Source: Cristatella mucedo | Lineage: Eukaryota > Bryozoa > Phylactolaemata > Cristatellidae | Length of the DNA stretch: 64,000 bases | Direction: 5' to 3' | NCBI GenBank assembly: GCA_009760855.2 | Contig: WPIO01000014.1 | Coordinates: forward strand, 2,347,501 to 2,411,500 | In this document: positions 1 to 64,000 of the stretch, piece after piece | Numbering within the stretch: the stretch's first letter is position 1 | Layout: the number at the start of each line of letters is the position of its first letter | The notes under the pieces: generated by a model | Database searches by the model: none | Told to the model about the DNA's origin: nothing | Seen by the model: only the letters and a program-made list of their open reading frames with translations | Position numbers and translations under genes: made by a program

Positions 1-130
1 CGCAACAAAGAGAAAGTGGGAAGCATAGCAGAGTCAGGAGAGCAGTTGAGGTAGCAAGTAGCATAGAAGTAGCAGCTCAGGACCCGCTGAAAATGATGAG
101 CCACAGTCAGCAGTAGGAGAGTAGTTGTCG
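1..130 (+). repeat. Dispersed repeat REP1, fragment
   Basis: This stretch is closely similar to 38763-38885 and more distantly to 1200-1275, sharing runs such as CAACAAAGAGAAAGT and AGCATAGCAGAGTCAGGAG. It begins at the window edge, so its left end is unknown. The family is unnamed here; its most complete copy is the insertion at 38350-38885. No coding potential was recognised. Confidence 0.7.
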
Positions 131-734
131 TTGCACGAAGACCATAACTACCATGGTGCTCGACTAAGCAACATTCCATGTCATCGATCACTAGATCTTG
201 CTGAAGAGACCGAACTAAGTACACCTAATCTAACCCATGCATAGCCAGTGGAGTTACCAAGGGTCAGACCTTGGTCTACCAGTTGTTTTCTGAACAGGTC
301 GCACCTCTTAAGCAGATAATTCGGGTCCATAACATTGGCAATCACTTGCCGATGTTATGCGCCCGAATTATGCCGAGGACACTCAGCTCTACTTATAATG
401 CAAACGCTCTAAGCGTGTGTTTTGTCTATTGAAAATCTGTAGTCCTGTCTTGCAGCAGACATGCTGCCTTGGATGTCAAAATACTATCTACAATTAAACA
501 GTGATAAGAACTGAACTTATACTCTACAGAGGCACATAGCATATAGCAAGAATCCGGGACGTTCAACCTCAAATCTGTGGAAGTAAACGAAACCAACGTC
601 TAGTGCTCATCCTCGAAGAGTCATCTTGATGAAAATAAGACTTTCGATAAATTGATTCATTTGACTGCTTTTTTAAGTCCATCATTGGATCTTAGCCCTG
701 AAAAGAGGTGCTTGCATTTTACTATTCTGGCAAA
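131..734. other. Non-coding stretch, nothing recognised
   Basis: No ORF, exon, RNA gene or repeat was recognised on either strand. It is ordinary mixed-composition sequence between two repeat fragments. Confidence 0.5.
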
Positions 735-845
735 AGGTTTGACTCCCTCTGCAGGCGATTCTTTATTGCCTGATGCAAGCTGGGTTAACGCCACACATGT
801 TTTTCAGCTGCTATGTAAATGAGGATGTTGAATCAGCTGACCTTC
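735..845 (+). repeat. SINE family A, 5'-truncated old copy
   Basis: The segment matches the 3' body of the better-preserved tRNA-derived SINE at 2247: GGCGATTCTTTATTGCC, then a 'TGCTATGTAAATGAGG' block and the terminal TTGAATCAGCT. The tRNA-like head is absent or unrecognisable. Divergence suggests an old insertion. Confidence 0.6.
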
Positions 846-1111
846 ACTTTTACATATTCGTTCGTCCTCCATCGAGATGGATGAACAAATACACTGGATA
901 ACCAAGGGTCTTGCTAGCTTCCTGGTCCTCCTAAGGTAAGACTACTATTATTCATTTTAGTTTTGGGTTGCTAAAAGATGTCAACAAGCCCCATACAATC
1001 CTCAATTTGGCCACTAGATTGGTCTTTACATCCGAGGAATTCTGCTACTTGCCTCCTTTGCTAAATGAGTTGTGTTGGCTTTTTAATGTAAAGTGTCTCC
1101 TGTAAATCCAC

Positions 1112-1275
1112 AAGGACTAAGTGGGTGTTACGCAGGAAAGTTTTCTATAGTGCATTCAAAGCATGTTGGCTTTCAGTACGCCAGCAGACGTCAACTCATG
1201 CAACACAGAAAGTGAGAAGCATAGCTGAGTCAGGGGGTCAGTCGAGGAATTGAGTAGCATGGAAGTAGCAGGTGA
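1112..1275 (+). repeat. Dispersed repeat REP1, divergent copy
   Basis: This is homologous to 38665-38845: both have GTTACGCAGGA-AGTTTT-TATAG, then a GGCTTTC-GTACGC block, then GAAGCATAGC-GAGTCAG and GAGTAGCATGGAAG. The match continues the 3' part also seen at 1-130. Not coding. Confidence 0.65.
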
Positions 1276-1431
1276 GAAGATGTCGCATAAGAATTTTGGA
1301 AGTGAGTTCTTCAGTCTAGGACTTGCAGTGCAAAAGCTTCTGTTGCAAACGATCTTAAAGCATAAGAATCGAACAGTTAATTTATTGTCCATAGAGGATC
1401 TGAGGAGGCTGAAACTACTGCCGAAGCTCAG

Positions 1432-1660
1432 CTAGGTATGAAGATGCCAGCAATGGTGGGCATTTTGGATAAGAATTTTGCTCAATATCCGTTGGTCAAC
1501 CGGGAGCCATTGTAGTTCCTTCAGCAAAGGAGACACACGGCTGAACCTCTGGGAATTTTTGATCAACCTTGCAGCTCTATTCATCCCCAAGTGCCCAGCC
1601 CAGCCAAAACGGAATTTGCAGTCGTCCAACCTAGACAGAACGAGTTAGCTAGTTCGATTT
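1432..1660 (-). pseudogene. Decayed CR1/L2-type LINE reverse-transcriptase tail
   Basis: The minus-strand reading carries PLLKELQWLPVDQRILSKIL. This resembles the conserved 'PLLxxLHWLPVxxRIxFKxL' segment downstream of the RT domain in CR1/L2-like non-LTR retrotransposons, seen better preserved at 17640 in this window. It is preceded by an 'RLxxNSQR' block equivalent to the 'LVQNSAAR' segment. The rest of the element is absent. Confidence 0.6.
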
Positions 1661-2074
1661 TTCGCAAACCACCATGGTAGACAGTCACTAATCTTGGAAA
1701 AGGGATCAAACTTACTGAGTAGCCATGGAAGCAGTCTTTTTAATGAAGCTTAAAAACTTTTAAACATACAAAAACAACTAATTTCCGAGCACACGCTGAC
1801 GGTTGCACTATAAGCATCGCCAAATAAACAAACAAAATCTCGTAGGTTGAATCAGTATGGCTACACGTGTCATCAAATATCCCGGAGCAATATTTTCAGC
1901 AATCGAGGTCATGTATAGCAATAGTGATCTCGCTTTCTAATATTTGCTCCGTCTTGCGCTTCGAGCCCGCCCCCTCCCCAGCGCTCTCCTCCGGACCCTT
2001 TTTTGGCGCTGGTTCGCTGCACACTGTCTCCACCTTGCTCGTCCATGGCGCCAGCAAGCGACTCACCGCCCGGC

Positions 2075-2154
2075 CATCCTCAATATCAGAAATGAATTAC
2101 TACAGTCATGTGGACATCCTCAATATAAGAAATAAATTACTACAGTCATGTGGA
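2075..2154 (+). repeat. 40-bp tandem duplication
   Basis: Two adjacent 40-bp units (2075-2114 and 2115-2154) both read from CATCCTCAATAT to ACAGTCATGTGGA and differ at about three positions. It looks like a simple local duplication in non-coding DNA. Confidence 0.85.
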
Positions 2155-2246
2155 AGCAAACTTGAACTCACATGTCAAATTTTTCGTTGATCCATGAAAT
2201 ATTGGCTAAGCTATTGGTTTACATGGCACAAATGGTGAGCCGTGAT

Positions 2247-2405
2247 GGCACACTAGGTAAGGCGGTTGCTTTCACGACCTCGGTCCCGAGGTCGTGGGTT
2301 CGATTCCTGCGGTGGGCGATTCTTTATCGCCACTGCAAGCGGTGGTGATAGCCGTAAAAGCTCTTCTGTCACTATACAAAAAGAGGCTGTTTAATCAGCT
2401 AGGAT
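2247..2405 (+). repeat. tRNA-derived SINE, family A
   Basis: An A-box-like TAAGGCGGTTGC near the start and a B-box GGTTCGATTCC at about 2298 mark a tRNA-derived Pol III promoter. The SINE body follows (GCGATTCTTTATCGCC, then CTTCTGTCACTATACAAA, then GCTGTTTAATCAGCT) and a T/A-rich end. Close copies lie at 14705 and 32458, and older ones at 735, 7078, 12430, 20283 and 48595. It is a non-coding retroposon. Confidence 0.85.
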
Positions 2406-2419
2406 TTTTTTTAAATAAA

Positions 2420-3105
2420 CGAAGCTGTTTAAAAGCCGAAAGCATGCACCTCAACAATCTTCAAACATGTACCTCGAAGTACCCATGTTTAACAAGTTGG
2501 GACACTAAGTCACATACGATGCTGAGATCGGTAAACGTTTTTATTTGTAGATGGTTCGGGTTTCTACCTGGTAGGACATGGTTTGCATTATTATCTTTTT
2601 CTCTTACTTTGAATTGTCAAAATTTCCCATGCTACTTCTAACATGTTTTCAGTTGAAAGGCACCGTAAGCAAATATTCGATCGTTGGATAAACTGCCCCC
2701 ATTTTTATCGATATGTACCCTTAATACTTCAGCCACCATCTTTTACTGCCAATTTTACACTAGTTACTTTCTCAACTGTCCCTGATATTCAATTATTCGT
2801 CTCCCTTTTTATCTGTCGTGTGAGACGAAAGCTTTTAGCTCACTGATAAAGCTCCAGCATAAAAGTGCCTAATGAAGCCTGGTGGTTTTTTGGAATTGAA
2901 AATGGTGGATACAGAGTTAATACTCTCGGTATCAGAAGAAATGCCCCTCATATTTGCCATGCAGGATGCTGCTATACCACTAACCATTCGATCGCACTTT
3001 CTTTGCAGCAAATGTAAAGTGCATAGAAAAGAGAATGAGTTCTCTGAGGGCGCTATATCAAATGTATTATTATTAGTAGTAGTATCATTACCTCCATTAA
3101 TGTAG
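2420..3105 (+). repeat. Dispersed repeat REP2 ending in a LINE-like 3' tail
   Basis: This segment is homologous over several blocks to 15620-16060: a GAAGCTGTTT start, CACCTCAAC, ATGTACCTCGA, GACATGGTTTGCAT and CACTAACCATTCGATCG. From about 2985 it carries the tail shared by LINEs in this window (GCAAATGTAAAG, GAGTTCTCTGAGGGCGCT, then an ATT/AGT run). It is probably an old retrotransposon piece. The short ORFs inside do not resemble proteins. Confidence 0.55.
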
Positions 3106-4300
3106 ATCCATCTCGTCCACACGAGAATGCTATTTCACACAAGGCTACATGATAAATCATTTAATAGGCCCCGATGCGCTATTTTGAATTGAGCAGCTCT
3201 GCTGCCGACAGAAGCAGCAAGTTATATAATCTGTCATGGCATCGCACGAGCATCTTCCCGTTAGGCAGCAAATTCAGTTTGCCACTCCTGGCGGTTTATA
3301 GAAGTCGCACAAAGCATCAGAACGTAAACTCGCGGCTCTTTATTTTTACCGATGATAATGCAGGCGTCTGCATACGTCCACTCAAATATACACACAGCCC
3401 ATTTCCACATGCAAGCTCATCAAGCAGTCACACCATCGCAGTAACACTGCTGTACGGCAAAGCACTTGACACAGCAGCTAATCGCAGGGCTCGTGGAACA
3501 TATATGCCCTTACACTTTAAGTTCCTCCTTGCATGCTGACAATAGCCTCCCAAAGACCAACTTACCGGATAATGAAGACATGTGCATCAAACTCTGATTG
3601 CCGACGACTGCGTTCGGCGGCCCACTCACAGTCAGACTGTCATCCCTGCTGACATCAGCCATATCCTACATAGGAAGTCGGAGATACGTAGTCACTTGCA
3701 CCGTCGGCATATGCATTTGTACGACGGACTGAATCGGGATCTCTTACCCGAGACCTCTTTAACAGCATGCCTATCTCCCAACAACTACCAGGCTACATAG
3801 ACTTTTGAACCAGGTTATACCTGTGCCAATGCTACATAAATGAAAGACAGAGTGAAATTACAGCTTAGTAAACCGGCCATTAATAAGAAAAGTGGAAAGT
3901 CGTAATCTGCTTTATAATTTGATGCCGCACTGTTCCTAGAACGGGAAGGCATGCAAAGCAGACAAGTCTCATCGTGTATCTTAGAACCAGGTGACTATTA
4001 AGTGTCGACTCTCTGCTTTAAACTTCTCAGTAGCTTGGATTTTACATCGACCTTCTGCACATATTATTTCGGAAACCGGGAAGCTCTACAGAAAATCTCA
4101 TGTTCAAAAAATAAGCAGAAGCTAAAAGAGTTCTTGCAATGGCAAATTCAAAGCTAGCGATAGATCGAAGGCTTATTGCTAGCATTGTCTCACGACCCAA
4201 TACCAGTCATTGTAGTTTTCTACACCAAAACATAGTAGACGACAGTCGACAGCCACAGAGTCCTCATCTAAAGACTAGAATATGCATTTGAATTGTATTT
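3106..4300. other. Non-coding stretch, nothing recognised
   Basis: The longest open frame here, about 120 codons at 3174-3539 on the plus strand, has no recognisable domain or codon-bias signal. I treat the whole stretch as non-coding. Confidence 0.4.
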
Positions 4301-4315
4301 CTTCTTTTTTTTTGG

Positions 4316-4440
4316 CGATGCTTGCCTTTAACGATCAAGGTCAATATGAATGTATTTGATGGCCGAGGTCGTGGGCTCGAGCCCCGTAGAATATGTGAAG
4401 CAACTGAATAAAGGTTTCAGTTCTCTTAGGGGGCTATACA
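4316..4440 (+). repeat. tRNA-derived SINE, family B, old copy
   Basis: A degenerate tRNA-like head carries the B-box GTGGGCTCGAGCCCCG at about 4370. The tail AGTTCTCTTAGGGGGCTATA matches the better copy at 48306. The tail resembles the 3' end of the local CR1/L2 LINE, so it is probably a LINE-mobilised SINE. Confidence 0.65.
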
Positions 4441-4927
4441 AAGGAAATATATTTTTTCTATTCTGTCACATTAGTATTTGCACCCGTGCTTAAAACGGTC
4501 TACGATAAATTTCAAATTCATTAAATTAGAATAGTCACATTAACAAATTCTAGTGCACATGGCCTCTGATGTCAAAGGGCGCACACTGCAGGCAAAGCAA
4601 AAACCGGCTCTGGGCTCCAATCCGGGCACAAGTACAAGGTACCTTCTTTACATCTTTCTTTTGCAAAAAGACTATTATTGGAGCTTACAAGCATACTGGC
4701 TGCTATTGCCTTACCTCGACACTCAATCCAGAACTGTCTTCGAGCATCTCTAAATGGTCGTTTTCCGGATTCTGCAGTGTCCCTGCAAATATGTAAGAGT
4801 GTTGATTAAGTAACTAGAGAATTAAAATTGGCAAGTAATACACTGTGGTAAATACATTGGAACAACGGAGCATCTACAAAATCCACGCGGGCCGAACTAA
4901 GATTCCCCTCTAAACATCTGCACGTAC

Positions 4928-5084
4928 CATTACTTCGCATCCGGCAGGCGCCATCGTGTCCTTCGTCGTCACTATGGTCGCCTTCCCCAATGTTACTTGC
5001 GGCTACCATCATATTTCGGTGGGCAATGGCTAGGTCAAGGTCTGCTCGTGACGAGTGCTGGTTGTTGGGCAATGCTGGCATAGC
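4928..5084 (-). CDS. DMTF1: DMTF1-like gene, C-terminal region exon
   Basis: The acceptor is GAGCTGTCAG at 5085 and the donor is GTACGT after 4928. The exon starts in phase 0, matching the phase-0 end of the 6703-6965 exon. It encodes about 52 residues with an acidic stretch (EGDHSDDEGHDGA). DMTF1 C-termini are long, acidic and poorly conserved, so membership rests on phase and position, not similarity. Confidence 0.5.
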
Positions 5085-8000
5085 CTGACAGCTCAGCCGT
5101 GTCTATCAACCAGACAAGTATGGAGAAATTACGGCAGCAGTCAAAAGAACACATGCAACGTTTAATATTTAAAGTAAAGAAAAGGTTAGCCGACCATACA
5201 GCCTCGTTTACAAAGCAGCAGAAGAGTATTGACGGCTCTCACCACTGCTTGCAGTGGGCAATAAAGGATGCAGCATGGCTCCATAATTTGGTTTGCGAAA
5301 TTTTGAGGATGCTACCCTTGGGCTAAGACCTTACTACAAGTCTTACTACATTGCTTAACTAAGGTTTCCCCTTTACGATATCAACACACTACAAGATGTA
5401 ATTTTGTAATATCTTACATTATTCTAATTGAAAACACCTAGTTTATTTATTATTGTAACCAAGAAGTATACTTTTCGGTCAGTATGTCGTTGCACCCTGC
5501 ACTACAGCTAACGAATGATTTGGCTTTGGCTTGGAAAGAAAATCACAAAGCCCCGATCATGAAATACAAATGACAGAATAATACGTATGCAACATGTTGC
5601 ATACAGTGCAACACACAGCACAATGGCCATAGCATATGCACAATTGTTTCCTTCGCAAACAAAAATCGGTGAAGCAATCCCTTTCAATCGTGATTATGCC
5701 ATAAGGCAGGGAAGGCTAGGAATAGATGAGCTATCGAACTTCAAGCTGCTATGAACAACAGCTGTTTGAAACATTTAACATTCAAACTGCAGGCAGACTG
5801 CAGGACGCATGGCTTTCTAAAACGGGAGACCGTAGCACATGCTCCAAAAATATATGCATTAGAACATATGCTCGAAAATGCACGCATTGGTAATGCACAA
5901 CTGGTTTTCCATCTTCAAGATTTGATCTTCTAAGTGGTAGAAGGATGGCCCTAGATGATCCCTAGGTGTGTTGCTACACCAGGATTACACGGGAAGTCCT
6001 AGTATGAACAAGCTACCTTTTGCAACTACTCTTCCATTGACAGGAATACACGACGAATTGTTGGTACATCACAATTTTGATGTTCTGAAGAACTGGCAAG
6101 CTTTCAAACTTCGGGCCATGCAGTGAATGTGTAGTCAGTCTGAGTGGCAACCAGAATAACAAGGGCATTCTACCTATGCATGCATACTATTCTGGCTAAT
6201 CTTCATAAATTTGAGGCATTAAAGGCTTTCAAACAAAGACGATGACACTAACAAACTATTCACTGGTCTTCGGATTCCATCTGCTCTGTCTCTGTTAGCT
6301 GGATTCGGAGCCGAATTTAGAAAAATGGTTTAGCCCTAACACTATTTCCCAATTATGGCCAGCAAGTCGATATTTCTCAAAACTCTTCTGACCCTCATGA
6401 TTGAGTAGCTAAGCCAACTATAGTAGGTTTGTGCAACCACAAGCAATGCCCTTTGTGCTTTCAGATTAGCACCTTAACTCTCAATGAGAGTGAGACCACA
6501 TATAGTTCTGGATGCCATAGTAATTTTTCATCACATGTCCCCCATGGTCATCAAATCCATTTGGACCCTTGCACCATAAACCGAAATGCAACAGAGGGCG
6601 ACCTCTTTGACACGAGCATATACATAGAATGACCAAAGCAATATTGCACGATGATGTGATACCCAACGGCCCAACCTGAGAAAAAAAATGTGGGGCACTC
6701 ACATGAGTAGGCATGGGCCCTGAGCTGGAATTAACATTGTTATTTCTTGTTGCAATGATAATATTCGATGCTGAAAATGAAGCCGAAACTGTTCTGGGCT
6801 CGGCATGCAGTGATTGAGCTGATGATGTCATCAGATAAGTGGCCCCAGAAGTATCTCTAGCCGTACAGTCAGATGCAGACGACACCGCGATACCAGGTGG
6901 GAGTACTTCGTAGTGGAAAGCTGCATCTGAGTCCTCATCACCACCGACAACAGTGCACGATGTACCTGTAACATAATGCTCCAATTTATAGACCTGCAAC
7001 ACAAGCAATTTGTCTTTCATCTTTGCTGAAGATCGCCAAAGTAAAATTTGCATGGTCCGACTTCGAATGACCAACTTCACGACCCAGGTTGTGGGTTCGA
7101 GTGCTGCAGTGAGTGATTATGTATTGCCATTGCAAGAAGTGGTGACAACTGCTAAGGCTCTCCTGCTGCTATAAAAAGGAGGCTGCTAAATCAGCTATTC
7201 TTAATTTTTGGAGCCCGAATTCCTCCGATGTTCATGATGCCCTTTGATGATCTTAGCCTAGATCCTTCCTATCTTGCTAGTTAAAGAACCAGCAAACAAA
7301 TATTTGTAAAACCATAAAAATATTGCATAAACACAAACACCCTATAAAAAAGGCAACATCAGATAAAAAGCAAAGAAAAGGTTCAAATATAAACACCAGC
7401 CAGCATCAGGGCCTATGATTACACTTTGCTAGCACCATACCAAGTGGTACCATGAATTCAAATGAAGACCATCCGACCCACAGCAAGACGAAATGCACGA
7501 AGTCAACATACCAAACCAACAAGCTTACATCTTTTTAAATAATTGCATGACAAACATTGGCAATGTTTGAAGAGGACTGCAATGTGTGGTTCAAGTTAAG
7601 CAGCTAGAAAGTCTTCTAATAAGCCCAGGGCAGGTCGTCTCACAATTAAAACAAGTGCGTTGACAATTTCTGCATAATTACAGGCTATCTCTCCGACATC
7701 TGATCAGCTCACGAATGCATTCACACACACCAAGACCCAAAGACAGACTAGGAGCAGAGCTTCAACCAAGTGCCCAGACCAAGTCTTCAACAAGTAGCAT
7801 CAGTCAGGAAATTTCAACAGATTTCAGTCCATAATTATATCAAGATATACGACCAGTTTGTTGTCACACTTGGCAGCATTAACAAAAAACGTTAAGTTGG
7901 TTATCGAGTTAGGACAGTAAGAGGCTCGGGCTTTCAAGGGGCACACAGCAGCCTCTTTAGTAGTCACAGTAAATTTGGTTTTAGTTTCAGACAGGATAGC

Positions 8001-11000
8001 CACGGAATAGACTGAATAGCACCCATACTTGACTTGAACGTTACATGCCGAATAGCATATAGTTGGATCAGAGAAATATCTTTGGCTCAAAAGCTCTCCT
8101 GGTGAGAACACATAAAGCTCAACGGTTGGTAGATCTAGCCCCGGTTAAGCAGAATGGGTGGCCAACTACTGTAATGTTCCAATCGGAGCAAAGATTTTTC
8201 ATTAATATTATTTGAAAACTGGCACCCAGCCATCAGCCAGGAGCTTGCTACAGTGAAATAGGCATGGCTGGAAGCAGCTTGAAGATTATTGCTTGAGATT
8301 CACAGGCCGAGACCTACGACTTGATCCAATGCAAAAGTATTTGCAAAATTGCTTTACATTGATTGCACTGCTTACTGAGATAACCAATTTTCGAGACATC
8401 TCTGGCATAATGCTAAAACAACCCAATCTGTTCCGGTACGACTGGCCATGCTCACGCAAGAGCTACTGCTTGCTCACTGGTACAAACTTCCATTAGTCGC
8501 GGTCCTCACAAGCAACTGGATTACGCCAGAATTCGAGAACATTAGCTTCGTTCATGGCACTGGTAGCTATGACATGTCTTCCTTGTCCAAACTTAGATTG
8601 TGGATGAAGGATTACACCAGCTTTACCCTCCATGAATTAGTCTCAGCAACATCAGATTCACTCAAAATTTTTCAGGTGGCATGAGTATCAAGCCAAAAAA
8701 AAAGAGATTATCCTAAAATGAAATCTGATCTGAAGTACATAATAATGAGACAGGATGGCTTTAAGTAGGCACACGTGCTATATTCCAGTTATGCAAATCT
8801 AACCAGTTGCATTCATAAAAGCAGAAGATGGCTCCAAAAAAGCACTAACGTGTGTGTTTGTTGAACTGATGCTACAAAGAGCTTACCACAGACAGTAAAA
8901 TTAATTTTAACAAAAATCATCAGGCAAAGAAAAATTAAAGGTAACTACTATTCATGAAAAAAGTTAGTTCAACATACAGATATATTTGCATATCGGTACT
9001 AGATGGCCCTAGGGGTTCACTTGAGTGAAAGACTAATCTTCTCTTCGTTTCATTGATACTGAGAGCAGTGTGTCGACTGTGTGGATTGCTGCTAGCACCC
9101 TACACAGTAAAATAGCTCGTTAAATACTCAAACCAATTTGGCTTTTAAACAGTTCACTATAATATGCATGACCCTGTTGGGATACACATTGACAAGCAGT
9201 TCTCTGGTTAGCAAAACGGTTGTGTAAGGAATTAAACTGAGAAACATTATTCTTGCTGCCATCTATAGCAGTATAGAAAACCCACACAGCCAACATAGCC
9301 ATACCACATGTAATCCTGTATAAGCTCCTAGCAAAGTTCTACAGCAATTGTATGCATTAGTTATATTCAAAAAATGTCACTCAAGCAGTTAACTGCCTTC
9401 TTCCTAATACTATGCCTTACAGTGTAAAGCATCAATCGTGAATTGTACACGGGCAGTGGAAAAAAGAGTAACAGGCAAGCTCCCAACTCATGTGCTACAG
9501 AACATGCATGACAACTGAGCAATCTTACCGTCTGATAATTCAAGAGGCAAAGAGACTGACACTATGTTCGCATGAGCTGATCGCAGGGGCGTCAACCGCA
9601 CTGGGCTGGTTTTCAATAACCGAGTACATTGGCCATGCATAGCAGCCAGACTGCTCACCAGATCTGAAAAATCACATCTCTCGCACGAGCTGCATAGATA
9701 TATGTGTGTGCTCACGTGCATGCGTGTGTATTTGCGCGCCAAATAGAAATGTCTCCTCAGTCCATTAGGGTATCTCCAAGCACCAGCTGTGCGAGCACAA
9801 TCATGTAGATGCTCACTGCTAACCTTTGAATGGCAGGATCTGGTAATGAGTGACGTGTCGCTTCAGGTTCCACCATTTCCCTCTTAGCCACTGGGGCGAG
9901 CGAACACTACATAAGAGGAAACGAGAAATACTGCTCTTGGTAATGCACTAGATAGAAGATGGTTGCAGTTGAAAAGTCGTCCTAGTCACCAACCTGGGCC
10001 AATCCCTAGCAAGTTCAACCCAATCAACGTCTGCCTCATCTTGGACGGCAAGAGTCATAATTCTACAAAAAATTAAAATGCAGCACTTACTAGCACAAGG
10101 GTCACTAGCACAATTGCAGGAAAGAGTAGAGATATTAGTACAAACACAAACGGACTTTCCTGTCTAAGAGTCGTTCATGACTAGACCAACCTTATCACCT
10201 CAGTGACAGCTGTTGCAACTGGTACTATGGTCCCTCAAAGCAACGGTAAATTGTATGATCTCATAACCCTCACTTATCCCAAGTCACCCCAGGATGAAGA
10301 AGTGGTATTTTCTGCTTGTCATTCATGAGTCCCAAGCAAGGCGACCTGCAAGCTGCCTAAATCACGTGATTATGCTATACTCGGAAACATTACCCATGGA
10401 ACATGCTTTTGGAGCCAGGCTCCAATGTCTACGAAAGTTGCAGTTATGCTTAAGCTAATACAGGCAGTTGTATTAGTCGTTTGAGCAGAGATGAACCAGT
10501 GAGCAACTGGTAAATTTATAGGCCAGCAATCGAGAGGTTCCAGGTTCAATCCTGGTCTAGCACCAAGTGTTTACAATTAGATTCTGCCGAAGAAAACTTC
10601 CACAGATAAAAAATAGCTCGGCACTCTTAAATAAATAGCTGCCATTTGGAGAATCATATTAATCCAGTCACCTCAGGCACCCGTACATGTACAAGCATTA
10701 GCATCTGCTCGCCACTACCAGGAAAGTGAATGTAAAAAGGAAAGTTCGGTCGATTCAATAGTAGTATTTGTATAGCAGTAGACGTGCCTTAACGGCTATC
10801 CCCCCTTGCCATGAGCAGTACAGAATCGATTGTCAGCTGCAGGGCTCGAACCGAGGGCCTGGGTTGTGCGTGCAAGCACATGACCCAAGACCCGTGGCTA
10901 AGACGAATGAAGGGCAGTGAATGAAAACAGCTTTCTTGAAGTTTGCAATGCAGTCCAAGAACGGCACAAGCCGAGCGACCTATCTTCTGGACCAAAGGTA

Positions 11001-14000
11001 TCAAATCTAACCTATATATATAAACGCTGGTGCAAAGCACACTATCCATTTAATCTGATGGCTGACATGGGTAGAAACAATTCTTCCTTATATCATGCTT
11101 CACAACTGCTCCTCCCAAAAGCAGCCGTCCAAAGGTGGCTGCCAATATAATCGAGCATAGCCAACACATTCGGTAAACAGTACAGAAGTGCACCAGTTTG
11201 ATAACCTGCATTGTAAAAAATACAACTATGAATAACCTATACCAGTGAAAAAATCATGGAGCGAACTAGATTTGCTTCTCTTTCAGTGTCTTGCTAATGA
11301 GTTTGTCGCGTTTGGCATATTCGTTTCGAATGCACGATGCTCCTCGGATACTTCAACCGCCCCTTGCTGTTGAGTTTGGCCAAAATCACGTTCTCGGGGA
11401 GTTTCGGCAGCGCGACACTGAGTAGCTTTCTGTGTATTTTGTTTTTCTTGTCGTTGTCTGCATTGTCAGCATTGTTAGGCATGAATTCAATGTGCTTTGT
11501 CCTCTTTTCTTCCACATTCATTGCTATCAAAGTTTAGTACTTTTCAATTTTGGTACTTTTTGATTTGGTTGTTTTTAAATGAAACTTAATTTTTAATTGA
11601 AATACAATTTACCATTTTATTTGCACGGGTCTCTTCCCATTGGTCAGCATCGGCTAGGGAATCAGCAGTGACTCCGATTTACTGAACCCAGTTAAGTAGG
11701 GATATACTTGAAAAATTATATATATGCTCATTTTGAATGTGGAATAATTATCCATATTAGTAGAGAATGTTGGGCTGATACGCCTCCTGCCAACATACAA
11801 GTACCGTGTGAAATCCCTCACTAACTTATGCACATTCGAATTCAAGTGCTGCTTAGGGTAAATGGTCCACGCGATGGTAAGCAAGTTACAGGAAGGAAAT
11901 CGCAGCCTGCAGTCGGTGGTCACACCCATCAGTTCTGCCTCGTGGCACAGACGGCTGATAAAAAGTGTTAGCCATACTGACCACAAGAAAATGTATGCAT
12001 TTGTTTTCTTTCTTGGAGGTTAGGGAACACCCCAACCACCCAGCCCAACCACCAACTACTCATTCACTTATCTCCCACACTCCCAGCTGGACACACTCCT
12101 CTTTCCATTCTGCTCTTGGCCTTTGATTTTTTTTACCTGAACTACCAAACAATGATTGTAACAAAAGCGTTGACTGATCCACCTGGCCTCAAACCCGACT
12201 AGCACAAACGGCAACTAAAAACAAAACAGCATCATCAATAAATAAAATTACGAGCAACTGATCAGTTATGTAGCAGCAAAAGAGACAATAAAATTGCCAG
12301 CTTCAGGACTTGAATCCACGATCTTCGTTGTGAACTCCCAGCACCTTACCACTGGGCTAAAACCCGGTAAAATCATCTCTACGGAGTATCAGCAAAGTAT
12401 GACCTGAAATGATAGCCTTGGGTCATGCCAGTAAGGTCCTCGCAATTCATGACCGGGTCGTGAATTTAACTCCTGTAGCAGACAATTCTTTATTGGCCAC
12501 TCAAAGTAGGTGAAAGCACATATGGCTCCTTTGCTGCTGTGTAAATGAGGCACTTGAATAAGCTTATCTTTACTCTTTAGCATCAAACGTAGTACCAAGT
12601 GTTTTCATCACCATTAAGCCTGCTAGGTTTTCTAAAAATCAAGGCACACAGGGCAGAAAAGGGAAATACTGCCGCCCTGCTAGACAAGATAGTGTGTCAT
12701 AAAAACAAGATACGTAGACAGGGCCTTATTGCATTTCAGAAAAAGAATAACAAGTATTTGGTATAGCAACCTAAGAAAACCGAATCTATGCATGTGCTTT
12801 AAACTAGCTTCAAGAGAAGCAATAACCAAGAGTTAATGACGAGTAAGGTATTATACTAAGACAAGCATGCAGGCATGTCAACGCCTACATACACTTCACA
12901 CTCTATTCTCGGAAATTTATAAACTGAATATACCCAGACTTATGGCCTGTGGCCACAATGTTCGACCATAGCATGTATAGACACATCAAATATCACGTAA
13001 GCAAGCAAACGGCATGCCAAACCGCTCCCATAAATTCTCAACCCACACAACCAGTAGGTAAACCCGTGAATTTTCCAATGGGAAAAAACCTTTATTTTGT
13101 TGGCTCTTGTATAAGAGGAGGGCTGTTCCCATTAAAAATTATGCTGAACATCGGTTCGTGATCAGCCTAAAGCTCTCTGCCACTCTAGTGGTAAGTCTAT
13201 GCAAACTACCTCACAATAAGCATGTGCATGAATGAATGGTTTGTTCATTTTTGTAGTAAAACAGGTTTGGTTGATTTTAGTTACAAATATTTTCTTGGAC
13301 GATGAACTTGTGGCTTAGCATTCTGTAGCCAACATGGACATTTGGGCGGGTATGCCTAAATTTCAAACGAAATAGCCATCCTAATGAATAGTCTGTCTAC
13401 CACGATTGGAGAAGAGTAATGAAATTTTTTATTTTGATGAGCAACAGAAGACATTTGCCTCATACGACAAATTCTACCGGATTGATTGACAATAGATCTA
13501 ATCGAATTTTTTCCCATCCTGATTTTGTTTTAGAGTGAACAATTTTACAACAGCTCTCAGCCTATGAGAAACTCGGGCTGACATTAGTTCAATGTAAGAG
13601 GCTGATCAGGTCATTTGCAGTGATTATTTTTTCTACGGTGCCGTTTTCGTCAAAGCTAAACACAATGCATGAAGCATGCTCATTTCGGAAACCAGAATTT
13701 GGGCATAACTGAATTCCTGTGGCACCTTCTTCGTTCAACTGAAAGCAGGCAATGCATGAAGTTGAGAGGACATTTGACCTGCAGAATGAAGTACAAACAC
13801 CGGGGAAAGTTCAATCATCCACGAATCCTTTGCCAAGAGTTCACTAAATTATGATTTTTAACAGAAAACAGACAAAAATAAAAAATACTGACTTGCCAAT
13901 CAACAGAGCATCATCCTCCTTTGTCCATTCCGTTCCACCCTTGTGCTTCCAGTTCAAGTAGTTCAGCCACTTTGCCCGACATTGTTTTTCCGACCTTGAT

Positions 14001-14574
14001 GCTACTTTTTCGGCCACTGACGACCACGACAGACCTTGAGTGACCTCCTCACCTGTCAACCGCATGAACCGATCGACTGGTCGATGAGAAGCTCGAGCTG
14101 CTACCACAGCTGCACTAACTCGCAGCCTACACTTGCCGAGATCACGCGCAAGATGGCTGCCATTGGTAGGGCTGTCTGTTCAAACTAACACGACCCAGAG
14201 TCCAGTCTCACTGCGACCAGTTTCCCGTTAGTTATATGACGTTCGGCTGGCCAAGCTGCTTACCCTGCCGCACACCAGCGAGCTCATACACGGCAGCGGT
14301 CAAACGTGCCTCTTCTTCGGGAAGCCATTTTCCTACGAAAGAGCAACTGTGTACTGACTTGTAGTTGCATGCACACACAGCAACAACTCGCCTGCTACCA
14401 CCGACAAAAGCACAGTCGCATGGCAAGAAATAATTCACAGGTGGACTGCGCCTCCCAGGGCTGGACAACTACTGACCCTCCTCGGTCGCTTAAAGAGTGC
14501 TCGGTAATACTACAATGCGGCGGCTAGCGGAAAGCAAAGCAACAGCAACGTCACTGCCAGGCCAGTGCCAAGGC

Positions 14575-14652
<78 letters not shown>

Positions 14653-17260
14653 TGCAGACCCCAAGGGGCAGGGGGCATTTCCCCCCCATAGCAGGCCAGC
14701 AACCTGGCACACTTGGTAAGGCGGTTGCTTTCACGACCTCGGCCCGAGGTCGTGGGTTCGATTCCTGTGGTGGGCGATCCTTTATCGCCACTGCAAGCGG
14801 TGGTGATAGCTGTAAAGGCTCTTCTGTCGCAATACAAAAAATGCTGTATAATCAGCTAGGATTTATTGTTAATTTATTTACCCCCTATTCCTATGCTCCC
14901 CTTTTACCCCCAACTTTTTACTGGCAAAAAAAGCATGGTTTTCACCGTTCATTTCGGGCTACCACCTGGTTCTGAGCCGTCGTCCGGATGCAAAATATGG
15001 CAGCTATCTGCACAAGGAACGATGCATCAATGCCAGCATGCAAATGTCATGAAGTTATGTGGAGTAGGGGCCTTTTTCTTTAACGGATAAATGTCGAGAA
15101 AATACCAAAAACAAATTTGCCCAACCATCGAATATTTGTTTAGGTTAACTTTTAAAAAACAAATGCGTTAGCCATAGGATCATAAGTTTTAAAGAATTCC
15201 AGATCAAAGGAAAAATGATTATGCAAACGATGTCTAACCAAAAGTAAACCTGAAGCCACGTACATATATATCACGTATATCAACAAATAAAAAATTATGG
15301 AATCTCTACATTATATGCGACTTGTGTCCCAACTTTCCGAACCTTGGTAAATCGAGTTACATGTTTGCAACTTGCTTGTTGAGGTGAATGCCTGTGGCTT
15401 TTAAAAAGCTCCATTTACAGTATATTGGATAAATATTAATTTACATGTAATCAAACCCCCTGGAGCTTTATTTTCTTAAATTATTGACATGCATAGCAAC
15501 ACATCAAATCGAAATAAAAGATAAGCTTCAGCAGTGACTAGAAACCGACCTGAACTCACAATTTGCATATTGATACACAAAACCTTGGCCGAGTTATGGA
15601 ATTTTCAAGGCTATACTAGTAAATGAAGCTGTTTTTAAGTCCCAATCATTCACCTCAACCGGTTGCAATTATGTACCTCGATGTGCCAAGGTTCAAAAAG
15701 TTCGGATACGTTGCATATAATGGACCAATATTTTTCATTTGTACATACTTGCTTCATATTTACTTCAGGGTTAGACATGGTTTGCATAATAAATTTTTCT
15801 TTTATGTGGAAATCGTCAAAGCGATCCTTAACCATGATATGCTTGTTGTCATTGAGCAAGCTATCACTAACCATTCGATCGTGCTTCCTTTAAAGCAAAT
15901 GCAAAGTGCCTATAGAGAGATTGAGTTCTCTGAGGGTGCTACATCAAATGTAATATTTTCCCATTTCTTTTGTGTTTGTCTTTTGAAAGTAACATAAAAA
16001 CTATTCAACTGTTGGACACAGTTGTTAAGTATTTTATTGACATTTACCCTTAACCATACCAGGTCAGCCAGCATTCCTCCACCAGTACCAGGATTCACAG
16101 AATCGGACCTAAACCGGCGTATAATGACCTCGACCTCGGATTGCTAGGCAGCAGCCCGGAGGCGCACTATAGGCTATGAAATGCCTGGTGGAATGACTGG
16201 TGGATAGCTAAAATACAAAGATGTGGCAGGTTATTATGTAGACTTTGTTATACCAGAGGTCTACCTAATGCTATATGCTATTTTCTGAAAATCCGGTGGA
16301 ATACAAATGAAGTATATTTAATAAAGACACTTCCTTTTTAAGCACGTTCTTAGCATTTGAACCTGCTAAAATCCGATCAATGGACTGGCTCCGACTTCCC
16401 TTCCCCCAGATCCAAACCAGGTTGCATCAAGTCAGAGGGGACAAGGATCGTATGCACCACGATGGCAGCAAGTGTGCATTGCTTACCCGAATTACACGCT
16501 TCTTTCATGAGTCGGCAGCGATCGCGCACCGAACCAGCGCTTCGCCCGAGTGTAGATCCGATCGTTGCCCAATCGTTGCCATGCCTGGCGCGCAGATCAC
16601 GGAGCTGATTCAGTTCGGTGGCAGTATATTTTCCAACGTGATTCTTCTGGTCGTACATGCGCACAACGCGCCGGTACACCGAAAACAGCGGCCGCTCAAG
16701 ACCCTTGGCTATCACTCGATAGAAGTCCTTGCGCTCATCCTTTGACATCTCGAAGATGACGGCAGCAGGATCGTTCACTCCACGTGCCTTGGTCGACCAA
16801 AATAAGTGCATGATTATGCACCGATCACAGCCGAGTGCCGCGCTGACTGTGTGCTATCGAGCATAGCAATGTTGCACCTACCCTACAGTATGAATTTATA
16901 TTTTCCTGAAGAATGTCGACCTCCTCCTTTGCCCACTGACCTTGCTTCCAGTTGTGCCCTGTTTCAATCACAAGCAAAAATCCCAGATGGCTGTAGTGAA
17001 CAGCACACACGAACAAGCACGAACATCTGCATTTAGCTTGTGCGGTAACCAGGATTTTAGCATTAGGCTAATTCTTGACCACGAGTGTGGTAACTAGGTG
17101 TAGCCAGAAGTATGACATCACATCGCCTATTTTCTTCTCCTGACAGCTTAAACAGCTAATACAGCGTCGTTTAGCATAGAAGGGCAAACTCTCTGCGATC
17201 AGCTCAAGGTAGTAGCCAGCAGCTGTAAACCATAAAGGATAAACTCCAAACCATAAATTT

Positions 17261-17343
<83 letters not shown>

Positions 17344-20300
17344 GACACGCATCGACGTATTAGTTGGCTTAAAAGTGCTGATTCCAGGCCTAATTACTTA
17401 TATGCACCCTAATTACTTGAACCATTAAGCTACATTTCCTTTACAAGGTCCAACTTCTCTACAACCAACTTGCCTAATTTCCTCAGATGTTCGTCATGTT
17501 CTTTGTTGATGGCAACTCACTGCTTACTGGCCTACCAGCATGTGCGATCAGGCGATTGCAGCTGGTGCAAAACTCTGCAGCTAGGCTTGTCTGTCGTGAG
17601 CGTCGCAGTTGCCACATTACTCCACTTCTCGCCGACCTGCACTGGCTACCAGTCAAGCAACGGATTGACTTCAAGGTTTTGTCGCACACTTTTAGGTCCC
17701 TTCATTCTATGGCTCCAGCCTATCTGTCAGATATACTACCCCATCAGGCCAAGCATCGTACCACCCGCTTTTCGGAATCCAACAGTCTACAAATACCTCA
17801 TACAAACCTTAAATCCTTTGGAGACCGTGCATTTAGTTCATATGCTCCCAAAGCCTGGAACTGCCTCCCGACCTGCATCAGAACATCCCCTGACCTGACC
17901 ACATTTAAAAGGAACCTAAAAACACACCTATTTAGGACAGCATTTAGTGGGTCCCTGTGATTCGTCCTTGATGTGCTTATGCGTGCTGACACTGTGCATG
18001 CTGCTACTAACCACATTTGCATGCTGACCCTGTGCATGTCACCCCTAACCCCATATTATTCATTTCGTTTGTTTTTCAAGCATGATTTTACTTACCATTC
18101 AATTGCATTTCACTTTACAGCAAATGTATAGCACCTAGAGAGAGATTAAGTTCTCTGAGGGCGCTTTATCAAGTGAATTATTATTATTATTACTATTATT
18201 GGCCAAATTCCTAGAAGATTTTAGTGGTTGGTAAGATGCAGCTTAAGGGGTTAGGAGCCAGCGATTTTATAGCTACATTATCTCGCTATCTGAATTAAAG
18301 AAAAGGTAATGATAATTACTACTGCTAGGCAGTACTCATAGTATTCAAGATAATTTTTTATGAAAATAATCGGTCTTTAATTGCAAACCCATTTGTGAGC
18401 ACTTAAGTTGAGGGGCTTCTCTACCTTATTTGAACGATGTTGCCCCTTGGGCCTCTCTGAAGGCAAGAGCAACCCGCAACGACATGGCATCCCTGGGAGC
18501 CTTGCTACGGTTAGCAACTCAGTTTCACCTGGGCTTGGCTGCATGCAGAGCTTACTTTTGAGAATGAATGTCATAGCAACTCTATAGCCAGAGGGTTCCA
18601 GAACAATTAACCTAGATCCCAAGGAACCTGCTCGGAACGGGAGCGCTGAAGGAGTGCTGCACAAAGTATGCTCACGGTATCCCACCAGGCCTGCTGGCCT
18701 GTGCTCTGCCGAGATGGACCGACAAGCGAATCGAAGGGTGCACATCCGAAAGAACCTCTCCGCCCCTTGCTCCCATGAAAGCACAGCTACTCCAAAACAA
18801 ATACGGTAGCTTCTTAAGGAATTAGACAGGTTTCTGATTGTTATAATACAAAACAACCGGAAGATTCTGCCTGTCTGAGATATGTGTGTCACCCAAGACT
18901 CTTGAGCATGCGATCGTGTTTCCTTTGCAGCAAATGTAAAGCGCCTAGAACGAGATTGAGTTCTCCTAGCGCGCTTTATCAAGCGTATTATTATTATTAT
19001 TATTATTATTTTGCCACTCTGGAAAGATGGCTATACCCTACTACTGGTAAAGCCAGAAGGTTCGCAGCTTCAGTGCATATTGCCCTAAGGGCTCATTACA
19101 TCTCGTCTATCTCGTCTAACAAAAAATTAGTACTCTCACTTGTTGGCGAGCCAAAAGTCTCTCTGCCCTGCCAGCTGGCCACAGAAGCCCGGCCCGAAAG
19201 GCTTATTGAGTTCAGAAAAAATAATTATCGATTGCCTGCAGCACAAGAAACCACTTCAAACCGTTGCAGGAGGGTCTCTTTAGTCATCTAAAAAAATCGC
19301 TATTCTCGATTTTGGCAGAGGTTGAAGCTCTGAGCCAAAGGCACCCTAACGGCAAGTCTCTTTATAACCCACCTGTCAAAAAAACAATTGTACTTCTATG
19401 CAGAGATCCTGAAGCCGAATCCAAAGTACTGCTGGGCAGCCAGCTGCTCGGCAATTGCCTCTTTAGACCTGCCTAAAAACACCTACATCTAAATTAGCTC
19501 AGTTGGTCCTGAACACCGAATTATACAAAAATCCACTCTCATCAGGGTCTGCATTTTGAGTCACAGGAACGGGTACATAGAAACCAGCACAGATGGACGT
19601 AAAATTGATAAGGGTTCTACTCACCTGCACTCTGCAGCACTTTTTTATCTGTCTTCGATGTGAACCAGTTCTGCGATACGTCCACCTTGCTGTTTGCAAT
19701 CTGGCTCCCAGAAGGAATGTTGCTCTGCATTTCACCTGTGACAGCGTTCACTCTGTCTTGCATGTCGTCCTACGAACAAAACAACACAAGGTATCAACAA
19801 CAATGGATAAGTGGCCAGTGAGGAGCTAATTTTGACTCACACTTCCACCCTACTCAGAGCTACAAGCTATGCCATTCGCGGTAACGGGCTGCATAATCTT
19901 GATAACCAGTGAACTAGTGGAAGAAAGAGAACTGCTTCAACCCAGCGATTACCCAGCGATTATATTCCATCTATTTCTGAATCAATCAGAGTGGCTCAAA
20001 TGATGCCAACACTAGTCTGCATGGATACTGCTGTTCATCAAGATAACCAGCTACATTTCAAAAGTAAAAACGAAAGTTGCAGACGGGTGGGTAAAACTAG
20101 GCAGCAATATAGTGCACTTCAGCATCACAACTGTCTGTGGTTGTGCACGAATATAGACAAGTATGAGTCGTTGCTAAAATACTCTGCAATGGGACAATTA
20201 CTAAAACTAAGCTTGTACGAAGTGCAAAACTCTTATTACTGCTCTGCTAGCTGAAGGTGAGGCAGTAAGTAAGCATGCGATTAGTATAGGACCCAGGTCG

Positions 20301-23300
20301 TGGGTTCCAGTCCTGCAGTGGGCGATCCTTCATTGCACACTGCAAGCGATGGCATAGCCATTGATGCTCTTCTGTCGCTACATAACTGAGGCTGTTTAAT
20401 CAGTTGGCCTTGTTTCTGCTACTCAGGCAGAGAACTTTAGGAGCTACCCTCGTCGAATGGCAAGGGCTCCATTAAATGGTGGGTCGATTTTTTAAAGAGC
20501 TGCCTCAATGAAAGCATGGACACTCTATCACCAAGACCGGGTGTTGCCTGCATCATTTTCAAGCATCTATAGCTCCCATAGAGCACTAACACAAGACAAA
20601 TTTCAACGCCCTTACCCACTAACAGGCGAGGAACCACCGTGACCGCCCTATGGGTTGATTGTGATGGCAGCATTTGGAGCATTCTTCAGGTGGCCAACCC
20701 CCCCCCCCCAGCATCCCATGCCAAGCAGATACAAGGAACTGGCCGATTGTGCTCAGTGTCAGACACTGCCACAAATACTGCCACCAGCAAAATGTGAAGC
20801 GGGACAATTGAGTCCATGTTCCTAGACACTACCACAAATACCACCGAGACAGTCCAAATGCAGCATGCAAACCCATCTAAAGGCACCACTGTGTGGACTA
20901 ATCAACAGTGCCTCTTATGGCATAGGTGACTGGCACAAAAATCATTTGGAATGCGAATTCGCCAGAAGCAGTAGGGACTGCCAAAAAGCGACACATACTT
21001 TCAAGCAGGCGGTGCTTGAGCAATTTTTGAGTTTAGCTAGCTTAATGTTAAACTATTAAACCCTCAACGCAAAGGACACGAATTTTATCCCAGAATGAAC
21101 AGGTAAATCACAGATCAATAGCGGTAACGTCATAATAATAATAATAATGCACTTGATAAAACGCCCTTACAGAACTTCATCTCTCTCTCTAGGCGCTTTA
21201 CATTTGCTGCAAAGGGAAATGCAATTTTAATGGTGAGTAAAATCATGCTTGATAAACAAAAAAAATGAATAACATGGTTAGGGGTGACATGCACAGGGTC
21301 ACCATGCAAATGTGGTTAGTGGCAGCATGCACAGTGTCAGCACACATAAGCACATCAAGGACGAATCACAGGGACCCACTAAATGCTGTCCTAAATAGGT
21401 TTTTAAGTTCTTTTTAAATGTGGTCAGGTCAGAGGATATTCTGACGCAGGTCGGGAGGGAGTTCCAGGCTTTGGAAGCATACAAACTAAATGCAATTAAC
21501 TCATTTTTAAAGTTTATGCAAGCTGCTAATATGCAGACTCCTCTGCCGCTACAATCTCAATGTTAAAAAATGCCCGTGCAAAAAATATAAAGCTCACACA
21601 AGCCGACTGGATTTTTGCAATATATCTGTACATTTTCTAACTCATCTTCAACATAGCCATGCTCAGAGGCCTTGCACAGGAATACTTGCAAACTACCTGG
21701 TCAGTTCAACCAAGCAAGGTTTTCAAAGGCAGAAATTTATTGGTTAACCTAAAGATCAGAGCCACGTGACTCAGGTCTTGATTAAATGCAGAACTGCTCG
21801 ATAGGAACTCCATCCAATCAAGCTGTTGGACAGGCAAGTACAGAAGTAGATGTGACAAGCAGATTCGCAAATCTCACAAAAATTACTAATGATGAGGTAA
21901 TTATAATAATCATAATCATAAGACATTTGCATAGCACCATATGAGCACTAAATCTCTTACTAGGTACTTAACACATGCTTTTTGGGGAGCATGTCAGAAA
22001 ATGCAGTCAGCGCACTTCATCCAATACAGTCAGACCTCCTTCGAGCAACTAACTCAGCTTACTAAAATTAGACCAACATCTCGTCTCACCAACAAGGCTA
22101 CGCACCTCATCTTTGGTTATAAATATTGCACTGCCTTGCACTGCATCAAAATGATCGGCCATTGTAACTTCGTGCAATGTACCATGAGGATCTGCAATGC
22201 ACGCAGGCAAATGGGTCACAGGCAACTGCAGTGTATTGCAAAAGCAACCATTCTCATATGCAAGATGGGCATAATCTGCCCATGGGCTTGAGACACGATA
22301 ATCTGTCGGCAGCATGACAGCCAGCATGCTGAGAGCACGGACGTAGCACCTGCTCACCTGTTACCGCTATGACAAACATCTGCCCGTGTTCATCCTGTAT
22401 GCGGATACGCTTTATGGGCTGTTCTTTGGTCATACTGTCATCAGCAGCTACAACGGCAACAGGTGCTTGCAGCAATAAGATTGTTTAACAGTCAAACTAG
22501 ATCTCCCAGAGAACTTATCTTTTTTGCTCCTATGTGCTTTGCATACTTACCTGAGCATGATTCAGTGTACGTTACTAACTCGGTGTCCCACTAACTGCTG
22601 GCCCTGACTGTCTTCTTGTGTGCTTTTGCATCCAGGCCTAAGCACGACACTCTTGTGTGCTTTTGCATGCTGGTCTACACATGCTACCACACATATAATT
22701 AATCCTCTGTTATTAATTCCTTTGCAGCTAGTTGTAAAGCACCTGGACATAGATTTAGCTGTTCTAAGGTGTTATACAGACGACCTATAAGTATTCTTAT
22801 TAACTCCAATAGGCCATACATAAGCAAAGCCTTGTCTGACAAGCAGTCCTTATATTAAGCGATGTACCAGCAACGAGAAAGCAAAACAGGAACTGTTGGC
22901 ATCGAACTGAGAGTGCACGTGCACCGCCATGGTCAGCCATCTCCAAGTTTATTTATTCAAGAATGAGGCCTAGATAAATGACTGCCTTCTACAGATCCTC
23001 GACAGTGGCTTTCACATACGCATTTCTGGCATTTTCCACCGTTGGCGTACTGAAGGGAAGCCGGAAGGCCTTAGCCACTACTTGGTCCTATACCCAGCCG
23101 GGGTAGGCTGGACAGCAGCAAGCCACCCAAACATGTCCCTGCATGCCCCTATGATGATAGGCCACTCAAGAAAGGTCGAGGTTGGAATCTGGGTGAATGC
23201 TGCATAATCTGCATTCTCATGTACTTTATGACCTGTAGCACTGTTGTCCCAAGTGTTTCTACCTCCAACTAGGTTTTTCCCATGCCTGCCAAGTTACGTG

Positions 23301-24934
23301 AGGTGTTTCTTTTATATCATGAAAAGGTAACTCTAGTACAAGGCCTATCCAAGTGCACTTACAGAATCATAGTTCAAAAATTTCCTGCAAGAGCACAGTG
23401 ATACTCCGATTGCATTTACATACTATGCATACTTTATTAAAGTGCCACCACAGATCGATACAGAGGTATTGATTCATGCCGAATCCTAGACCAGTGCTTC
23501 GAATATAAGGAACTGACCACATTCTCAGGGAGTACGCACTGTAGAAATCTTCTGGGTGAGAAACAATTGACAAAATGTCCGACCTGTGTACAGCCCCATA
23601 GCAGTGGTCATGAAAGGGGGGAGGTGAGAAGATGGCCAAGGAGTCTTTGGTATAATTTGCATTGATCACTTCCAAAGCAAGGTAGGCTTGTCTGAACTGA
23701 AGCTTTCAGCCAACTATGATATTATTAAAAAATGCTTCTGACATGAGAATCCTCAAATCACTGTGAGCTGGCAACCAATCACCAGCAGCTGGGCTCGGTT
23801 TGTCAGACTTAACCCTCATAGCATCGTGAAGCAAACTTCTATTTTGATCACACGTGCTGGGAAGTTGTGTGGTGCACAGGTCAAGTGCAACAGCACCAGA
23901 TGCTGGTCATCCTAATGTTGAGAGATTTATGAACGGCTACTGACAGTAAACCTGGAGCTACCTTGATCTATTCTTCTTATCAACCTCAGATATCAGACAT
24001 AACATTTTGGCTGCTAAGTCCAGAACTTACAAAGCCGAAGCCGAAGACTGACTATACCGGTCAATCTCTTCCGTTGATCCCGACTAACGCCGACAGTGAG
24101 TCACGGCCGTTGGTATTGGCAGAGCCAACATTAAAATATATGCACACCTAATACGCCTCCTCGGCTTTGAGCATGCTATACAACTCAGCAGCACTACCAG
24201 CTGTCTATCGCAAGCACAGAAGTGAAGACTCAAACGAGCTAACTTGCTAAATTATCACTACAAAACGGCCATCTGAGCACTTCGGATGAAACCTTAGACT
24301 CTTCGCAAGTTTTACACCTACATCATGCATAGTTTGGTCCAAGAAACTACATTTTCTGCAGCAAAATTAGGGACTCAATACCCGACATTTTGGAATTCAT
24401 GAAGCAGCCGGAGGTGATCACAATTTCTGGGCTAATCAGTTTGGGCAACAAAAGAGATATGTACAGAGCCAGGTAAGCCCAAACAATCAAGTTTCTGGTC
24501 AAGAATGCCCAAGCTGAAACAAGCAAACAAGAGTGCCTGCCGCCAATGCATAGAGATTGAAACCAAAAACTGCTAGAATTCAAGCACATTCGAGACGACT
24601 TTCATCAAAATGCTAGGTTCGATGCTGCTGAAGATAAGCCTCAAGACCACAAATTACTTTCTTAAAATGTCGTACGTAGGCCGAGAAACTGCCGAAACGG
24701 TCGCATAAGCGTGTGTGTTCATGCCTGCATCGGGGACTCGAAGTGATACGCAGGCACTCTGCCAGCTCTGCATGAAAGACAGACGCCGTCTTCCTTACGC
24801 TGAACATCGGACTCCGTTAAAAGAATTTCGTCTGATCTCACAGCGACAGCTTCTGTATCAGCTGTGGCCTCCAGAATCAGCCCACCTTTTAGGGTCATCG
24901 ACGCTTCGTGGCCGTGCTTTACCAGATGCTCCAT
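4928..24934 (-). CDS. DMTF1: DMTF1-like Myb-domain transcription factor (multi-exon gene, 12 exons recovered)
   Basis: DMTF1 (DMP1) is a nuclear factor with Myb/SANT repeats that binds DNA, interacts with D-type cyclins and, in mammals, activates ARF. Exons on the minus strand run 24934-24799, 22465-22358, 22191-22106, 19769-19625, 16958-16882, 16787-16487, 14332-14264, 14052-13893, 10062-9994, 9906-9824, then a gap, then 6965-6703 and 5084-4928. All have AG/GT borders and every adjacent pair has matching phase, giving one open frame from the first ATG through the SANT-like repeats. The Myb core is well conserved; the N- and C-terminal regions match only in general features. One or more exons between 9824 and 6965 and the terminal exon and stop are missing from this model; a weak candidate is 8660-8627. 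The gene is intact as far as seen, and intron LINEs and SINEs do not disturb exons. Confidence 0.85.
5085..6702. other. Putative DMTF1 intron, no other feature
   Basis: The interval lies between two putative exons of the minus-strand gene. No repeat or exon was recognised in it. Confidence 0.4.
6703..6965 (-). CDS. DMTF1: DMTF1-like gene, transactivation-region exon
   Basis: The acceptor TTATGTTACAG and donor GTGAGTGCC are both strong. About 87 residues are encoded. The stretch DAAFHYEVLPPG followed by a Ser/Thr/Ala-rich run with ATYLMTSSAQSL resembles the C-terminal half of vertebrate DMTF1, where an 'EILPSF' motif precedes a Ser/Thr-rich, hydrophobic segment. The exon starts with two bases of a split codon and ends in phase 0. 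Confidence 0.7.
7078..7195 (+). repeat. SINE family A, old copy
   Basis: This shows the B-box region GTGGGTTCGAGTGC, then a diverged body (GTATTGCCATTGCAAG) and the terminal GGCTGCTAAATCAGCT. It lies in the DMTF1 intron just upstream of the 6965 exon, on the opposite strand to the gene. Confidence 0.75.
7206..9823. other. DMTF1 intronic sequence; possible short exon at 8627-8660
   Basis: The interval is mostly featureless. On the minus strand 8660-8627 could be a 34-nt exon: it would extend the upstream frame in phase with a Leu-rich segment like the region after the Myb repeats of DMTF1. However, its acceptor has a weak pyrimidine tract and its exit phase does not join the next known exon directly. 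Confidence 0.35.
9824..9906 (-). CDS. DMTF1: DMTF1-like gene, last SANT-like repeat, second half
   Basis: The acceptor is TCTTATGTAG and the donor is GTTAGC. The 83 nt encode VRSPQWLRGKWWNLKRHV, which matches the 'SVRSPQWLRSKWW' segment at the end of the DMTF1 DNA-binding region, including the paired tryptophans. The first codon is split with the 9994-10062 exon (AG|T) and the phase agrees. Confidence 0.9.
9994..10062 (-). CDS. DMTF1: DMTF1-like gene, last SANT-like repeat, first half
   Basis: The acceptor is TTTTTTGTAG and the donor is GTTGGT. The 69 nt encode IMTLAVQDEADVDWVELARDW, equivalent to the 'AELDVADENDINWDLLAEGW' helix of DMTF1. Both codon splits fit the neighbouring exons. Confidence 0.9.
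10063..12299. other. DMTF1 intron with tRNA-like SINE remnants
   Basis: This is intronic DNA. A plus-strand B-box GGTTCAATCC at about 10542 follows a degenerate tRNA-like head. A minus-strand tRNA-like remnant spans about 10815-10905 (B-box GGTTCGAGCCC on the minus strand). Neither makes a full cloverleaf, so they are SINE remnants rather than tRNA genes. The small ORFs in the interval have no recognisable domains. Confidence 0.45.
12300..12366 (-). repeat. tRNA-derived SINE head (minus strand)
   Basis: Read on the minus strand this has an A-box-like AGCCCAGTGGTAAGG and a B-box GGATTCAAGTCC spaced as in tRNA-derived SINEs. No downstream body typical of families A or B is evident, so it may belong to a third family. 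Confidence 0.5.
12430..12565 (+). repeat. SINE family A, old copy
   Basis: The copy has ATGACCGGGTCGTGAATT, ATTCTTTATTGGCCACT, CTGCTGTGTAAATGAGG and a TGAATAAGCT end in the family order, but is strongly diverged. It lies in the DMTF1 intron. Confidence 0.6.
13893..14052 (-). CDS. DMTF1: DMTF1-like gene, Myb repeat exon (WLNYLNWK)
   Basis: The acceptor is TGCGGTTGACAG and the donor is GTCAGT. It encodes a classic Myb/SANT repeat, with SWSSVAEKVASRSEKQCRAK followed directly by WLNYLNWKHKGGTEWTKEDD. Known DMTF1 proteins carry nearly the same text here. The phase joins 14264-14332 upstream (G|GT) and 10062-9994 downstream (AA|A). Confidence 0.95.
14264..14332 (-). CDS. DMTF1: DMTF1-like gene, inter-repeat exon
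   Basis: The acceptor is TCTTTCGTAG and the donor is GTAAGC. The 69 nt encode KWLPEEEARLTAAVYELAG, matching the 'KWTEEEEKRLAEVVHEL' helix that opens a Myb repeat in DMTF1. Both flanking phases fit. Confidence 0.93.
14577..14650. repeat. (AT)n microsatellite
   Basis: About 74 bp of nearly pure AT dinucleotide, ending in ATGTATAT. It translates as Tyr-Ile runs in all frames, so the long ORFs that cross it are artefacts. Confidence 0.98.
14705..14862 (+). repeat. tRNA-derived SINE, family A (well preserved)
   Basis: This is nearly collinear with the 2247 copy: TAAGGCGGTTGC A-box, GGTTCGATTCC B-box, the GCGATCCTTTATCGCC body and the AATCAGCTAGGAT end. It lies in a DMTF1 intron antisense to the gene. 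Confidence 0.88.
15300..16060. repeat. REP2 copies in inverted arrangement, LINE-like tail at 15830-15955
   Basis: A minus-strand REP2 start lies at about 15300-15415, with its reverse complement matching 2427-2530. A plus-strand copy runs from about 15620 to 16060. The plus copy ends with GCAAATGCAAAGTGCC and GAGTTCTCTGAGGGTGCT. The head-to-head layout forms an imperfect inverted repeat with arms of roughly 110 bp. Confidence 0.55.
16487..16787 (-). CDS. DMTF1: DMTF1-like gene, central Myb-domain exon
   Basis: The acceptor lies at 16788 and the donor is GTAAGC. The 301-nt exon encodes FEMSKDERKDFYRVIAKGL, then RPLFSVYRRVVRMYDQKNHV, GKYTATELNQLRDLRARHGN, and DWATIGSTLGRSAGSVRDRC. This order and text are diagnostic of DMTF1's cyclin-binding/Myb region. 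No frameshift or missing tryptophan is seen. Confidence 0.97.
16882..16958 (-). CDS. DMTF1: DMTF1-like gene, exon entering the Myb domain
   Basis: The acceptor is GTGATTGAAACAG and the donor is GTAGGT. The 77 nt encode HNWKQGQWAKEEVDILQENI, matching 'GHKWKQGMWSKEEIDILMNNI' of DMTF1. The split Gly codon with the 19625-19769 exon fits. Confidence 0.95.
17265..17339. repeat. (AT)n microsatellite
   Basis: A pure AT dinucleotide run of about 75 bp in the DMTF1 intron. Confidence 0.98.
17487..18195 (+). mobile_element. CR1/L2-type LINE, 5'-truncated, with 3' UTR and (ATT)n tail
   Basis: The ORF at 17487-17960 reads [20 protein letters not shown], then [20 protein letters not shown] and SYAPKAWNCLP, ending in a stop. 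This is the conserved post-RT C-terminus of CR1/L2/Rex1-like non-LTR elements. The 3' UTR follows (GTGCTGACACTGTGCATGCT repeats), then the stem-forming GCACCTAGAGAGAGATTAAG ... TCTCTGAGGGCGCTTTATCA, and an ATT tail. It sits antisense in a DMTF1 intron and is 5' truncated, typical of target-primed reverse transcription. This copy has the least-damaged C-terminus in the window. Confidence 0.9.
18895..19012 (+). mobile_element. CR1/L2 LINE 3' tail only
   Basis: Only the last ~110 bp remain: CAGCAAATGTAAAGCGCC, GATTGAGTTCTCC, GCGCTTTATCAAG and an ATT run. The minus-strand ORF across 18377-18982 is probably fortuitous. Confidence 0.8.
19625..19769 (-). CDS. DMTF1: DMTF1-like gene, exon before the Myb domain
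   Basis: The acceptor is TTTTGTTCGTAG and the donor is GTGAGT. It encodes 48 codons plus one base. SKVDVSQNWFTSKTDKKVLQ is equivalent to vertebrate 'VSAVSQAWFTTKEDKDSL', which lies immediately before the first SANT repeat. It starts in phase 0, agreeing with the 22106-22191 exon. Confidence 0.92.
20283..20408 (+). repeat. SINE family A, old copy
   Basis: CAGGTCGTGGGTTCCAGTCC (B-box region), GGGCGATCCTTCATTGC, CTTCTGTCGCTACATAA and GGCTGTTTAATCAGTT occur in family order. It is an intronic insertion in the DMTF1-like gene. Confidence 0.78.
21132..21490 (-). mobile_element. CR1/L2 LINE 3' end, minus strand
   Basis: Read on the minus strand it encodes a C-terminal piece ([20 protein letters not shown]), then the 3' UTR with GTGCTGACACTGTGCATGCT, the AGCGCCTAGAGAGAGA / GGGCGTTTTATCAAG tail and an ATT run at 21132-21150. 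It is 5' truncated and in the same orientation as the DMTF1-like gene. Confidence 0.85.
22106..22191 (-). CDS. DMTF1: DMTF1-like gene, N-terminal exon 3
   Basis: The acceptor TGCGTGCATTGCAG and donor GTGCGT are strong. It encodes PHGTLHEVTMADHFDAVQGS and ends in ITKDE. The phase fits both neighbours. Similarity to the acidic DMTF1 N-terminus is weak, so the call rests on splice sites and phase. Confidence 0.75.
22358..22465 (-). CDS. DMTF1: DMTF1-like gene, N-terminal exon 2
   Basis: The acceptor is TTATTGCTGCAAG and the donor is GTGAGC. It encodes PVAVVAADDSMTKEQPIKRI and RIQDEHGQMFVIAVT. The 'P-KR' and acidic composition resemble the part of DMTF1 just after its N-terminus (EPPHKRLCL in vertebrates). 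Both split codons fit. Confidence 0.75.
22640..22800 (+). mobile_element. Very old CR1/L2 LINE 3' end
   Basis: A diverged version of the LINE tail: CAGCTAGTTGTAAAGCACCT, AGATTTAGCTGTTCT and AGGTGTTATACA, preceded by a TGTGCTTTTGCATGCTG block like the LINE 3' UTR. The ATT tail is lost. Confidence 0.5.
22801..24798. other. DMTF1 intron 1, nothing recognised
   Basis: No exon or repeat could be assigned. The open frames here are short and lack protein-like composition. Confidence 0.4.
24799..24934 (-). CDS. DMTF1: DMTF1-like gene, first coding exon
   Basis: An ATG at 24934 opens a 45-codon segment ending at donor GTAAGG. It includes MTLKGGLILEATADTEAVAV, similar in style to the 'VTLTQDTEGNLILHCPQNE' start of vertebrate DMTF1. 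The final base C plus CA of the next exon makes a Pro codon, keeping the frame. The start is the first ATG after GC-rich upstream sequence. A few residues may be added by an unseen upstream exon. Confidence 0.7.
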
Positions 24935-24989
24935 CTTACCGCTTTTACTTTCAATGCTTTTGGGAAAAGTGCAGCACGGTCCTACAAGA

Positions 24990-26130
24990 GCATCAAGAAG
25001 TCGACAGGCTGGGCTCGTGCAGAAGACGGGTCAAATGTATCCACTGCGCATAGCCTGCGTAAAGCTAACACGGTGTACACAGGCAAAAGGCACATCGCCG
25101 TATAGCTTCCATACACAGTACATGCCTTGCGATTCGGAGCCGGGCTGTCCATCGGTAGGTGGCGGACGGTTAGCACGTGAGGGCATTCAACGACGCTTTC
25201 AGAAGCGACAAAATGCGTTAAAAATTGATACGACATGTTTTCCGAACTGTTCCCTTCTTTGCTTATTGAAACAAATACGCGGAATGAACCATCGGGCTAG
25301 CCTCAGTGGCCTCCGGGTAGAAACATGTACACGCCCCGCCGGACACGCGGTGGCCGGACTAACCTGCGCGTTACGAATCGAGTCGTCTGTTGTCGTCCGG
25401 GTTCTTCGAAAAGACCAGGATGAAAATGGTTTTCCGGAACAGCAGCGTTGAGCATGCGCAACGCCGCAGTAAGTGGGAGGGACACCGGATACACCGGGGA
25501 GGAGGCAGATGAGGCAGTCCGCAGAGAAAGTACATATTGAGAGAGATAAAATCAAAACAAACTTTGCAAAAAATATTTTTTTAAATTATTTTAATTGACC
25601 TAATTTTAGCTGCATAAGCACAGCGTTGCAACAATGGCGGCACAGGCGCGGTGAGAGGCACGGTTGGCAAGTCGCCCCGAGCAGACGTATGCAATGCGAT
25701 ACACGTTGCAATGCCGCTTCTCAACCTGTGCTGAGGCCTATGAAATAACCAAATTGTTTTTCGTTCACATCTTTCCGCATTAAAGTTGCTTCGGCAGCTC
25801 TGGCTTCGAGCCTCGTGAACCTCGCGAGCGAGCGCCACTTCACAAATTACCCGCTTCAACTTCATTCGAGCGTTCTGGACGACCATCGTATGGCCGTCGC
25901 CGGTTGACAAGAGACGAGCGGGGGTCATTGATACTTACGGCGGGCTCGCTTAAGGTCGACTCGATACAGCAGTTCGCGGCCGACTAGTTTGTTTGCCTGT
26001 TCGGGAGGCGCTTGTCGGCATCTGGGTTCTGTACTACATGCTCGCATGTACCTGAGTAACCTGTCTACGACAGATGCTTTTGGCTGTTCCTTGTAGCACG
26101 TATGCGCAGACTTGACTGCATTTAACTTCG
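24990..26130 (-). promoter_or_regulatory. GC/CpG-richer putative promoter and 5' UTR of the DMTF1-like gene
   Basis: This interval is visibly richer in CG dinucleotides than the surrounding DNA (clusters near 25150, 25330-25450 and 25620-25930). It lies just upstream of the first coding exon. Minus-strand ORFs at 25581-25928 and 25925-26137 may be 5' UTR or an upstream gene's exon; I do not recognise them. It ends where viral polymerase sequence begins. Confidence 0.4.
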
Positions 26131-26134
26131 TAGT

Positions 26135-27150
26135 CACTTTCTAGATTTAAACAAAGATTTAAACCAACAGATGTATTTTAAAAAGAGTTTTACAAGTTAA
26201 AGAATAACGCCTTTTTTGGGCAAAACCACGGAGAATGTTAGGGAAAGGGTTAACATAGAATTATTTGATTTGAAGTATGAAAAGGATATAACTTTATCTT
26301 CTAAGAGAGTTCTTAGTTCAAGATTTAAGGACAGAAGGATATTCAATCAAGACTTAATTGGCATTGAAACCAGCAAATCAGAAGTGAGATTAAATAAACC
26401 AATTTACCTTGGATTCATCATTCTAGAGATATAAAAACTGATTATGCAGGATTATTATTATGGCACGCTGAAGGACTATTATGGCGACAAATTAGTGCTT
26501 GCCTATACAGATACAGATTCTTTTGTAATGAAGGTAGAAACTGATATTGCTTAAAAGGATTTCTTAGACTATTTGCCCTACTTGGATTTATTTGGATACT
26601 CTCCCAATCAAGAAAAATGTAAGGCAGAGGGCTTTGCAGAGGCCATGGCAAAGAACAAGGGTGGTATTGGCAAGTTTAAGGAAGAAATAGCAGAGAAATT
26701 TACGGTTGATCCTTTCCGAAAGATTTTATAAGGGACAAGGACGGAGAGAGGAAAGTGAAATCCGTGGTATTGGATGAGAGAGTTTTCTCAAGACCAAAAC
26801 TTTATTCTATGCAAATAGTGAAAACCACGAAGGAAGGGAAAGAACTGAAGTCTTCAGGCTAAAAAAGTAAACGGAACGAAAAAGCAAGTTGTAAAGAAAT
26901 ATTTTACTCGTGCGCATTATTTAGAATGTTTAAAGACAGGGGAGGATAGGTACTTTGAGCAAACGAGATTGCAATCACTTAATCACATAATTGTTACTAT
27001 GGCCCAGAGAAAGAAAGCATTATCCGCATTTGACTCAAAACGCTATTGGCTTAATTGTGCTATTCACTCCTCAGCCTATGGTCATTACAGGATAGCTAAG
27101 GCAATATTGAAGGCAAGGATCCTGGTTTCTGGGCGCCATGCCAAGATTAA
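26135..27150 (+). pseudogene. Viral protein-primed family B DNA polymerase, C-terminal part
   Basis: The enzyme would replicate a linear viral genome from a terminal protein. Visible in order are a GKTTENVRERVNIELF block (about 26218), an LNKPIYLGFIIL block (about 26390), the palm motif C AYTDTDSF with both catalytic aspartates (26501-26524), an RLQSLNHI segment (about 26970) and a terminal SAYGHYRI motif (about 27070). The N-terminal exonuclease/TPR half is missing. Several in-frame stops and frame changes (for example near 26432, 26550 and 26728) make it a pseudogene. It is the gene nearest the host DMTF1 promoter, transcribed away from it. Confidence 0.88.
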
Positions 27151-27180
27151 TTAGGTCATTTTGAAAAAAATACCCTAGTA

Positions 27181-27455
27181 TAGAAGACGATCGCTGACAT
27201 TCTTCGCGATGAGCCAGAAGAATTTTTCACAGCGCTAGTATCAAAGGAACTCAAGACTCAACTTCCAGCCGAACAAGTGTTATCCGAGGAATTAGCAATG
27301 TAATCCGACTCTGACGATCCCGAATGCGACTCTAATAAAGAGTCAGAATCAGACACCGATTATGAATCTGAGATAGAACACTACTCCCACGACGTTTTCT
27401 ACTCAGAACCTGGTTCAGCTGTAAATAGTGAAACTGATATAGAACTTAATTAAAA
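27181..27455 (+). pseudogene. Acidic viral ORF, unknown function
   Basis: The frame is open apart from one stop near 27301. The C-terminal part is strongly acidic (SDSDDPECDSNKESESDTD). It may be the polymerase C-terminus or a separate small gene; no family was recognised. Confidence 0.45.
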
Positions 27456-27476
27456 ATTATTTATTATTATATAGCA

Positions 27477-27761
27477 ATGGACGTCTCTCGAATTCTTAGT
27501 TGTGATCAATCACGAGATCTAGTACTCAAGATTTCGCAGCAAAAGTTGAAAGGTGCAGATCCTCGAATAGTCAGGCATTCTCTTGACAAACTAATCCCTG
27601 ATCTAGATACATGCTATCTTGACATCCTAGTAGAGATCTGTGACACACGTGATAGGCTAATGGAATGTCGGAGTAAAGTAATCACAGTGTCAACCGAAGA
27701 CGAAAACAAGCAGAAGAAACCCAAGACCAAAGCTGGTGTCCAGATCGTAACATCAATGTAA
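27477..27761 (+). CDS. Intact 94-codon viral ORF, unknown function
   Basis: This is an uninterrupted ORF from ATG to TAA, a rarity in this block. It is largely alpha-helical and charged, with DSRDLVLKI-like segments near the N-terminus and a Lys-rich C-terminus (KQKKPKTK). It follows a short AT-rich spacer after the acidic ORF. I recognise no homologue; it could be a small virion or DNA-binding protein. Confidence 0.5.
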   Translation: MDVSRILSCDQSRDLVLKISQQKLKGADPRIVRHSLDKLIPDLDTCYLDILVEICDTRDRLMECRSKVITVSTEDENKQKKPKTKAGVQIVTSM

Positions 27762-27849
27762 TTAGCTTATCGTCGTTTGTAGTGTTTGTTTCTTTGTGTG
27801 CATGTTTTTATCATTGTATAAGGAAATTTCCACAGCATCATAAGCTATT

Positions 27850-28349
27850 GATCCGCGTCTAGCAACATCTTCAACTCTTCTGAAAGCGCACGTAGATTAT
27901 CTTGTTAAGTCAAAGATGACTGCTTATGACGCACGAAGACTTGATTCAGACATCTCAGTGATGACAGACAATTCAGTAACAAAAATCCTACTTTGACGAA
28001 TGGGATGCCGAGGCGCAAAACGTAATTTCAGCTGGTATCACTGAAGTTAGTCTGATCTAGACGGAACTGTAAGCAGCAGTAATCTGTAAGGTCTAAGGTT
28101 GATAGCCTTCTCGATACTCCTGGTAAAATCTCGGGATACACAAGGTGGATTGCCAGCCAATTGCCAACCGTATCAACTGTAATCCCCGGCGGAGTATCAG
28201 GAATGGAGCCTGATATTTCTTTTATCGTGAAAGACGAATGTTATGCCATTCTACCAGACATCTCAGACGGAACAAGTGCGAGGCAAAAGGCTGCTATTGC
28301 TGCTTCTGCGGCTTCAACTGCTGCTTCATCTACGGAAGTTCCGCAGTAA
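27850..28349 (+). pseudogene. Viral ORF with Ala-rich C-terminus, frameshifted
   Basis: Coding-like sequence occurs in successive frames: a DPRLATSSTLLKAHVDYL segment, then from about 28085 an open frame with GYTRWIASQLPTVSTVIPGG and a C-terminal Ala/Ser run (about 28290-28345). The stop at 28349 lies 22 bp before the next ATG. No family was recognised; gene spacing suggests a collinear viral cassette. Confidence 0.5.
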
Positions 28350-28370
28350 AAAAAGAGTCTTACATACAAA

Positions 28371-28850
28371 ATGATTCCAATAGAAACAAGATACACTGAC
28401 GGACTAACAGAAACCCAGGGCCAACAATTTTCCAATTTTAAGATTTGTGTTTTCCCGATGGGCCGCATTGAAGACATTAGAACGTCTTTGCTTGAATCGT
28501 TGAAACCAGTGTTTAAATACAAAGCTCTGAGGGTTTCTTGCACAGATCCAAAAATGTCCGGCGTTTTTTTCAAGTTTGTGATGGTTCCATTTTCGAAGAG
28601 TTTCTAAAAGATTTAAAAATTAAAACAATTGGTTGTATCAGATCAGCAGCATACTCTAAAAAAATGAGACAACCAAAAGACTATAAAAGGCATTAGATTC
28701 AAGACTGTTCAAAGGATTTATGGAACTAAAGGAATGTATACAGGAATCGTTGAACTGGAAAGTTTAAACATCAGAAATTGCAAGTTCTTTCCATAGAAAT
28801 ACAATTGAATTAATTTTAGATAATACAACTCCTGTAATTAATCCAACGTC
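28371..28850 (+). pseudogene. Viral ORF, unknown function, frameshifted
   Basis: The first 78 codons are open (MIPIETRYTDGLTETQGQQF onward) and a stop follows at 28605. A second frame continues with EEFLKDLKIKTIGCIRSAAY from about 28597. The fragment does not resemble a family I can name. It ends just before minus-strand fibre-like sequence. Confidence 0.45.
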
Positions 28851-28859
28851 AATATGATT

Positions 28860-29299
28860 TTCTGGAACCGGGAGAATATACTTGACGGGGCTTTTTATTA
28901 CTCCATAACTTTATGAAAATGTAATAATTTTTGGGGGTTATATCAATAATATTTCCACTTATTGTAGGAGAATCAAATATAATAAAGTTGCGTATTTTGT
29001 CTGCTAATAGCGAAATGCCATTTCCGCATGCAAAGTTAGTGCGATTTTAAAATCTTGTTGAGAAAATTAAAAATTAGAAACTCTGTATATGTAATTAATA
29101 CGTCTTTTTTATTCTTTATATAAACTCCTATAACAACTTCTTTGCTCTTAAGAAAAGAACCGGTATTTTTATTTCTAACAATATAAAACGCAGCAGAATT
29201 AATCACATTTGTAACCCCAACGTTTCTCTATTTATGTCATGGATCTTAATTATAAGTCTTGAGTAAATTGATTTGTGTATTTGAACATAGAACAATCCC
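28860..29299. other. AT-rich viral-block DNA, nothing assigned
   Basis: Probably the decayed 3' end of the minus-strand fibre gene. No reading frame with recognisable motifs was found. Confidence 0.35.
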
Positions 29300-31457
29300 G
29301 ATAGAGAACTATCACCTGTTATTCCAGCATTAATTACTCTTGTAACAACAAGATTACCACACAAAGATGGAGAATTATTTCGTAAAAACGACTAGAAATA
29401 ACGAGTTTGTAAATACACCGCCAGCAATATTTCTCCAAACAATCAATTTATTTACTTTAAGTCCTCATCTATCTCATCGCCATATTTTTCAACTTTGCTG
29501 TCAAGATATTCTTTTGCATCCATATTTTTTCTATTTACAGGATTTAATACACCAACATATTTTTTAGAGCTATCCGAGATATCTCCTCTTACTCCTAAGT
29601 CAGAATCTTTTCGAACGTAATTATTATCAGAACTATTATTATCAAAGTTTTACAGTCTGTTTCTAAACTATCTACAGGAATTCCCTGATTTACTATTCTG
29701 TTTTCTGCAAAGTTAAGAGTTCCTTGCATATCTAAGTTCTTCGCGTTAACATTTTATCACAACACTATATAAACTTTGATTGTTATTGTTACATTATAGA
29801 AATGTTCTGGTACCTCAGGAGGCGAACTTCATATTAGTTTTTTATGTGCATCTAATGTGCAAGCCGTGCAGAAAGAATCATTACCAACACTAATTGGTTG
29901 TACAGCCGGAATAACTAATCTTTCAAAAGTATTCCCTGGCATTGCATATGTTGCGCAAACAGCATATATTCCCCTAGGCACTAAACAATCTGGTAAATTA
30001 CTAAATCATTAACTGTCAGAAATATAAAATAATTTAGTAAATGTTACTATCATTATATTTCAATCTATTACTGAATTTAATTAACTAAGTCTAACTTCAT
30101 ATATTGGGGCCCACCGGGCGCTCAAAATTCTAACAGAATTTCCTCGCATATCTAGGGCTCCAGTTATAGTTCCTCCAGTTGTTTTAACAAACTTGGTGTC
30201 TATGCAAATTTTATTTGCAACATCATTATCTGAATGCGGAAGACTACTAACATTGATCAATCAACAGTTAAAGTTCCAGTAATTTCTCCGCCTGTCAGGG
30301 CCAACTTTGGGTCAGCGTAGTCTTTTCTTGCTGCATCACTTGGATTAACAGGATTAGCAAGGTCTATTACTCGTTTCCTATTCATATCAAGATCACCATC
30401 AGCCGTAGTTCCTCTAGAAACTTTAGTAACAAAGTTAGTATCAATATAATTTCTGTTTACCGCATCCCCATGATCAACATGATCACCGAAGTTTTGTATC
30501 GGCTTTCCATTCATATTTAAGTTTCAAGCAAGTATATCACCAGTTCTTTGAATGTATTTCCTTGTGATTCTTTTCTTCTGTAGCCGAGAGACACTTCTAT
30601 ACTTCCATACTATACTAAGAAGAAACTCACCGTAGCTTACAGACTTATAAGCTGTAAAGTTATTAATTACGTATCTGCAGGAACCATCGGTTCCAATCAC
30701 CAACATCAAAGTTCCAGAAACTCCGTAAATATTATCACTTGTTAACTCAAGGAGCAGACCTGTTTTGTCAGAGCACCACATTACGTTGAAAACAATACCA
30801 AAGTTATCAGAAGTTCCAGGAATAAATGTTGGAATAGAAGTAGCAAAACCTACTTTCTTACCTCTGGTGTCAAACACTCGCATGTCTGCAGGAGTTAGCT
30901 GAACAGAGAGCTCTCTGTCCCAGTGCCGTTAACTTTTGTGCCAAAGTTGCCAAGCTCTAGAAAACTTGGAAAACTCGTAACTTTGATATACTTAAACCTG
31001 CATTGTTGTCTAGCAGTATTAACATATTGCTTACTCATTAGCTCCGAGTCTTGCACATTCGTAATTGTATACTTCCCAAGATCAAGATTTCCTTTAGAAA
31101 CGCCAGCAAATAATTGTGATACTGACTTCAATAAGCCGTAGTTAATGGTTTTGTAAGGTCTAAGGCTTGTAAATCCAGTGCCTTCAGAAGAATTACCAGA
31201 GATTCCTTTAATGCTTTCGCAGTTCAGTTGGAGCTCATAATTCCAAGCTTTTTCGGCAACAATGCGCTAAGTAAACCAACCGTTGCAATTTTTCCTGAAA
31301 CGTTTGAGACTACTTGTCCACCAAAGTCCGAACTTACCGCGTATGAAAGATTTATTGCATCAGTGTCTGCTACTGTTGTTCCTAGACTTGGGATTTTGTT
31401 TAATCTACTGTCCAAGTCTGAGAAAAGCATTCCATTGATCTTTGAAATTAGCTCCAT
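29300..31457 (-). pseudogene. Phage-like trimeric fibre/attachment protein, degenerate
   Basis: The minus-strand frame starts at ATG 31457 (MELISKINGMLFSDLDSRLN). It contains repeated tail-fibre-type units in which an 'LDMN..I..L' strand is followed by 'DAVN..Y(I/V)' segments. Examples are GNLDLGKYTITNVQDSELMS (about 31095), NLNMNGKPIQNFGDHVDHGD, DLDMNRKRVIDLANPVNPSD (about 30390), ALDMRGNSVRIL (about 30155) and LDMQGTLNFAENRIVN (about 29725). Such units build long beta-structured fibres in phages and some eukaryotic dsDNA viruses and would mediate attachment. Many frameshifts and stops are present. Confidence 0.75.
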
Positions 31458-31504
31458 TTATATAGACGGAATGATAAGGCCTTCGCAAACTACAACTAAA
31501 GAAT

Positions 31505-32720
31505 TTGCTTAGTGGTAAAGGGATCAGAGTAAAATTTGAAAATATCGGTTACGGCACCAAAGTGGAGTTGAACAAAGCGTCTATGAACAAAATTAAGAAA
31601 GCTTTGATTACTAGGACTAGAACTAGGAACCAACTCTTGAAGGAAATGCTTGGGGTGAACTAGCAAGACAGTATTAAGTCGGGCTTTGACACTGCTAAAG
31701 AAATAGTTTTGGGAACAAATACGGCAGCTGAAGTAGTTTCCATGGGCGTTACCAAAATCGTGCCTAAGGTTGCCGCAAAACTTTTATTGGTCGCGTAGAA
31801 TAAAATCGCTGGAATAGTTCCAAAAGTCCTCAGTTCTTTGAAAGTAATTGCATCTGCTAAACAAGTTTTCGGCGGTTTTCTTTAGGGAGTGACGGGGATC
31901 GTTGACTTAGGATTGTCCATCAAAGAGGTAGTTGACAACTTAGCATCAGGAAAGTATGAAGATGTGTTTTGGCGCACAATTCCTGAACAGATTGAGGGAT
32001 TAAAGGGAATGATCTCGTCTTTAGAAGTTGGTTATTACATAAACGAGATATTACTTGAAGCTGAAAGAATTAATTCTGATTGGCACGAAGATCAGGGTCA
32101 ATTCTTGAGTGAGTGTTTGGTGAAAATCCTGATTTGTCAGCAGCAGAACTTGATCCGAAGTCTTGGAGTAAGAACTTCCTTGAAGTAAGAGGCGGATTCT
32201 TGCCCGAGATTTCAGCTATCGCTGTAAGTATAGCTGCTATTATTGATGCTGTGGGCACTGCTGTGTTAGTAGCAGTAACCGTTGCTGGCATTGCTAAACG
32301 AATAACTAACATATCAATGTACACGGCAAAAGCTCCACCTATAAATACGCACAGTGAAAGATTATCTGCTTTAGAATTGCAAAGTGCTCGTCCGAGAAAT
32401 GCTATCTCTGCACTGAAAGCCCAGCTTGAAATTCTTATCAAAGAGATTGACATTGATTGCTTTCATGACCTTGGTCCCGAGGTCGTGGGTTCGATTCTGT
32501 GGTGAGCGATTCTTTATCGCCACTGCAAGCGGTGGTGATAGCCGTAAAGGCTCTTCAGTCGCAATACAAAAAGAGGCTGTTGAATCAGCTAGGATTTTTT
32601 TTATATGAGCCAAAAAGTCGACATGAAGGAAGTGCATGGGCGTCTGGATTATATAAACAAAGGAAATAAGCTAGCAGAGGAATCAGGAGTTAGCTATTTA
32701 CAAGAGTCAATGAGGCAATA
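31505..32720 (+). pseudogene. Viral membrane-associated protein, interrupted by a SINE
   Basis: A coding-like frame runs with scattered stops (near 31662, 31798 and 31885). It then continues through about 31889-32110, and in another frame to 32457, including a hydrophobic stretch ISAIAVSIAAIIDAVGTAVL (about 32208-32270) that is a good membrane segment. The SINE at 32458-32604 splits the gene, and coding-like sequence resumes with SQKVDMKEVHGRLDYINKG. It is possibly a virion membrane-active or minor capsid protein. No firm family. Confidence 0.5.
32458..32604 (+). repeat. tRNA-derived SINE family A inserted in a viral gene
   Basis: The copy starts within the tRNA-like part (TTTCATGACCTTGGTCCC), keeps the B-box GGTTCGATTC, the GCGATTCTTTATCGCC body and the AATCAGCTAGGAT end. 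It is nearly identical to the 2247 copy, so the insertion is younger than the loss of viral gene function was old. It separates two parts of the membrane-protein frame. Confidence 0.88.
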
Positions 32721-32805
32721 AAAAAAAGTTGAGACAAGCACTATTGGAAACAAACAGTGCGATTATAAGAGTGAGTAATTGATGTTATTAGCTAGGCTTC
32801 ACGCC

Positions 32806-33140
32806 GAGGGGCGATTGTGGTGTGCACATGCGGTTTCTGCTGCTGCAATTAGCGAAGCGCCTGATACCAATGCACATGCCTCAGCTGTAGCCATTAGTTA
32901 AGCAATTGAAGCAGCGAAGCGTCGGGCTACTAATGCAGGTTATATTTCGTGTCATCTGCTGCGATTGATCGAGCTCTCATATATGTGCCCGTTGATAGGA
33001 ATAAAGCAGATTCTCGTTTACCGCGCACGAGCGCCCGCTGTGTCTCCGTGAGACTCCCACTAGAACAGCCACCGCTGGAGACACCGTCACACAACACGAT
33101 CGCAAGAGGAGATTCACAGAGAGATCTTAAAGCTCAGGGA
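32806..33140 (+). mobile_element. LTR-like fragment plus gag start of a retroelement
   Basis: This is homologous, in opposite orientation, to 53220-53482. Shared blocks are ATTAGCGAAG-GCCTGA-AC (about 32850), CATGC-TCAGCTG, GCAGC-AAGCGTCGGGC and the coding-like CVSVR-P-EQPP-ET segment (about 33035-33085). It is a truncated insertion within the viral block, ending shortly after the presumed gag start. Confidence 0.65.
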
Positions 33141-33290
33141 TGAACTGAAACGTAAGTGCAATAATTAGAAGTCTGTGCATCTTACGAGTTTGTTCTCTTC
33201 TGTATACGATATTCAAAATTAAGCTTTGCAAATTAAAGATGAAGTTGTATTGTTTCTAGATCTTTCACTTGTGCGGCTGCAATAGGTTTA

Positions 33291-33720
33291 TCAAATAAAC
33301 CGAGAAAGTAACTTTAGCCATCTATACAAATTCTTGAGCGCCATTTTCCAATTTTGCGCTTGAAAATCCACTCCGATAAACCGTGACGTGTTATTAAGGT
33401 GTTTATTTCTATTCCTCATATTCTTTGAATATAACGCTTCTCCTAAATTAACTATTGCATTATTCGAAGGATTTCCATCAACGTGGTCCAACTCATACAT
33501 GAGCAATTCTCCAGTCGTTAGAAGCCATGCAAGTCTGTGCGCTAAATATATTTTCCCGTAAATTTTTATTACTCGATAACCATCAAATCTTATATAACCC
33601 GCCTCTGTTCCCTGTCTAGCAGTTCCCCTGAGATTCGTTCTTCAAAGAAAAGCACCCGTCTCTGCATTGTAATCCAACAACTCCTTAAATCGAGCACGGA
33701 ATGCCGATACTTGAATTTGA
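33291..33720 (-). pseudogene. HNH homing-type endonuclease with AP2-like tail
   Basis: On the minus strand the order is typical of phage HNH_3 endonucleases: an N-terminal FKELLDYNAETGAFL segment (about 33690), GYIRFDGYRVIKIYGK, a catalytic-region LAHRLAWL (about 33550), ELDHVDGNPSNNAIVNL (about 33440-33490), SKNMRNRNKHLNNTS and an AP2-like FIGVDFQ...WKMAL. The HNH histidines and asparagines are present. One in-frame stop follows the first segment and the C-terminus is shifted. Such enzymes cut DNA and spread as selfish genes in viruses. Confidence 0.85.
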
Positions 33721-33806
33721 TCCATTTTTTATACAGTAGTTTCCTTGTCCACTAAATAAAAAAGTCACATAAGTATTGAGGAATGACATAGTATTACGTA
33801 ACAAGT

Positions 33807-34427
33807 TTGTCGCTCTCAGAGCATCAAAAAATAATCCTTGCGCAAAGTAGTAATCCAGTTTCGCTAAGGTTTTCCATGGACGCTTTGAAAGGACCTGACA
33901 AAATTCTCGGAAAGAAATTTCCACTTTCGAGAATTGAGAAGCACAGGCTTTCTAACTCTGGATTAATCCTGCGTTTCAGTGCGAGCCAGCTCAAAGTGAA
34001 TCACAGTAGAAGTACTGGCTTTCTAGAGAAGATTGCAACCAAAATCTTTGGTGGCCGTAAACAACACTTGCGGCTTCCTATTGGTAACCCAAGAGAATAT
34101 GTTCATGATGGCTATTTTAACAAAACGGGCAAGTATTACTTTCCTAAGTGCCTTTCACGAAATTCAGAGGACGTTGGGACCAAGGGTACACAGGGGTAAA
34201 TTATCTCGATCGAGCTGCCTTAAATCCCGATTACATTTATGGTGAAACTTCAAGTGACCCAGAGCTAAAAAGAAGAGAAACGAGACACATTTCGGACTCA
34301 GTTTTGGCAGCGGCGGCAGCTAGGATTTCATTGGACCCAAGACAACCCGATTATGCCCAAAACGATGCAAAAACTGTCGCTGCAGTTATGGCGGCAAAAG
34401 TCAAGTTTAGGACTAGGCCTTTATGAT
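33807..34427 (+). pseudogene. Viral ORF, unknown structural-type protein
   Basis: The first frame (33807-34199) includes SNSGLILRFSASQLKVNHSR and a basic middle. A second overlapping frame (34148-34427) continues with YTGVNYLDRAALNPDYIYGE and an Ala-rich helix. Together they look like one frameshifted gene. No family was recognised. Confidence 0.45.
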
Positions 34428-34587
34428 AGAAGTCTAGTTGACAAAATGCTTGGCATAACTCGCAAGAAAACACAAAAAACTGAAATAACCTAAACCAATT
34501 TTGTGTATTTGCTTTCACCCATTCTCATTCTCATCTCATTCTGCTACGCTTGGTCTCATCTAGCTCTCTTTTTCACTCATCTAATAG

Positions 34588-35085
34588 CCAGCCGGATCAA
34601 ATACTTCGCTTTCTGAGCTTGGAGCTCTGTAGATCTTAACTTGATCAAGTTTAAGTCTGAGATTTAATCTTTGCTCTCCTTGGTAATATTCTTTCGAAAC
34701 ATAAATTCCATCGAGGAGTCCATTAATACAAAAATCATTTCCATACTTCTAAATTAATTCTTCCGGTCCCGAAAATTTAATAGGCCGACCGATACTTGTG
34801 ATTGAAGAACAGCGCGGGTCATGTTCCAAAATCAATTCGGATGCCAATCGCTGCACTTTGTGCTACGTCATAGCCCTTGTATTCAAGCTCAGCACATGCT
34901 TGAGCAGCGATTGACTGAATCATTGGCTCAATCTCTGGAGTAATATACATGTACGCATTGTAATATGGCTTTGAATCTTTCGAAGCCTTTTCTTCAAGAT
35001 GAACACTTGCAAGTCTTCCCTCAGGAATGATAACACTGGCATCATTAAGAATAACTGCTTTGCGTTCACATGTAGTTACTTCCAT
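34588..35085 (-). pseudogene. Viral ORF, possible single-strand DNA-binding protein
   Basis: An ATG at 35085 opens 89 codons (EVTTCERKAVILNDASVIIP onward). After stops near 34815 another frame carries DGIYVSKEYYQGEQRLNLRL and KLDQVKIYRAPSS to a stop at about 34588. The final beta-rich, basic segment is reminiscent of OB-fold ssDNA-binding proteins, but this is only a suggestion. Confidence 0.4.
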
Positions 35086-35089
35086 TTCT

Positions 35090-35793
35090 TTTTTATATAA
35101 CCATTTTTTCTGTTTAAACCATCATAATATCGATTCCGTCATTGTCCCAAAGTCTGTCAAACTCATTAGTTTCAAGAAAATGAGACATCTCGATCCGCAG
35201 TTTGTTTCGTTGTAGTCTTGCAACTGATTTGGAAAACTAGACACTTTTCCAAAATATTCGACTAATTCAAGCATTGGTTCTGCTTCAAATGAGTCAAATT
35301 AAAAGCATTGTTGTCCTTGTTTGCAGCATGCTATCAAATGGAAGATTTCTCGCTCTGTCTTACCAGTGTTACAAATGAAACACTCTGTCTCCCGTGGTTT
35401 CATTAGGGCATGCTCATTTCTCGCAAATACTCCTCTAAAGTTTGGTATACCTAGCTTTGTGACATATTCCAGCCGTTCAGTGTCTGTTAGTGCTGAGGAA
35501 TTTCTTTTTTCAATTCGCTAAGTGCTTTATGTGGTTCTTGCAAGAGCTCTTCCTTGCTCATTTTTTGTGCCAGAGCCCCTAGGTTTGCCATGTGTTAGAA
35601 CTCCTTCTCACCTAGGTTTACCATGTGCTATGACTCCTTACCCTCTAAGTTTTCCATGGGTTAGAACTCCCGCACCTTTTTCAGCAGCATGTCGTAGTTT
35701 AACGGACTTTGATTTATTGTGCTCGCAAGTTGCACAGATTGCTTTCACAATACCTCTAGGACCTTTTGGTCCTTGAATTTCACTTTATTCATT
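35090..35793 (-). pseudogene. Adenain-like cysteine protease with N-terminal repeats
   Basis: The minus-strand C-terminal part has YVTKLGIPNFRGVFARNE, a His in IFHLIACCK, FDSF and NCGSRC. These are the order and spacing of adenain/Ulp1-like virion maturation proteases, with His, an acidic residue and the catalytic Cys. One stop lies just before FDSF. The N-terminal part has a CATCEHNKS motif and three 33-bp repeats encoding THGK(P/L)R. The enzyme would process capsid precursors. The gene abuts the ATPase divergently. Confidence 0.78.
35578..35676 (-). repeat. Three 33-bp tandem repeats inside the viral protease gene
   Basis: The units at 35578-35610, 35611-35643 and 35644-35676 each keep CTA(A/G)G(G/T)TT-CCATG and a GACTCC or GAACTCC block. 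On the minus strand they encode an 11-residue unit centred on THGKPR, so the repeats keep the frame. Confidence 0.85.
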
Positions 35794-35858
35794 GTGAAGA
35801 TTGTCAGTATGTTTTTTAAATATCAAACAGTAGATATTTCCTTCCATTCCTATATAGC

Positions 35859-36491
35859 ATGTCGATAGAAGTTAAAGGCGTTTGATTTTGGGGCAAGATT
35901 CAGCAACAGGTCATACAGAAACTTTGCTGAAAGTTCCAATTCGTGCGTTAGTGATAGGCCCTAGCAGATCAGGTATATCGCAGCTGGTTATGAATTGGAT
36001 CTCCTATGGAGTGCTGAACTACGACACTTGTACGGTAATTGCTTCTAGTCTTTACCCAAAAGTTATACAAAGGCTTCATGTCTATGACATACAAAACTAC
36101 AAAGAGCGCTTACGTTTGGATTGATGGAATTGGGCAAACGCCAGAAGTTGATTCATATAAGAACTGCAAGAATGTTGTTGTACTGGATGATGTAATGACT
36201 GAAGATCAAACAAAGATTCTAGATTTTTGTATATGAGAAAAACACAAAGGACCAAACATATCTTATCTTGTGCAAGGATTCAATAACATACCTAGACGCG
36301 AGATCAGAAACAACATAAACGCAATAATAATTTTCAAACAGAATGCATCTGATACCGAATACATTCGAGAAGCATACACTGGTGACATTGATCACAAGCA
36401 ATTCCCTGATTGGGTAAATTCTTGCACGAGGAATCGCTTTGGTTACTGTGTAATCGACTTAACAAAAACAGAGTCTGAAGGCCAATTTTGA
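35859..36491 (+). pseudogene. Viral DNA-packaging ATPase (FtsK/HerA type)
   Basis: From ATG 35859, after an early stop, the second frame shows PIRALVIGPSRSGISQLVMNW, a P-loop whose usual lysine is replaced by Ile. After another frame change near 36100, an intact Walker B NVVVLDDVMTED (36170-36206) is followed by IIIFKQNASDTEYI and FGYCVIDLT. The order fits A32-like packaging ATPases that pump the genome into capsids. The lost lysine and two shifts would abolish activity. Confidence 0.85.
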
Positions 36492-36529
36492 TCTGTAGAT
36501 GGTGATGGCCGAAAAATAATAACTTTTTA

Positions 36530-36758
36530 ATGAAAAGTAACAATATATATAGGACGATGCTCAAGGGTAGGATTTATTCAAGGCCAGGGAAGAAGTACCG
36601 CGGTAGTTTGCAGGAAGCAGTGGACTATAAGAAAATGTTGCGTGATTTGCAAAACTTTCATGATTCTACTGAGTTGCAGAATGACCTAGAAGCGCAGAGA
36701 CTTCAAACAGAAATTACAGCTAGGGACACAGCTAAAGCATATTTGGACCAGCGGGCGC

Positions 36759-36846
<88 letters not shown>

Positions 36847-37584
36847 AACTGGCAAATCTGGTAACCTGGTAGTCGAGAAACTGAAAAAAAGTTAGGCCGG
36901 CTCTTGCTAGACAAATTGAGAAAACCCAAGCAATAACAAGTTTGGATGCAGAACACGATGTGCCTCTAACTGTTGGCAGAGTTTCTAAAGCTATTCAGGG
37001 AAAGCAATATAAAAAAGCAATCCGAAATGCAAATGATGCGAAAACTAACGCTCCTAACGAACAAACCAAAAGTACTATTGATGCTATTCAGAAAGACATA
37101 GCCGAGCAACTAGGTATTAATCCGAGCACTGGCACTCAAAAGACTGCTCGTGTCAAAGCTTATAGCACATTGAAAGATTTTCCTCGAGGAAAAAGGTCGC
37201 TTGCCTGTGTTAAGCAAATGGGAAAAGATTATGAAGGAACTAGAAAAGAAGAAACAATACAGAGCGTTTACCAAAAATTGTCCGATGAGGATCCAAAACA
37301 CCGAGAACCAAAGAACAGACTCCGTGGAGAGCCTGTTAGTGTGACGTCGAGAGTAAAAGCTTTGGAAAAGGCCAGCATGAGAGTGACAGAAATTATTTTA
37401 ATTGCTAAGAATGAAACAGAAGTACTTGATAAATTAGAACTATGGGTGGCGTGAACTAGCTGTAGGGAATACAGGAGTAATAAGTTCTATTAGTGCTGCT
37501 GTAGATTACTTCGGGAAATCGCGGAAAGCACCTAAGAGTCATAATGCTAAAATCAACAAATTTCTGTATGACCTTAGTATATAG
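36530..37584 (+). pseudogene. Viral charged protein with an in-gene (GA)n tract
   Basis: It starts at ATG 36530 (KSNNIYRTMLKGRIYSRPGK onward). A coil-prone segment ELQNDLEAQRLQTEITARD is followed by the (GA)n run encoding Glu-Arg repeats, and then a stop at 36893. A second frame with DAEHDVPLTVGRVSKAIQGK continues to 37454, and a third resembles its end (NKFLYDLSI). Function unknown. Confidence 0.55.
36761..36845. repeat. (GA)n microsatellite in a viral gene
   Basis: An 85-bp pure GA dinucleotide run. In any frame it reads Arg-Glu, so it cannot by itself introduce a stop. Confidence 0.98.
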
Positions 37585-37586
37585 AA

Positions 37587-38345
37587 ATGAGTGAGCTTGT
37601 GAAAATTTCTCAGGAAATGTTGAAGAACACTTCAGCAATAAGAAGGTATGCTCAATCAAAGCCAGAACGATACATTTTTAAAATTTCTGGAACAACAAAT
37701 CCTGGTAAAATCTTAATAGATGACCCAATTATGTTTAGGAGCAAGAAGTTTAGGATCTGTTTCAAATAGTTTGCAGGCACTACTTCAGTGAAGAATATAA
37801 CAGATTCGAATAGTACTTATGTTCATAGAGTTTCTGGTGAATCAGAGCAAACAGCAACGATTAGGCCTGGAATTTATTCTGCTGTTTCAGATGATGTGAA
37901 CATTGGAATTGCTGACACAATAAATAATTCAATAACTCAATCAGGAGCAACTATAGACATATTTGAACTATGAATTGATACAGCTACTTCTAATTCGTGG
38001 ATGAAGATACCCGTGACACGGAAGTTTCTTGCAAACAAGTCTAGTGTTTCTAGTATTCTTGGTTTTAGTGGCTCTGCTTACACAAGAGATCCTCATTTTC
38101 GAACGCTTTACCCAAGTATTTATTATCAATCAAGTAAACTATGCGCCAAACACAAAACACAAAGGTTGTCTCTGAAAATGAAGTAGTTGTTTCTGATGTT
38201 AACTTAACAGTTGTGAATTGCAATTTGGTTGCAAATAGCTCAAATTACATAAACGGAGAAGAATCACAAGTGCTTAGAAATTTTGCTTACAATTTTTATC
38301 CCTGGGAATAAATGGTATATGAGCCAAATACTATCGACTATCATG
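37587..38345 (+). pseudogene. Viral structural protein A (minor capsid-like)
   Basis: Successive frames read SELVKISQEMLKNTSAIRRY (37587), then a beta-rich segment with ATIRPGIYSAVSDDVNIGIA (about 37855), then MKIPVTRKFLANKSSVSSIL, and NSSNYINGEESQVLRNFAYN (about 38240). The 'RPG-Y' followed by an Ile/Asn-rich helix resembles penton-type minor capsid proteins in general form only. The gene is interrupted at about 38350 by a repeat. Confidence 0.5.
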
Positions 38346-38349
38346 GTAA

Positions 38350-38885
38350 TGTAATGTAACGTATCTCCGTCTGCAATGTGGTTCGGCATACAGAATTCTG
38401 GCCCAGAACAACGCCAACGGTTTATAGTACAAGGCACGGAGCAGCAAGACGCACGACCGCCTTCGCCCCCTTCTCACACTCGAGTCTCCTTCCACTCCTC
38501 CGTTGACCCCGATGATTAATCGAGGACCACAACTGTGCAGCGGCCGATCCTGATGGTGAATTCACCATCTGGCCACCAGCGGTTACCGGCCGGTGTCCAT
38601 GCCACATCACAGGCTCATTAGAGGAGCCGGCATACACTCAAACTACATGCAACTCCACAAAGCCATAAAGACTGTGTGCGTGTTACGCAGGAGAGTTTTG
38701 TATAGCGCACTCACAGCCTAAGCGGCTTTCGGTACGCATTCGGTAGCCAACAGACTTCGTCTCACTCAACAAAGAGAAAGTAGGAAGCATAGCAGAGTCA
38801 GGAGAGCAGTTGAGCTAGTGAGTAGCATGGAAGCAGCAGCTCAGGACCGCTGAGAAGGATGAGCTATAGTCGGCAGCAGGAGGTA
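38350..38885 (+). repeat. REP1 dispersed repeat inserted in the viral block
   Basis: GC-richer DNA interrupts two viral frames. Its right part (from 38665) is shared with 1112-1275 and 1-130. The left part (38380-38640) contains no recognised protein. It could be a solo LTR or other non-autonomous element; target-site duplications were not convincing. Confidence 0.65.
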
Positions 38886-38889
38886 TAAT

Positions 38890-39595
38890 TGGTGAAACAG
38901 TTTCTAATATATTGATTGTTGTTACAAACCAAGATAAAAATTAGACTTTGGTTCACAGCAATTTACAGTTGTGATAGAAATTGTTGAAGTATAATATAAG
39001 AATATCAATAAGGTTAACTTGAACAACTGGTTCTGATTCAAAAACATTAAGTCCACCAATAATACTTAAGAAAAAGGGATTTAACAAAGTTGGGCCTAGA
39101 AGAGTAGAGTTTGTTTGCAATAACAAAATAATCTTGAATGTTGTTCAAGGTGTGAATGAAACACTGTGGTACAGAAGATCAATGACTGACCCAACATTAG
39201 TTTCAATTAAAGTTCCTCCTGGTTATTATGATCCAACGAAAATAACGAATACATTGAATGCCTCGCTTAAGCTTTTGCTAGATCCACAAAGTAAAAACAC
39301 AGACATACGAGCCAAGTCAAAAAGTGATACTGGAATTATGTTTTCTGTTGACTCAGATGATAAAATCATAATGCAAGTCGTTGGAGATAAAGTTGTGTTA
39401 CTTGGAAGTAATGCTTCTGGTTACAATGCTTCAATTGGTGACACAATTGGCTTTAATTCTAATGAACTGGGTTCGTTTGATCCCATAATGGTTGGAGCAA
39501 CACTTTATGAAGCAATTGACAAGGCTTTGTACTTTTCCGTAATTTACAAAGCATGGAACAAAATGAGCTTGCCAGACAACAAAGGAGTGAAATAG
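38890..39595 (+). pseudogene. Viral penton-like minor capsid protein
   Basis: The open stretch 39134-39595 (153 codons) follows a more decayed N-terminus. It contains TLVSIKVPPGYYDPTKITNT, the 'P-P-G-Y/T-(T)' element followed by an amphipathic helix seen in vertex/penton jelly-roll proteins, then DTIGFNSNELGSFDPIMVGA. It precedes the small membrane-active-like ORF and major capsid gene, a usual capsid cluster. Confidence 0.6.
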
Positions 39596-39650
39596 ATAAG
39601 CGTTGATTGTGACTTAGTTAATCCGGAAATTAATCACGTATAATATATAA

Positions 39651-39870
39651 ATGGGTTTCCTTAAACAGTGTCGTTCTTTGTACATCATTGATATAGCTGA
39701 TATAAATCCAGGGACAAAGTTTTCATCCATTTGCCAAACATAATATTTCCGCCAGCAAGAGGAGATATAGAAACGATAAGAACTTTCAGTGATAGTCTAA
39801 CAGACCAAAATGGTAATGACGTAAATGTTACGCCTGATGTAATGGTGACAATAGAAATTTCCAGATAGCA
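39651..39870 (+). pseudogene. Short decayed viral ORF before the membrane-active-like gene
   Basis: The frame from ATG 39651 (GFLKQCRSLYIIDIADINPG) shifts near 39725. It continues with RDIETIRTFSDSLTDQNGND and ends at about 39868. The family is unknown. Confidence 0.4.
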
Positions 39871-39877
39871 TAGAAGA

Positions 39878-40054
39878 ATGGGAAGTTATGCTAGAATTCG
39901 GCACAGTAGGATTACGGGCGGGAAGCATGGCTCAGGTGTTCTTGACAAAACTATTGACGGCATTGGCAACGTTGCTCCTGCTATCTCCGGAATGACAAAT
40001 ATTGGTGTAAACATCGCTAACAAAGGCATCGAAATCGCCAAGCGCGTGAACTGA
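39878..40054 (+). CDS. Small intact viral ORF, candidate membrane-active capsid peptide
   Basis: A 58-codon ORF, uninterrupted. The N-terminus carries RITGGK, which fits the (I/L/M)-X-G-G-X pattern cleaved by adenain-type proteases. The rest, with GVLDKTIDGIGNVAPAISG and NIGVNIANKGIEIAK, forms an amphipathic helix pattern. By analogy with adenoviral protein VI this could be a processed membrane-lytic component; this is inference. It lies between the penton-like and capsid genes. Confidence 0.45.
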   Translation: MGSYARIRHSRITGGKHGSGVLDKTIDGIGNVAPAISGMTNIGVNIANKGIEIAKRVN

Positions 40055-40064
40055 TCGAACTAAA

Positions 40065-40491
40065 AACAAAGAAAAGGTAGATCAAGAGTTCACCTTAAAA
40101 CGACGAGAGCTTTATGATGGAAACCTTGAAGAAGAGAAGCGGAGGACAGAGCTTGAGAATGCGAACTAGAGAAGCGTAAGAAAAAAGAAGACAATGACGG
40201 CAAGACAAAAAAGGTAGACCTTGAAATCAAGCTATGCTATGCTTGAGAAAATGAAACCAAAACAGAAGAGGAAGGCGAAAGTAGTGAAAAAAGAAGTAGA
40301 AGATTACTCTGAGACACTGGAAGAGAATGATCCAAAAGCGTACAAAGAAATATAGAAAGTCATTAAAGAGAAATCCGTTGCTGTTAAAGAACCAACGTTT
40401 GTTGCTTCGCCTGAACAACGAGGAAGACCTGATGGTTACGGAGGAGCAATGAAAAAATTAGGTGCAAGTCTTTACTTGCAGAGCAGAAAAT
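40065..40491 (+). pseudogene. Charged viral ORF, unknown
   Basis: A Lys/Glu-rich frame with stops near 40170 and 40350: EFTLKRRELYDGNLEEEKRR, MLEKMKPKQKRKAKVVKKEV and EQRGRPDGYGGAMKKLGASL. The composition suggests a scaffold or core DNA-binding protein. No family recognised. Confidence 0.4.
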
Positions 40492-40503
40492 AAATTTGTT
40501 ACT

Positions 40504-41428
40504 ATGAATAGAGAAGTGTGGCTAGTGCTCCGACTGATACAATTCTAGAACTTGGTGATCCAAGTTTGCCGAGGTATCCTATCAGGAACTACCAGTATCG
40601 TGAGTTCTACCAAAAGAATGGAGCCAAAATAGACGCGATTACAAACAAGCTAGTAACTTTTACTGTAGCAGAAGAAAAAAATCTGTGCTATGGGCTATCA
40701 GATTCTTATTTGGTGCTTGAGGGAAAAATTCAAGTTCCGGGTGCAAATTATACTTACGTGGCACCTAATAGAAATCTGGCAGTAGGTCTTGTTAATAATG
40801 CAGGCACTTGGATGTTTAGCTCAATGAAATTTAGACTTGATGCAGAGGAGATTGAAAGTTTGGCCTTGCACAAGGACCTCGCGAAGTTTTAACCTTAATG
40901 GGTCTGCTAACCTACCCAAATGACTACAATAGTACAGAAGGTCCAGCAACTGGATGGGAAAAGTACGAAGCTAGTGCAATTAATGATATGTATACTGGCA
41001 TTGGAAATTATTCAAGCCCTAATGCGTCTAGAGCAACTATTTCGAATAATGGCTTCATTTACAGGAGAGGTCTTACTCTTGTTGATACCGCAGGAATATT
41101 TAGTATTTCTCTTTGATTGTCCGGATTCTGTGCTGATATGAACAGGATACTCTACAATATTCCTTTTACCCTTAAACTCACTCAAGTTAGAGGCGCAGAC
41201 TATGATGCTATAATGACTGGAGCAACAGGAATTACTCGTAATACTGCTAACGCAATTGCTACAAGAGGAGCAGTTGTAAATCAAGACGATGGTGTTTGGA
41301 CAGCTTTGAAGATGGCTATGTCAAAAATGAGACTCTCGGCTCCGTGCGTTACTCCTGCCCTTAGCATTTCAAGGAGATTAGCAGAAATCTCTAGCGAGCG
41401 TGGAAAAAGCTTGTGGAAAAAACAGTGA
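40504..41428 (+). pseudogene. Viral major capsid protein, N-terminal and central part
   Basis: The first segment includes LPRYPIRNYQYREFYQKNG and NNAGTWMFSSMKFRLDAEEI. A frame change near 40895 leads to YEASAINDMYTGIG, NNGFIYRRGLTL, and after a stop at 41114 FCADMNRILYNIPFTLKLTQ followed by VRGADYDAIM. This block, with the preceding 'F-I-S-L' strand, is characteristic of double-jelly-roll capsid proteins of Polinton/adintovirus-type viruses. A KMAMSKMRLSAPCVTPALSI strand follows. The frame ends at 41428, where LINE DNA begins, so the C-terminus is lost. Confidence 0.82.
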
Positions 41429-42692
41429 TGCCAAGGCGAGATGAGAGGCGCTCTAGAAGAACTTTGTGATCAATAGAATCAAAAGCTGCCGAAAGATTGA
41501 GCAAAACAAGCAGACACACTTTACCCAGGTCTGCATTCCTATTTAGGTCGTTGTACACCCTAAGCAATGCTGACTCTGTGGAGTGATTAGCTCTAAAGCA
41601 AGACTAGAACTTACTAGAAGGTTTGAAGTTTCGATATATGAGTTCAGCTGGTCCTCCACGACCCGTTCCAGTGTCTTTGATAAGAATGGTAGAAGGGAGA
41701 CTGAGCGGTAGTTGCTCAAGTTCTCAGATCGGCGTGAAGTGGAGTAATGTGGCCACGGCTTACTCACGACAGACAAGCCTAGCTGCAGAGTTTTGCACCA
41801 GCTGCAATCGCCTGATCGCACATGATGGTAGGCAGGTAAGCAGTGAGTTGCAGAAGTCGATATGGGATGTCACGAATGCATGGACCAACTTGAATGTGGT
41901 ATCCTTATGTAAACACAGCTCGAGTTTTAGCAATGTCATGAAGCTGAAAATAGGCAGATTTGACTGTGGAGCTGATGTGGTCGTCTAACAAGAGGACGCT
42001 TTGGAATATGACACCTAGATTTCGAGCTGATTCCACAGGAGCTATGCTGGCAGAGCCATTTTTGAGCGTCAGCCTTTCCAATTTCTGAATTACTCTGGGT
42101 TTGCCCAAAACTAGTAAGTTAGTTTTATCATCGTTTAGTTTCAAAAAATTTGCTGCCATCCATATGCAGATGTCATTAATACATGCAGCAGGTGAATTGA
42201 GAGATTTCGAGGTGTTTGAAGGTTGGAAGGGATCACAGCAAAGGTACAACTGAGTGTCATTCGCATAGAAGCGAAAGCCTAGATTGTGCTTGGCAACCAC
42301 ATCATCAAGAGGGAGAGTATAAACCATGAAAAGAACTGGTTCTCTTGGTCTAGTGTCGCTATCTTGAGAAGTGGCCTGACTACAGCATTTTTGAAAGGTG
42401 CTGGGACAAGACCAGAGGCTAATGACATAATAATGATGTTAGTTATGCATGGCAGCAGTAGATTAAGGCAACGTAGGAGCAGGACAGTGGGAATAGGGTC
42501 TAGAGGACTTGTTGTCTTCTTTGATTGGGAAACAAACTTCAGGACTTGATCACTAGTGACCTGCTTAAATGTAGACATCGAGGTGCAGCCAGGAATCGGG
42601 TAACAGCATTCTAGTGGGGATGTTGTCATTGCAGGGATGGGCTCCCAATGTTTGCTTGGTTTACATGTGTTAGGGCTAAGAGATTGTCTTTA
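41429..42692 (-). mobile_element. CR1/L2 LINE fragments, minus strand (left copy of the duplication)
   Basis: Two LINE pieces are fused. The segment 41727-42692 encodes RT-region pieces such as KTTSPLDPIPTVLLLRCLNL, then after an internal deletion LGFRFYANDTQLYLCCDPFQ, and LDDHISSTVKSAYFQLHDIA. The segment 41429-41726 is part of a second element (SVSLLPFLSKTLERVVEDQL, AAFD region). It aligns with 58771-60601 but lacks what corresponds to about 59077-59632. It terminates the viral capsid gene. Confidence 0.82.
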
Positions 42693-42699
42693 CTAATAA

Positions 42700-43166
42700 T
42701 TTGAAATATTCGTACCACGATTGAACCGTGAAGATGCGTCTGTTGGGTACGTTGCAGCACGAAATGACAGAATTCCCACGAAGATATAAACATATATGCC
42801 ATTAAGATGTTTGGTTAAGTTACTGGAGGCGAATCTACTGATGTCAAAGGTATGGCTTTTATTAATGCCGGGCCTGGAGTAAATCTGACAGATGCTGTTA
42901 ATGTTTCCCAAATTAGTAATTATGTTAGTAAATCGGGAGATATGATGACAGGAGACCTAAATATGAACAGCTTTGCTATTTTTTCGGTTTATTTGAAATC
43001 AAGAACTACTACTCGTACTGTTCTGCCTGATGATTTTTTCGCTAATTATGGCGGAATGAAAAGAGATGTTGTATGGTAGCCCTGCAACAACAACGCTAGA
43101 TATGAGAAATAATTTAATAATTTATGTTGCTGAACCTGGTAATCCTAGTGATGTTGCGACGAAAAG
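42700..43166 (+). pseudogene. Viral fibre fragment 2, left copy
   Basis: This corresponds to 60606-61448 but with about 380 bp missing (61097-side junction near 42823). It encodes INAGPGVNLTDAVNVSQISN and SGDMMTGDLNMNSFAIFSVY, the same type of fibre repeat as at 29300-31457. The frame is cut by the LINE at 43167. Confidence 0.75.
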
Positions 43167-43438
43167 CTGTTTAGGACAGCATTTAGTGGGTCCCTGTGAT
43201 TCGTCCTTGATGTGCTTGTGCGTGCTGACACTGTGCATGCTGCCACTAACCACATTTGCATGCTGACCCTGTGCATGTCACCCCTAACCATATTATTCAT
43301 TTTGTTTGTTTTTCAAGCATGATTTTACTTACTATTCTATTGCATATCACTTTGCAGCAAATGTAAAGCGCCTAGAAAGAGTTTAAGTTCTCTGAGGGCG
43401 CTTTATCAAGTGCAATATTATTATTATTATTATTATTA
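43167..43438 (+). mobile_element. Young CR1/L2 LINE insertion, 5'-truncated
   Basis: The insertion begins GTTTAGGACAGCATTTAGTG (end of LINE ORF), runs through the 3' UTR and GCGCCTAGAAAGAG tail, and ends in an (ATT)n run. The right copy (61440-61460) lacks it and reads straight through from GACGAAAAGCT to ATGTTAAAAAG, so this is an insertion with an identifiable empty site. No clear target duplication beyond a base or two. Confidence 0.9.
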
Positions 43439-43880
43439 TGTTGAAAAAGCAATAAAAAATAACAGAAGTTATACAAGTTTCGTTTAATCCAAGGTCTATG
43501 AATTCGATTATAGAGACTTCAGTTAATTATTCATGGACTAATAGAAGTGCTCCACCACGAATAATTCTTAGCGTGATAGTTGTTGGGAATTCTAATTGTG
43601 TTTTTCTGCGGCCCAGTTCCAATACTATAGCTGTTTTAGGAGAAATAGGCGCCATAAATACTGTAAACAAGCGATAGTTGATATTTACTCAAACGGGTCC
43701 TTTAGAATGGATAAAGAAGATAACAGTAGATACTGGATCAGAATTCAAAAGAGATTTCAAGAAAGAAATGAATAAACATGAAACGCGCGAGATAGAAGCG
43801 ACTAGCAAGAAAAGTGTTACGTTACTTGAGAGAATGAATCGAACGATAGCAAAATGAGCTTTCGTTGCTTATTTTAATAA
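43439..43880 (+). pseudogene. Viral fibre C-terminus and following gene, left copy with deletion
   Basis: Positions 43439-43670 match 61453-61677 (VNYSWTNRS, GAINTV). Then the sequence jumps to what lies at 62496 (KQAIVDIYS). About 820 bp present in the right copy is therefore missing here. Both parts are degenerate. Confidence 0.7.
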
Positions 43881-43897
43881 TTTAATAATTTAATTTC

Positions 43898-44520
43898 ATA
43901 AAAAAGAACCAGTCAAACAAAAGAAACCGGAGTACCATAGAAAAGTAGGAAAACAAGAAGAGTCATTAGAACGAGGAACAACCACTGGATATTTACTAGA
44001 ACCGGGCGAAGAGCTGCAGATCCGATATGGAGCTTGACAAAACATAGGATTGTTAGAATAATGTTAATGAAAGACAAACCAGTTAGATATTTCTTAAACG
44101 ATATAAAGAGAAGTTTTGTGAGAGAATTGCATGAAATCAAATTTTTTGAGCGATGTTTCTTTTATCAGTGCCTTTAACAATTTGACAGAATACTTTTCTA
44201 GTTATGACATCATCAGACAAAGCATCGGTTACCTTTGAGATAAACTTTGCATTTGCTTCTAGAGTTGTTCTTTTTCGTTTATTGATTTCGGAAAGAACAC
44301 CATCAAGTGATAGAAACAATGTAGTTACTGCGGCAAACGCAGGAACAACATTAGAAAGATCCGGAGCAGAAGGAATATAAGTATTAGTAATCGTTGCTTC
44401 TAATGATATGGCGATGCTTGCAAATTTGAGTGCATATCTTACCTTCGTTGAATTCATTAGACGCAATCTGACTTTGGTATTGTATTGCACAACTTCTTCA
44501 TACCTTTGGTTGACATATTG
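43898..44520 (-). pseudogene. Viral membrane protein, left copy
   Basis: The open frame 44490-44137 (YNTKVRLRLMNSTKVRYALK, an AFAAVTTLFLSLDGVLSEIN hydrophobic stretch, then a charged region) is followed in another frame by the strongly hydrophobic LVNIQWLFLVLMTLLVFLLF. It is probably one gene with a shift near 44137. The same text occurs at 63432-62855. Function unknown; at least two membrane segments are likely. Confidence 0.55.
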
Positions 44521-44590
44521 CTATCTTAGATTGGACATCTTTCTATATTAACTTTGAAATGTTTTCTTACTTTAATATTTAACTCTCTGC

Positions 44591-44730
44591 TGCAAGTAGT
44601 ATGTAAATGAATGGTGTGGAGACTAAGGACACATGGAGATTGATGAATCTACCAAATGCAGAGACAGGTAGATGAAGAGTATGGACATGTGCCCCAGACT
44701 CCATACCATTCATTTACATACAACTTGCGG
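44591..44730. repeat. Imperfect inverted repeat (about 44-bp arms)
   Basis: The arm 44591-44634 pairs with 44686-44730 (ATGTAAATGAATGG against CCATTCATTTACAT, with few mismatches), enclosing about 50 bp that partly pairs again. A single transcript would form a long hairpin. The same structure is at 63533-63672 in the right copy. Confidence 0.8.
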
Positions 44731-46700
44731 CCTGGCTTCTTCATCGGGCTTCAAGTCAATTTAAACCTCTCGGCGCTTGCCTTGGTCGCCCCAACCCTCC
44801 CTCGTCAAAATCTGCTCCTACTGCAAGTGCTTCTAGTGTCCATTAAGCAGGGCTTCTAGTGGATTGCATCGACGATTTCGCCGATCGCACCCGCAAGTTC
44901 CTTTTAGAACAATGAAAAAAGCCTTCATATGACGGCACCAACGATAGGATGTTTGCTCCTAGCTTTCATCGGCTTTCGGGAGAAGTAGAACTGTGCTCGG
45001 CTTCATTAGATCATAGGACGTCTTGAACCACCTCCTCAGTCTCATGGACTTTCTCGCATTAGGAAAGGAAACATGACCGAAGCAAGATCGATAAGAAGCC
45101 GATTGAGTACACCCGGATTTAGCTAGATCGCCTCTCCTAAGAAGCCTGATAGCCACCCAGGACGGGCTTCCAAGGCAGAGGACTTCCAGGACACGGGGGG
45201 GGGGGTTAAGGATGCATGTTTTCCGCTGACCCTGTGCCTCCGGGTAGGGGTAAAGTGCTCGAACTTCACGACTTCCATCTTGGGTTTGAGTCGTGCAGCA
45301 TGCATTTCATGTACTGCGAGCTTCAAGCAGGGTGCAAGCCACTAAGGGTCTATGTCGCCAGATGAGTGATGCTATTGAAGCAGCGACCATTTATTTCGGA
45401 TTTACTATGCTTAGCTCATGCGATTCATCACTCTCTGGTTCCCTTCTTGCGAAGCTAAAGCGAACTAATAACCTTCCCGTGGTTATAATCGCAGATTAAC
45501 CTGAGTTTTTTTGCCAGTTGCCTACTGCCTACCCAGCTTCTACTAAAAAAATTTGACTCAAATATATTAGAAAAAAGCTAAGTAAGTTTGGCCGAATCGA
45601 ACACTTACAGATGGCATAGAAAGATTAGCTATACATACAACCTACGGTTACTGCAGTGAATTCTAGATGCATCACCGAACTTCTGCCGCGGCTTTGACAT
45701 TAGCAGAGGACCAGTCACTGCAGTTACTGCAACGATGTACAACAATCTATGCATTAAAAGTCAGTTGCATCAAGTTAGCTGCAGTAGCGGCCGTGACCAT
45801 AAACATAACGGGGACTGGCTCTTGGTTTTGTCGAAAACTGAAGGATAAAAAACTGCATTCACTTGCCCGCTGTGCCTGGTACTTAGGTCTCTCAATGTAG
45901 AAAGTAGTCCATAAGCTTTTTTCTTCCTCCAAGGGCTCGACAAAACTTGAAAGCTGGCCCAAAAGTTGTTTTGCGTTCGTAGGTTCTCTCCTCCATGCGA
46001 ACAAGTCATACGCTTAGATGAATTAATCCTTCATCACAGAACTGAAACTAAAGCTAAATATAAACCGACTATATTTTAAATATGATAATAATCCAACGAT
46101 TGACAGTAGAGAAAATAAATTAGGTTTTGCGGCGACCATATCGCGGCTTACGAATCTTGGTCCGGTACTCCACAAATTCAGCGATAGATACTAAAGTTCC
46201 AGATTCCGTGTGCTGCCTTTCGATTGCTATTCACGACCAATCTGAGATACTTCTATGGTAAATAGAGGCATGTAGAATACTTGAAAACCTCTAGCCTGGG
46301 AGAAGCCTAGCCCTGAACTATTAGTACCATTGTTGTCACGATTCTTTAACAATATTTTTCCTTAACCTGCAGTGGAATCAGTTCTTCGTTGATAGCGTAA
46401 TACCCAGCTATCAACATTGCAACCACGTTCTTCGATGTCCATACTGTCGATCGAAATTCAGCAGACATCACGTCTCCAAGTTTTCAACATGCACGTATGG
46501 GCTAATACAAAACGAAGCCTCCAGTTATTTTCAGCACATGTATACACATGTACAGGCACCCCGGCGCGCGAGCATGCGAATGCGAATGCAAACACAAACG
46601 CCACATACGTTCACACTTTATAAAACACACTTCACTTTATAAAGCACACGAAATCCAATCCCAATGTCAGTGCAGAGCTGCTCTGTAATGCAAAGGATGG
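44731..46700. other. Unassigned sequence, left copy and beyond
   Basis: Positions 44731-45046 are duplicated at 63673-63988; sequence at about 45625 reappears at 63987. The short frames (for example minus 45156-44959) have no recognisable domain. A ten-base G run occurs at about 45197. No host gene was identified. Confidence 0.4.
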
Positions 46701-46764
46701 CAAGAGCAACCAGCTGCATTGAGAGCGTGTTGGAGATGATCTGGACTAGGCTCCGGTATATGCA

Positions 46765-47040
46765 TAATAATAAGAATATTAATACGTGTTTAGCACCCTC
46801 AAAGACCCTAATCGCTTTCTAGGCACTTTGTTGCAAAACACATTTGTTGCAAAGGAAGCATGATCGAATGGCTAGTGGTAGTATGCTCAATGTCAACAAG
46901 CATAACATAGAGGTGACATGCACAGGGTCAGCATGTAAATATGGTTAGTGGCAGCATGCAACGAGTCAGCATGCATAAGCACACAAAGGACGAGTCGCAC
47001 GGACCCACTAAATGCTGTGATAAATAGATGTGCTTGTAGC
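46765..47040 (-). mobile_element. Old CR1/L2 LINE 3' end, minus strand
   Basis: On the minus strand the 3' UTR (GACTCGTTGCATGCTGCCAC, CCTGTGCATGTCACC) is followed by GTTTTGCAACAAAGTGCCTA and CTTTGAGGGTGCTAAACACG and an ATT-rich end. It is diverged from the young copy at 43167. Confidence 0.75.
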
Positions 47041-47689
47041 TTCGTTAGTTGCTCACAGCAACAGACTCGCTACCCGAACACAGCAGCTGCCACGAAATGT
47101 AACTACTTCCACAATTACATCGGTTCAAATGTCTTTATTTAGCATACTTCAACGATGGTACCAGTTCTACGCAATCAGACTAGCAGTTTCTCTGACACGT
47201 GCAAGAGACATTTAAAGGCATGTCAGCACGTTTGGCCAGGTCAAGTCGGCTAGTTTCAGCTAAGATTGAAGGCAGAAAGACGAGCAGCTTTAATCAAATC
47301 CATGTTGTTGAAATGCAGAACAGGAACCACGTCACCGGCATTGCATGGATGAATACCTGAAGATGGCACATGCAATCCCTGTTGCCCTGATAACAGACAG
47401 CGTGTAAAAATACATTATAACATCTAAAAAGATAGCAGCCGATGTAGGCCAAAATAGAGTGGTCACAAAATTGGAAATCGACCATCATGTCCCGAGTAAC
47501 CTCTTTGTTACTTTGGATATGTCTTTGCATGCATGACTATCACAGCCATGCTTATTGCTGCTCAGTATGTGTAGCAATTTTCTACTCGCTCGTTGACTAG
47601 GTCGAGTGAAGGTCGTGACATAGCAATTATTACAGACTCATTCGTCCTTGCTCACAGGGGGGCACGGAGGCATGCTGATGAAGCCATCA

Positions 47690-47797
47690 CGCAGCAAGCA
47701 CACAAGGACTGTCAGCACGGATCGATCAGACTTGCTGGATTTTTGCAATCTAGACAGATCTTCGTAGGTATGGTGAGTACATGGCAGCTTCATATGT
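47690..47797 (-). CDS. LPCAT-like exon (TYED region)
   Basis: The acceptor is TACTTTGTAG at 47798. The first base completes the split Lys codon of the 47957-48094 exon. It encodes HMKLPCTHHTYEDLSRL, equivalent to the 'ALGIPVTDYTYEDC' stretch after the acyltransferase domain of LPCAT1/2. Similarity fades after this; the 3' limit is uncertain and an in-frame stop follows at about 47648. Confidence 0.5.
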
Positions 47798-47956
47798 CTA
47801 CAAAGTAATACAGTGTGCCACCTGTGCTCACAATGACCAACACCGCCCGAGCTTACTGCATGGCTTCAGGCGTAAGCGATGGAAAATCGGCAAGCTGCCT
47901 GCTAAACCCTGCCCAACAGTGATTGTTGATGCCGTCACAGCACTAGAGCACCTTAC

Positions 47957-48094
47957 TTGGACATGAGCTGACGCACGTTCTCAGCAAAGAGCTTCGCGTC
48001 CTTTTTTTCCAAGTCAGAAGGATAATACGTAGGCAGATACTCCATTTCCATCGTGGTGTGTGGATGGCACAGCAGAAGAATAAACATGGCCAGC
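47957..48094 (-). CDS. Lysophosphatidylcholine acyltransferase-like exon
   Basis: The acceptor is ATTTTCTTAG and the donor is GTAAGG; 138 nt. It encodes LAMFILLLCHPHTTMEMEYL and PTYYPSDLEKKDAKLFAENV, then RQLMS. This matches the 'TLCQ..VEVEFLPVYxPSEEEKxDPxLFAxxVRxxMA' segment of LPCAT1/LPCAT2, ER/lipid-droplet enzymes that re-acylate lysophospholipids. The catalytic HxxxxD exon was not found, so the gene may be incomplete or a fragment. Confidence 0.6.
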
Positions 48095-48305
48095 CTAAGA
48101 AAATACCGACAATGCTCTCATCGAACCGACAGCAGGTGCAGATGAATAGTCGAATGCATACAAAACCGATCACATATTATTCCAACGATTGATAAAAAAA
48201 GTAAGTAGCAAAGATAATGTGCAGCCAAACGTTCACCAAAAGCCGTCTTCGAGCTATTGAAAAACAGGAGTTGCAGCATCTGATTCAAGAAGGATGCAAT
48301 CTGCG

Positions 48306-48430
48306 CTGGTTTGGCCTAGCGGTTAAGGTGCTCGCCCCGACCAAGGTCTGGCCGAGGTCGTAGGCTCGAGCCCCGTGGCATACATGAAGCACCTGAATAG
48401 AGATTAAGTTCTCTTAGGGCACTATAGAAA
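48306..48430 (+). repeat. tRNA-derived SINE, family B (best copy)
   Basis: The A-box-like TGGCCTAGCGGTTAAGG and B-box GTAGGCTCGAGCCCC form a tRNA-derived head. The tail, AAGCACCTGAATAGAGATTA / AGTTCTCTTAGGGCACTATA, matches the LINE 3' end in this window. Other copies are at 4316 and 50570. Confidence 0.85.
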
Positions 48431-48594
48431 TGAATTTCAATTAGCTAGTGACGACCATCTAGAATCACGCTACAATTGACTTTGGCGCCTATTTTTTCTG
48501 AACGTTCTTCATGCCCTTCTTATGACTAAAAAATTACAAGTAAGGAAGGAACAGTGAGTTGCAGTACTCTTTGCTCCTGGTGGCCAAAACGGTG

Positions 48595-48690
48595 TGGCAT
48601 CATTGGTCGCTAAAAGCATGGCGATTGCGGTAAAGCCTCATCTGCCACTATGTAAATGTCGGCTATTGAATCAGTCAAACTCTAACTTTG
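48595..48690 (+). repeat. SINE family A, old 3' fragment
   Basis: GGCATCATTGGTCGCT, GGTAAAGCCTCATCTGCCACTA and GGCTATTGAATCAGTC follow the family A body order. Diverged. Confidence 0.55.
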
Positions 48691-49204
48691 ACACTGGAGT
48701 GTAGCCACAGGGGTTAGCTACACACACTTCTGGACTCGGATTTGAGTTCTGCAGCATTCTATGTTGTCAGCTGCAAACAGGTAGACAGCCACTGAGGATC
48801 CACGCCGAAGCGCCAGTCAAGTTGCTTCGGACTTCAGCAAAGGGAGAGTGCAAGCTGCAGGAATGCCATGGCCACCCTTTGAGAAACGCTTGAAGTTCAT
48901 AGTCGTGTGAAGTCCTAGCATTTTACTTTTCAATTTCAGTTATGACAGTGCACAATGAAGCTACACACAGAAATTGGCCACGTCTCAAATGTAAACGTCA
49001 GGTCAACGACTGAGCCGGACTAACTAACAGACCAACTAACTATAACAAACCTAGCTTATTATGGAGATTGATATGTCAACACCGGCGATATTTCTCCTAC
49101 ACTGGTGAGCTTTAGGTATGCACCGGCCAATGTTCAAAGGGATAAGATGCACGGTAAAGCACTGAAAACCGGATTGAGAAAAACCAGCTAACAGAAGAGC
49201 TAAC

Positions 49205-49390
49205 CTGCAATGTCCTGTCCGGTCTTTGAGCCTCGGTCTGCATCTCCTCATTTCTGCCTTCGTCTCCGTTGAAGTGCAGCATCGAGACTCTTTTTGTTAG
49301 CGCAGCTGCAGGTCTTGCACTGGCATGGCCTCCCGTGCATGCTGCATCCGGTGGGCACAGCAAGTCCAAGGTAGGGCCAATGCCTTGATA
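49205..49390 (-). CDS. Candidate exon of an unidentified gene
   Basis: The acceptor GTTGGTTGCTGTCAGCAG and donor TTGCAG|GTTAGC flank 62 open codons in phase 0/0 (TLDLLCPPDAACTGGHASAR ... NGDEGRNEEMQTEAQRPD). No domain recognised. It is upstream of the LPCAT-like exons on the same strand but does not resemble that family. Confidence 0.3.
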
Positions 49391-49654
49391 CTGCTGACAG
49401 CAACCAACTGTTTCACACCGAATGCTAAACTTTAGATTTAATTCTGCTGCGGCTGCAGATAATGGCTGCAGCAAGCCGAGCTGCTTTCGGGTACTGGTAC
49501 CTGCCACTTGCATTTGCTTGTGCACACTCAAGCAGCAGCGACAGCTGCTGCCAAGGTGCTCGTGCTGCTACATGTCTACATATATAAGGCTGTTGAATCA
49601 GCTGATCTTGTACTTTCACCAGCTACAAGGCCAGCTACGGGGCAAGCAGCTCAC

Positions 49655-49965
<311 letters not shown>

Positions 49966-50569
49966 TGTTGAGCGCAGAATTCCGGCAAGCAAGTGTACTT
50001 GCTTGGTAGAGACCGTGCTCAGAGCAGCAGGAGCTGTGCAAGAACAAATCAGCAGGCCATCCTACGTATTGCATCGGTGGAACAGAACCATGCAGCGACT
50101 GCATTTGTCACCATTAGGCTAGACCGGCGAACCTGGATTCCTTTCAAGACAGTTGACAGAAAAGGGGAAGGGAGCAAAACCGTCGCCACCTATCGCCTAT
50201 CTAGGCCGGCATATGAGGGACATTCTTCCCAGCCGCTTACCTAGGATAGTCTGCTAGCGAATAGGAGACACTAGCCAGGCATTGCTTTTAATTGCATCAC
50301 CGACGATGCTGGCAGAGTGATCAGGAATCGTGTGCTCAGCGCTCAGCATGGCTGATGAGCTCGAAGCAGCACCATCACAGCACAGGGAATATAAGCCACC
50401 GAGGCAAGGGGTAAGGAAGAGGCCGAGTGAATACGGCACAGAGTATGAGGTAGGAGCCCTGGCACCCACAAGCAGCCGTTCTCGTCAAACCCAGGTGCAG
50501 TGCACCAGTGTAATGAACACCCGAATGAGAATGTTGGCACATAATCGATTAGACCCAACCTTGTTTGAT

Positions 50570-50680
50570 TCGGGGGCAAGGTGCTTGCTTTTAACGACCA
50601 AGTTCGGGGGCTCAAGCCTGCCGGCGCATGAAAAACGCCTGGATAGAGACTAAGATCTCTTACGGCGCTATATGCAATTT
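50570..50680 (+). repeat. tRNA-derived SINE, family B, old copy
   Basis: GTTCGGGGGCTCAAGCCTG (B-box region), then GCCTGGATAGAGACTAAGAT and CTCTTACGGCGCTATATGCA, the LINE-like tail. Diverged head. Confidence 0.7.
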
Positions 50681-51900
50681 TTTTAAATTGTTAACAGTCT
50701 TTTGCCGCATAGTTTTCTTGCTTGTCTTCCCCTCGCGTCCACTTCACTACCTTGCGAAGAAACGTTCTAGGAACACGCGGCACTTTTGTTTCCGAGCGCT
50801 CATTACACTAAGCCGTACCACTACCTTAATCGATAAGCTTTACAAAAGCAATCTCGCGGCGTCGGTCGCTGAAGAAATCAGTGCTGTAGCAGTCTCAACA
50901 AGGATGGAGAGAAAATGCTACCCACCTCGATACCAAACTGGAAACGGACTCGGGTCAAGCAGCCAACACCGCACGACAGTGCGACGTGCGGTTACGAAAA
51001 ACTGACAGACCGGGTCGTCGTTCTACCTGGACCGAATAGGCCACGCGATTACATCTGAGCTGCCAAGAGCGGTCTGGGGGGGAACCCTTCGACGCTCAAT
51101 CGGTGGATAGAAAGCAAAGTTACACGCTGGTTCCGCGTGAAGAAAAAGTCAAGGGCTGAAAAAACCGAGCTACAAGACTAACTTTATAACTAGCACTCTG
51201 GCCTACAAAGCAACGAAAACGCCGAGAAACGTGGACGACCGCAAGCGAAGAGAAACTCGCCCTCCAGTCGGCACATGCACGCCGAGCGTGCGCAGCGCTT
51301 GCGTGCTGAAGCGGGTTATCAGCAGCTCACAAGCGCCGGCTGAAGCGCATGCACAAGCAGCAAACCTTGGCGGCTGCAGACGAAGACGAGCTGCAGACGC
51401 ACCAGTTCGGTTCGCCCACCGCAGGGGCGCAGGGAAACAGGGGTACTCAAGCGGCAAGCAAGGATCGGCCACCAAGCCATGCATGGCAGTCAGGCCAAAA
51501 GCCTGATTAGCGCGGCTGCCGTCACCGCCCACTTGTCCGATCCTGGACCGAGCAGCCGTATACACCCCACCGCCCGAGTACCGCAGCGATTGTACCCTGA
51601 GCGTGCAGGAAATTACGGTAATCCTCTCTAATCCAAGCAAAAACTGATCGAAAATTGGTGGCGTCATGCTTACACTGCGCGTGCTGCTTGCGGATGTTAC
51701 CGCCGATCATTTGGTAAATGGTGGACCAGCTGCACTCACATCGAAACTTCTAACCATGCTAGTAAGTTCCAGTCTGGCTTTAAAGCTAATCACTCAAGAG
51801 AATCAGCATTTCTTAGGCTGTACAACGACCTACTTAGGAATGGACTTACTTAGGAATTAGGAATTAGGACTTACTTATGAACGACCTACTTGGGAACGGA
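50681..51900. other. Mixed GC-richer sequence, nothing assigned
   Basis: Overlapping open frames on both strands at 51200-51670 reflect high GC, not a recognised protein. A direct repeat TACTTAGGAATGGACTTAC / TTAGGAATTAGGACTTAC occurs at 51830-51880. A LINE remnant (SSLALKLITQENQ-type text) lies at 51760-51840 and resembles 41545-41620. Confidence 0.4.
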
Positions 51901-53347
51901 CGCACTTCGCTGTCGCCGAGACGCTCTTACTGCTGCGCTTCGCCGCCAAGACGTCACTCTCGCTCGATAGGCTACGTGAAAGCCACTCGCAGGAGGCACG
52001 CGTCAGCTCTGCTCCTCGAAAGCAGCCGGCCATAGTTGCTGCCCACCTTCAGGCAAAACTAGGGCACCGCTCCCACTGTCAGGCGGTTCCCCCAGGTCGC
52101 CTCCGCACGAGCCTCGATGGCCGGTCTCATGTGCTCTTCGCTGGCCGATCGCACCCTGCGAACAACACCCTGGCTCATTATGGCAGTTCTTAGAGTTCCG
52201 CTCCGCTGAGCCGATCTCGCGGAGACGCTCTCGCAGGTGCTCTTCGCCTCAGCGAAGCTCTCGCTGCTTCGCTTCCCCACGAGCGAAGCTCTCGCTGCTT
52301 CGCTCGCGGGCAGCCTCCGCCTGGTCGCAGGCTACTATCGCCTCGCGGCTGACTGCAATCTCGCGTTGCTCCTCAGTGCGCAGCGCCGAGACGCTTGTGC
52401 GGGTGCTCTCCACCACCGAGAAGCTCTCGCCGTTGAGCTCCGCGGTCGAGACGTCGCTCTCTCGGGTACTCTTTGCCGCCGAGATGCTCTGCGCCGGCTA
52501 CGAAGCTCTCTCTGCTGAGCTTCGCTGCCGAGACGTCGCTCGCTGGGGCCGCCGGCGCCTTTTCACGGGCAACTATCGCCTTACCGCTGACCACTACCGC
52601 CTCGCCGCTGGAAGTCGTCGCATGCTGCCCCTCCTTCCTCTCCGGCTGCTGCCGCTGCGAAATTACGTTGTTCTGGCGCTCTTCGGCTGTTGTGGCTGCT
52701 ATGTCGGAAGCGGTCGCATACCCGCTTCATCCACCGGTTTTGCCGTCGGATAACTGCGGCAGCGGAATACGTTCCGCTCGTCTGTCTGAATCTTGCAGGC
52801 AGTTGACAGTGGGGTCGGCCGGTGATGCAGCTGGCTCGTCGCCTAGCTTTGTCCCGGTCTCGGCTCCGGCAAGCTTCCCAAGCTCCAGCCGAAACCTCTC
52901 GACCTCAAGCTCGGCCTCCTCATCCGTCAACCACTAAAAGATCAGGATTAATTCATTTCGCAGCTTGTGGTAATATTGCTTTACGTCGGCCGACTGATCA
53001 CCCCATCCATGTATCACGTTATCGCCCAGGTACACTGGCACAACATGTTTTAGCGGCATCGAAATCTTTAGCCTTGCTACGGCTTTCTCAAGCGTTAGAA
53101 GCCAAGGCATAAAGTCCGGTCCGCCATTAAACACTTCGTACCTTATTATAGGCGTCCCACCTCGATCGTAGAAGGTCCGGTACTCTTTTCGGCTCGAGGA
53201 AACCATTCTCTCCTGACAGTGATTGTATGACAGTGTCTCCGTCGGTGGCTGTTCTACTGGGAATCTCACGGAGACACAGCGGGCGAACGTGCACGATAAA
53301 CGAGACGCTACTTTATTACTAACAACAGGCACATATATGGAAGGCAA
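51900..53347 (-). pseudogene. Gag-like retroelement protein with degenerate Ala/Glu-rich repeats
   Basis: The minus-strand ORF from 53347 reads CVSVRFPVEQPPTETLSYN, then FNGGPDFMPWLLTLEKAVAR and VYLGDNVIHGWGDQSADVKQ, resembling the helical capsid part of retrotransposon Gag. It passes into a Glu/Ala/Ser-rich, coil-prone tract (EVERFRLELGKLAGAETG; SREAIVACDQAEAARE). The GC-rich DNA at 51900-52720 is internally repetitive (GCCGAGACG / GAAGCTCTCGC units). No pol domain was found. Confidence 0.5.
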
Positions 53348-53482
53348 ATCAATCGCAGCAAACGGGACGAAATATAATCTGCATCAGTGGCCCGACGCTT
53401 TGCTGCTTCCATGGCGTAACGATTGGCCCCAGCTGAAGCATGTGCATTAGTGTCAGGCACTTCGCTAATTACAGTAGAAGCC
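53348..53482 (-). mobile_element. LTR-like leader of the gag-like element
   Basis: This is homologous in reverse orientation to 32846-32945, so the two mark copies of one element family. It ends at the left arm of the 53446-53522 palindrome. Confidence 0.6.
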
Positions 53483-53522
53483 GCAGGCTTCTACTGTAAT
53501 TAGCGAAGTGCCTGACACTAAT
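53446..53522. repeat. Perfect 37-bp-arm palindrome with a 3-bp loop
   Basis: The arm 53446-53482 is the exact reverse complement of 53486-53522, separated by GCA. The terminal CCTGACACTAATA motif recurs as a direct repeat at about 53563-53575. It looks like two element ends joined head to head. Confidence 0.95.
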
Positions 53523-53589
53523 AAATAAAAATTATAAAAAAATAAATAAAAATTAAAGTACCTGACACTAATAATTATATATAATCTGA

Positions 53590-55578
53590 TTGGACTATAG
53601 ATTACTATATAGGTTATAGATTCTGCTGACATATCTAGAACAGCATCATAAAGGTTAGCCTTACAGCTCACCTTACGATCTTGTACAGCCTCACCAGGTG
53701 CTTTATTTAAACAGCCTTCTCCTATTTAATCGTTGATTTGCTTCAAAAGTGGGTTCAACTTCCAACTCTTTAGCCACGTGAGTTGCATCCGCCAATATTT
53801 TATAGAAGCTCTCTTCACTTCGGAGAGTATCGATGTACTTTTTGGTGTTTTCCAGCCGCTTAACTCCAAGTTTCAAGTCAGCTGATGTCAGCAGTAGAAC
53901 TTTGCTGGTGACATTGATCTCAGACTAAACGTTGTACTAGCTAATAGACGATACTACAAATGGAAATTTTGCAATGCTATTGGTCAGTGTTTGTGCTTCA
54001 GATCTCGTCGTAGCTCCAGCCAACCTTTTCTGACTAGCTCCTTCATATAACTCAACCAGAGTATTGTAGACTGTGTTAATTATGTATCTCAGTGGTTCCA
54101 GAGCATCAATTCTACTTGTACATCTTATTTCACGGTGTGGTTTTACTGTGAGATCACTGGCATCAGTTATGTCACTTTTGAGGACTCCCTATGCCGAGTA
54201 GATGCCGAGAAAAATTGGATATTTACTGCACCAAAGCAAAGAAATTCACATTCTCGAGGTAACTCTTTGCTGCATCAGTTACAACTAGATTCAGGGAGTG
54301 AGTATTGCAAAGTACGTAGAAAGTGTGTGGATTTAGGTTCAGCATCCTCTTTGCATTCCATTTTCCTTGCCTTTCATGTTAATGCCATTTTCATAACTTT
54401 GTCCTCTACTATTTCCAACAGCTAATCCCATATCTTTGAGCTGCTCAAGCATAACTTTAGTAATGAATGCACATGATGTCTCTTGTAAAGGGATGAAACC
54501 AAGTAAAGGCTCTCTGATAATTGCTTCTGCTTCACTTTGGGGAACAAAAACGAATAAGCATGATCATAGCTGTTTGTTGGGCTGACATCTGTCGTGCAGT
54601 AAAGAATTTCTGAATAGGATTTTGCTGTGGCTTGGCTGCGTCTTTAATCTGATGCTCTATTGTGAGAGCTTAAGTTTTAGTTAATTAATTCTTGGTGTCT
54701 TTGCTGAGATAATGTAAGTTTCTTTGTCAGTAACTCTCCGAACGTGTTCCATCATCGGAGAATCAAAGAGAGCAGAGAACTCGTCTACGGAATGCTAAAT
54801 ATGGAGTTCAAAGTATTCTTGCTAATGCAATGAGGTGCTCCAAGACCTGATTCCAATATTCTTCTTTTTGCATAATCTTTTGCTGAATGCTCTCATATAG
54901 TGTCTTGCCTTCTGCTGGCCGTGCCTCCACTACCCTCCAAGCTTAATTACTTTTTAGGTGCGTTGAACTGTTCTCATGTGAGGACAAAAATGCTGACAGA
55001 TTTTTCAAATCTTTACAGCCACTTTCTTGCATAGACGATATTCTAGCCTTCTTGCTGAATATCCTACAGCAAAAGCAGAATACTTCATCTCTTGATGTAA
55101 AGTACATAAGCCACAGAGCGCACATCTCCTCGCCATTTGCAAGCTTTCTTTGGTAATGGATCTGAGAAAACTTTTGGTGCGAGAGTCTTCTGAAAAGTCA
55201 CCGGCATAAACCTGCCGCAGTTCCTTTTGCACTTGAAGTGTAGTAGTATTTCCAATATTGTCAGTGGGCCGTGTGGAAGGGTCACTATAATGCAACTCTG
55301 GTTCAACTTGTTACAAGACTTGAATTGTATCGTCCTGATTATAACTTATTCCTGTCTGGTTTTTCCCTTTACTTGGGAAAGTGGTAGTGTGGTTTCTTTA
55401 TCTTGGCCGTCGAAATTTTTCCACCTCAATATCTTTTGTCTGTAACTCTTCTGGAAATTCAGTCGATGATTTAAGCGTCTTTGGGTATTTTAGGAAAGAG
55501 CCCTCTTCTTTTTCTTTGGCCTTTTTCAACTCTTCTCTTACGGTTTTGAGCCCCTGACGGTTTATTATTATTATCCAT
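53590..55578 (-). pseudogene. Decayed hAT-type transposase (ZMYM1/DUF4371-like)
   Basis: The minus-strand ATG at 55578 starts MDNNNKPSGAQNRKRR, the typical N-terminus of this group. Then come a TTF-type zinc-finger-like MYFTSRDEVFCFCCRIFS with LSAFLSSHENSSTHLKS (about 55100-54950), YWNQVLEHLIALARIL (about 54850), SEINVTSKVLLLTSADLKLG (about 53920) and LRSEESFYKILADATHVAKE (about 53830). The catalytic centre is not intact; many shifts and stops. The plus-strand ORF at 54135 is a shadow. Confidence 0.78.
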
Positions 55579-56114
55579 AACTCGCTGCAACCGATAGAAA
55601 TCCCAAGCCCGAGGCTGCGTTCCGCTGTATCACACGAAGAAAGTTCGCGTGGCTTTAGACCCTGGGCTGCGGAAAACACTGTCGCCTCTTAGCTTACGTA
55701 GTGAGACGACGCTTTTACGTAGACGAAGCCTCGGCTTTCGCACGTCCATGTTGTGTGTAAGGTGTAAGGTCATACGTTCTCATACAAATGAGATGCACAG
55801 AGTCTAGTTAGCCACTACGGAAATCCGCCAAAAATCCGCTTCAGTCTACCAAAAATCAGTCACAATTTTGTCTGAACTCGGCTTCGCGACGCTTCAACTT
55901 AGATTGCATATTACACTCGGCTATCTTTCAAGTGTACTGACGACATAAATGATGCCAATGCAGGGGCGAATTCTCATGACATCCACTACAATTGACTGCA
56001 GTGACCCGGGCCACTATAGCAATCAACCTCAATCAATTGTAGTCCAACGAAAAGGGACACGACGTCCTCTTCAGAAAGCACCATTTTTTATTGCATAGCA
56101 TAGCTAACGACAAT
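55579..56114. other. Non-coding stretch, nothing recognised
   Basis: Possibly the 5' flank of the hAT-like element; no terminal inverted repeat was identified. Confidence 0.4.
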
Positions 56115-56205
56115 AGTAATTATTATCACACACTTGATAAAACGCCCTTAGAGAATTTAATGTCTTTCTGGGCGCTTTGCATCTGCTGCAAAGGAAACAC
56201 GCGAT
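56115..56205 (-). mobile_element. CR1/L2 LINE 3' tail, minus strand
   Basis: ACTTGATAAAACGCCC, GAGAATTTAATGTCTTTCTG and GGCGCTTTGCATCTGCTGCA are the reverse complement of the LINE tail. Only the tail remains. Confidence 0.75.
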
Positions 56206-57260
56206 GGGTACAGTGTACTTAACATTTTTCCCACCAATGGGCTTAGGCTTTCTCGTGCAATTTACTGCAATCTACATGCTACGTATGGCCCGCGCCGATG
56301 CCGTGAACCACCACAAAATTCCCAAAAGACCGGATGCTACATATACTTCCATTTTGAATACATATTACATCGTATCATGTTTACAGGGAATCCCAAAAAT
56401 ATTAAGCTTGTTTCCCTCCTGCATCAGTTATTCGGCAATGCGCTGCAATCGGCTGACTGCAATGGCAATGGCCAATGCAGCTATCAGCTGCACTACTTAA
56501 AAGACGACATAAACTCCGTAGAGGTCCTCAGCAAGCACGTATTCTTCGGACGCTTGCCGCCAGCGCACCGGTACGTAATCGCTCCGCTCCCACGTCCACG
56601 AAGCTCCAGCTGTATCGCCCCACCCCCAGCTTCCCAGAAACACTCCTGAACCCGCACCGAATCAAAGCCGAGCCAATGCGCCGCAGCTGGGCACCAGCCT
56701 GTACCCAAGATACACTATCCGTCCCAATCCGTCAGTCTGGATTGCTTGCTAACAGTATTTACCGCTTGAAATTCGCCTCATGCACCGCCCTGCAATCGGC
56801 TCCACTGGCCAGGGCCAATATCAAAATCCAAACCAGTCAACCGAAAAACTACCAGAAATCACCGGCGACAAACTCCAATTTCGTATACATGCTGCACTGC
56901 ATATTAGTTCCGGGTAGGCACGCAACGCTCTACATAGAGTGCAGCTACAAAACTTCACAACATTGCACACGCGAGTTGTCATAACACTGATGGCAAGGAA
57001 ACGAGCCGATTTCACGATCCAGTACTATCCTAAGTCCTTCAAAGTGGCCATCGTTCGACCTGTTCTTAAAAAGCCTAGATAGGATTCAGAGGTCCTACGA
57101 AACAATTGCCGATTTTCCGCTCTTTTCTGTCGACGATTCTCGGATAGACTGTCTGTCAGCAGCTTGTAGAACGCCGTGAAAAGAATGGATTGTCAGCATC
57201 TTGTTATTGGTGGGAGTCAAGCGACACGGAGCAGTGACACCTAGCTCGGAGCCCTGAGGT
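56206..57260. other. Non-coding stretch, nothing recognised
   Basis: Overlapping open frames at 56377-56984 on both strands have no recognisable domains and no matching splice structure. A short LINE-like text (FKVAIVRPVLKKPR) near 57030-57080 on the plus strand hints at an old LINE. Confidence 0.4.
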
Positions 57261-57269
57261 ACTTCAGAT

Positions 57270-59076
57270 AATAATAATAATAATATAATAATATTGCACT
57301 TGATAAAGCGCCCTCAGAGAACTTAATCTCTTTCTAGGCGCTTTACATTTGCTGCAAAGTGATACGCAATAGAATAGTAAGTAAAATCATGCTTGAAAAA
57401 CAAACAAAATGAATAACATGGTTAGGGGTTACATGCACTGGGTCAGCATGCAAATGTGGTTAGTGGCAGCATGAACAGTGTCAGCACGCATAAGCACATC
57501 GAGGACGAATCACAAGGACCCACTAAATGCTGTCCTAAATAGGTATGTTTTTAAGTTTCTTTTAAATGTGGTCAGGTCAGGGGATGTTCTGATGCAGGTC
57601 GGGAGGGAGTTCCAGGCTGTGGGAGCATACGAGCTAAATGCACGGTCTTCAAAGGATTTAAGGTTTGTACGAGGTATTTCTAGACTGTTGGATTCCGAAA
57701 AGCGAGTGGTACGATGCTTTGCCTGATGGGGTAGTATCTCTGAAAGATAGGCTGGAGCCATAGAATGAAGAGACCTAAAAGTGAGCGACAAAACCTTGAA
57801 GTCAATCCGTTGCTTGACTGGTAACCAGTGCAGGTCGGCGAGAAGTGGAGTAATGTGGCAACTGCGACGCTCACGGCAGACAAGCCTAGCTGCAGAGTTT
57901 TGCACCAGCTGCAATCGCCTGATCGCACATGCTGGTAGGCCAGTAAGCAGTGAGTTGCAGAAGTCGAGACGAGATGTCACGAATGCATGGACCAACTGGA
58001 CGTGGTATCCTTATCTAAACAAGCCCTAATTTTAGCAATGTTATGAAGCTGAAAATAGGCTGATTTGACTGTGGAGCTGATGTGGTCGTCTAACGAGAGG
58101 TCGCTTTGGAATATGACACCTAGATTTCGAGCTGATGCAACTGGAGATATGCTGGCAGAGCCAATTTTGAAAGTCAGCCTTTCCAATTTCTGAATAACAC
58201 TAGGTTTGCCCAAAACTAGTAAGTTAGTTTTATCATCGTTTAGTTTTAGAAAATTTGCTGCCATCCATGATCGGATGTCATCAATGCATGCAGCAAGTGA
58301 GTTGAGAGAATTTGAGGTGCTCGAAGGCTGGGAGGGATCAAAGCAAAGGTACAACTGAGTGTCATCCGCATAGAAGTGAAAGCCTAGATTGTGCTTGGCA
58401 ATCACATCAGCGAGAGGGAGAGTATAGACGGTGAAAAGGACCGGACCTAGCACAGAGCCCTGAGGTACTCCATATTTTAGAGGTACTTCAGATGATCTTT
58501 GTCCATTCACATCAACACTCTGGAGTCTCCCACTGAGATAGGACCTGAACCACTGCAGAGCAGTGCCAGTGATGCCCAGGCGAGATGAGAGGCGCTCTAG
58601 AAGTACTTTGTGATCGATGGTATCAAAAGCTGCCGAAAGATCGAGCAAAACAAGAAGAGACACTCTACCCATGTCTGCATTCCTAAGTAGGTCGTTAATC
58701 TTTGTCCATTCACGGCAATACTCTGGAGTCTCCCGCTGAGACTGGATCTGAACCATTGCAGAGCAGTGCCAGTGATGCCCAGGCGAGATGAGAGGCGCTC
58801 TAGAAGAACTTTGTGATCAATAGCATCAAAAGCTGCCAAAAGATCGAGCAAGACAAGCAGAGACACTCTACCCATATCTGCATTCCTAAGTAGGTCGTTG
58901 TACACCCTAAGAAACGAGACTCTGTGGAGTGATTAGCTCTAAAGCCAGACTGGAGTGTCCTAGAAGGTTTGATGTTTCGATACATGAGTTCAGCTGATCC
59001 GCCACGACCCCCGTTCCAGTGTCTTTTAAAGGAATGGTAGAAGGGAGACTGGACGGTAGTTGCTCAAGTTCTATGA
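57270..59076 (-). mobile_element. CR1/L2 LINE A with reverse-transcriptase domain, minus strand
   Basis: The 3' end with an (ATT)n tail is at 57270-57300. The ORF 58756-57510 carries LLVLLDLSAAFDTIDHKVLL, the PQGSVLGPVLF block, FHFYADDTQLYLCFDPSQPS (the YADD active site), LDDHISSTVKSAYFQLHNIA and a near-complete C-terminus in a second frame (frame change near 57985). A 203-bp tandem duplication of the RT core (58501-58703 and 58704-58906) breaks the frame. It is truncated upstream by LINE B's tail at 59077. Confidence 0.92.
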
Positions 59077-60601
59077 TAATAATGATGATAATAATGAACT
59101 TGATAAGCGCCCTCAGAGAACTTAATCTCTCTCTAGGCGCTTTACATTTGCTGCAAAGGAAAATGCAATTGAATGGTGAATAATATTATGGTTGATAAAC
59201 AAACATAATGAAATAACACGGTTAGGGGTGACATGCACCGGGTCAGCATGCAAATGTGGTTAGTGGCAGCATGCACAGTGTCAGCACGCATAAGCACATG
59301 AAGGACGAATTACAGGGACCCACTAAACGCTGTCCTAAATAGGTGTGTTTTTATGTTCTTTTAAAATGTGGTCAGGTCAGGGGATGTTCTGAAGCAAGTA
59401 AGGAGGAAGTTCCAGGCTTTGGGAGCATTCGAACTAACTGCACGGTCTTCAAAGGATTTGAGGTTTGTACGAGGTATTTGTAGACTGTTGGATTCCAAAA
59501 AGCGGGTGGTACGTTGCTTGGCCTGATAGGGGAGTATATCTAAGAGATCGGCTGGAGCCAAAGAATAAAGTGACCTAAAAGTGAGCGACAAATCCTTGGA
59601 GTCAATCCGTTGCTTGACTGGCAGCCAGTGCAGATCGGCGTGAAGTGGAGTAATGTGGCCACGGCTAGCTCACGACAGACAAGCCTAGCTGCAGAGTTTT
59701 GCACCAGCTGCAATCGCCTGATCGCACATGCTGGTAGGCAGGTAAGCAGTGAATTGCAGAAGTCGAGACGGGATGTCACTAATGCATGGACCAACTCTAA
59801 CGTGGTATCCTTATCTAAACAAAGCCCGAGTTTTAGCAATGTCATGAAGCTGAAAATAGGCAGATTTGACTGTGGAGCTGATGTGGTCGTCTAACGAGAG
59901 GTCGCTTTGGAATATGACACCTAGATTTCGAGCTGATTCCACAGGAGCTATGCTGGCAGAGTCAATTTTGAGCGTCAGCCTTTCCAATTTCTGAATTACT
60001 CTGGGTTTGCCCAAAACTAGTAAGTTAGTTTTATCATCGTTTAGTTTTAGAAAATTTGCTGCCATCCATATGCAGCTGTCAATAATACATGCAGCAGATG
60101 AATTGAGAGATTTCGAGGTGTTTGAAGGTTGGGAGGGATCACAGTAAAGGTACAACTGAGTGTCATCCGCATAGAAGTGAAAGCCTAGATTGTGCTTGGC
60201 AACCACATCATCAAGAGGGAGAGTATAAACCATGAAAAGAACTGGTTCTCTTGGTCTAGTGTCGCTATCTTGAGAAGTGGCCTGACTACAGCTTTTTTGA
60301 AAGGTGCTGGGACAAGACCAGAGGCTAATGACATAATAATGATGTTAGTTATGCATGGCAGCAGTAGATTAAGGCAACGTAGGAGCAGGACAGTGGGAAT
60401 AGGGTCTAGAGGACTTGTTGTCTTCTTTGATTGGGAAACAAACTTCAGGACTTGATCACTAGTGACCTGCTTAAATGTAGACATCGAGGTGCAGCCAGGA
60501 ATCGGGTAACAGCATTCTAGTGGGGATGTTGTCATTGCAGGGATGGACTCCCAATGTTTGCTCGGTTTACATGTGTTAGGACTAAGAGATTGTCTTTACT
60601 C
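59077..60601 (-). mobile_element. CR1/L2 LINE B, minus strand, internally deleted
   Basis: The (ATT)-type tail at 59077-59105 and 3' UTR precede C-terminal frames ([20 protein letters not shown]). FHFYADDTQLYLYCDPSQPS lies at about 60170. Immediately upstream of this, near 60235, the RT core between the LLPCITNIIIMSLASGLVPA region and the FYADD region is missing. The same deletion is in the left copy at 42330, so it predates the duplication. Confidence 0.9.
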
Positions 60602-60890
60602 TGAATTTGAAATATTGATACCACTATTGAACCGTGAAGATGCGTCTGTTGGTTACGTAGCAGCAGGAAATGACAGAATTCCTACGAAGATATTAATATA
60701 TATGCCATTGAGATGTTTATGTATTTGTTTGAGAATGAGAGGTATTCTGATTTTGAGTTGGACTTGATTAGCAAGCATGGGAGATTTAATAACAAAGCTA
60801 TATCTGTATTTGATATTAAGTATTACATTAAGAGATCACTACAAAAAGTAGTGGGAAAATAAGATCCTTGTAGATTTGCAAGGATTTTTT
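60602..60890 (+). pseudogene. Viral ORF, unknown, right copy only in full
   Basis: The frame reads NREDASVGYVAAGNDRIPTK and, after a shift near 60715, NERYSDFELDLISKHGRFNN ... IKRSLQKVVGK with a stop at about 60860. The left copy keeps only the first part. No family recognised. Confidence 0.5.
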
Positions 60891-60949
60891 AATGGTTAGA
60901 GAAGAGCTTGATAAATCTAAATTTGTGATAGCAAATCATATATTTATAG

Positions 60950-61470
60950 ATGAATCGCAAAGTAGATCTTAGTGTTTACGTTCAAAAATGTAATGGATAT
61001 TTGATGTTCGATCTTTCTGCAAATCGGAACAGAGTAACGAATCTTGCTTATCCAGTTAATCTAAGTGATGCTGTTATGAAATCTAATGCTGATGCCAATG
61101 GTTTAGTTACTGGAAGCGAATCTATTGATGTCAAAGGCATGGCTGTTATCAATGCCGGGCCTGGAGTAAATCTGACAGATGCTGTTAATGTTTCCCAAAT
61201 TAGTAATTATGTTAGTAAATCGGGAGATATGATGACAGGAGACCTAAATATGAACAGCTTTGCTCTTACTTCGGTTTATTTGAAATCAAGAACTACTTCT
61301 CGTACTGTTCTGCCTGATGATTTTTTCGTTAATTATGGCGGAATGAAAAGAGATGTATGGTAGCCCTGCAACAACAACGCTAGATATGAAAAATAATTTA
61401 ATAATTATGTTGCTGAATCTGTTAATCCTAGTGATGTTGCGACGAAAAGCTATGTTAAAAAGCAATAAAA
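60950..61470 (+). pseudogene. Viral fibre fragment 2, right copy
   Basis: The 137-codon open frame 60950-61363 starts MNRKVDLSVYVQKCNGYLMF and has three fibre-type units: LSANRNRVTNLAYPVNLSDA, INAGPGVNLTDAVNVSQISN and SGDMMTGDLNMNSFALTSVY. A shift near 61360 is followed by NPSDVATKSYV, a further unit. Its homologue at 42700 is truncated and LINE-disrupted. Confidence 0.75.
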
Positions 61471-61798
61471 AATAACAGAAGTTATACAAGTTTCATTTAA
61501 TCCAAGGTCTATGAATTCGATTATAAAGAATTCAGTTAATTATTCATGGACTAATAGAAGTGCTCCACTACGAATAATTCTTAGCGTGATAGTTGTTGGG
61601 AATTCTAATTGTGTTTATCTGCGGCCCAGTTCCAATACTATAGCTGTTTTAATAGAAATAGGCGCCATAAATACTGTAAGCACTGGAGCAGACTTTAAAT
61701 ATTACACATTTTTCATCGAATTACCTACTGACTATTACTTTGTTAATCACATAAGTAAATTAAGAGTCAGTCTCCTGGTCAGCTATGTATTCACGTGA
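61471..61798 (+). CDS. Viral fibre C-terminal/head-like segment
   Basis: Positions 61511-61798 are open (NSVNYSWTNRSAPLRIILSV ... YYTFFIELPTDYYFVNH). The composition is beta-rich. It follows the fibre units directly, so it may be the fibre head domain after a stop at 61466. Similarity to known heads was not recognised. Confidence 0.45.
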
Positions 61799-62230
61799 AA
61801 AATAGAGATGATACAAGTAATACCACTAGTTCCTTTAGCTTTGTTGCTTTGCGCTTGCCTTTGATTAGTGGAAATAGTTTTGCAATCATTGTTGTTTGTT
61901 GTTTCACGCTCGGTGCACTGGTGATGATGATGGATTTCAGAGCACCTTTTTAATAATGCTTCCTGGCAAGGGAATACATTTTTGTTGGTTTTAATTTGGT
62001 AAACCGATTCCAGCATTGTGACAATCCGAGCAAACACTATGTTTTTCTGCTTCGTAGGATGCCGGAGTCAAATTCTGTTTTCCTTGAATATAGGTCGAAT
62101 ATATCAAATCGTAATTCATCTTTTAGCTTTGTTCTTCACTTTATCTATTTACACTTCGGATGATCGGTTTTCAGGTACTCTTTTTCTAATAAAGTCTGGG
62201 AACAAACTTTTCAAACTATTTCCATTTTCT
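61799..62230. other. AT-rich viral segment absent from the left copy, unassigned
   Basis: Open frames on both strands are short. The left copy lacks it (deleted between 43670 and 43671). No function recognised. Confidence 0.4.
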
Positions 62231-62800
62231 ATAGAACGCCATTCCTAACTTTTAAAGAGAGAAAAAAAGAAGGTAAGTGTGAACCGGATTCAGATATAAG
62301 CCATGTATTCAAACTTAGGCGAAAAGTAATTCCTCGTGATTTCTTTGGCACAAAAGTGCCTAATGAAAGTCATGAAGTAGCTATTCTGTATATGCAAACT
62401 GATTCGGGATCTAAATAAGCATTAAAAGTGACTTATGTTGCTACTAGGTATAAAGACTCGGGAGCACTTAAAACAAAACCATCGAAAGAAGTTAAACAAG
62501 CGATAGTTGATATTTACTCAAAAGGGTCCTTTAGAATGGATAAAGAAGATAACAGTAGATACTGGATCAGAATTCAAAAGATATTTCAAGAAAGAAATGA
62601 ATAAACATGGAACGCGCGAGATAGAAGCGACTAGCAAGAAAAGTGTTACGTTACTTGAGAGAATGAATTCGAACGATAGCAAGATGAGCTTTCATTGCTC
62701 AGTATGAAAAAAGATCTAGAAAGTCGGAATTCTGGAGATCATACTAGAAACAAGGAGTGGAATCAGAATTAATCTAAGATTTTAGACTAGCTGAATAATA
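62231..62800 (+). pseudogene. Viral ORF, unknown
   Basis: A frame with KLRRKVIPRDFFGTKVPNES, a stop near 62417, KVTYVATRYKDSGALKTKPS, then IVDIYSKGSFRMDKEDNSRY. The C-terminal third is shifted. The left copy retains only the end from about 62497. Confidence 0.5.
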
Positions 62801-62839
62801 GATATTACAAGAACAACAGGAGATGAACCAGCAAAAGCT

Positions 62840-63500
62840 ATAAAAAAGAACCAGTCAAACAAAAGAAACCGGAGTACCATAGAAAAGTAGGAAAACAAGA
62901 AGAGTCATTAGAACGAGGAACAACCACTGGATATTTACTAGAACCGGGCGAAGAGCTGCAGATCCGATATGGAGCTTGACAAAACATAGGATTGTTAGAA
63001 TAATGTTAATGAAAGACAAACCAGTTAGATATTTCTTAAACGATATAAAGAGAAGTTTTGTGGGGGAATTGCATGAAATCAAATTTTTTGAGCGATGTTT
63101 CTTTTATCAGTGCCTTTAACAATTTGACAGAATACTTTTCTAGTTATGACATCATCAGACAAAGCATCGGTTACCTTTGAGATAAACTTTGCATTTGCTT
63201 CTAGAGTTGTTCTTTTTCGTTTATTGATTTCGGAAAGAACACCATCAAGTGATAGAAACAATGTAGTTACTGCGGCAAACGCAGGAACAACATTAGAAAG
63301 ATCCGGAACAGAAGGAATATAAGTATTAGTAATCGTTGCTTCTAATGATATGGCGATGCTTGCAAATTTGAGTGCATATCTTACCTTCGTTGAATTCATT
63401 AGACGCAATCTGACTTTGGTATTGTATTGCACAACTTCTTCATACCTTTGGTTGACATATTGCTATCTTAGATTGGACATCTTTCTATATTAACTTTGAA
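62840..63500 (-). pseudogene. Viral membrane protein, right copy
   Basis: Nearly identical to 43898-44560 (differences near 63063 and 63306). Same open frames at 63432-63079 and 63082-62855, same hydrophobic stretches. The shared interruption shows decay preceded the duplication. Confidence 0.55.
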
Positions 63501-63988
63501 ATGTTTTCTTACTTTAATATTTAACTCTCTGCTGCAAGTAGTATGTAAATGAATGGTGTGGAGACTAAGGACACATGGAGATTGATGAATCTACCAAATG
63601 CAGAGACAGGTAGATGAAGAGTATGGACATGTGCCCCAGACTCCATACCATTCATTTACATACAACTTGCGGCCTGGCTTCTTCATCGGGCTTCAAGTCA
63701 ATTTAAACCTCTCGGCGCTTGCCTTGGTCGCCCCAACCCTCCCTCGTCAAAATCTGCTCCTACTGCAAGTGCTTCTAGTGTCCATTAAGCAGGGCTTCTA
63801 GTGGATTGCATCGACGATTTCGCCGATCGCACCCGCAAGTTCCTTTTAGAACAATGAAAAAAGCCTTCATATGACGGCACCAACGATAGGATGTTTGCTC
63901 CTAGCTTTCATCGGCTTTCGGGAGAAGTAGAACTGTGCTCGGCTTCATTAGATCATAGGACGTCTTGAACCACCTCCTCAGTCTCAGG
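62840..63988. repeat. Right copy of a near-identical 1.15-kb duplication
   Basis: It matches 43898-45046 with only a handful of substitutions. Beyond 63986 the text continues with GATTAGCTATACA, which in the left copy lies at about 45625, so about 580 bp is missing here or added there. Confidence 0.93.
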
Positions 63989-64000
63989 ATTAGCTATACA

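What the first reader, a model, noticed from the sequence alone, without database searches (positions are those of the whole stretch)
26135..41428. Degenerate Polinton/adintovirus-like dsDNA virus integrated beside a DMTF1 promoter
Polymerase, packaging ATPase, adenain-like protease, capsid, penton-like and fibre genes occur together, so this is a virus-derived block rather than scattered hits. It lacks a recognisable integrase and terminal repeats, and its left end cuts the polymerase at the host promoter region. It may represent a lineage not described in this host group.
Basis: partly seen in the sequence, partly recalled or inferred. Interest (0 to 1): 0.9.

Follow-up and report, generated by a model that had tools for sequence, protein, structure and literature searches.

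The report
Dead Polinton with hairpin-forming ends
This stretch of an unnamed animal's genome holds the broken remains of a virus-like jumping element of the known Polinton/Maverick type, and related copies in the same genome show that its very ends can fold back on themselves as hairpins, a feature I did not find described for this kind of element.

Summary
The element runs from about 26,195 to 44,725. On motif reading it has an integrase (43,670-44,174), and its right terminal inverted repeat lies at 44,552-44,725. The left end is lost. The gene order recurs, whole or in part, at 6 of 6 other loci examined in this genome; capsid and polymerase queries give 49 and 44 match rows, the terminal repeat 19 places. 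Of 18 termini 13 begin exactly AGTAGT, the published Maverick end motif; 2 of 3 paired copies share a 5-6 bp flank repeat. So it is a decayed member of an old multicopy Polinton/Maverick (adintovirus-like) family. No database match supports the capsid genes; they rest on position and selection. Unexpectedly, the terminal 133 bp is itself an inverted repeat (18 of 18 beat their shuffles) whose arms covary (24 cells changed on both sides against 11.5 by shuffling, 0 of 500). A 1.1-kb piece with the right terminus is duplicated 19 kb away. The host is unidentified (572-Mb assembly), so 'new in this host group' cannot be judged.

The parts
26201..27300 (+). PolB, C-terminal part only (motif B GKTTENVRERV, motif C YTDTDS, C-terminal SKRYW..AYGHY), in several frames; everything upstream of motif B is missing
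   Evidence: stop-to-stop pieces; 44 match rows in the genome, the window and split copies included; pieces 26201-26431 and 26555-26728 are 73% and 52% identical to the unbroken 438-aa piece L037:871-2184. Motif names recalled; Pfam gives only PF03175 E 0.011 for the related piece L039
27450..28604 (+). unknown protein(s) u1
   Evidence: open pieces; collinear in other copies
28700..31457 (-). fibre-like gene with repeated motif of the kind DLxMNxxxIxNLxxPVxxxDA
   Evidence: piece 30260-30523: Phage_T7_tail E 8.2e-8, PHROG tail fibre 5.4e-11
31478..32456 (+). unknown protein u2
   Evidence: collinear in copies
33294..33641 (-). HNH endonuclease (HNH_3)
   Evidence: Pfam 7.6e-9, PHROG_99 2.9e-29, 46% to phage HNH, 54% over 75% to an unnamed public protein; relatives in two other copies (L018 62% over 37 aa, L014 38% over 87 aa)
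35125..35517 (-). adenain-like cysteine protease, two pieces (motifs recalled)
   Evidence: pieces; 52-75% identical pieces in 6 of 6 other copies; no Pfam hit
35876..36488 (+). FtsK/A32-type packaging ATPase, two pieces; Walker A here reads GPSRSGIS; one other copy has GPSGFGKS (L020) and one has Walker B VVVLDDLM (L011) (motifs recalled)
   Evidence: no Pfam hit
36506..38183 (+). u5 and u6, unknown proteins
   Evidence: collinear in copies
39023..39865 (+). penton-like (minor capsid) gene, by position and pattern
   Evidence: pieces 67% and 69% identical in two copies, dN/dS 0.51 and 0.60; no database match
40512..41425 (+). major-capsid-like gene, three pieces; the 3' part is not seen in the window
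   Evidence: 49 match rows in the genome, the window and split copies included; dN/dS 0.26-0.37 against other copies; no database match
41426..42812 (-). LINE reverse transcriptase insertion, followed by a remnant (42649-42750) of a YqaJ-like nuclease gene; it lies where other copies have the capsid 3' end and the nuclease gene
   Evidence: YqaJ domain in another copy 26.0 bits, cut-off 22
42813..43669 (+). second fibre gene with a 270-bp repeat inserted (43168-43437)
   Evidence: YadA_stalk E 5e-4, below that family's cut-off; its duplicate shares repeats with the minus-strand fibre
43670..44174 (+). integrase, decayed, with an internal deletion relative to the other copies (VDTGSEF ... ERMNRTI)
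   Evidence: rve E 0.066 and 0.18 for pieces of other copies, not significant
44140..44520 (-). u8, unknown protein
   Evidence: found in 4 of 6 other copies; no Pfam hit
44552..44725 (.). right terminal inverted repeat; its outer 133 bp (44593-44725) is a fold-back hairpin ending ...ACAACT
   Evidence: 87% inverted match over 175 bp to a left end; fold z -9.64
59631..63986 (+). duplicate of the right part (LINE, nuclease remnant, fibre, integrase, u8, repeat and host flank), with a more complete integrase (62041-62704)
   Evidence: blastn 95-99.7% in pieces; same flank beyond the terminus

Best explanation
A dead, 5'-truncated copy of a Polinton/Maverick-type endogenous dsDNA virus (animal adintovirus-like). 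Inferred life cycle: the integrase inserted a linear genome, making a 5-6 bp target duplication; a protein-primed PolB copied it from the terminal repeats; and capsid, protease and ATPase packaged it. Shown here: collinear gene block in sister copies, paired termini, a short flank repeat in two sister copies, and purifying selection on several frames before decay. Gene identities of the hallmark genes are motif readings. In this family the ends are also hairpin-forming palindromes whose arms change together. I infer that the hairpin takes part in end recognition or end copying while the element is linear or single-stranded. That step is inferred, not shown.
For: Collinear gene block at other loci, from the PolB end to u8 on C110 and C33. 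PolB motifs A, B and C in an unbroken relative. AGTAGT-type termini; paired repeats around PolB 8.3, 17.0 and 22.1 kb apart, the 17.0-kb one also around a capsid match. Published end motif (AGT)2//(ACT)2 and 6-bp duplications in vertebrate Mavericks. Shared 5 bp at C55 and C653. dN/dS 0.13-0.60 in 11 of 13 pairs. Hairpin covariation and strong folds in unlike terminal sequences.
Against: No significant database match for PolB, integrase, ATPase, protease, penton or capsid in the libraries tried for each; motif assignments are recalled. The copy itself has no left repeat and no testable target duplication. One of three paired copies (C310) has no matching flank, and three trial pairings on C130 have none. 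Penton dN/dS is only 0.51-0.60, and a planned out-of-frame control computed nothing. Hairpin arms could be kept alike by conversion; several of the 18 repeats are near-duplicates; the number of pair types does not exceed shuffling.
Confidence: 0.9

Rival explanations
1. Unrelated insertions (several viruses or transposons) happen to lie side by side.
For: LINE and short repeats are inserted in the block; the HNH resembles phage enzymes.
Against: The same order recurs at other loci; terminal repeats bracket polymerase and, on C310, capsid; the HNH has relatives in two other copies.
Confidence: 0.02
2. The terminal hairpin is a separate miniature transposon that happens to sit at the ends.
For: The 133-bp unit has its own AGTAGT...ACTACT ends, like a small element.
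Against: Only 19 places were found genome-wide (19 of 19 candidates scored), three pairs of them bracketing this element; homology to left ends runs inward beyond the hairpin; a third sequence type ends about 95 bp before an ORF start that resembles the one after the C310 repeat.
Confidence: 0.1
3. The arms stay complementary by gene conversion within the palindrome, with no role in replication.
For: Conversion acts readily on close inverted repeats (recalled); three copies (L058, L063, L064) pair worse with their own arm than with most others.
Against: Does not explain why a palindrome sits at the tip in three unlike terminal sequences.
Confidence: 0.35
4. A Polinton-like virus, virophage or bidnavirus relative rather than a Polinton.
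For: YqaJ-like and HNH accessory genes; a gene order unlike most vertebrate Mavericks.
Against: It has both a PolB and, on motif reading, an rve-type integrase, and Maverick end motifs; bidnavirus repeats are reported not to form hairpins (PMC4061559, passages).
Confidence: 0.07

Closest known systems
Vertebrate Mavericks/Polintons (Barreat and Katzourakis 2021, PMC8097293; abstract, Results part 1 of 2 and passages seen)
   Same: PolB, ATPase, protease, integrase, major and minor capsid-type genes (here by motif or position); 17.0 and 22.1 kb between repeats (8.3 kb in a deleted copy) against a mean of 16.9 kb; (AGT)2//(ACT)2 ends; most copies decayed
   Different: Here PolB, ATPase, penton, capsid and integrase share one strand and of the hallmark genes only the protease opposes them (a fibre gene, HNH, u4 and u8 also do), whereas most vertebrate Mavericks have two modules on opposite strands (the Xenopus tropicalis elements have both modules on one strand); here also HNH, YqaJ and two fibre genes, and hairpin-forming ends
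Adintoviruses (definition in the preprint PMC11071296, passages seen)
   Same: retroviral-type integrase, PolB and a gene set read here as adenovirus-like
   Different: The defining reciprocal BLASTp of Hexon and the PolB OTU domain could not be tested
Parvovirus-type terminal hairpins (recalled)
   Same: self-complementary ends, here about 130 bp
   Different: No parvovirus replication gene was recognised here; PolB is read as protein-primed type

Membership tests
Polinton/Maverick | protein-primed family B polymerase | tested here: met
   by motif reading: motifs A, B and C in order in one unbroken frame of relative L037, motifs B and C in the window; motif names recalled, Pfam PF03175 only E 0.011 for L039, PDB nothing
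Polinton/Maverick | retroviral-type integrase | tested here: inconclusive
   motif reading positive: QAD...VIDV and VDTGSEF...ERMNRT cores in the window copies and relatives; rve is hit but not significantly (E 0.066 and 0.18); PDB nothing
Polinton/Maverick | adenovirus-type protease | tested here: inconclusive
   motif reading only; at least one piece found in 6 of 6 other copies; no Pfam or PDB hit
Polinton/Maverick | packaging ATPase | tested here: inconclusive
   Walker A and B read in relatives; no Pfam hit
[quoted passage not shown]
   no match; fold of the penton piece alone useless, pLDDT 30
Polinton/Maverick | terminal inverted repeats with (AGT)2//(ACT)2 ends | tested here: met
   13 of 18 termini exactly AGTAGT, 5 one base off; three pairs bracket a polymerase match; the window copy keeps only the right one, which is one base off
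Polinton/Maverick | 6-bp target duplication | tested here: inconclusive
   2 of 3 paired copies share 5 bp (6 if one terminus is set one base inside), C310 none, three trial pairings on C130 none; not testable in the window copy
Adintovirus | Hexon and PolB reciprocally recognisable by BLASTp; OTU-like PolB N-terminus | not testable with these tools
   no adintovirus sequences could be reached

The most novel reading that the evidence does not exclude
A Polinton lineage whose linear genome ends in self-complementary hairpins kept by compensatory change, so that end copying or end protection uses folded tips in addition to a protein primer; a bridge between protein-primed and hairpin-ended DNA viruses.
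Probability: 0.25. Interest if true: 0.8.

Novelty: new variant of a known kind. Interest (0 to 1): 0.5.

Why it matters
The element itself is of a kind already well known in animals. The hairpin ends are not something I found described: how Polintons start copying their ends is, as far as I recall, unsettled, and a folding tip that recurs in three sequence types gives a concrete, testable feature. The gene order and the HNH, YqaJ and double-fibre cargo add a variant architecture.

Tried and rejected
Searches that gave nothing significant, by gene. Capsid: Pfam, PHROG, PDB, protein set (52), IMG/VR (25). Penton: Pfam, PHROG, protein set (24). PolB: Pfam, PHROG, PDB. Integrase: Pfam, PHROG, PDB, IMG/VR (41). 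ATPase: Pfam, PHROG, IMG/VR (26, 40). Protease: Pfam, PDB (36, one of two pieces). The IMG/VR scans gave two loci that by their ORFs are unrelated (L001 tailed-phage-like, L002 another virus-like contig); an IMG/VR DNA pattern for a recalled PolB C-terminal motif gave 0. None of these had a known-Polinton positive control, so the negatives are weak. AlphaFold on the penton piece alone was useless. My idea that u6 (37,578-38,183) is a second penton was not supported by the one piece compared. My first guess of a hagfish or lamprey host was dropped when the assembly proved to be 572 Mb. In one search, 5 of 6 predicted left-end stretches showed no long fold-back (one of these, L045, starts inside a terminus already found); of 30 control stretches two scored 36-37 and one 28, against 48 for the hit. 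The out-of-frame control announced in the script computed nothing. An earlier count said 16 of 18 termini are AGTAGT-like; the letters give 13 exact and 5 one base off.
Full report
What was checked. Six-frame stop-to-stop pieces show these genes, broken across frames. Names of the hallmark genes are motif readings from recall.

An integrase, by motif, lies at 43,670-44,174. It is decayed and lacks an internal part that other copies and the second copy in this window (62,041-62,704) keep. A right terminal repeat lies at 44,552-44,725: it is inverted and 87% identical over 175 bp to the left end of another copy and 80% over 142 bp to a second. The left end is truly lost: the polymerase begins at motif B near 26,201, next to a CpG-rich stretch upstream of a DMTF1-like gene on the minus strand.

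The element is one thing. The window's own genome (572,011,866 bases, 688 contigs, unnamed) was searched. The capsid query returned 49 rows (40 of 395 candidates scored) and the polymerase query 44 rows (40 of 158); both counts include the window and copies split into several rows. The terminal repeat returned 26 rows at 19 places (19 of 19 candidates), the window's two among them. Around six other capsid copies (18 stretches) the order PolB-u1-fibre-u2-u4-protease-ATPase-u5-u6-penton-u7-capsid-fibre-integrase-u8 recurs at mostly 65-86% identity. It runs from the PolB end to u8 on C110 and C33 and from u1 to u8 on C676. On C11 it runs from u1 through the capsid gene, with nothing matched in the downstream stretch. 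On C77 it runs from the protease to the start of u8, with only a dispersed repeat matched upstream. On C409 it runs from the PolB end to the capsid gene with large parts missing. The terminal repeats pair as ends around a polymerase match at C55 (8.3 kb, internally deleted), C310 (17.0 kb, with a capsid match inside) and C653 (22.1 kb). C55 and C653 have a shared 5 bp outside both ends; C310 does not, and three trial pairings on C130 do not.

What kind of element. Relatives carry PolB motifs A, B and C (L037), Walker A (L020) and Walker B (L011) of an ATPase, an integrase core and AGTAGT-type ends. The vertebrate Maverick study reports (AGT)2//(ACT)2 as the commonest end motif, 6-bp duplications, two gene modules on opposite strands in most elements, and 96% decayed loci (PMC8097293; abstract, Results part 1 of 2 and passages seen). 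Significant database support exists only for accessory genes: HNH, fibre and, in a relative, a YqaJ-like nuclease (26.0 bits, cut-off 22). The profile and sequence searches made for the hallmark genes did not reach significance; the best hits of the expected kind were PF03175 E 0.011 and rve E 0.066. The capsid and penton names rest on position, size and conservation. Frame-wise comparison of 13 pairs of unbroken pieces gave dN/dS 0.13-0.60 in 11 and saturation in 2 (codons in stretches under 35% local identity were dropped first, and the intended out-of-frame control computed nothing). Most values, though less so the penton ones (0.51, 0.60), say that these frames were proteins under selection while the lineages diverged.

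The ends. In the window and in relatives the outer 133 bp of the terminal repeat is an inverted repeat running from AGTAGT to ACTACT. Single-strand DNA folds have z -9.64 (window), -9.55 and -3.95 (two relatives), -2.75 and -1.85 (the two ends of the C110 copy, where 1 and 9 of 200 shuffles fold as well) against 0.60 and -0.34 for two controls, and -5.52, -8.39, -8.54 and -6.45 for four more that I chose. Of 19 places I used 18 (the window duplicate is identical and was dropped). In 18 of 18 the own-arm score exceeds the best of 200 single-base shuffles. Exchanging inner arms between copies reaches the observed sum in 4 of 20,000 permutations (18 copies) and 5 of 20,000 (14 after removing near-duplicates). 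On the alignment, 12 of 30 pairs show changes on both sides and 24 cells do, against 6.2 and 11.5 by shuffling (0 of 500 each); slid versions reach at most 7 pairs and 7 cells. Against this: the number of further pair types (20 against 19.3) does not exceed shuffling, and for several copies other copies' arms fit better than their own (15 of 17 for L063). Such shuffles do not remove relatedness. Two other sequence types keep the fold-back shape: the C110 copy (right end 40 against a maximum of 20 in 300 shuffles; left end 21, reached by 3 of 300) and the C550 copy, whose arms share 24 of 26 bases with each other but only 19-20 of 26 with L041, the palindrome ending about 95 bp before an ORF start resembling that of the C310 copy; it was the only one of 6 predicted left-end stretches with a long fold-back. 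Three literature searches showed 12, 10 and 8 papers of 137, 65 and 52 holding the terms; no title or abstract start in these lists describes hairpin ends in Polintons. I looked for the word inside three of them: one says bidnavirus repeats do not form hairpins (PMC4061559, passages), one uses it for Helitrons (PMC6431247, passages) and one for a giant virus (PMC12747079, passage). That is a limited search; the original Polinton and Maverick papers were not read.

How it most likely worked. Integration by the integrase and protein-primed copying follow from the gene set (established knowledge of the family). The hairpin could aid recognition by the terminal protein or integrase, or allow a folded tip to repair or copy the end. 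The covariation is shown; the role is inferred, and conversion between the arms remains a serious alternative.

History. Left and right repeats of one element differ by 0.114 (C55), 0.090 (C310) and 0.191 (C653), so these insertions are probably old. Both copies in the window carry the LINE next to the nuclease remnant, so I infer that the right part was duplicated, with its host flank, after the LINE came in. The duplicate lies about 19 kb away: 1,147 bp at 99.74% (62,840-63,986) beside stretches at 95-97%.

Verdict. A decayed member of a known kind with a variant layout and unusual ends; host group unresolved.

Noticed in passing
43898-45044 and 62840-63986: Duplicate at 99.74% identity directly beside duplicated stretches at only 95-97%; a patchwork suggesting gene conversion or a second, recent duplication.
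   Followed up: partly
33294-33641: HNH endonuclease resembling phage HNH enzymes (46%) and unnamed public proteins (best 54% over 75%); relatives in two other copies of the element, one between u2 and u3 as in the window.
   Followed up: partly
L009:300-713 (minus); remnants at window 42649-42750 and 60555-60656: YqaJ-like viral recombinase nuclease after the capsid gene in other copies; only a remnant beside a LINE in the window.
   Followed up: partly
17980-18054, 43219-43294, 46908-47046: Repeat with a 38-bp tandem unit TGCATGCTGACACTGTGCATGCCACCACTAACCACATT near LINE tails.
   Followed up: no
13847-16853 (minus): DMTF1-like gene only 65% identical (37 of 57) to the solved DMTF1 Myb repeat; from recall this is low for a jawed vertebrate, and the assembly is 572 Mb, so the host may lie outside that group.
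   Followed up: partly
L034:567-1103 (minus): Polymerase-like piece with a YTDTDS motif beside a copy of this family but clearly different from it, perhaps a second Polinton lineage in the same genome.
   Followed up: no
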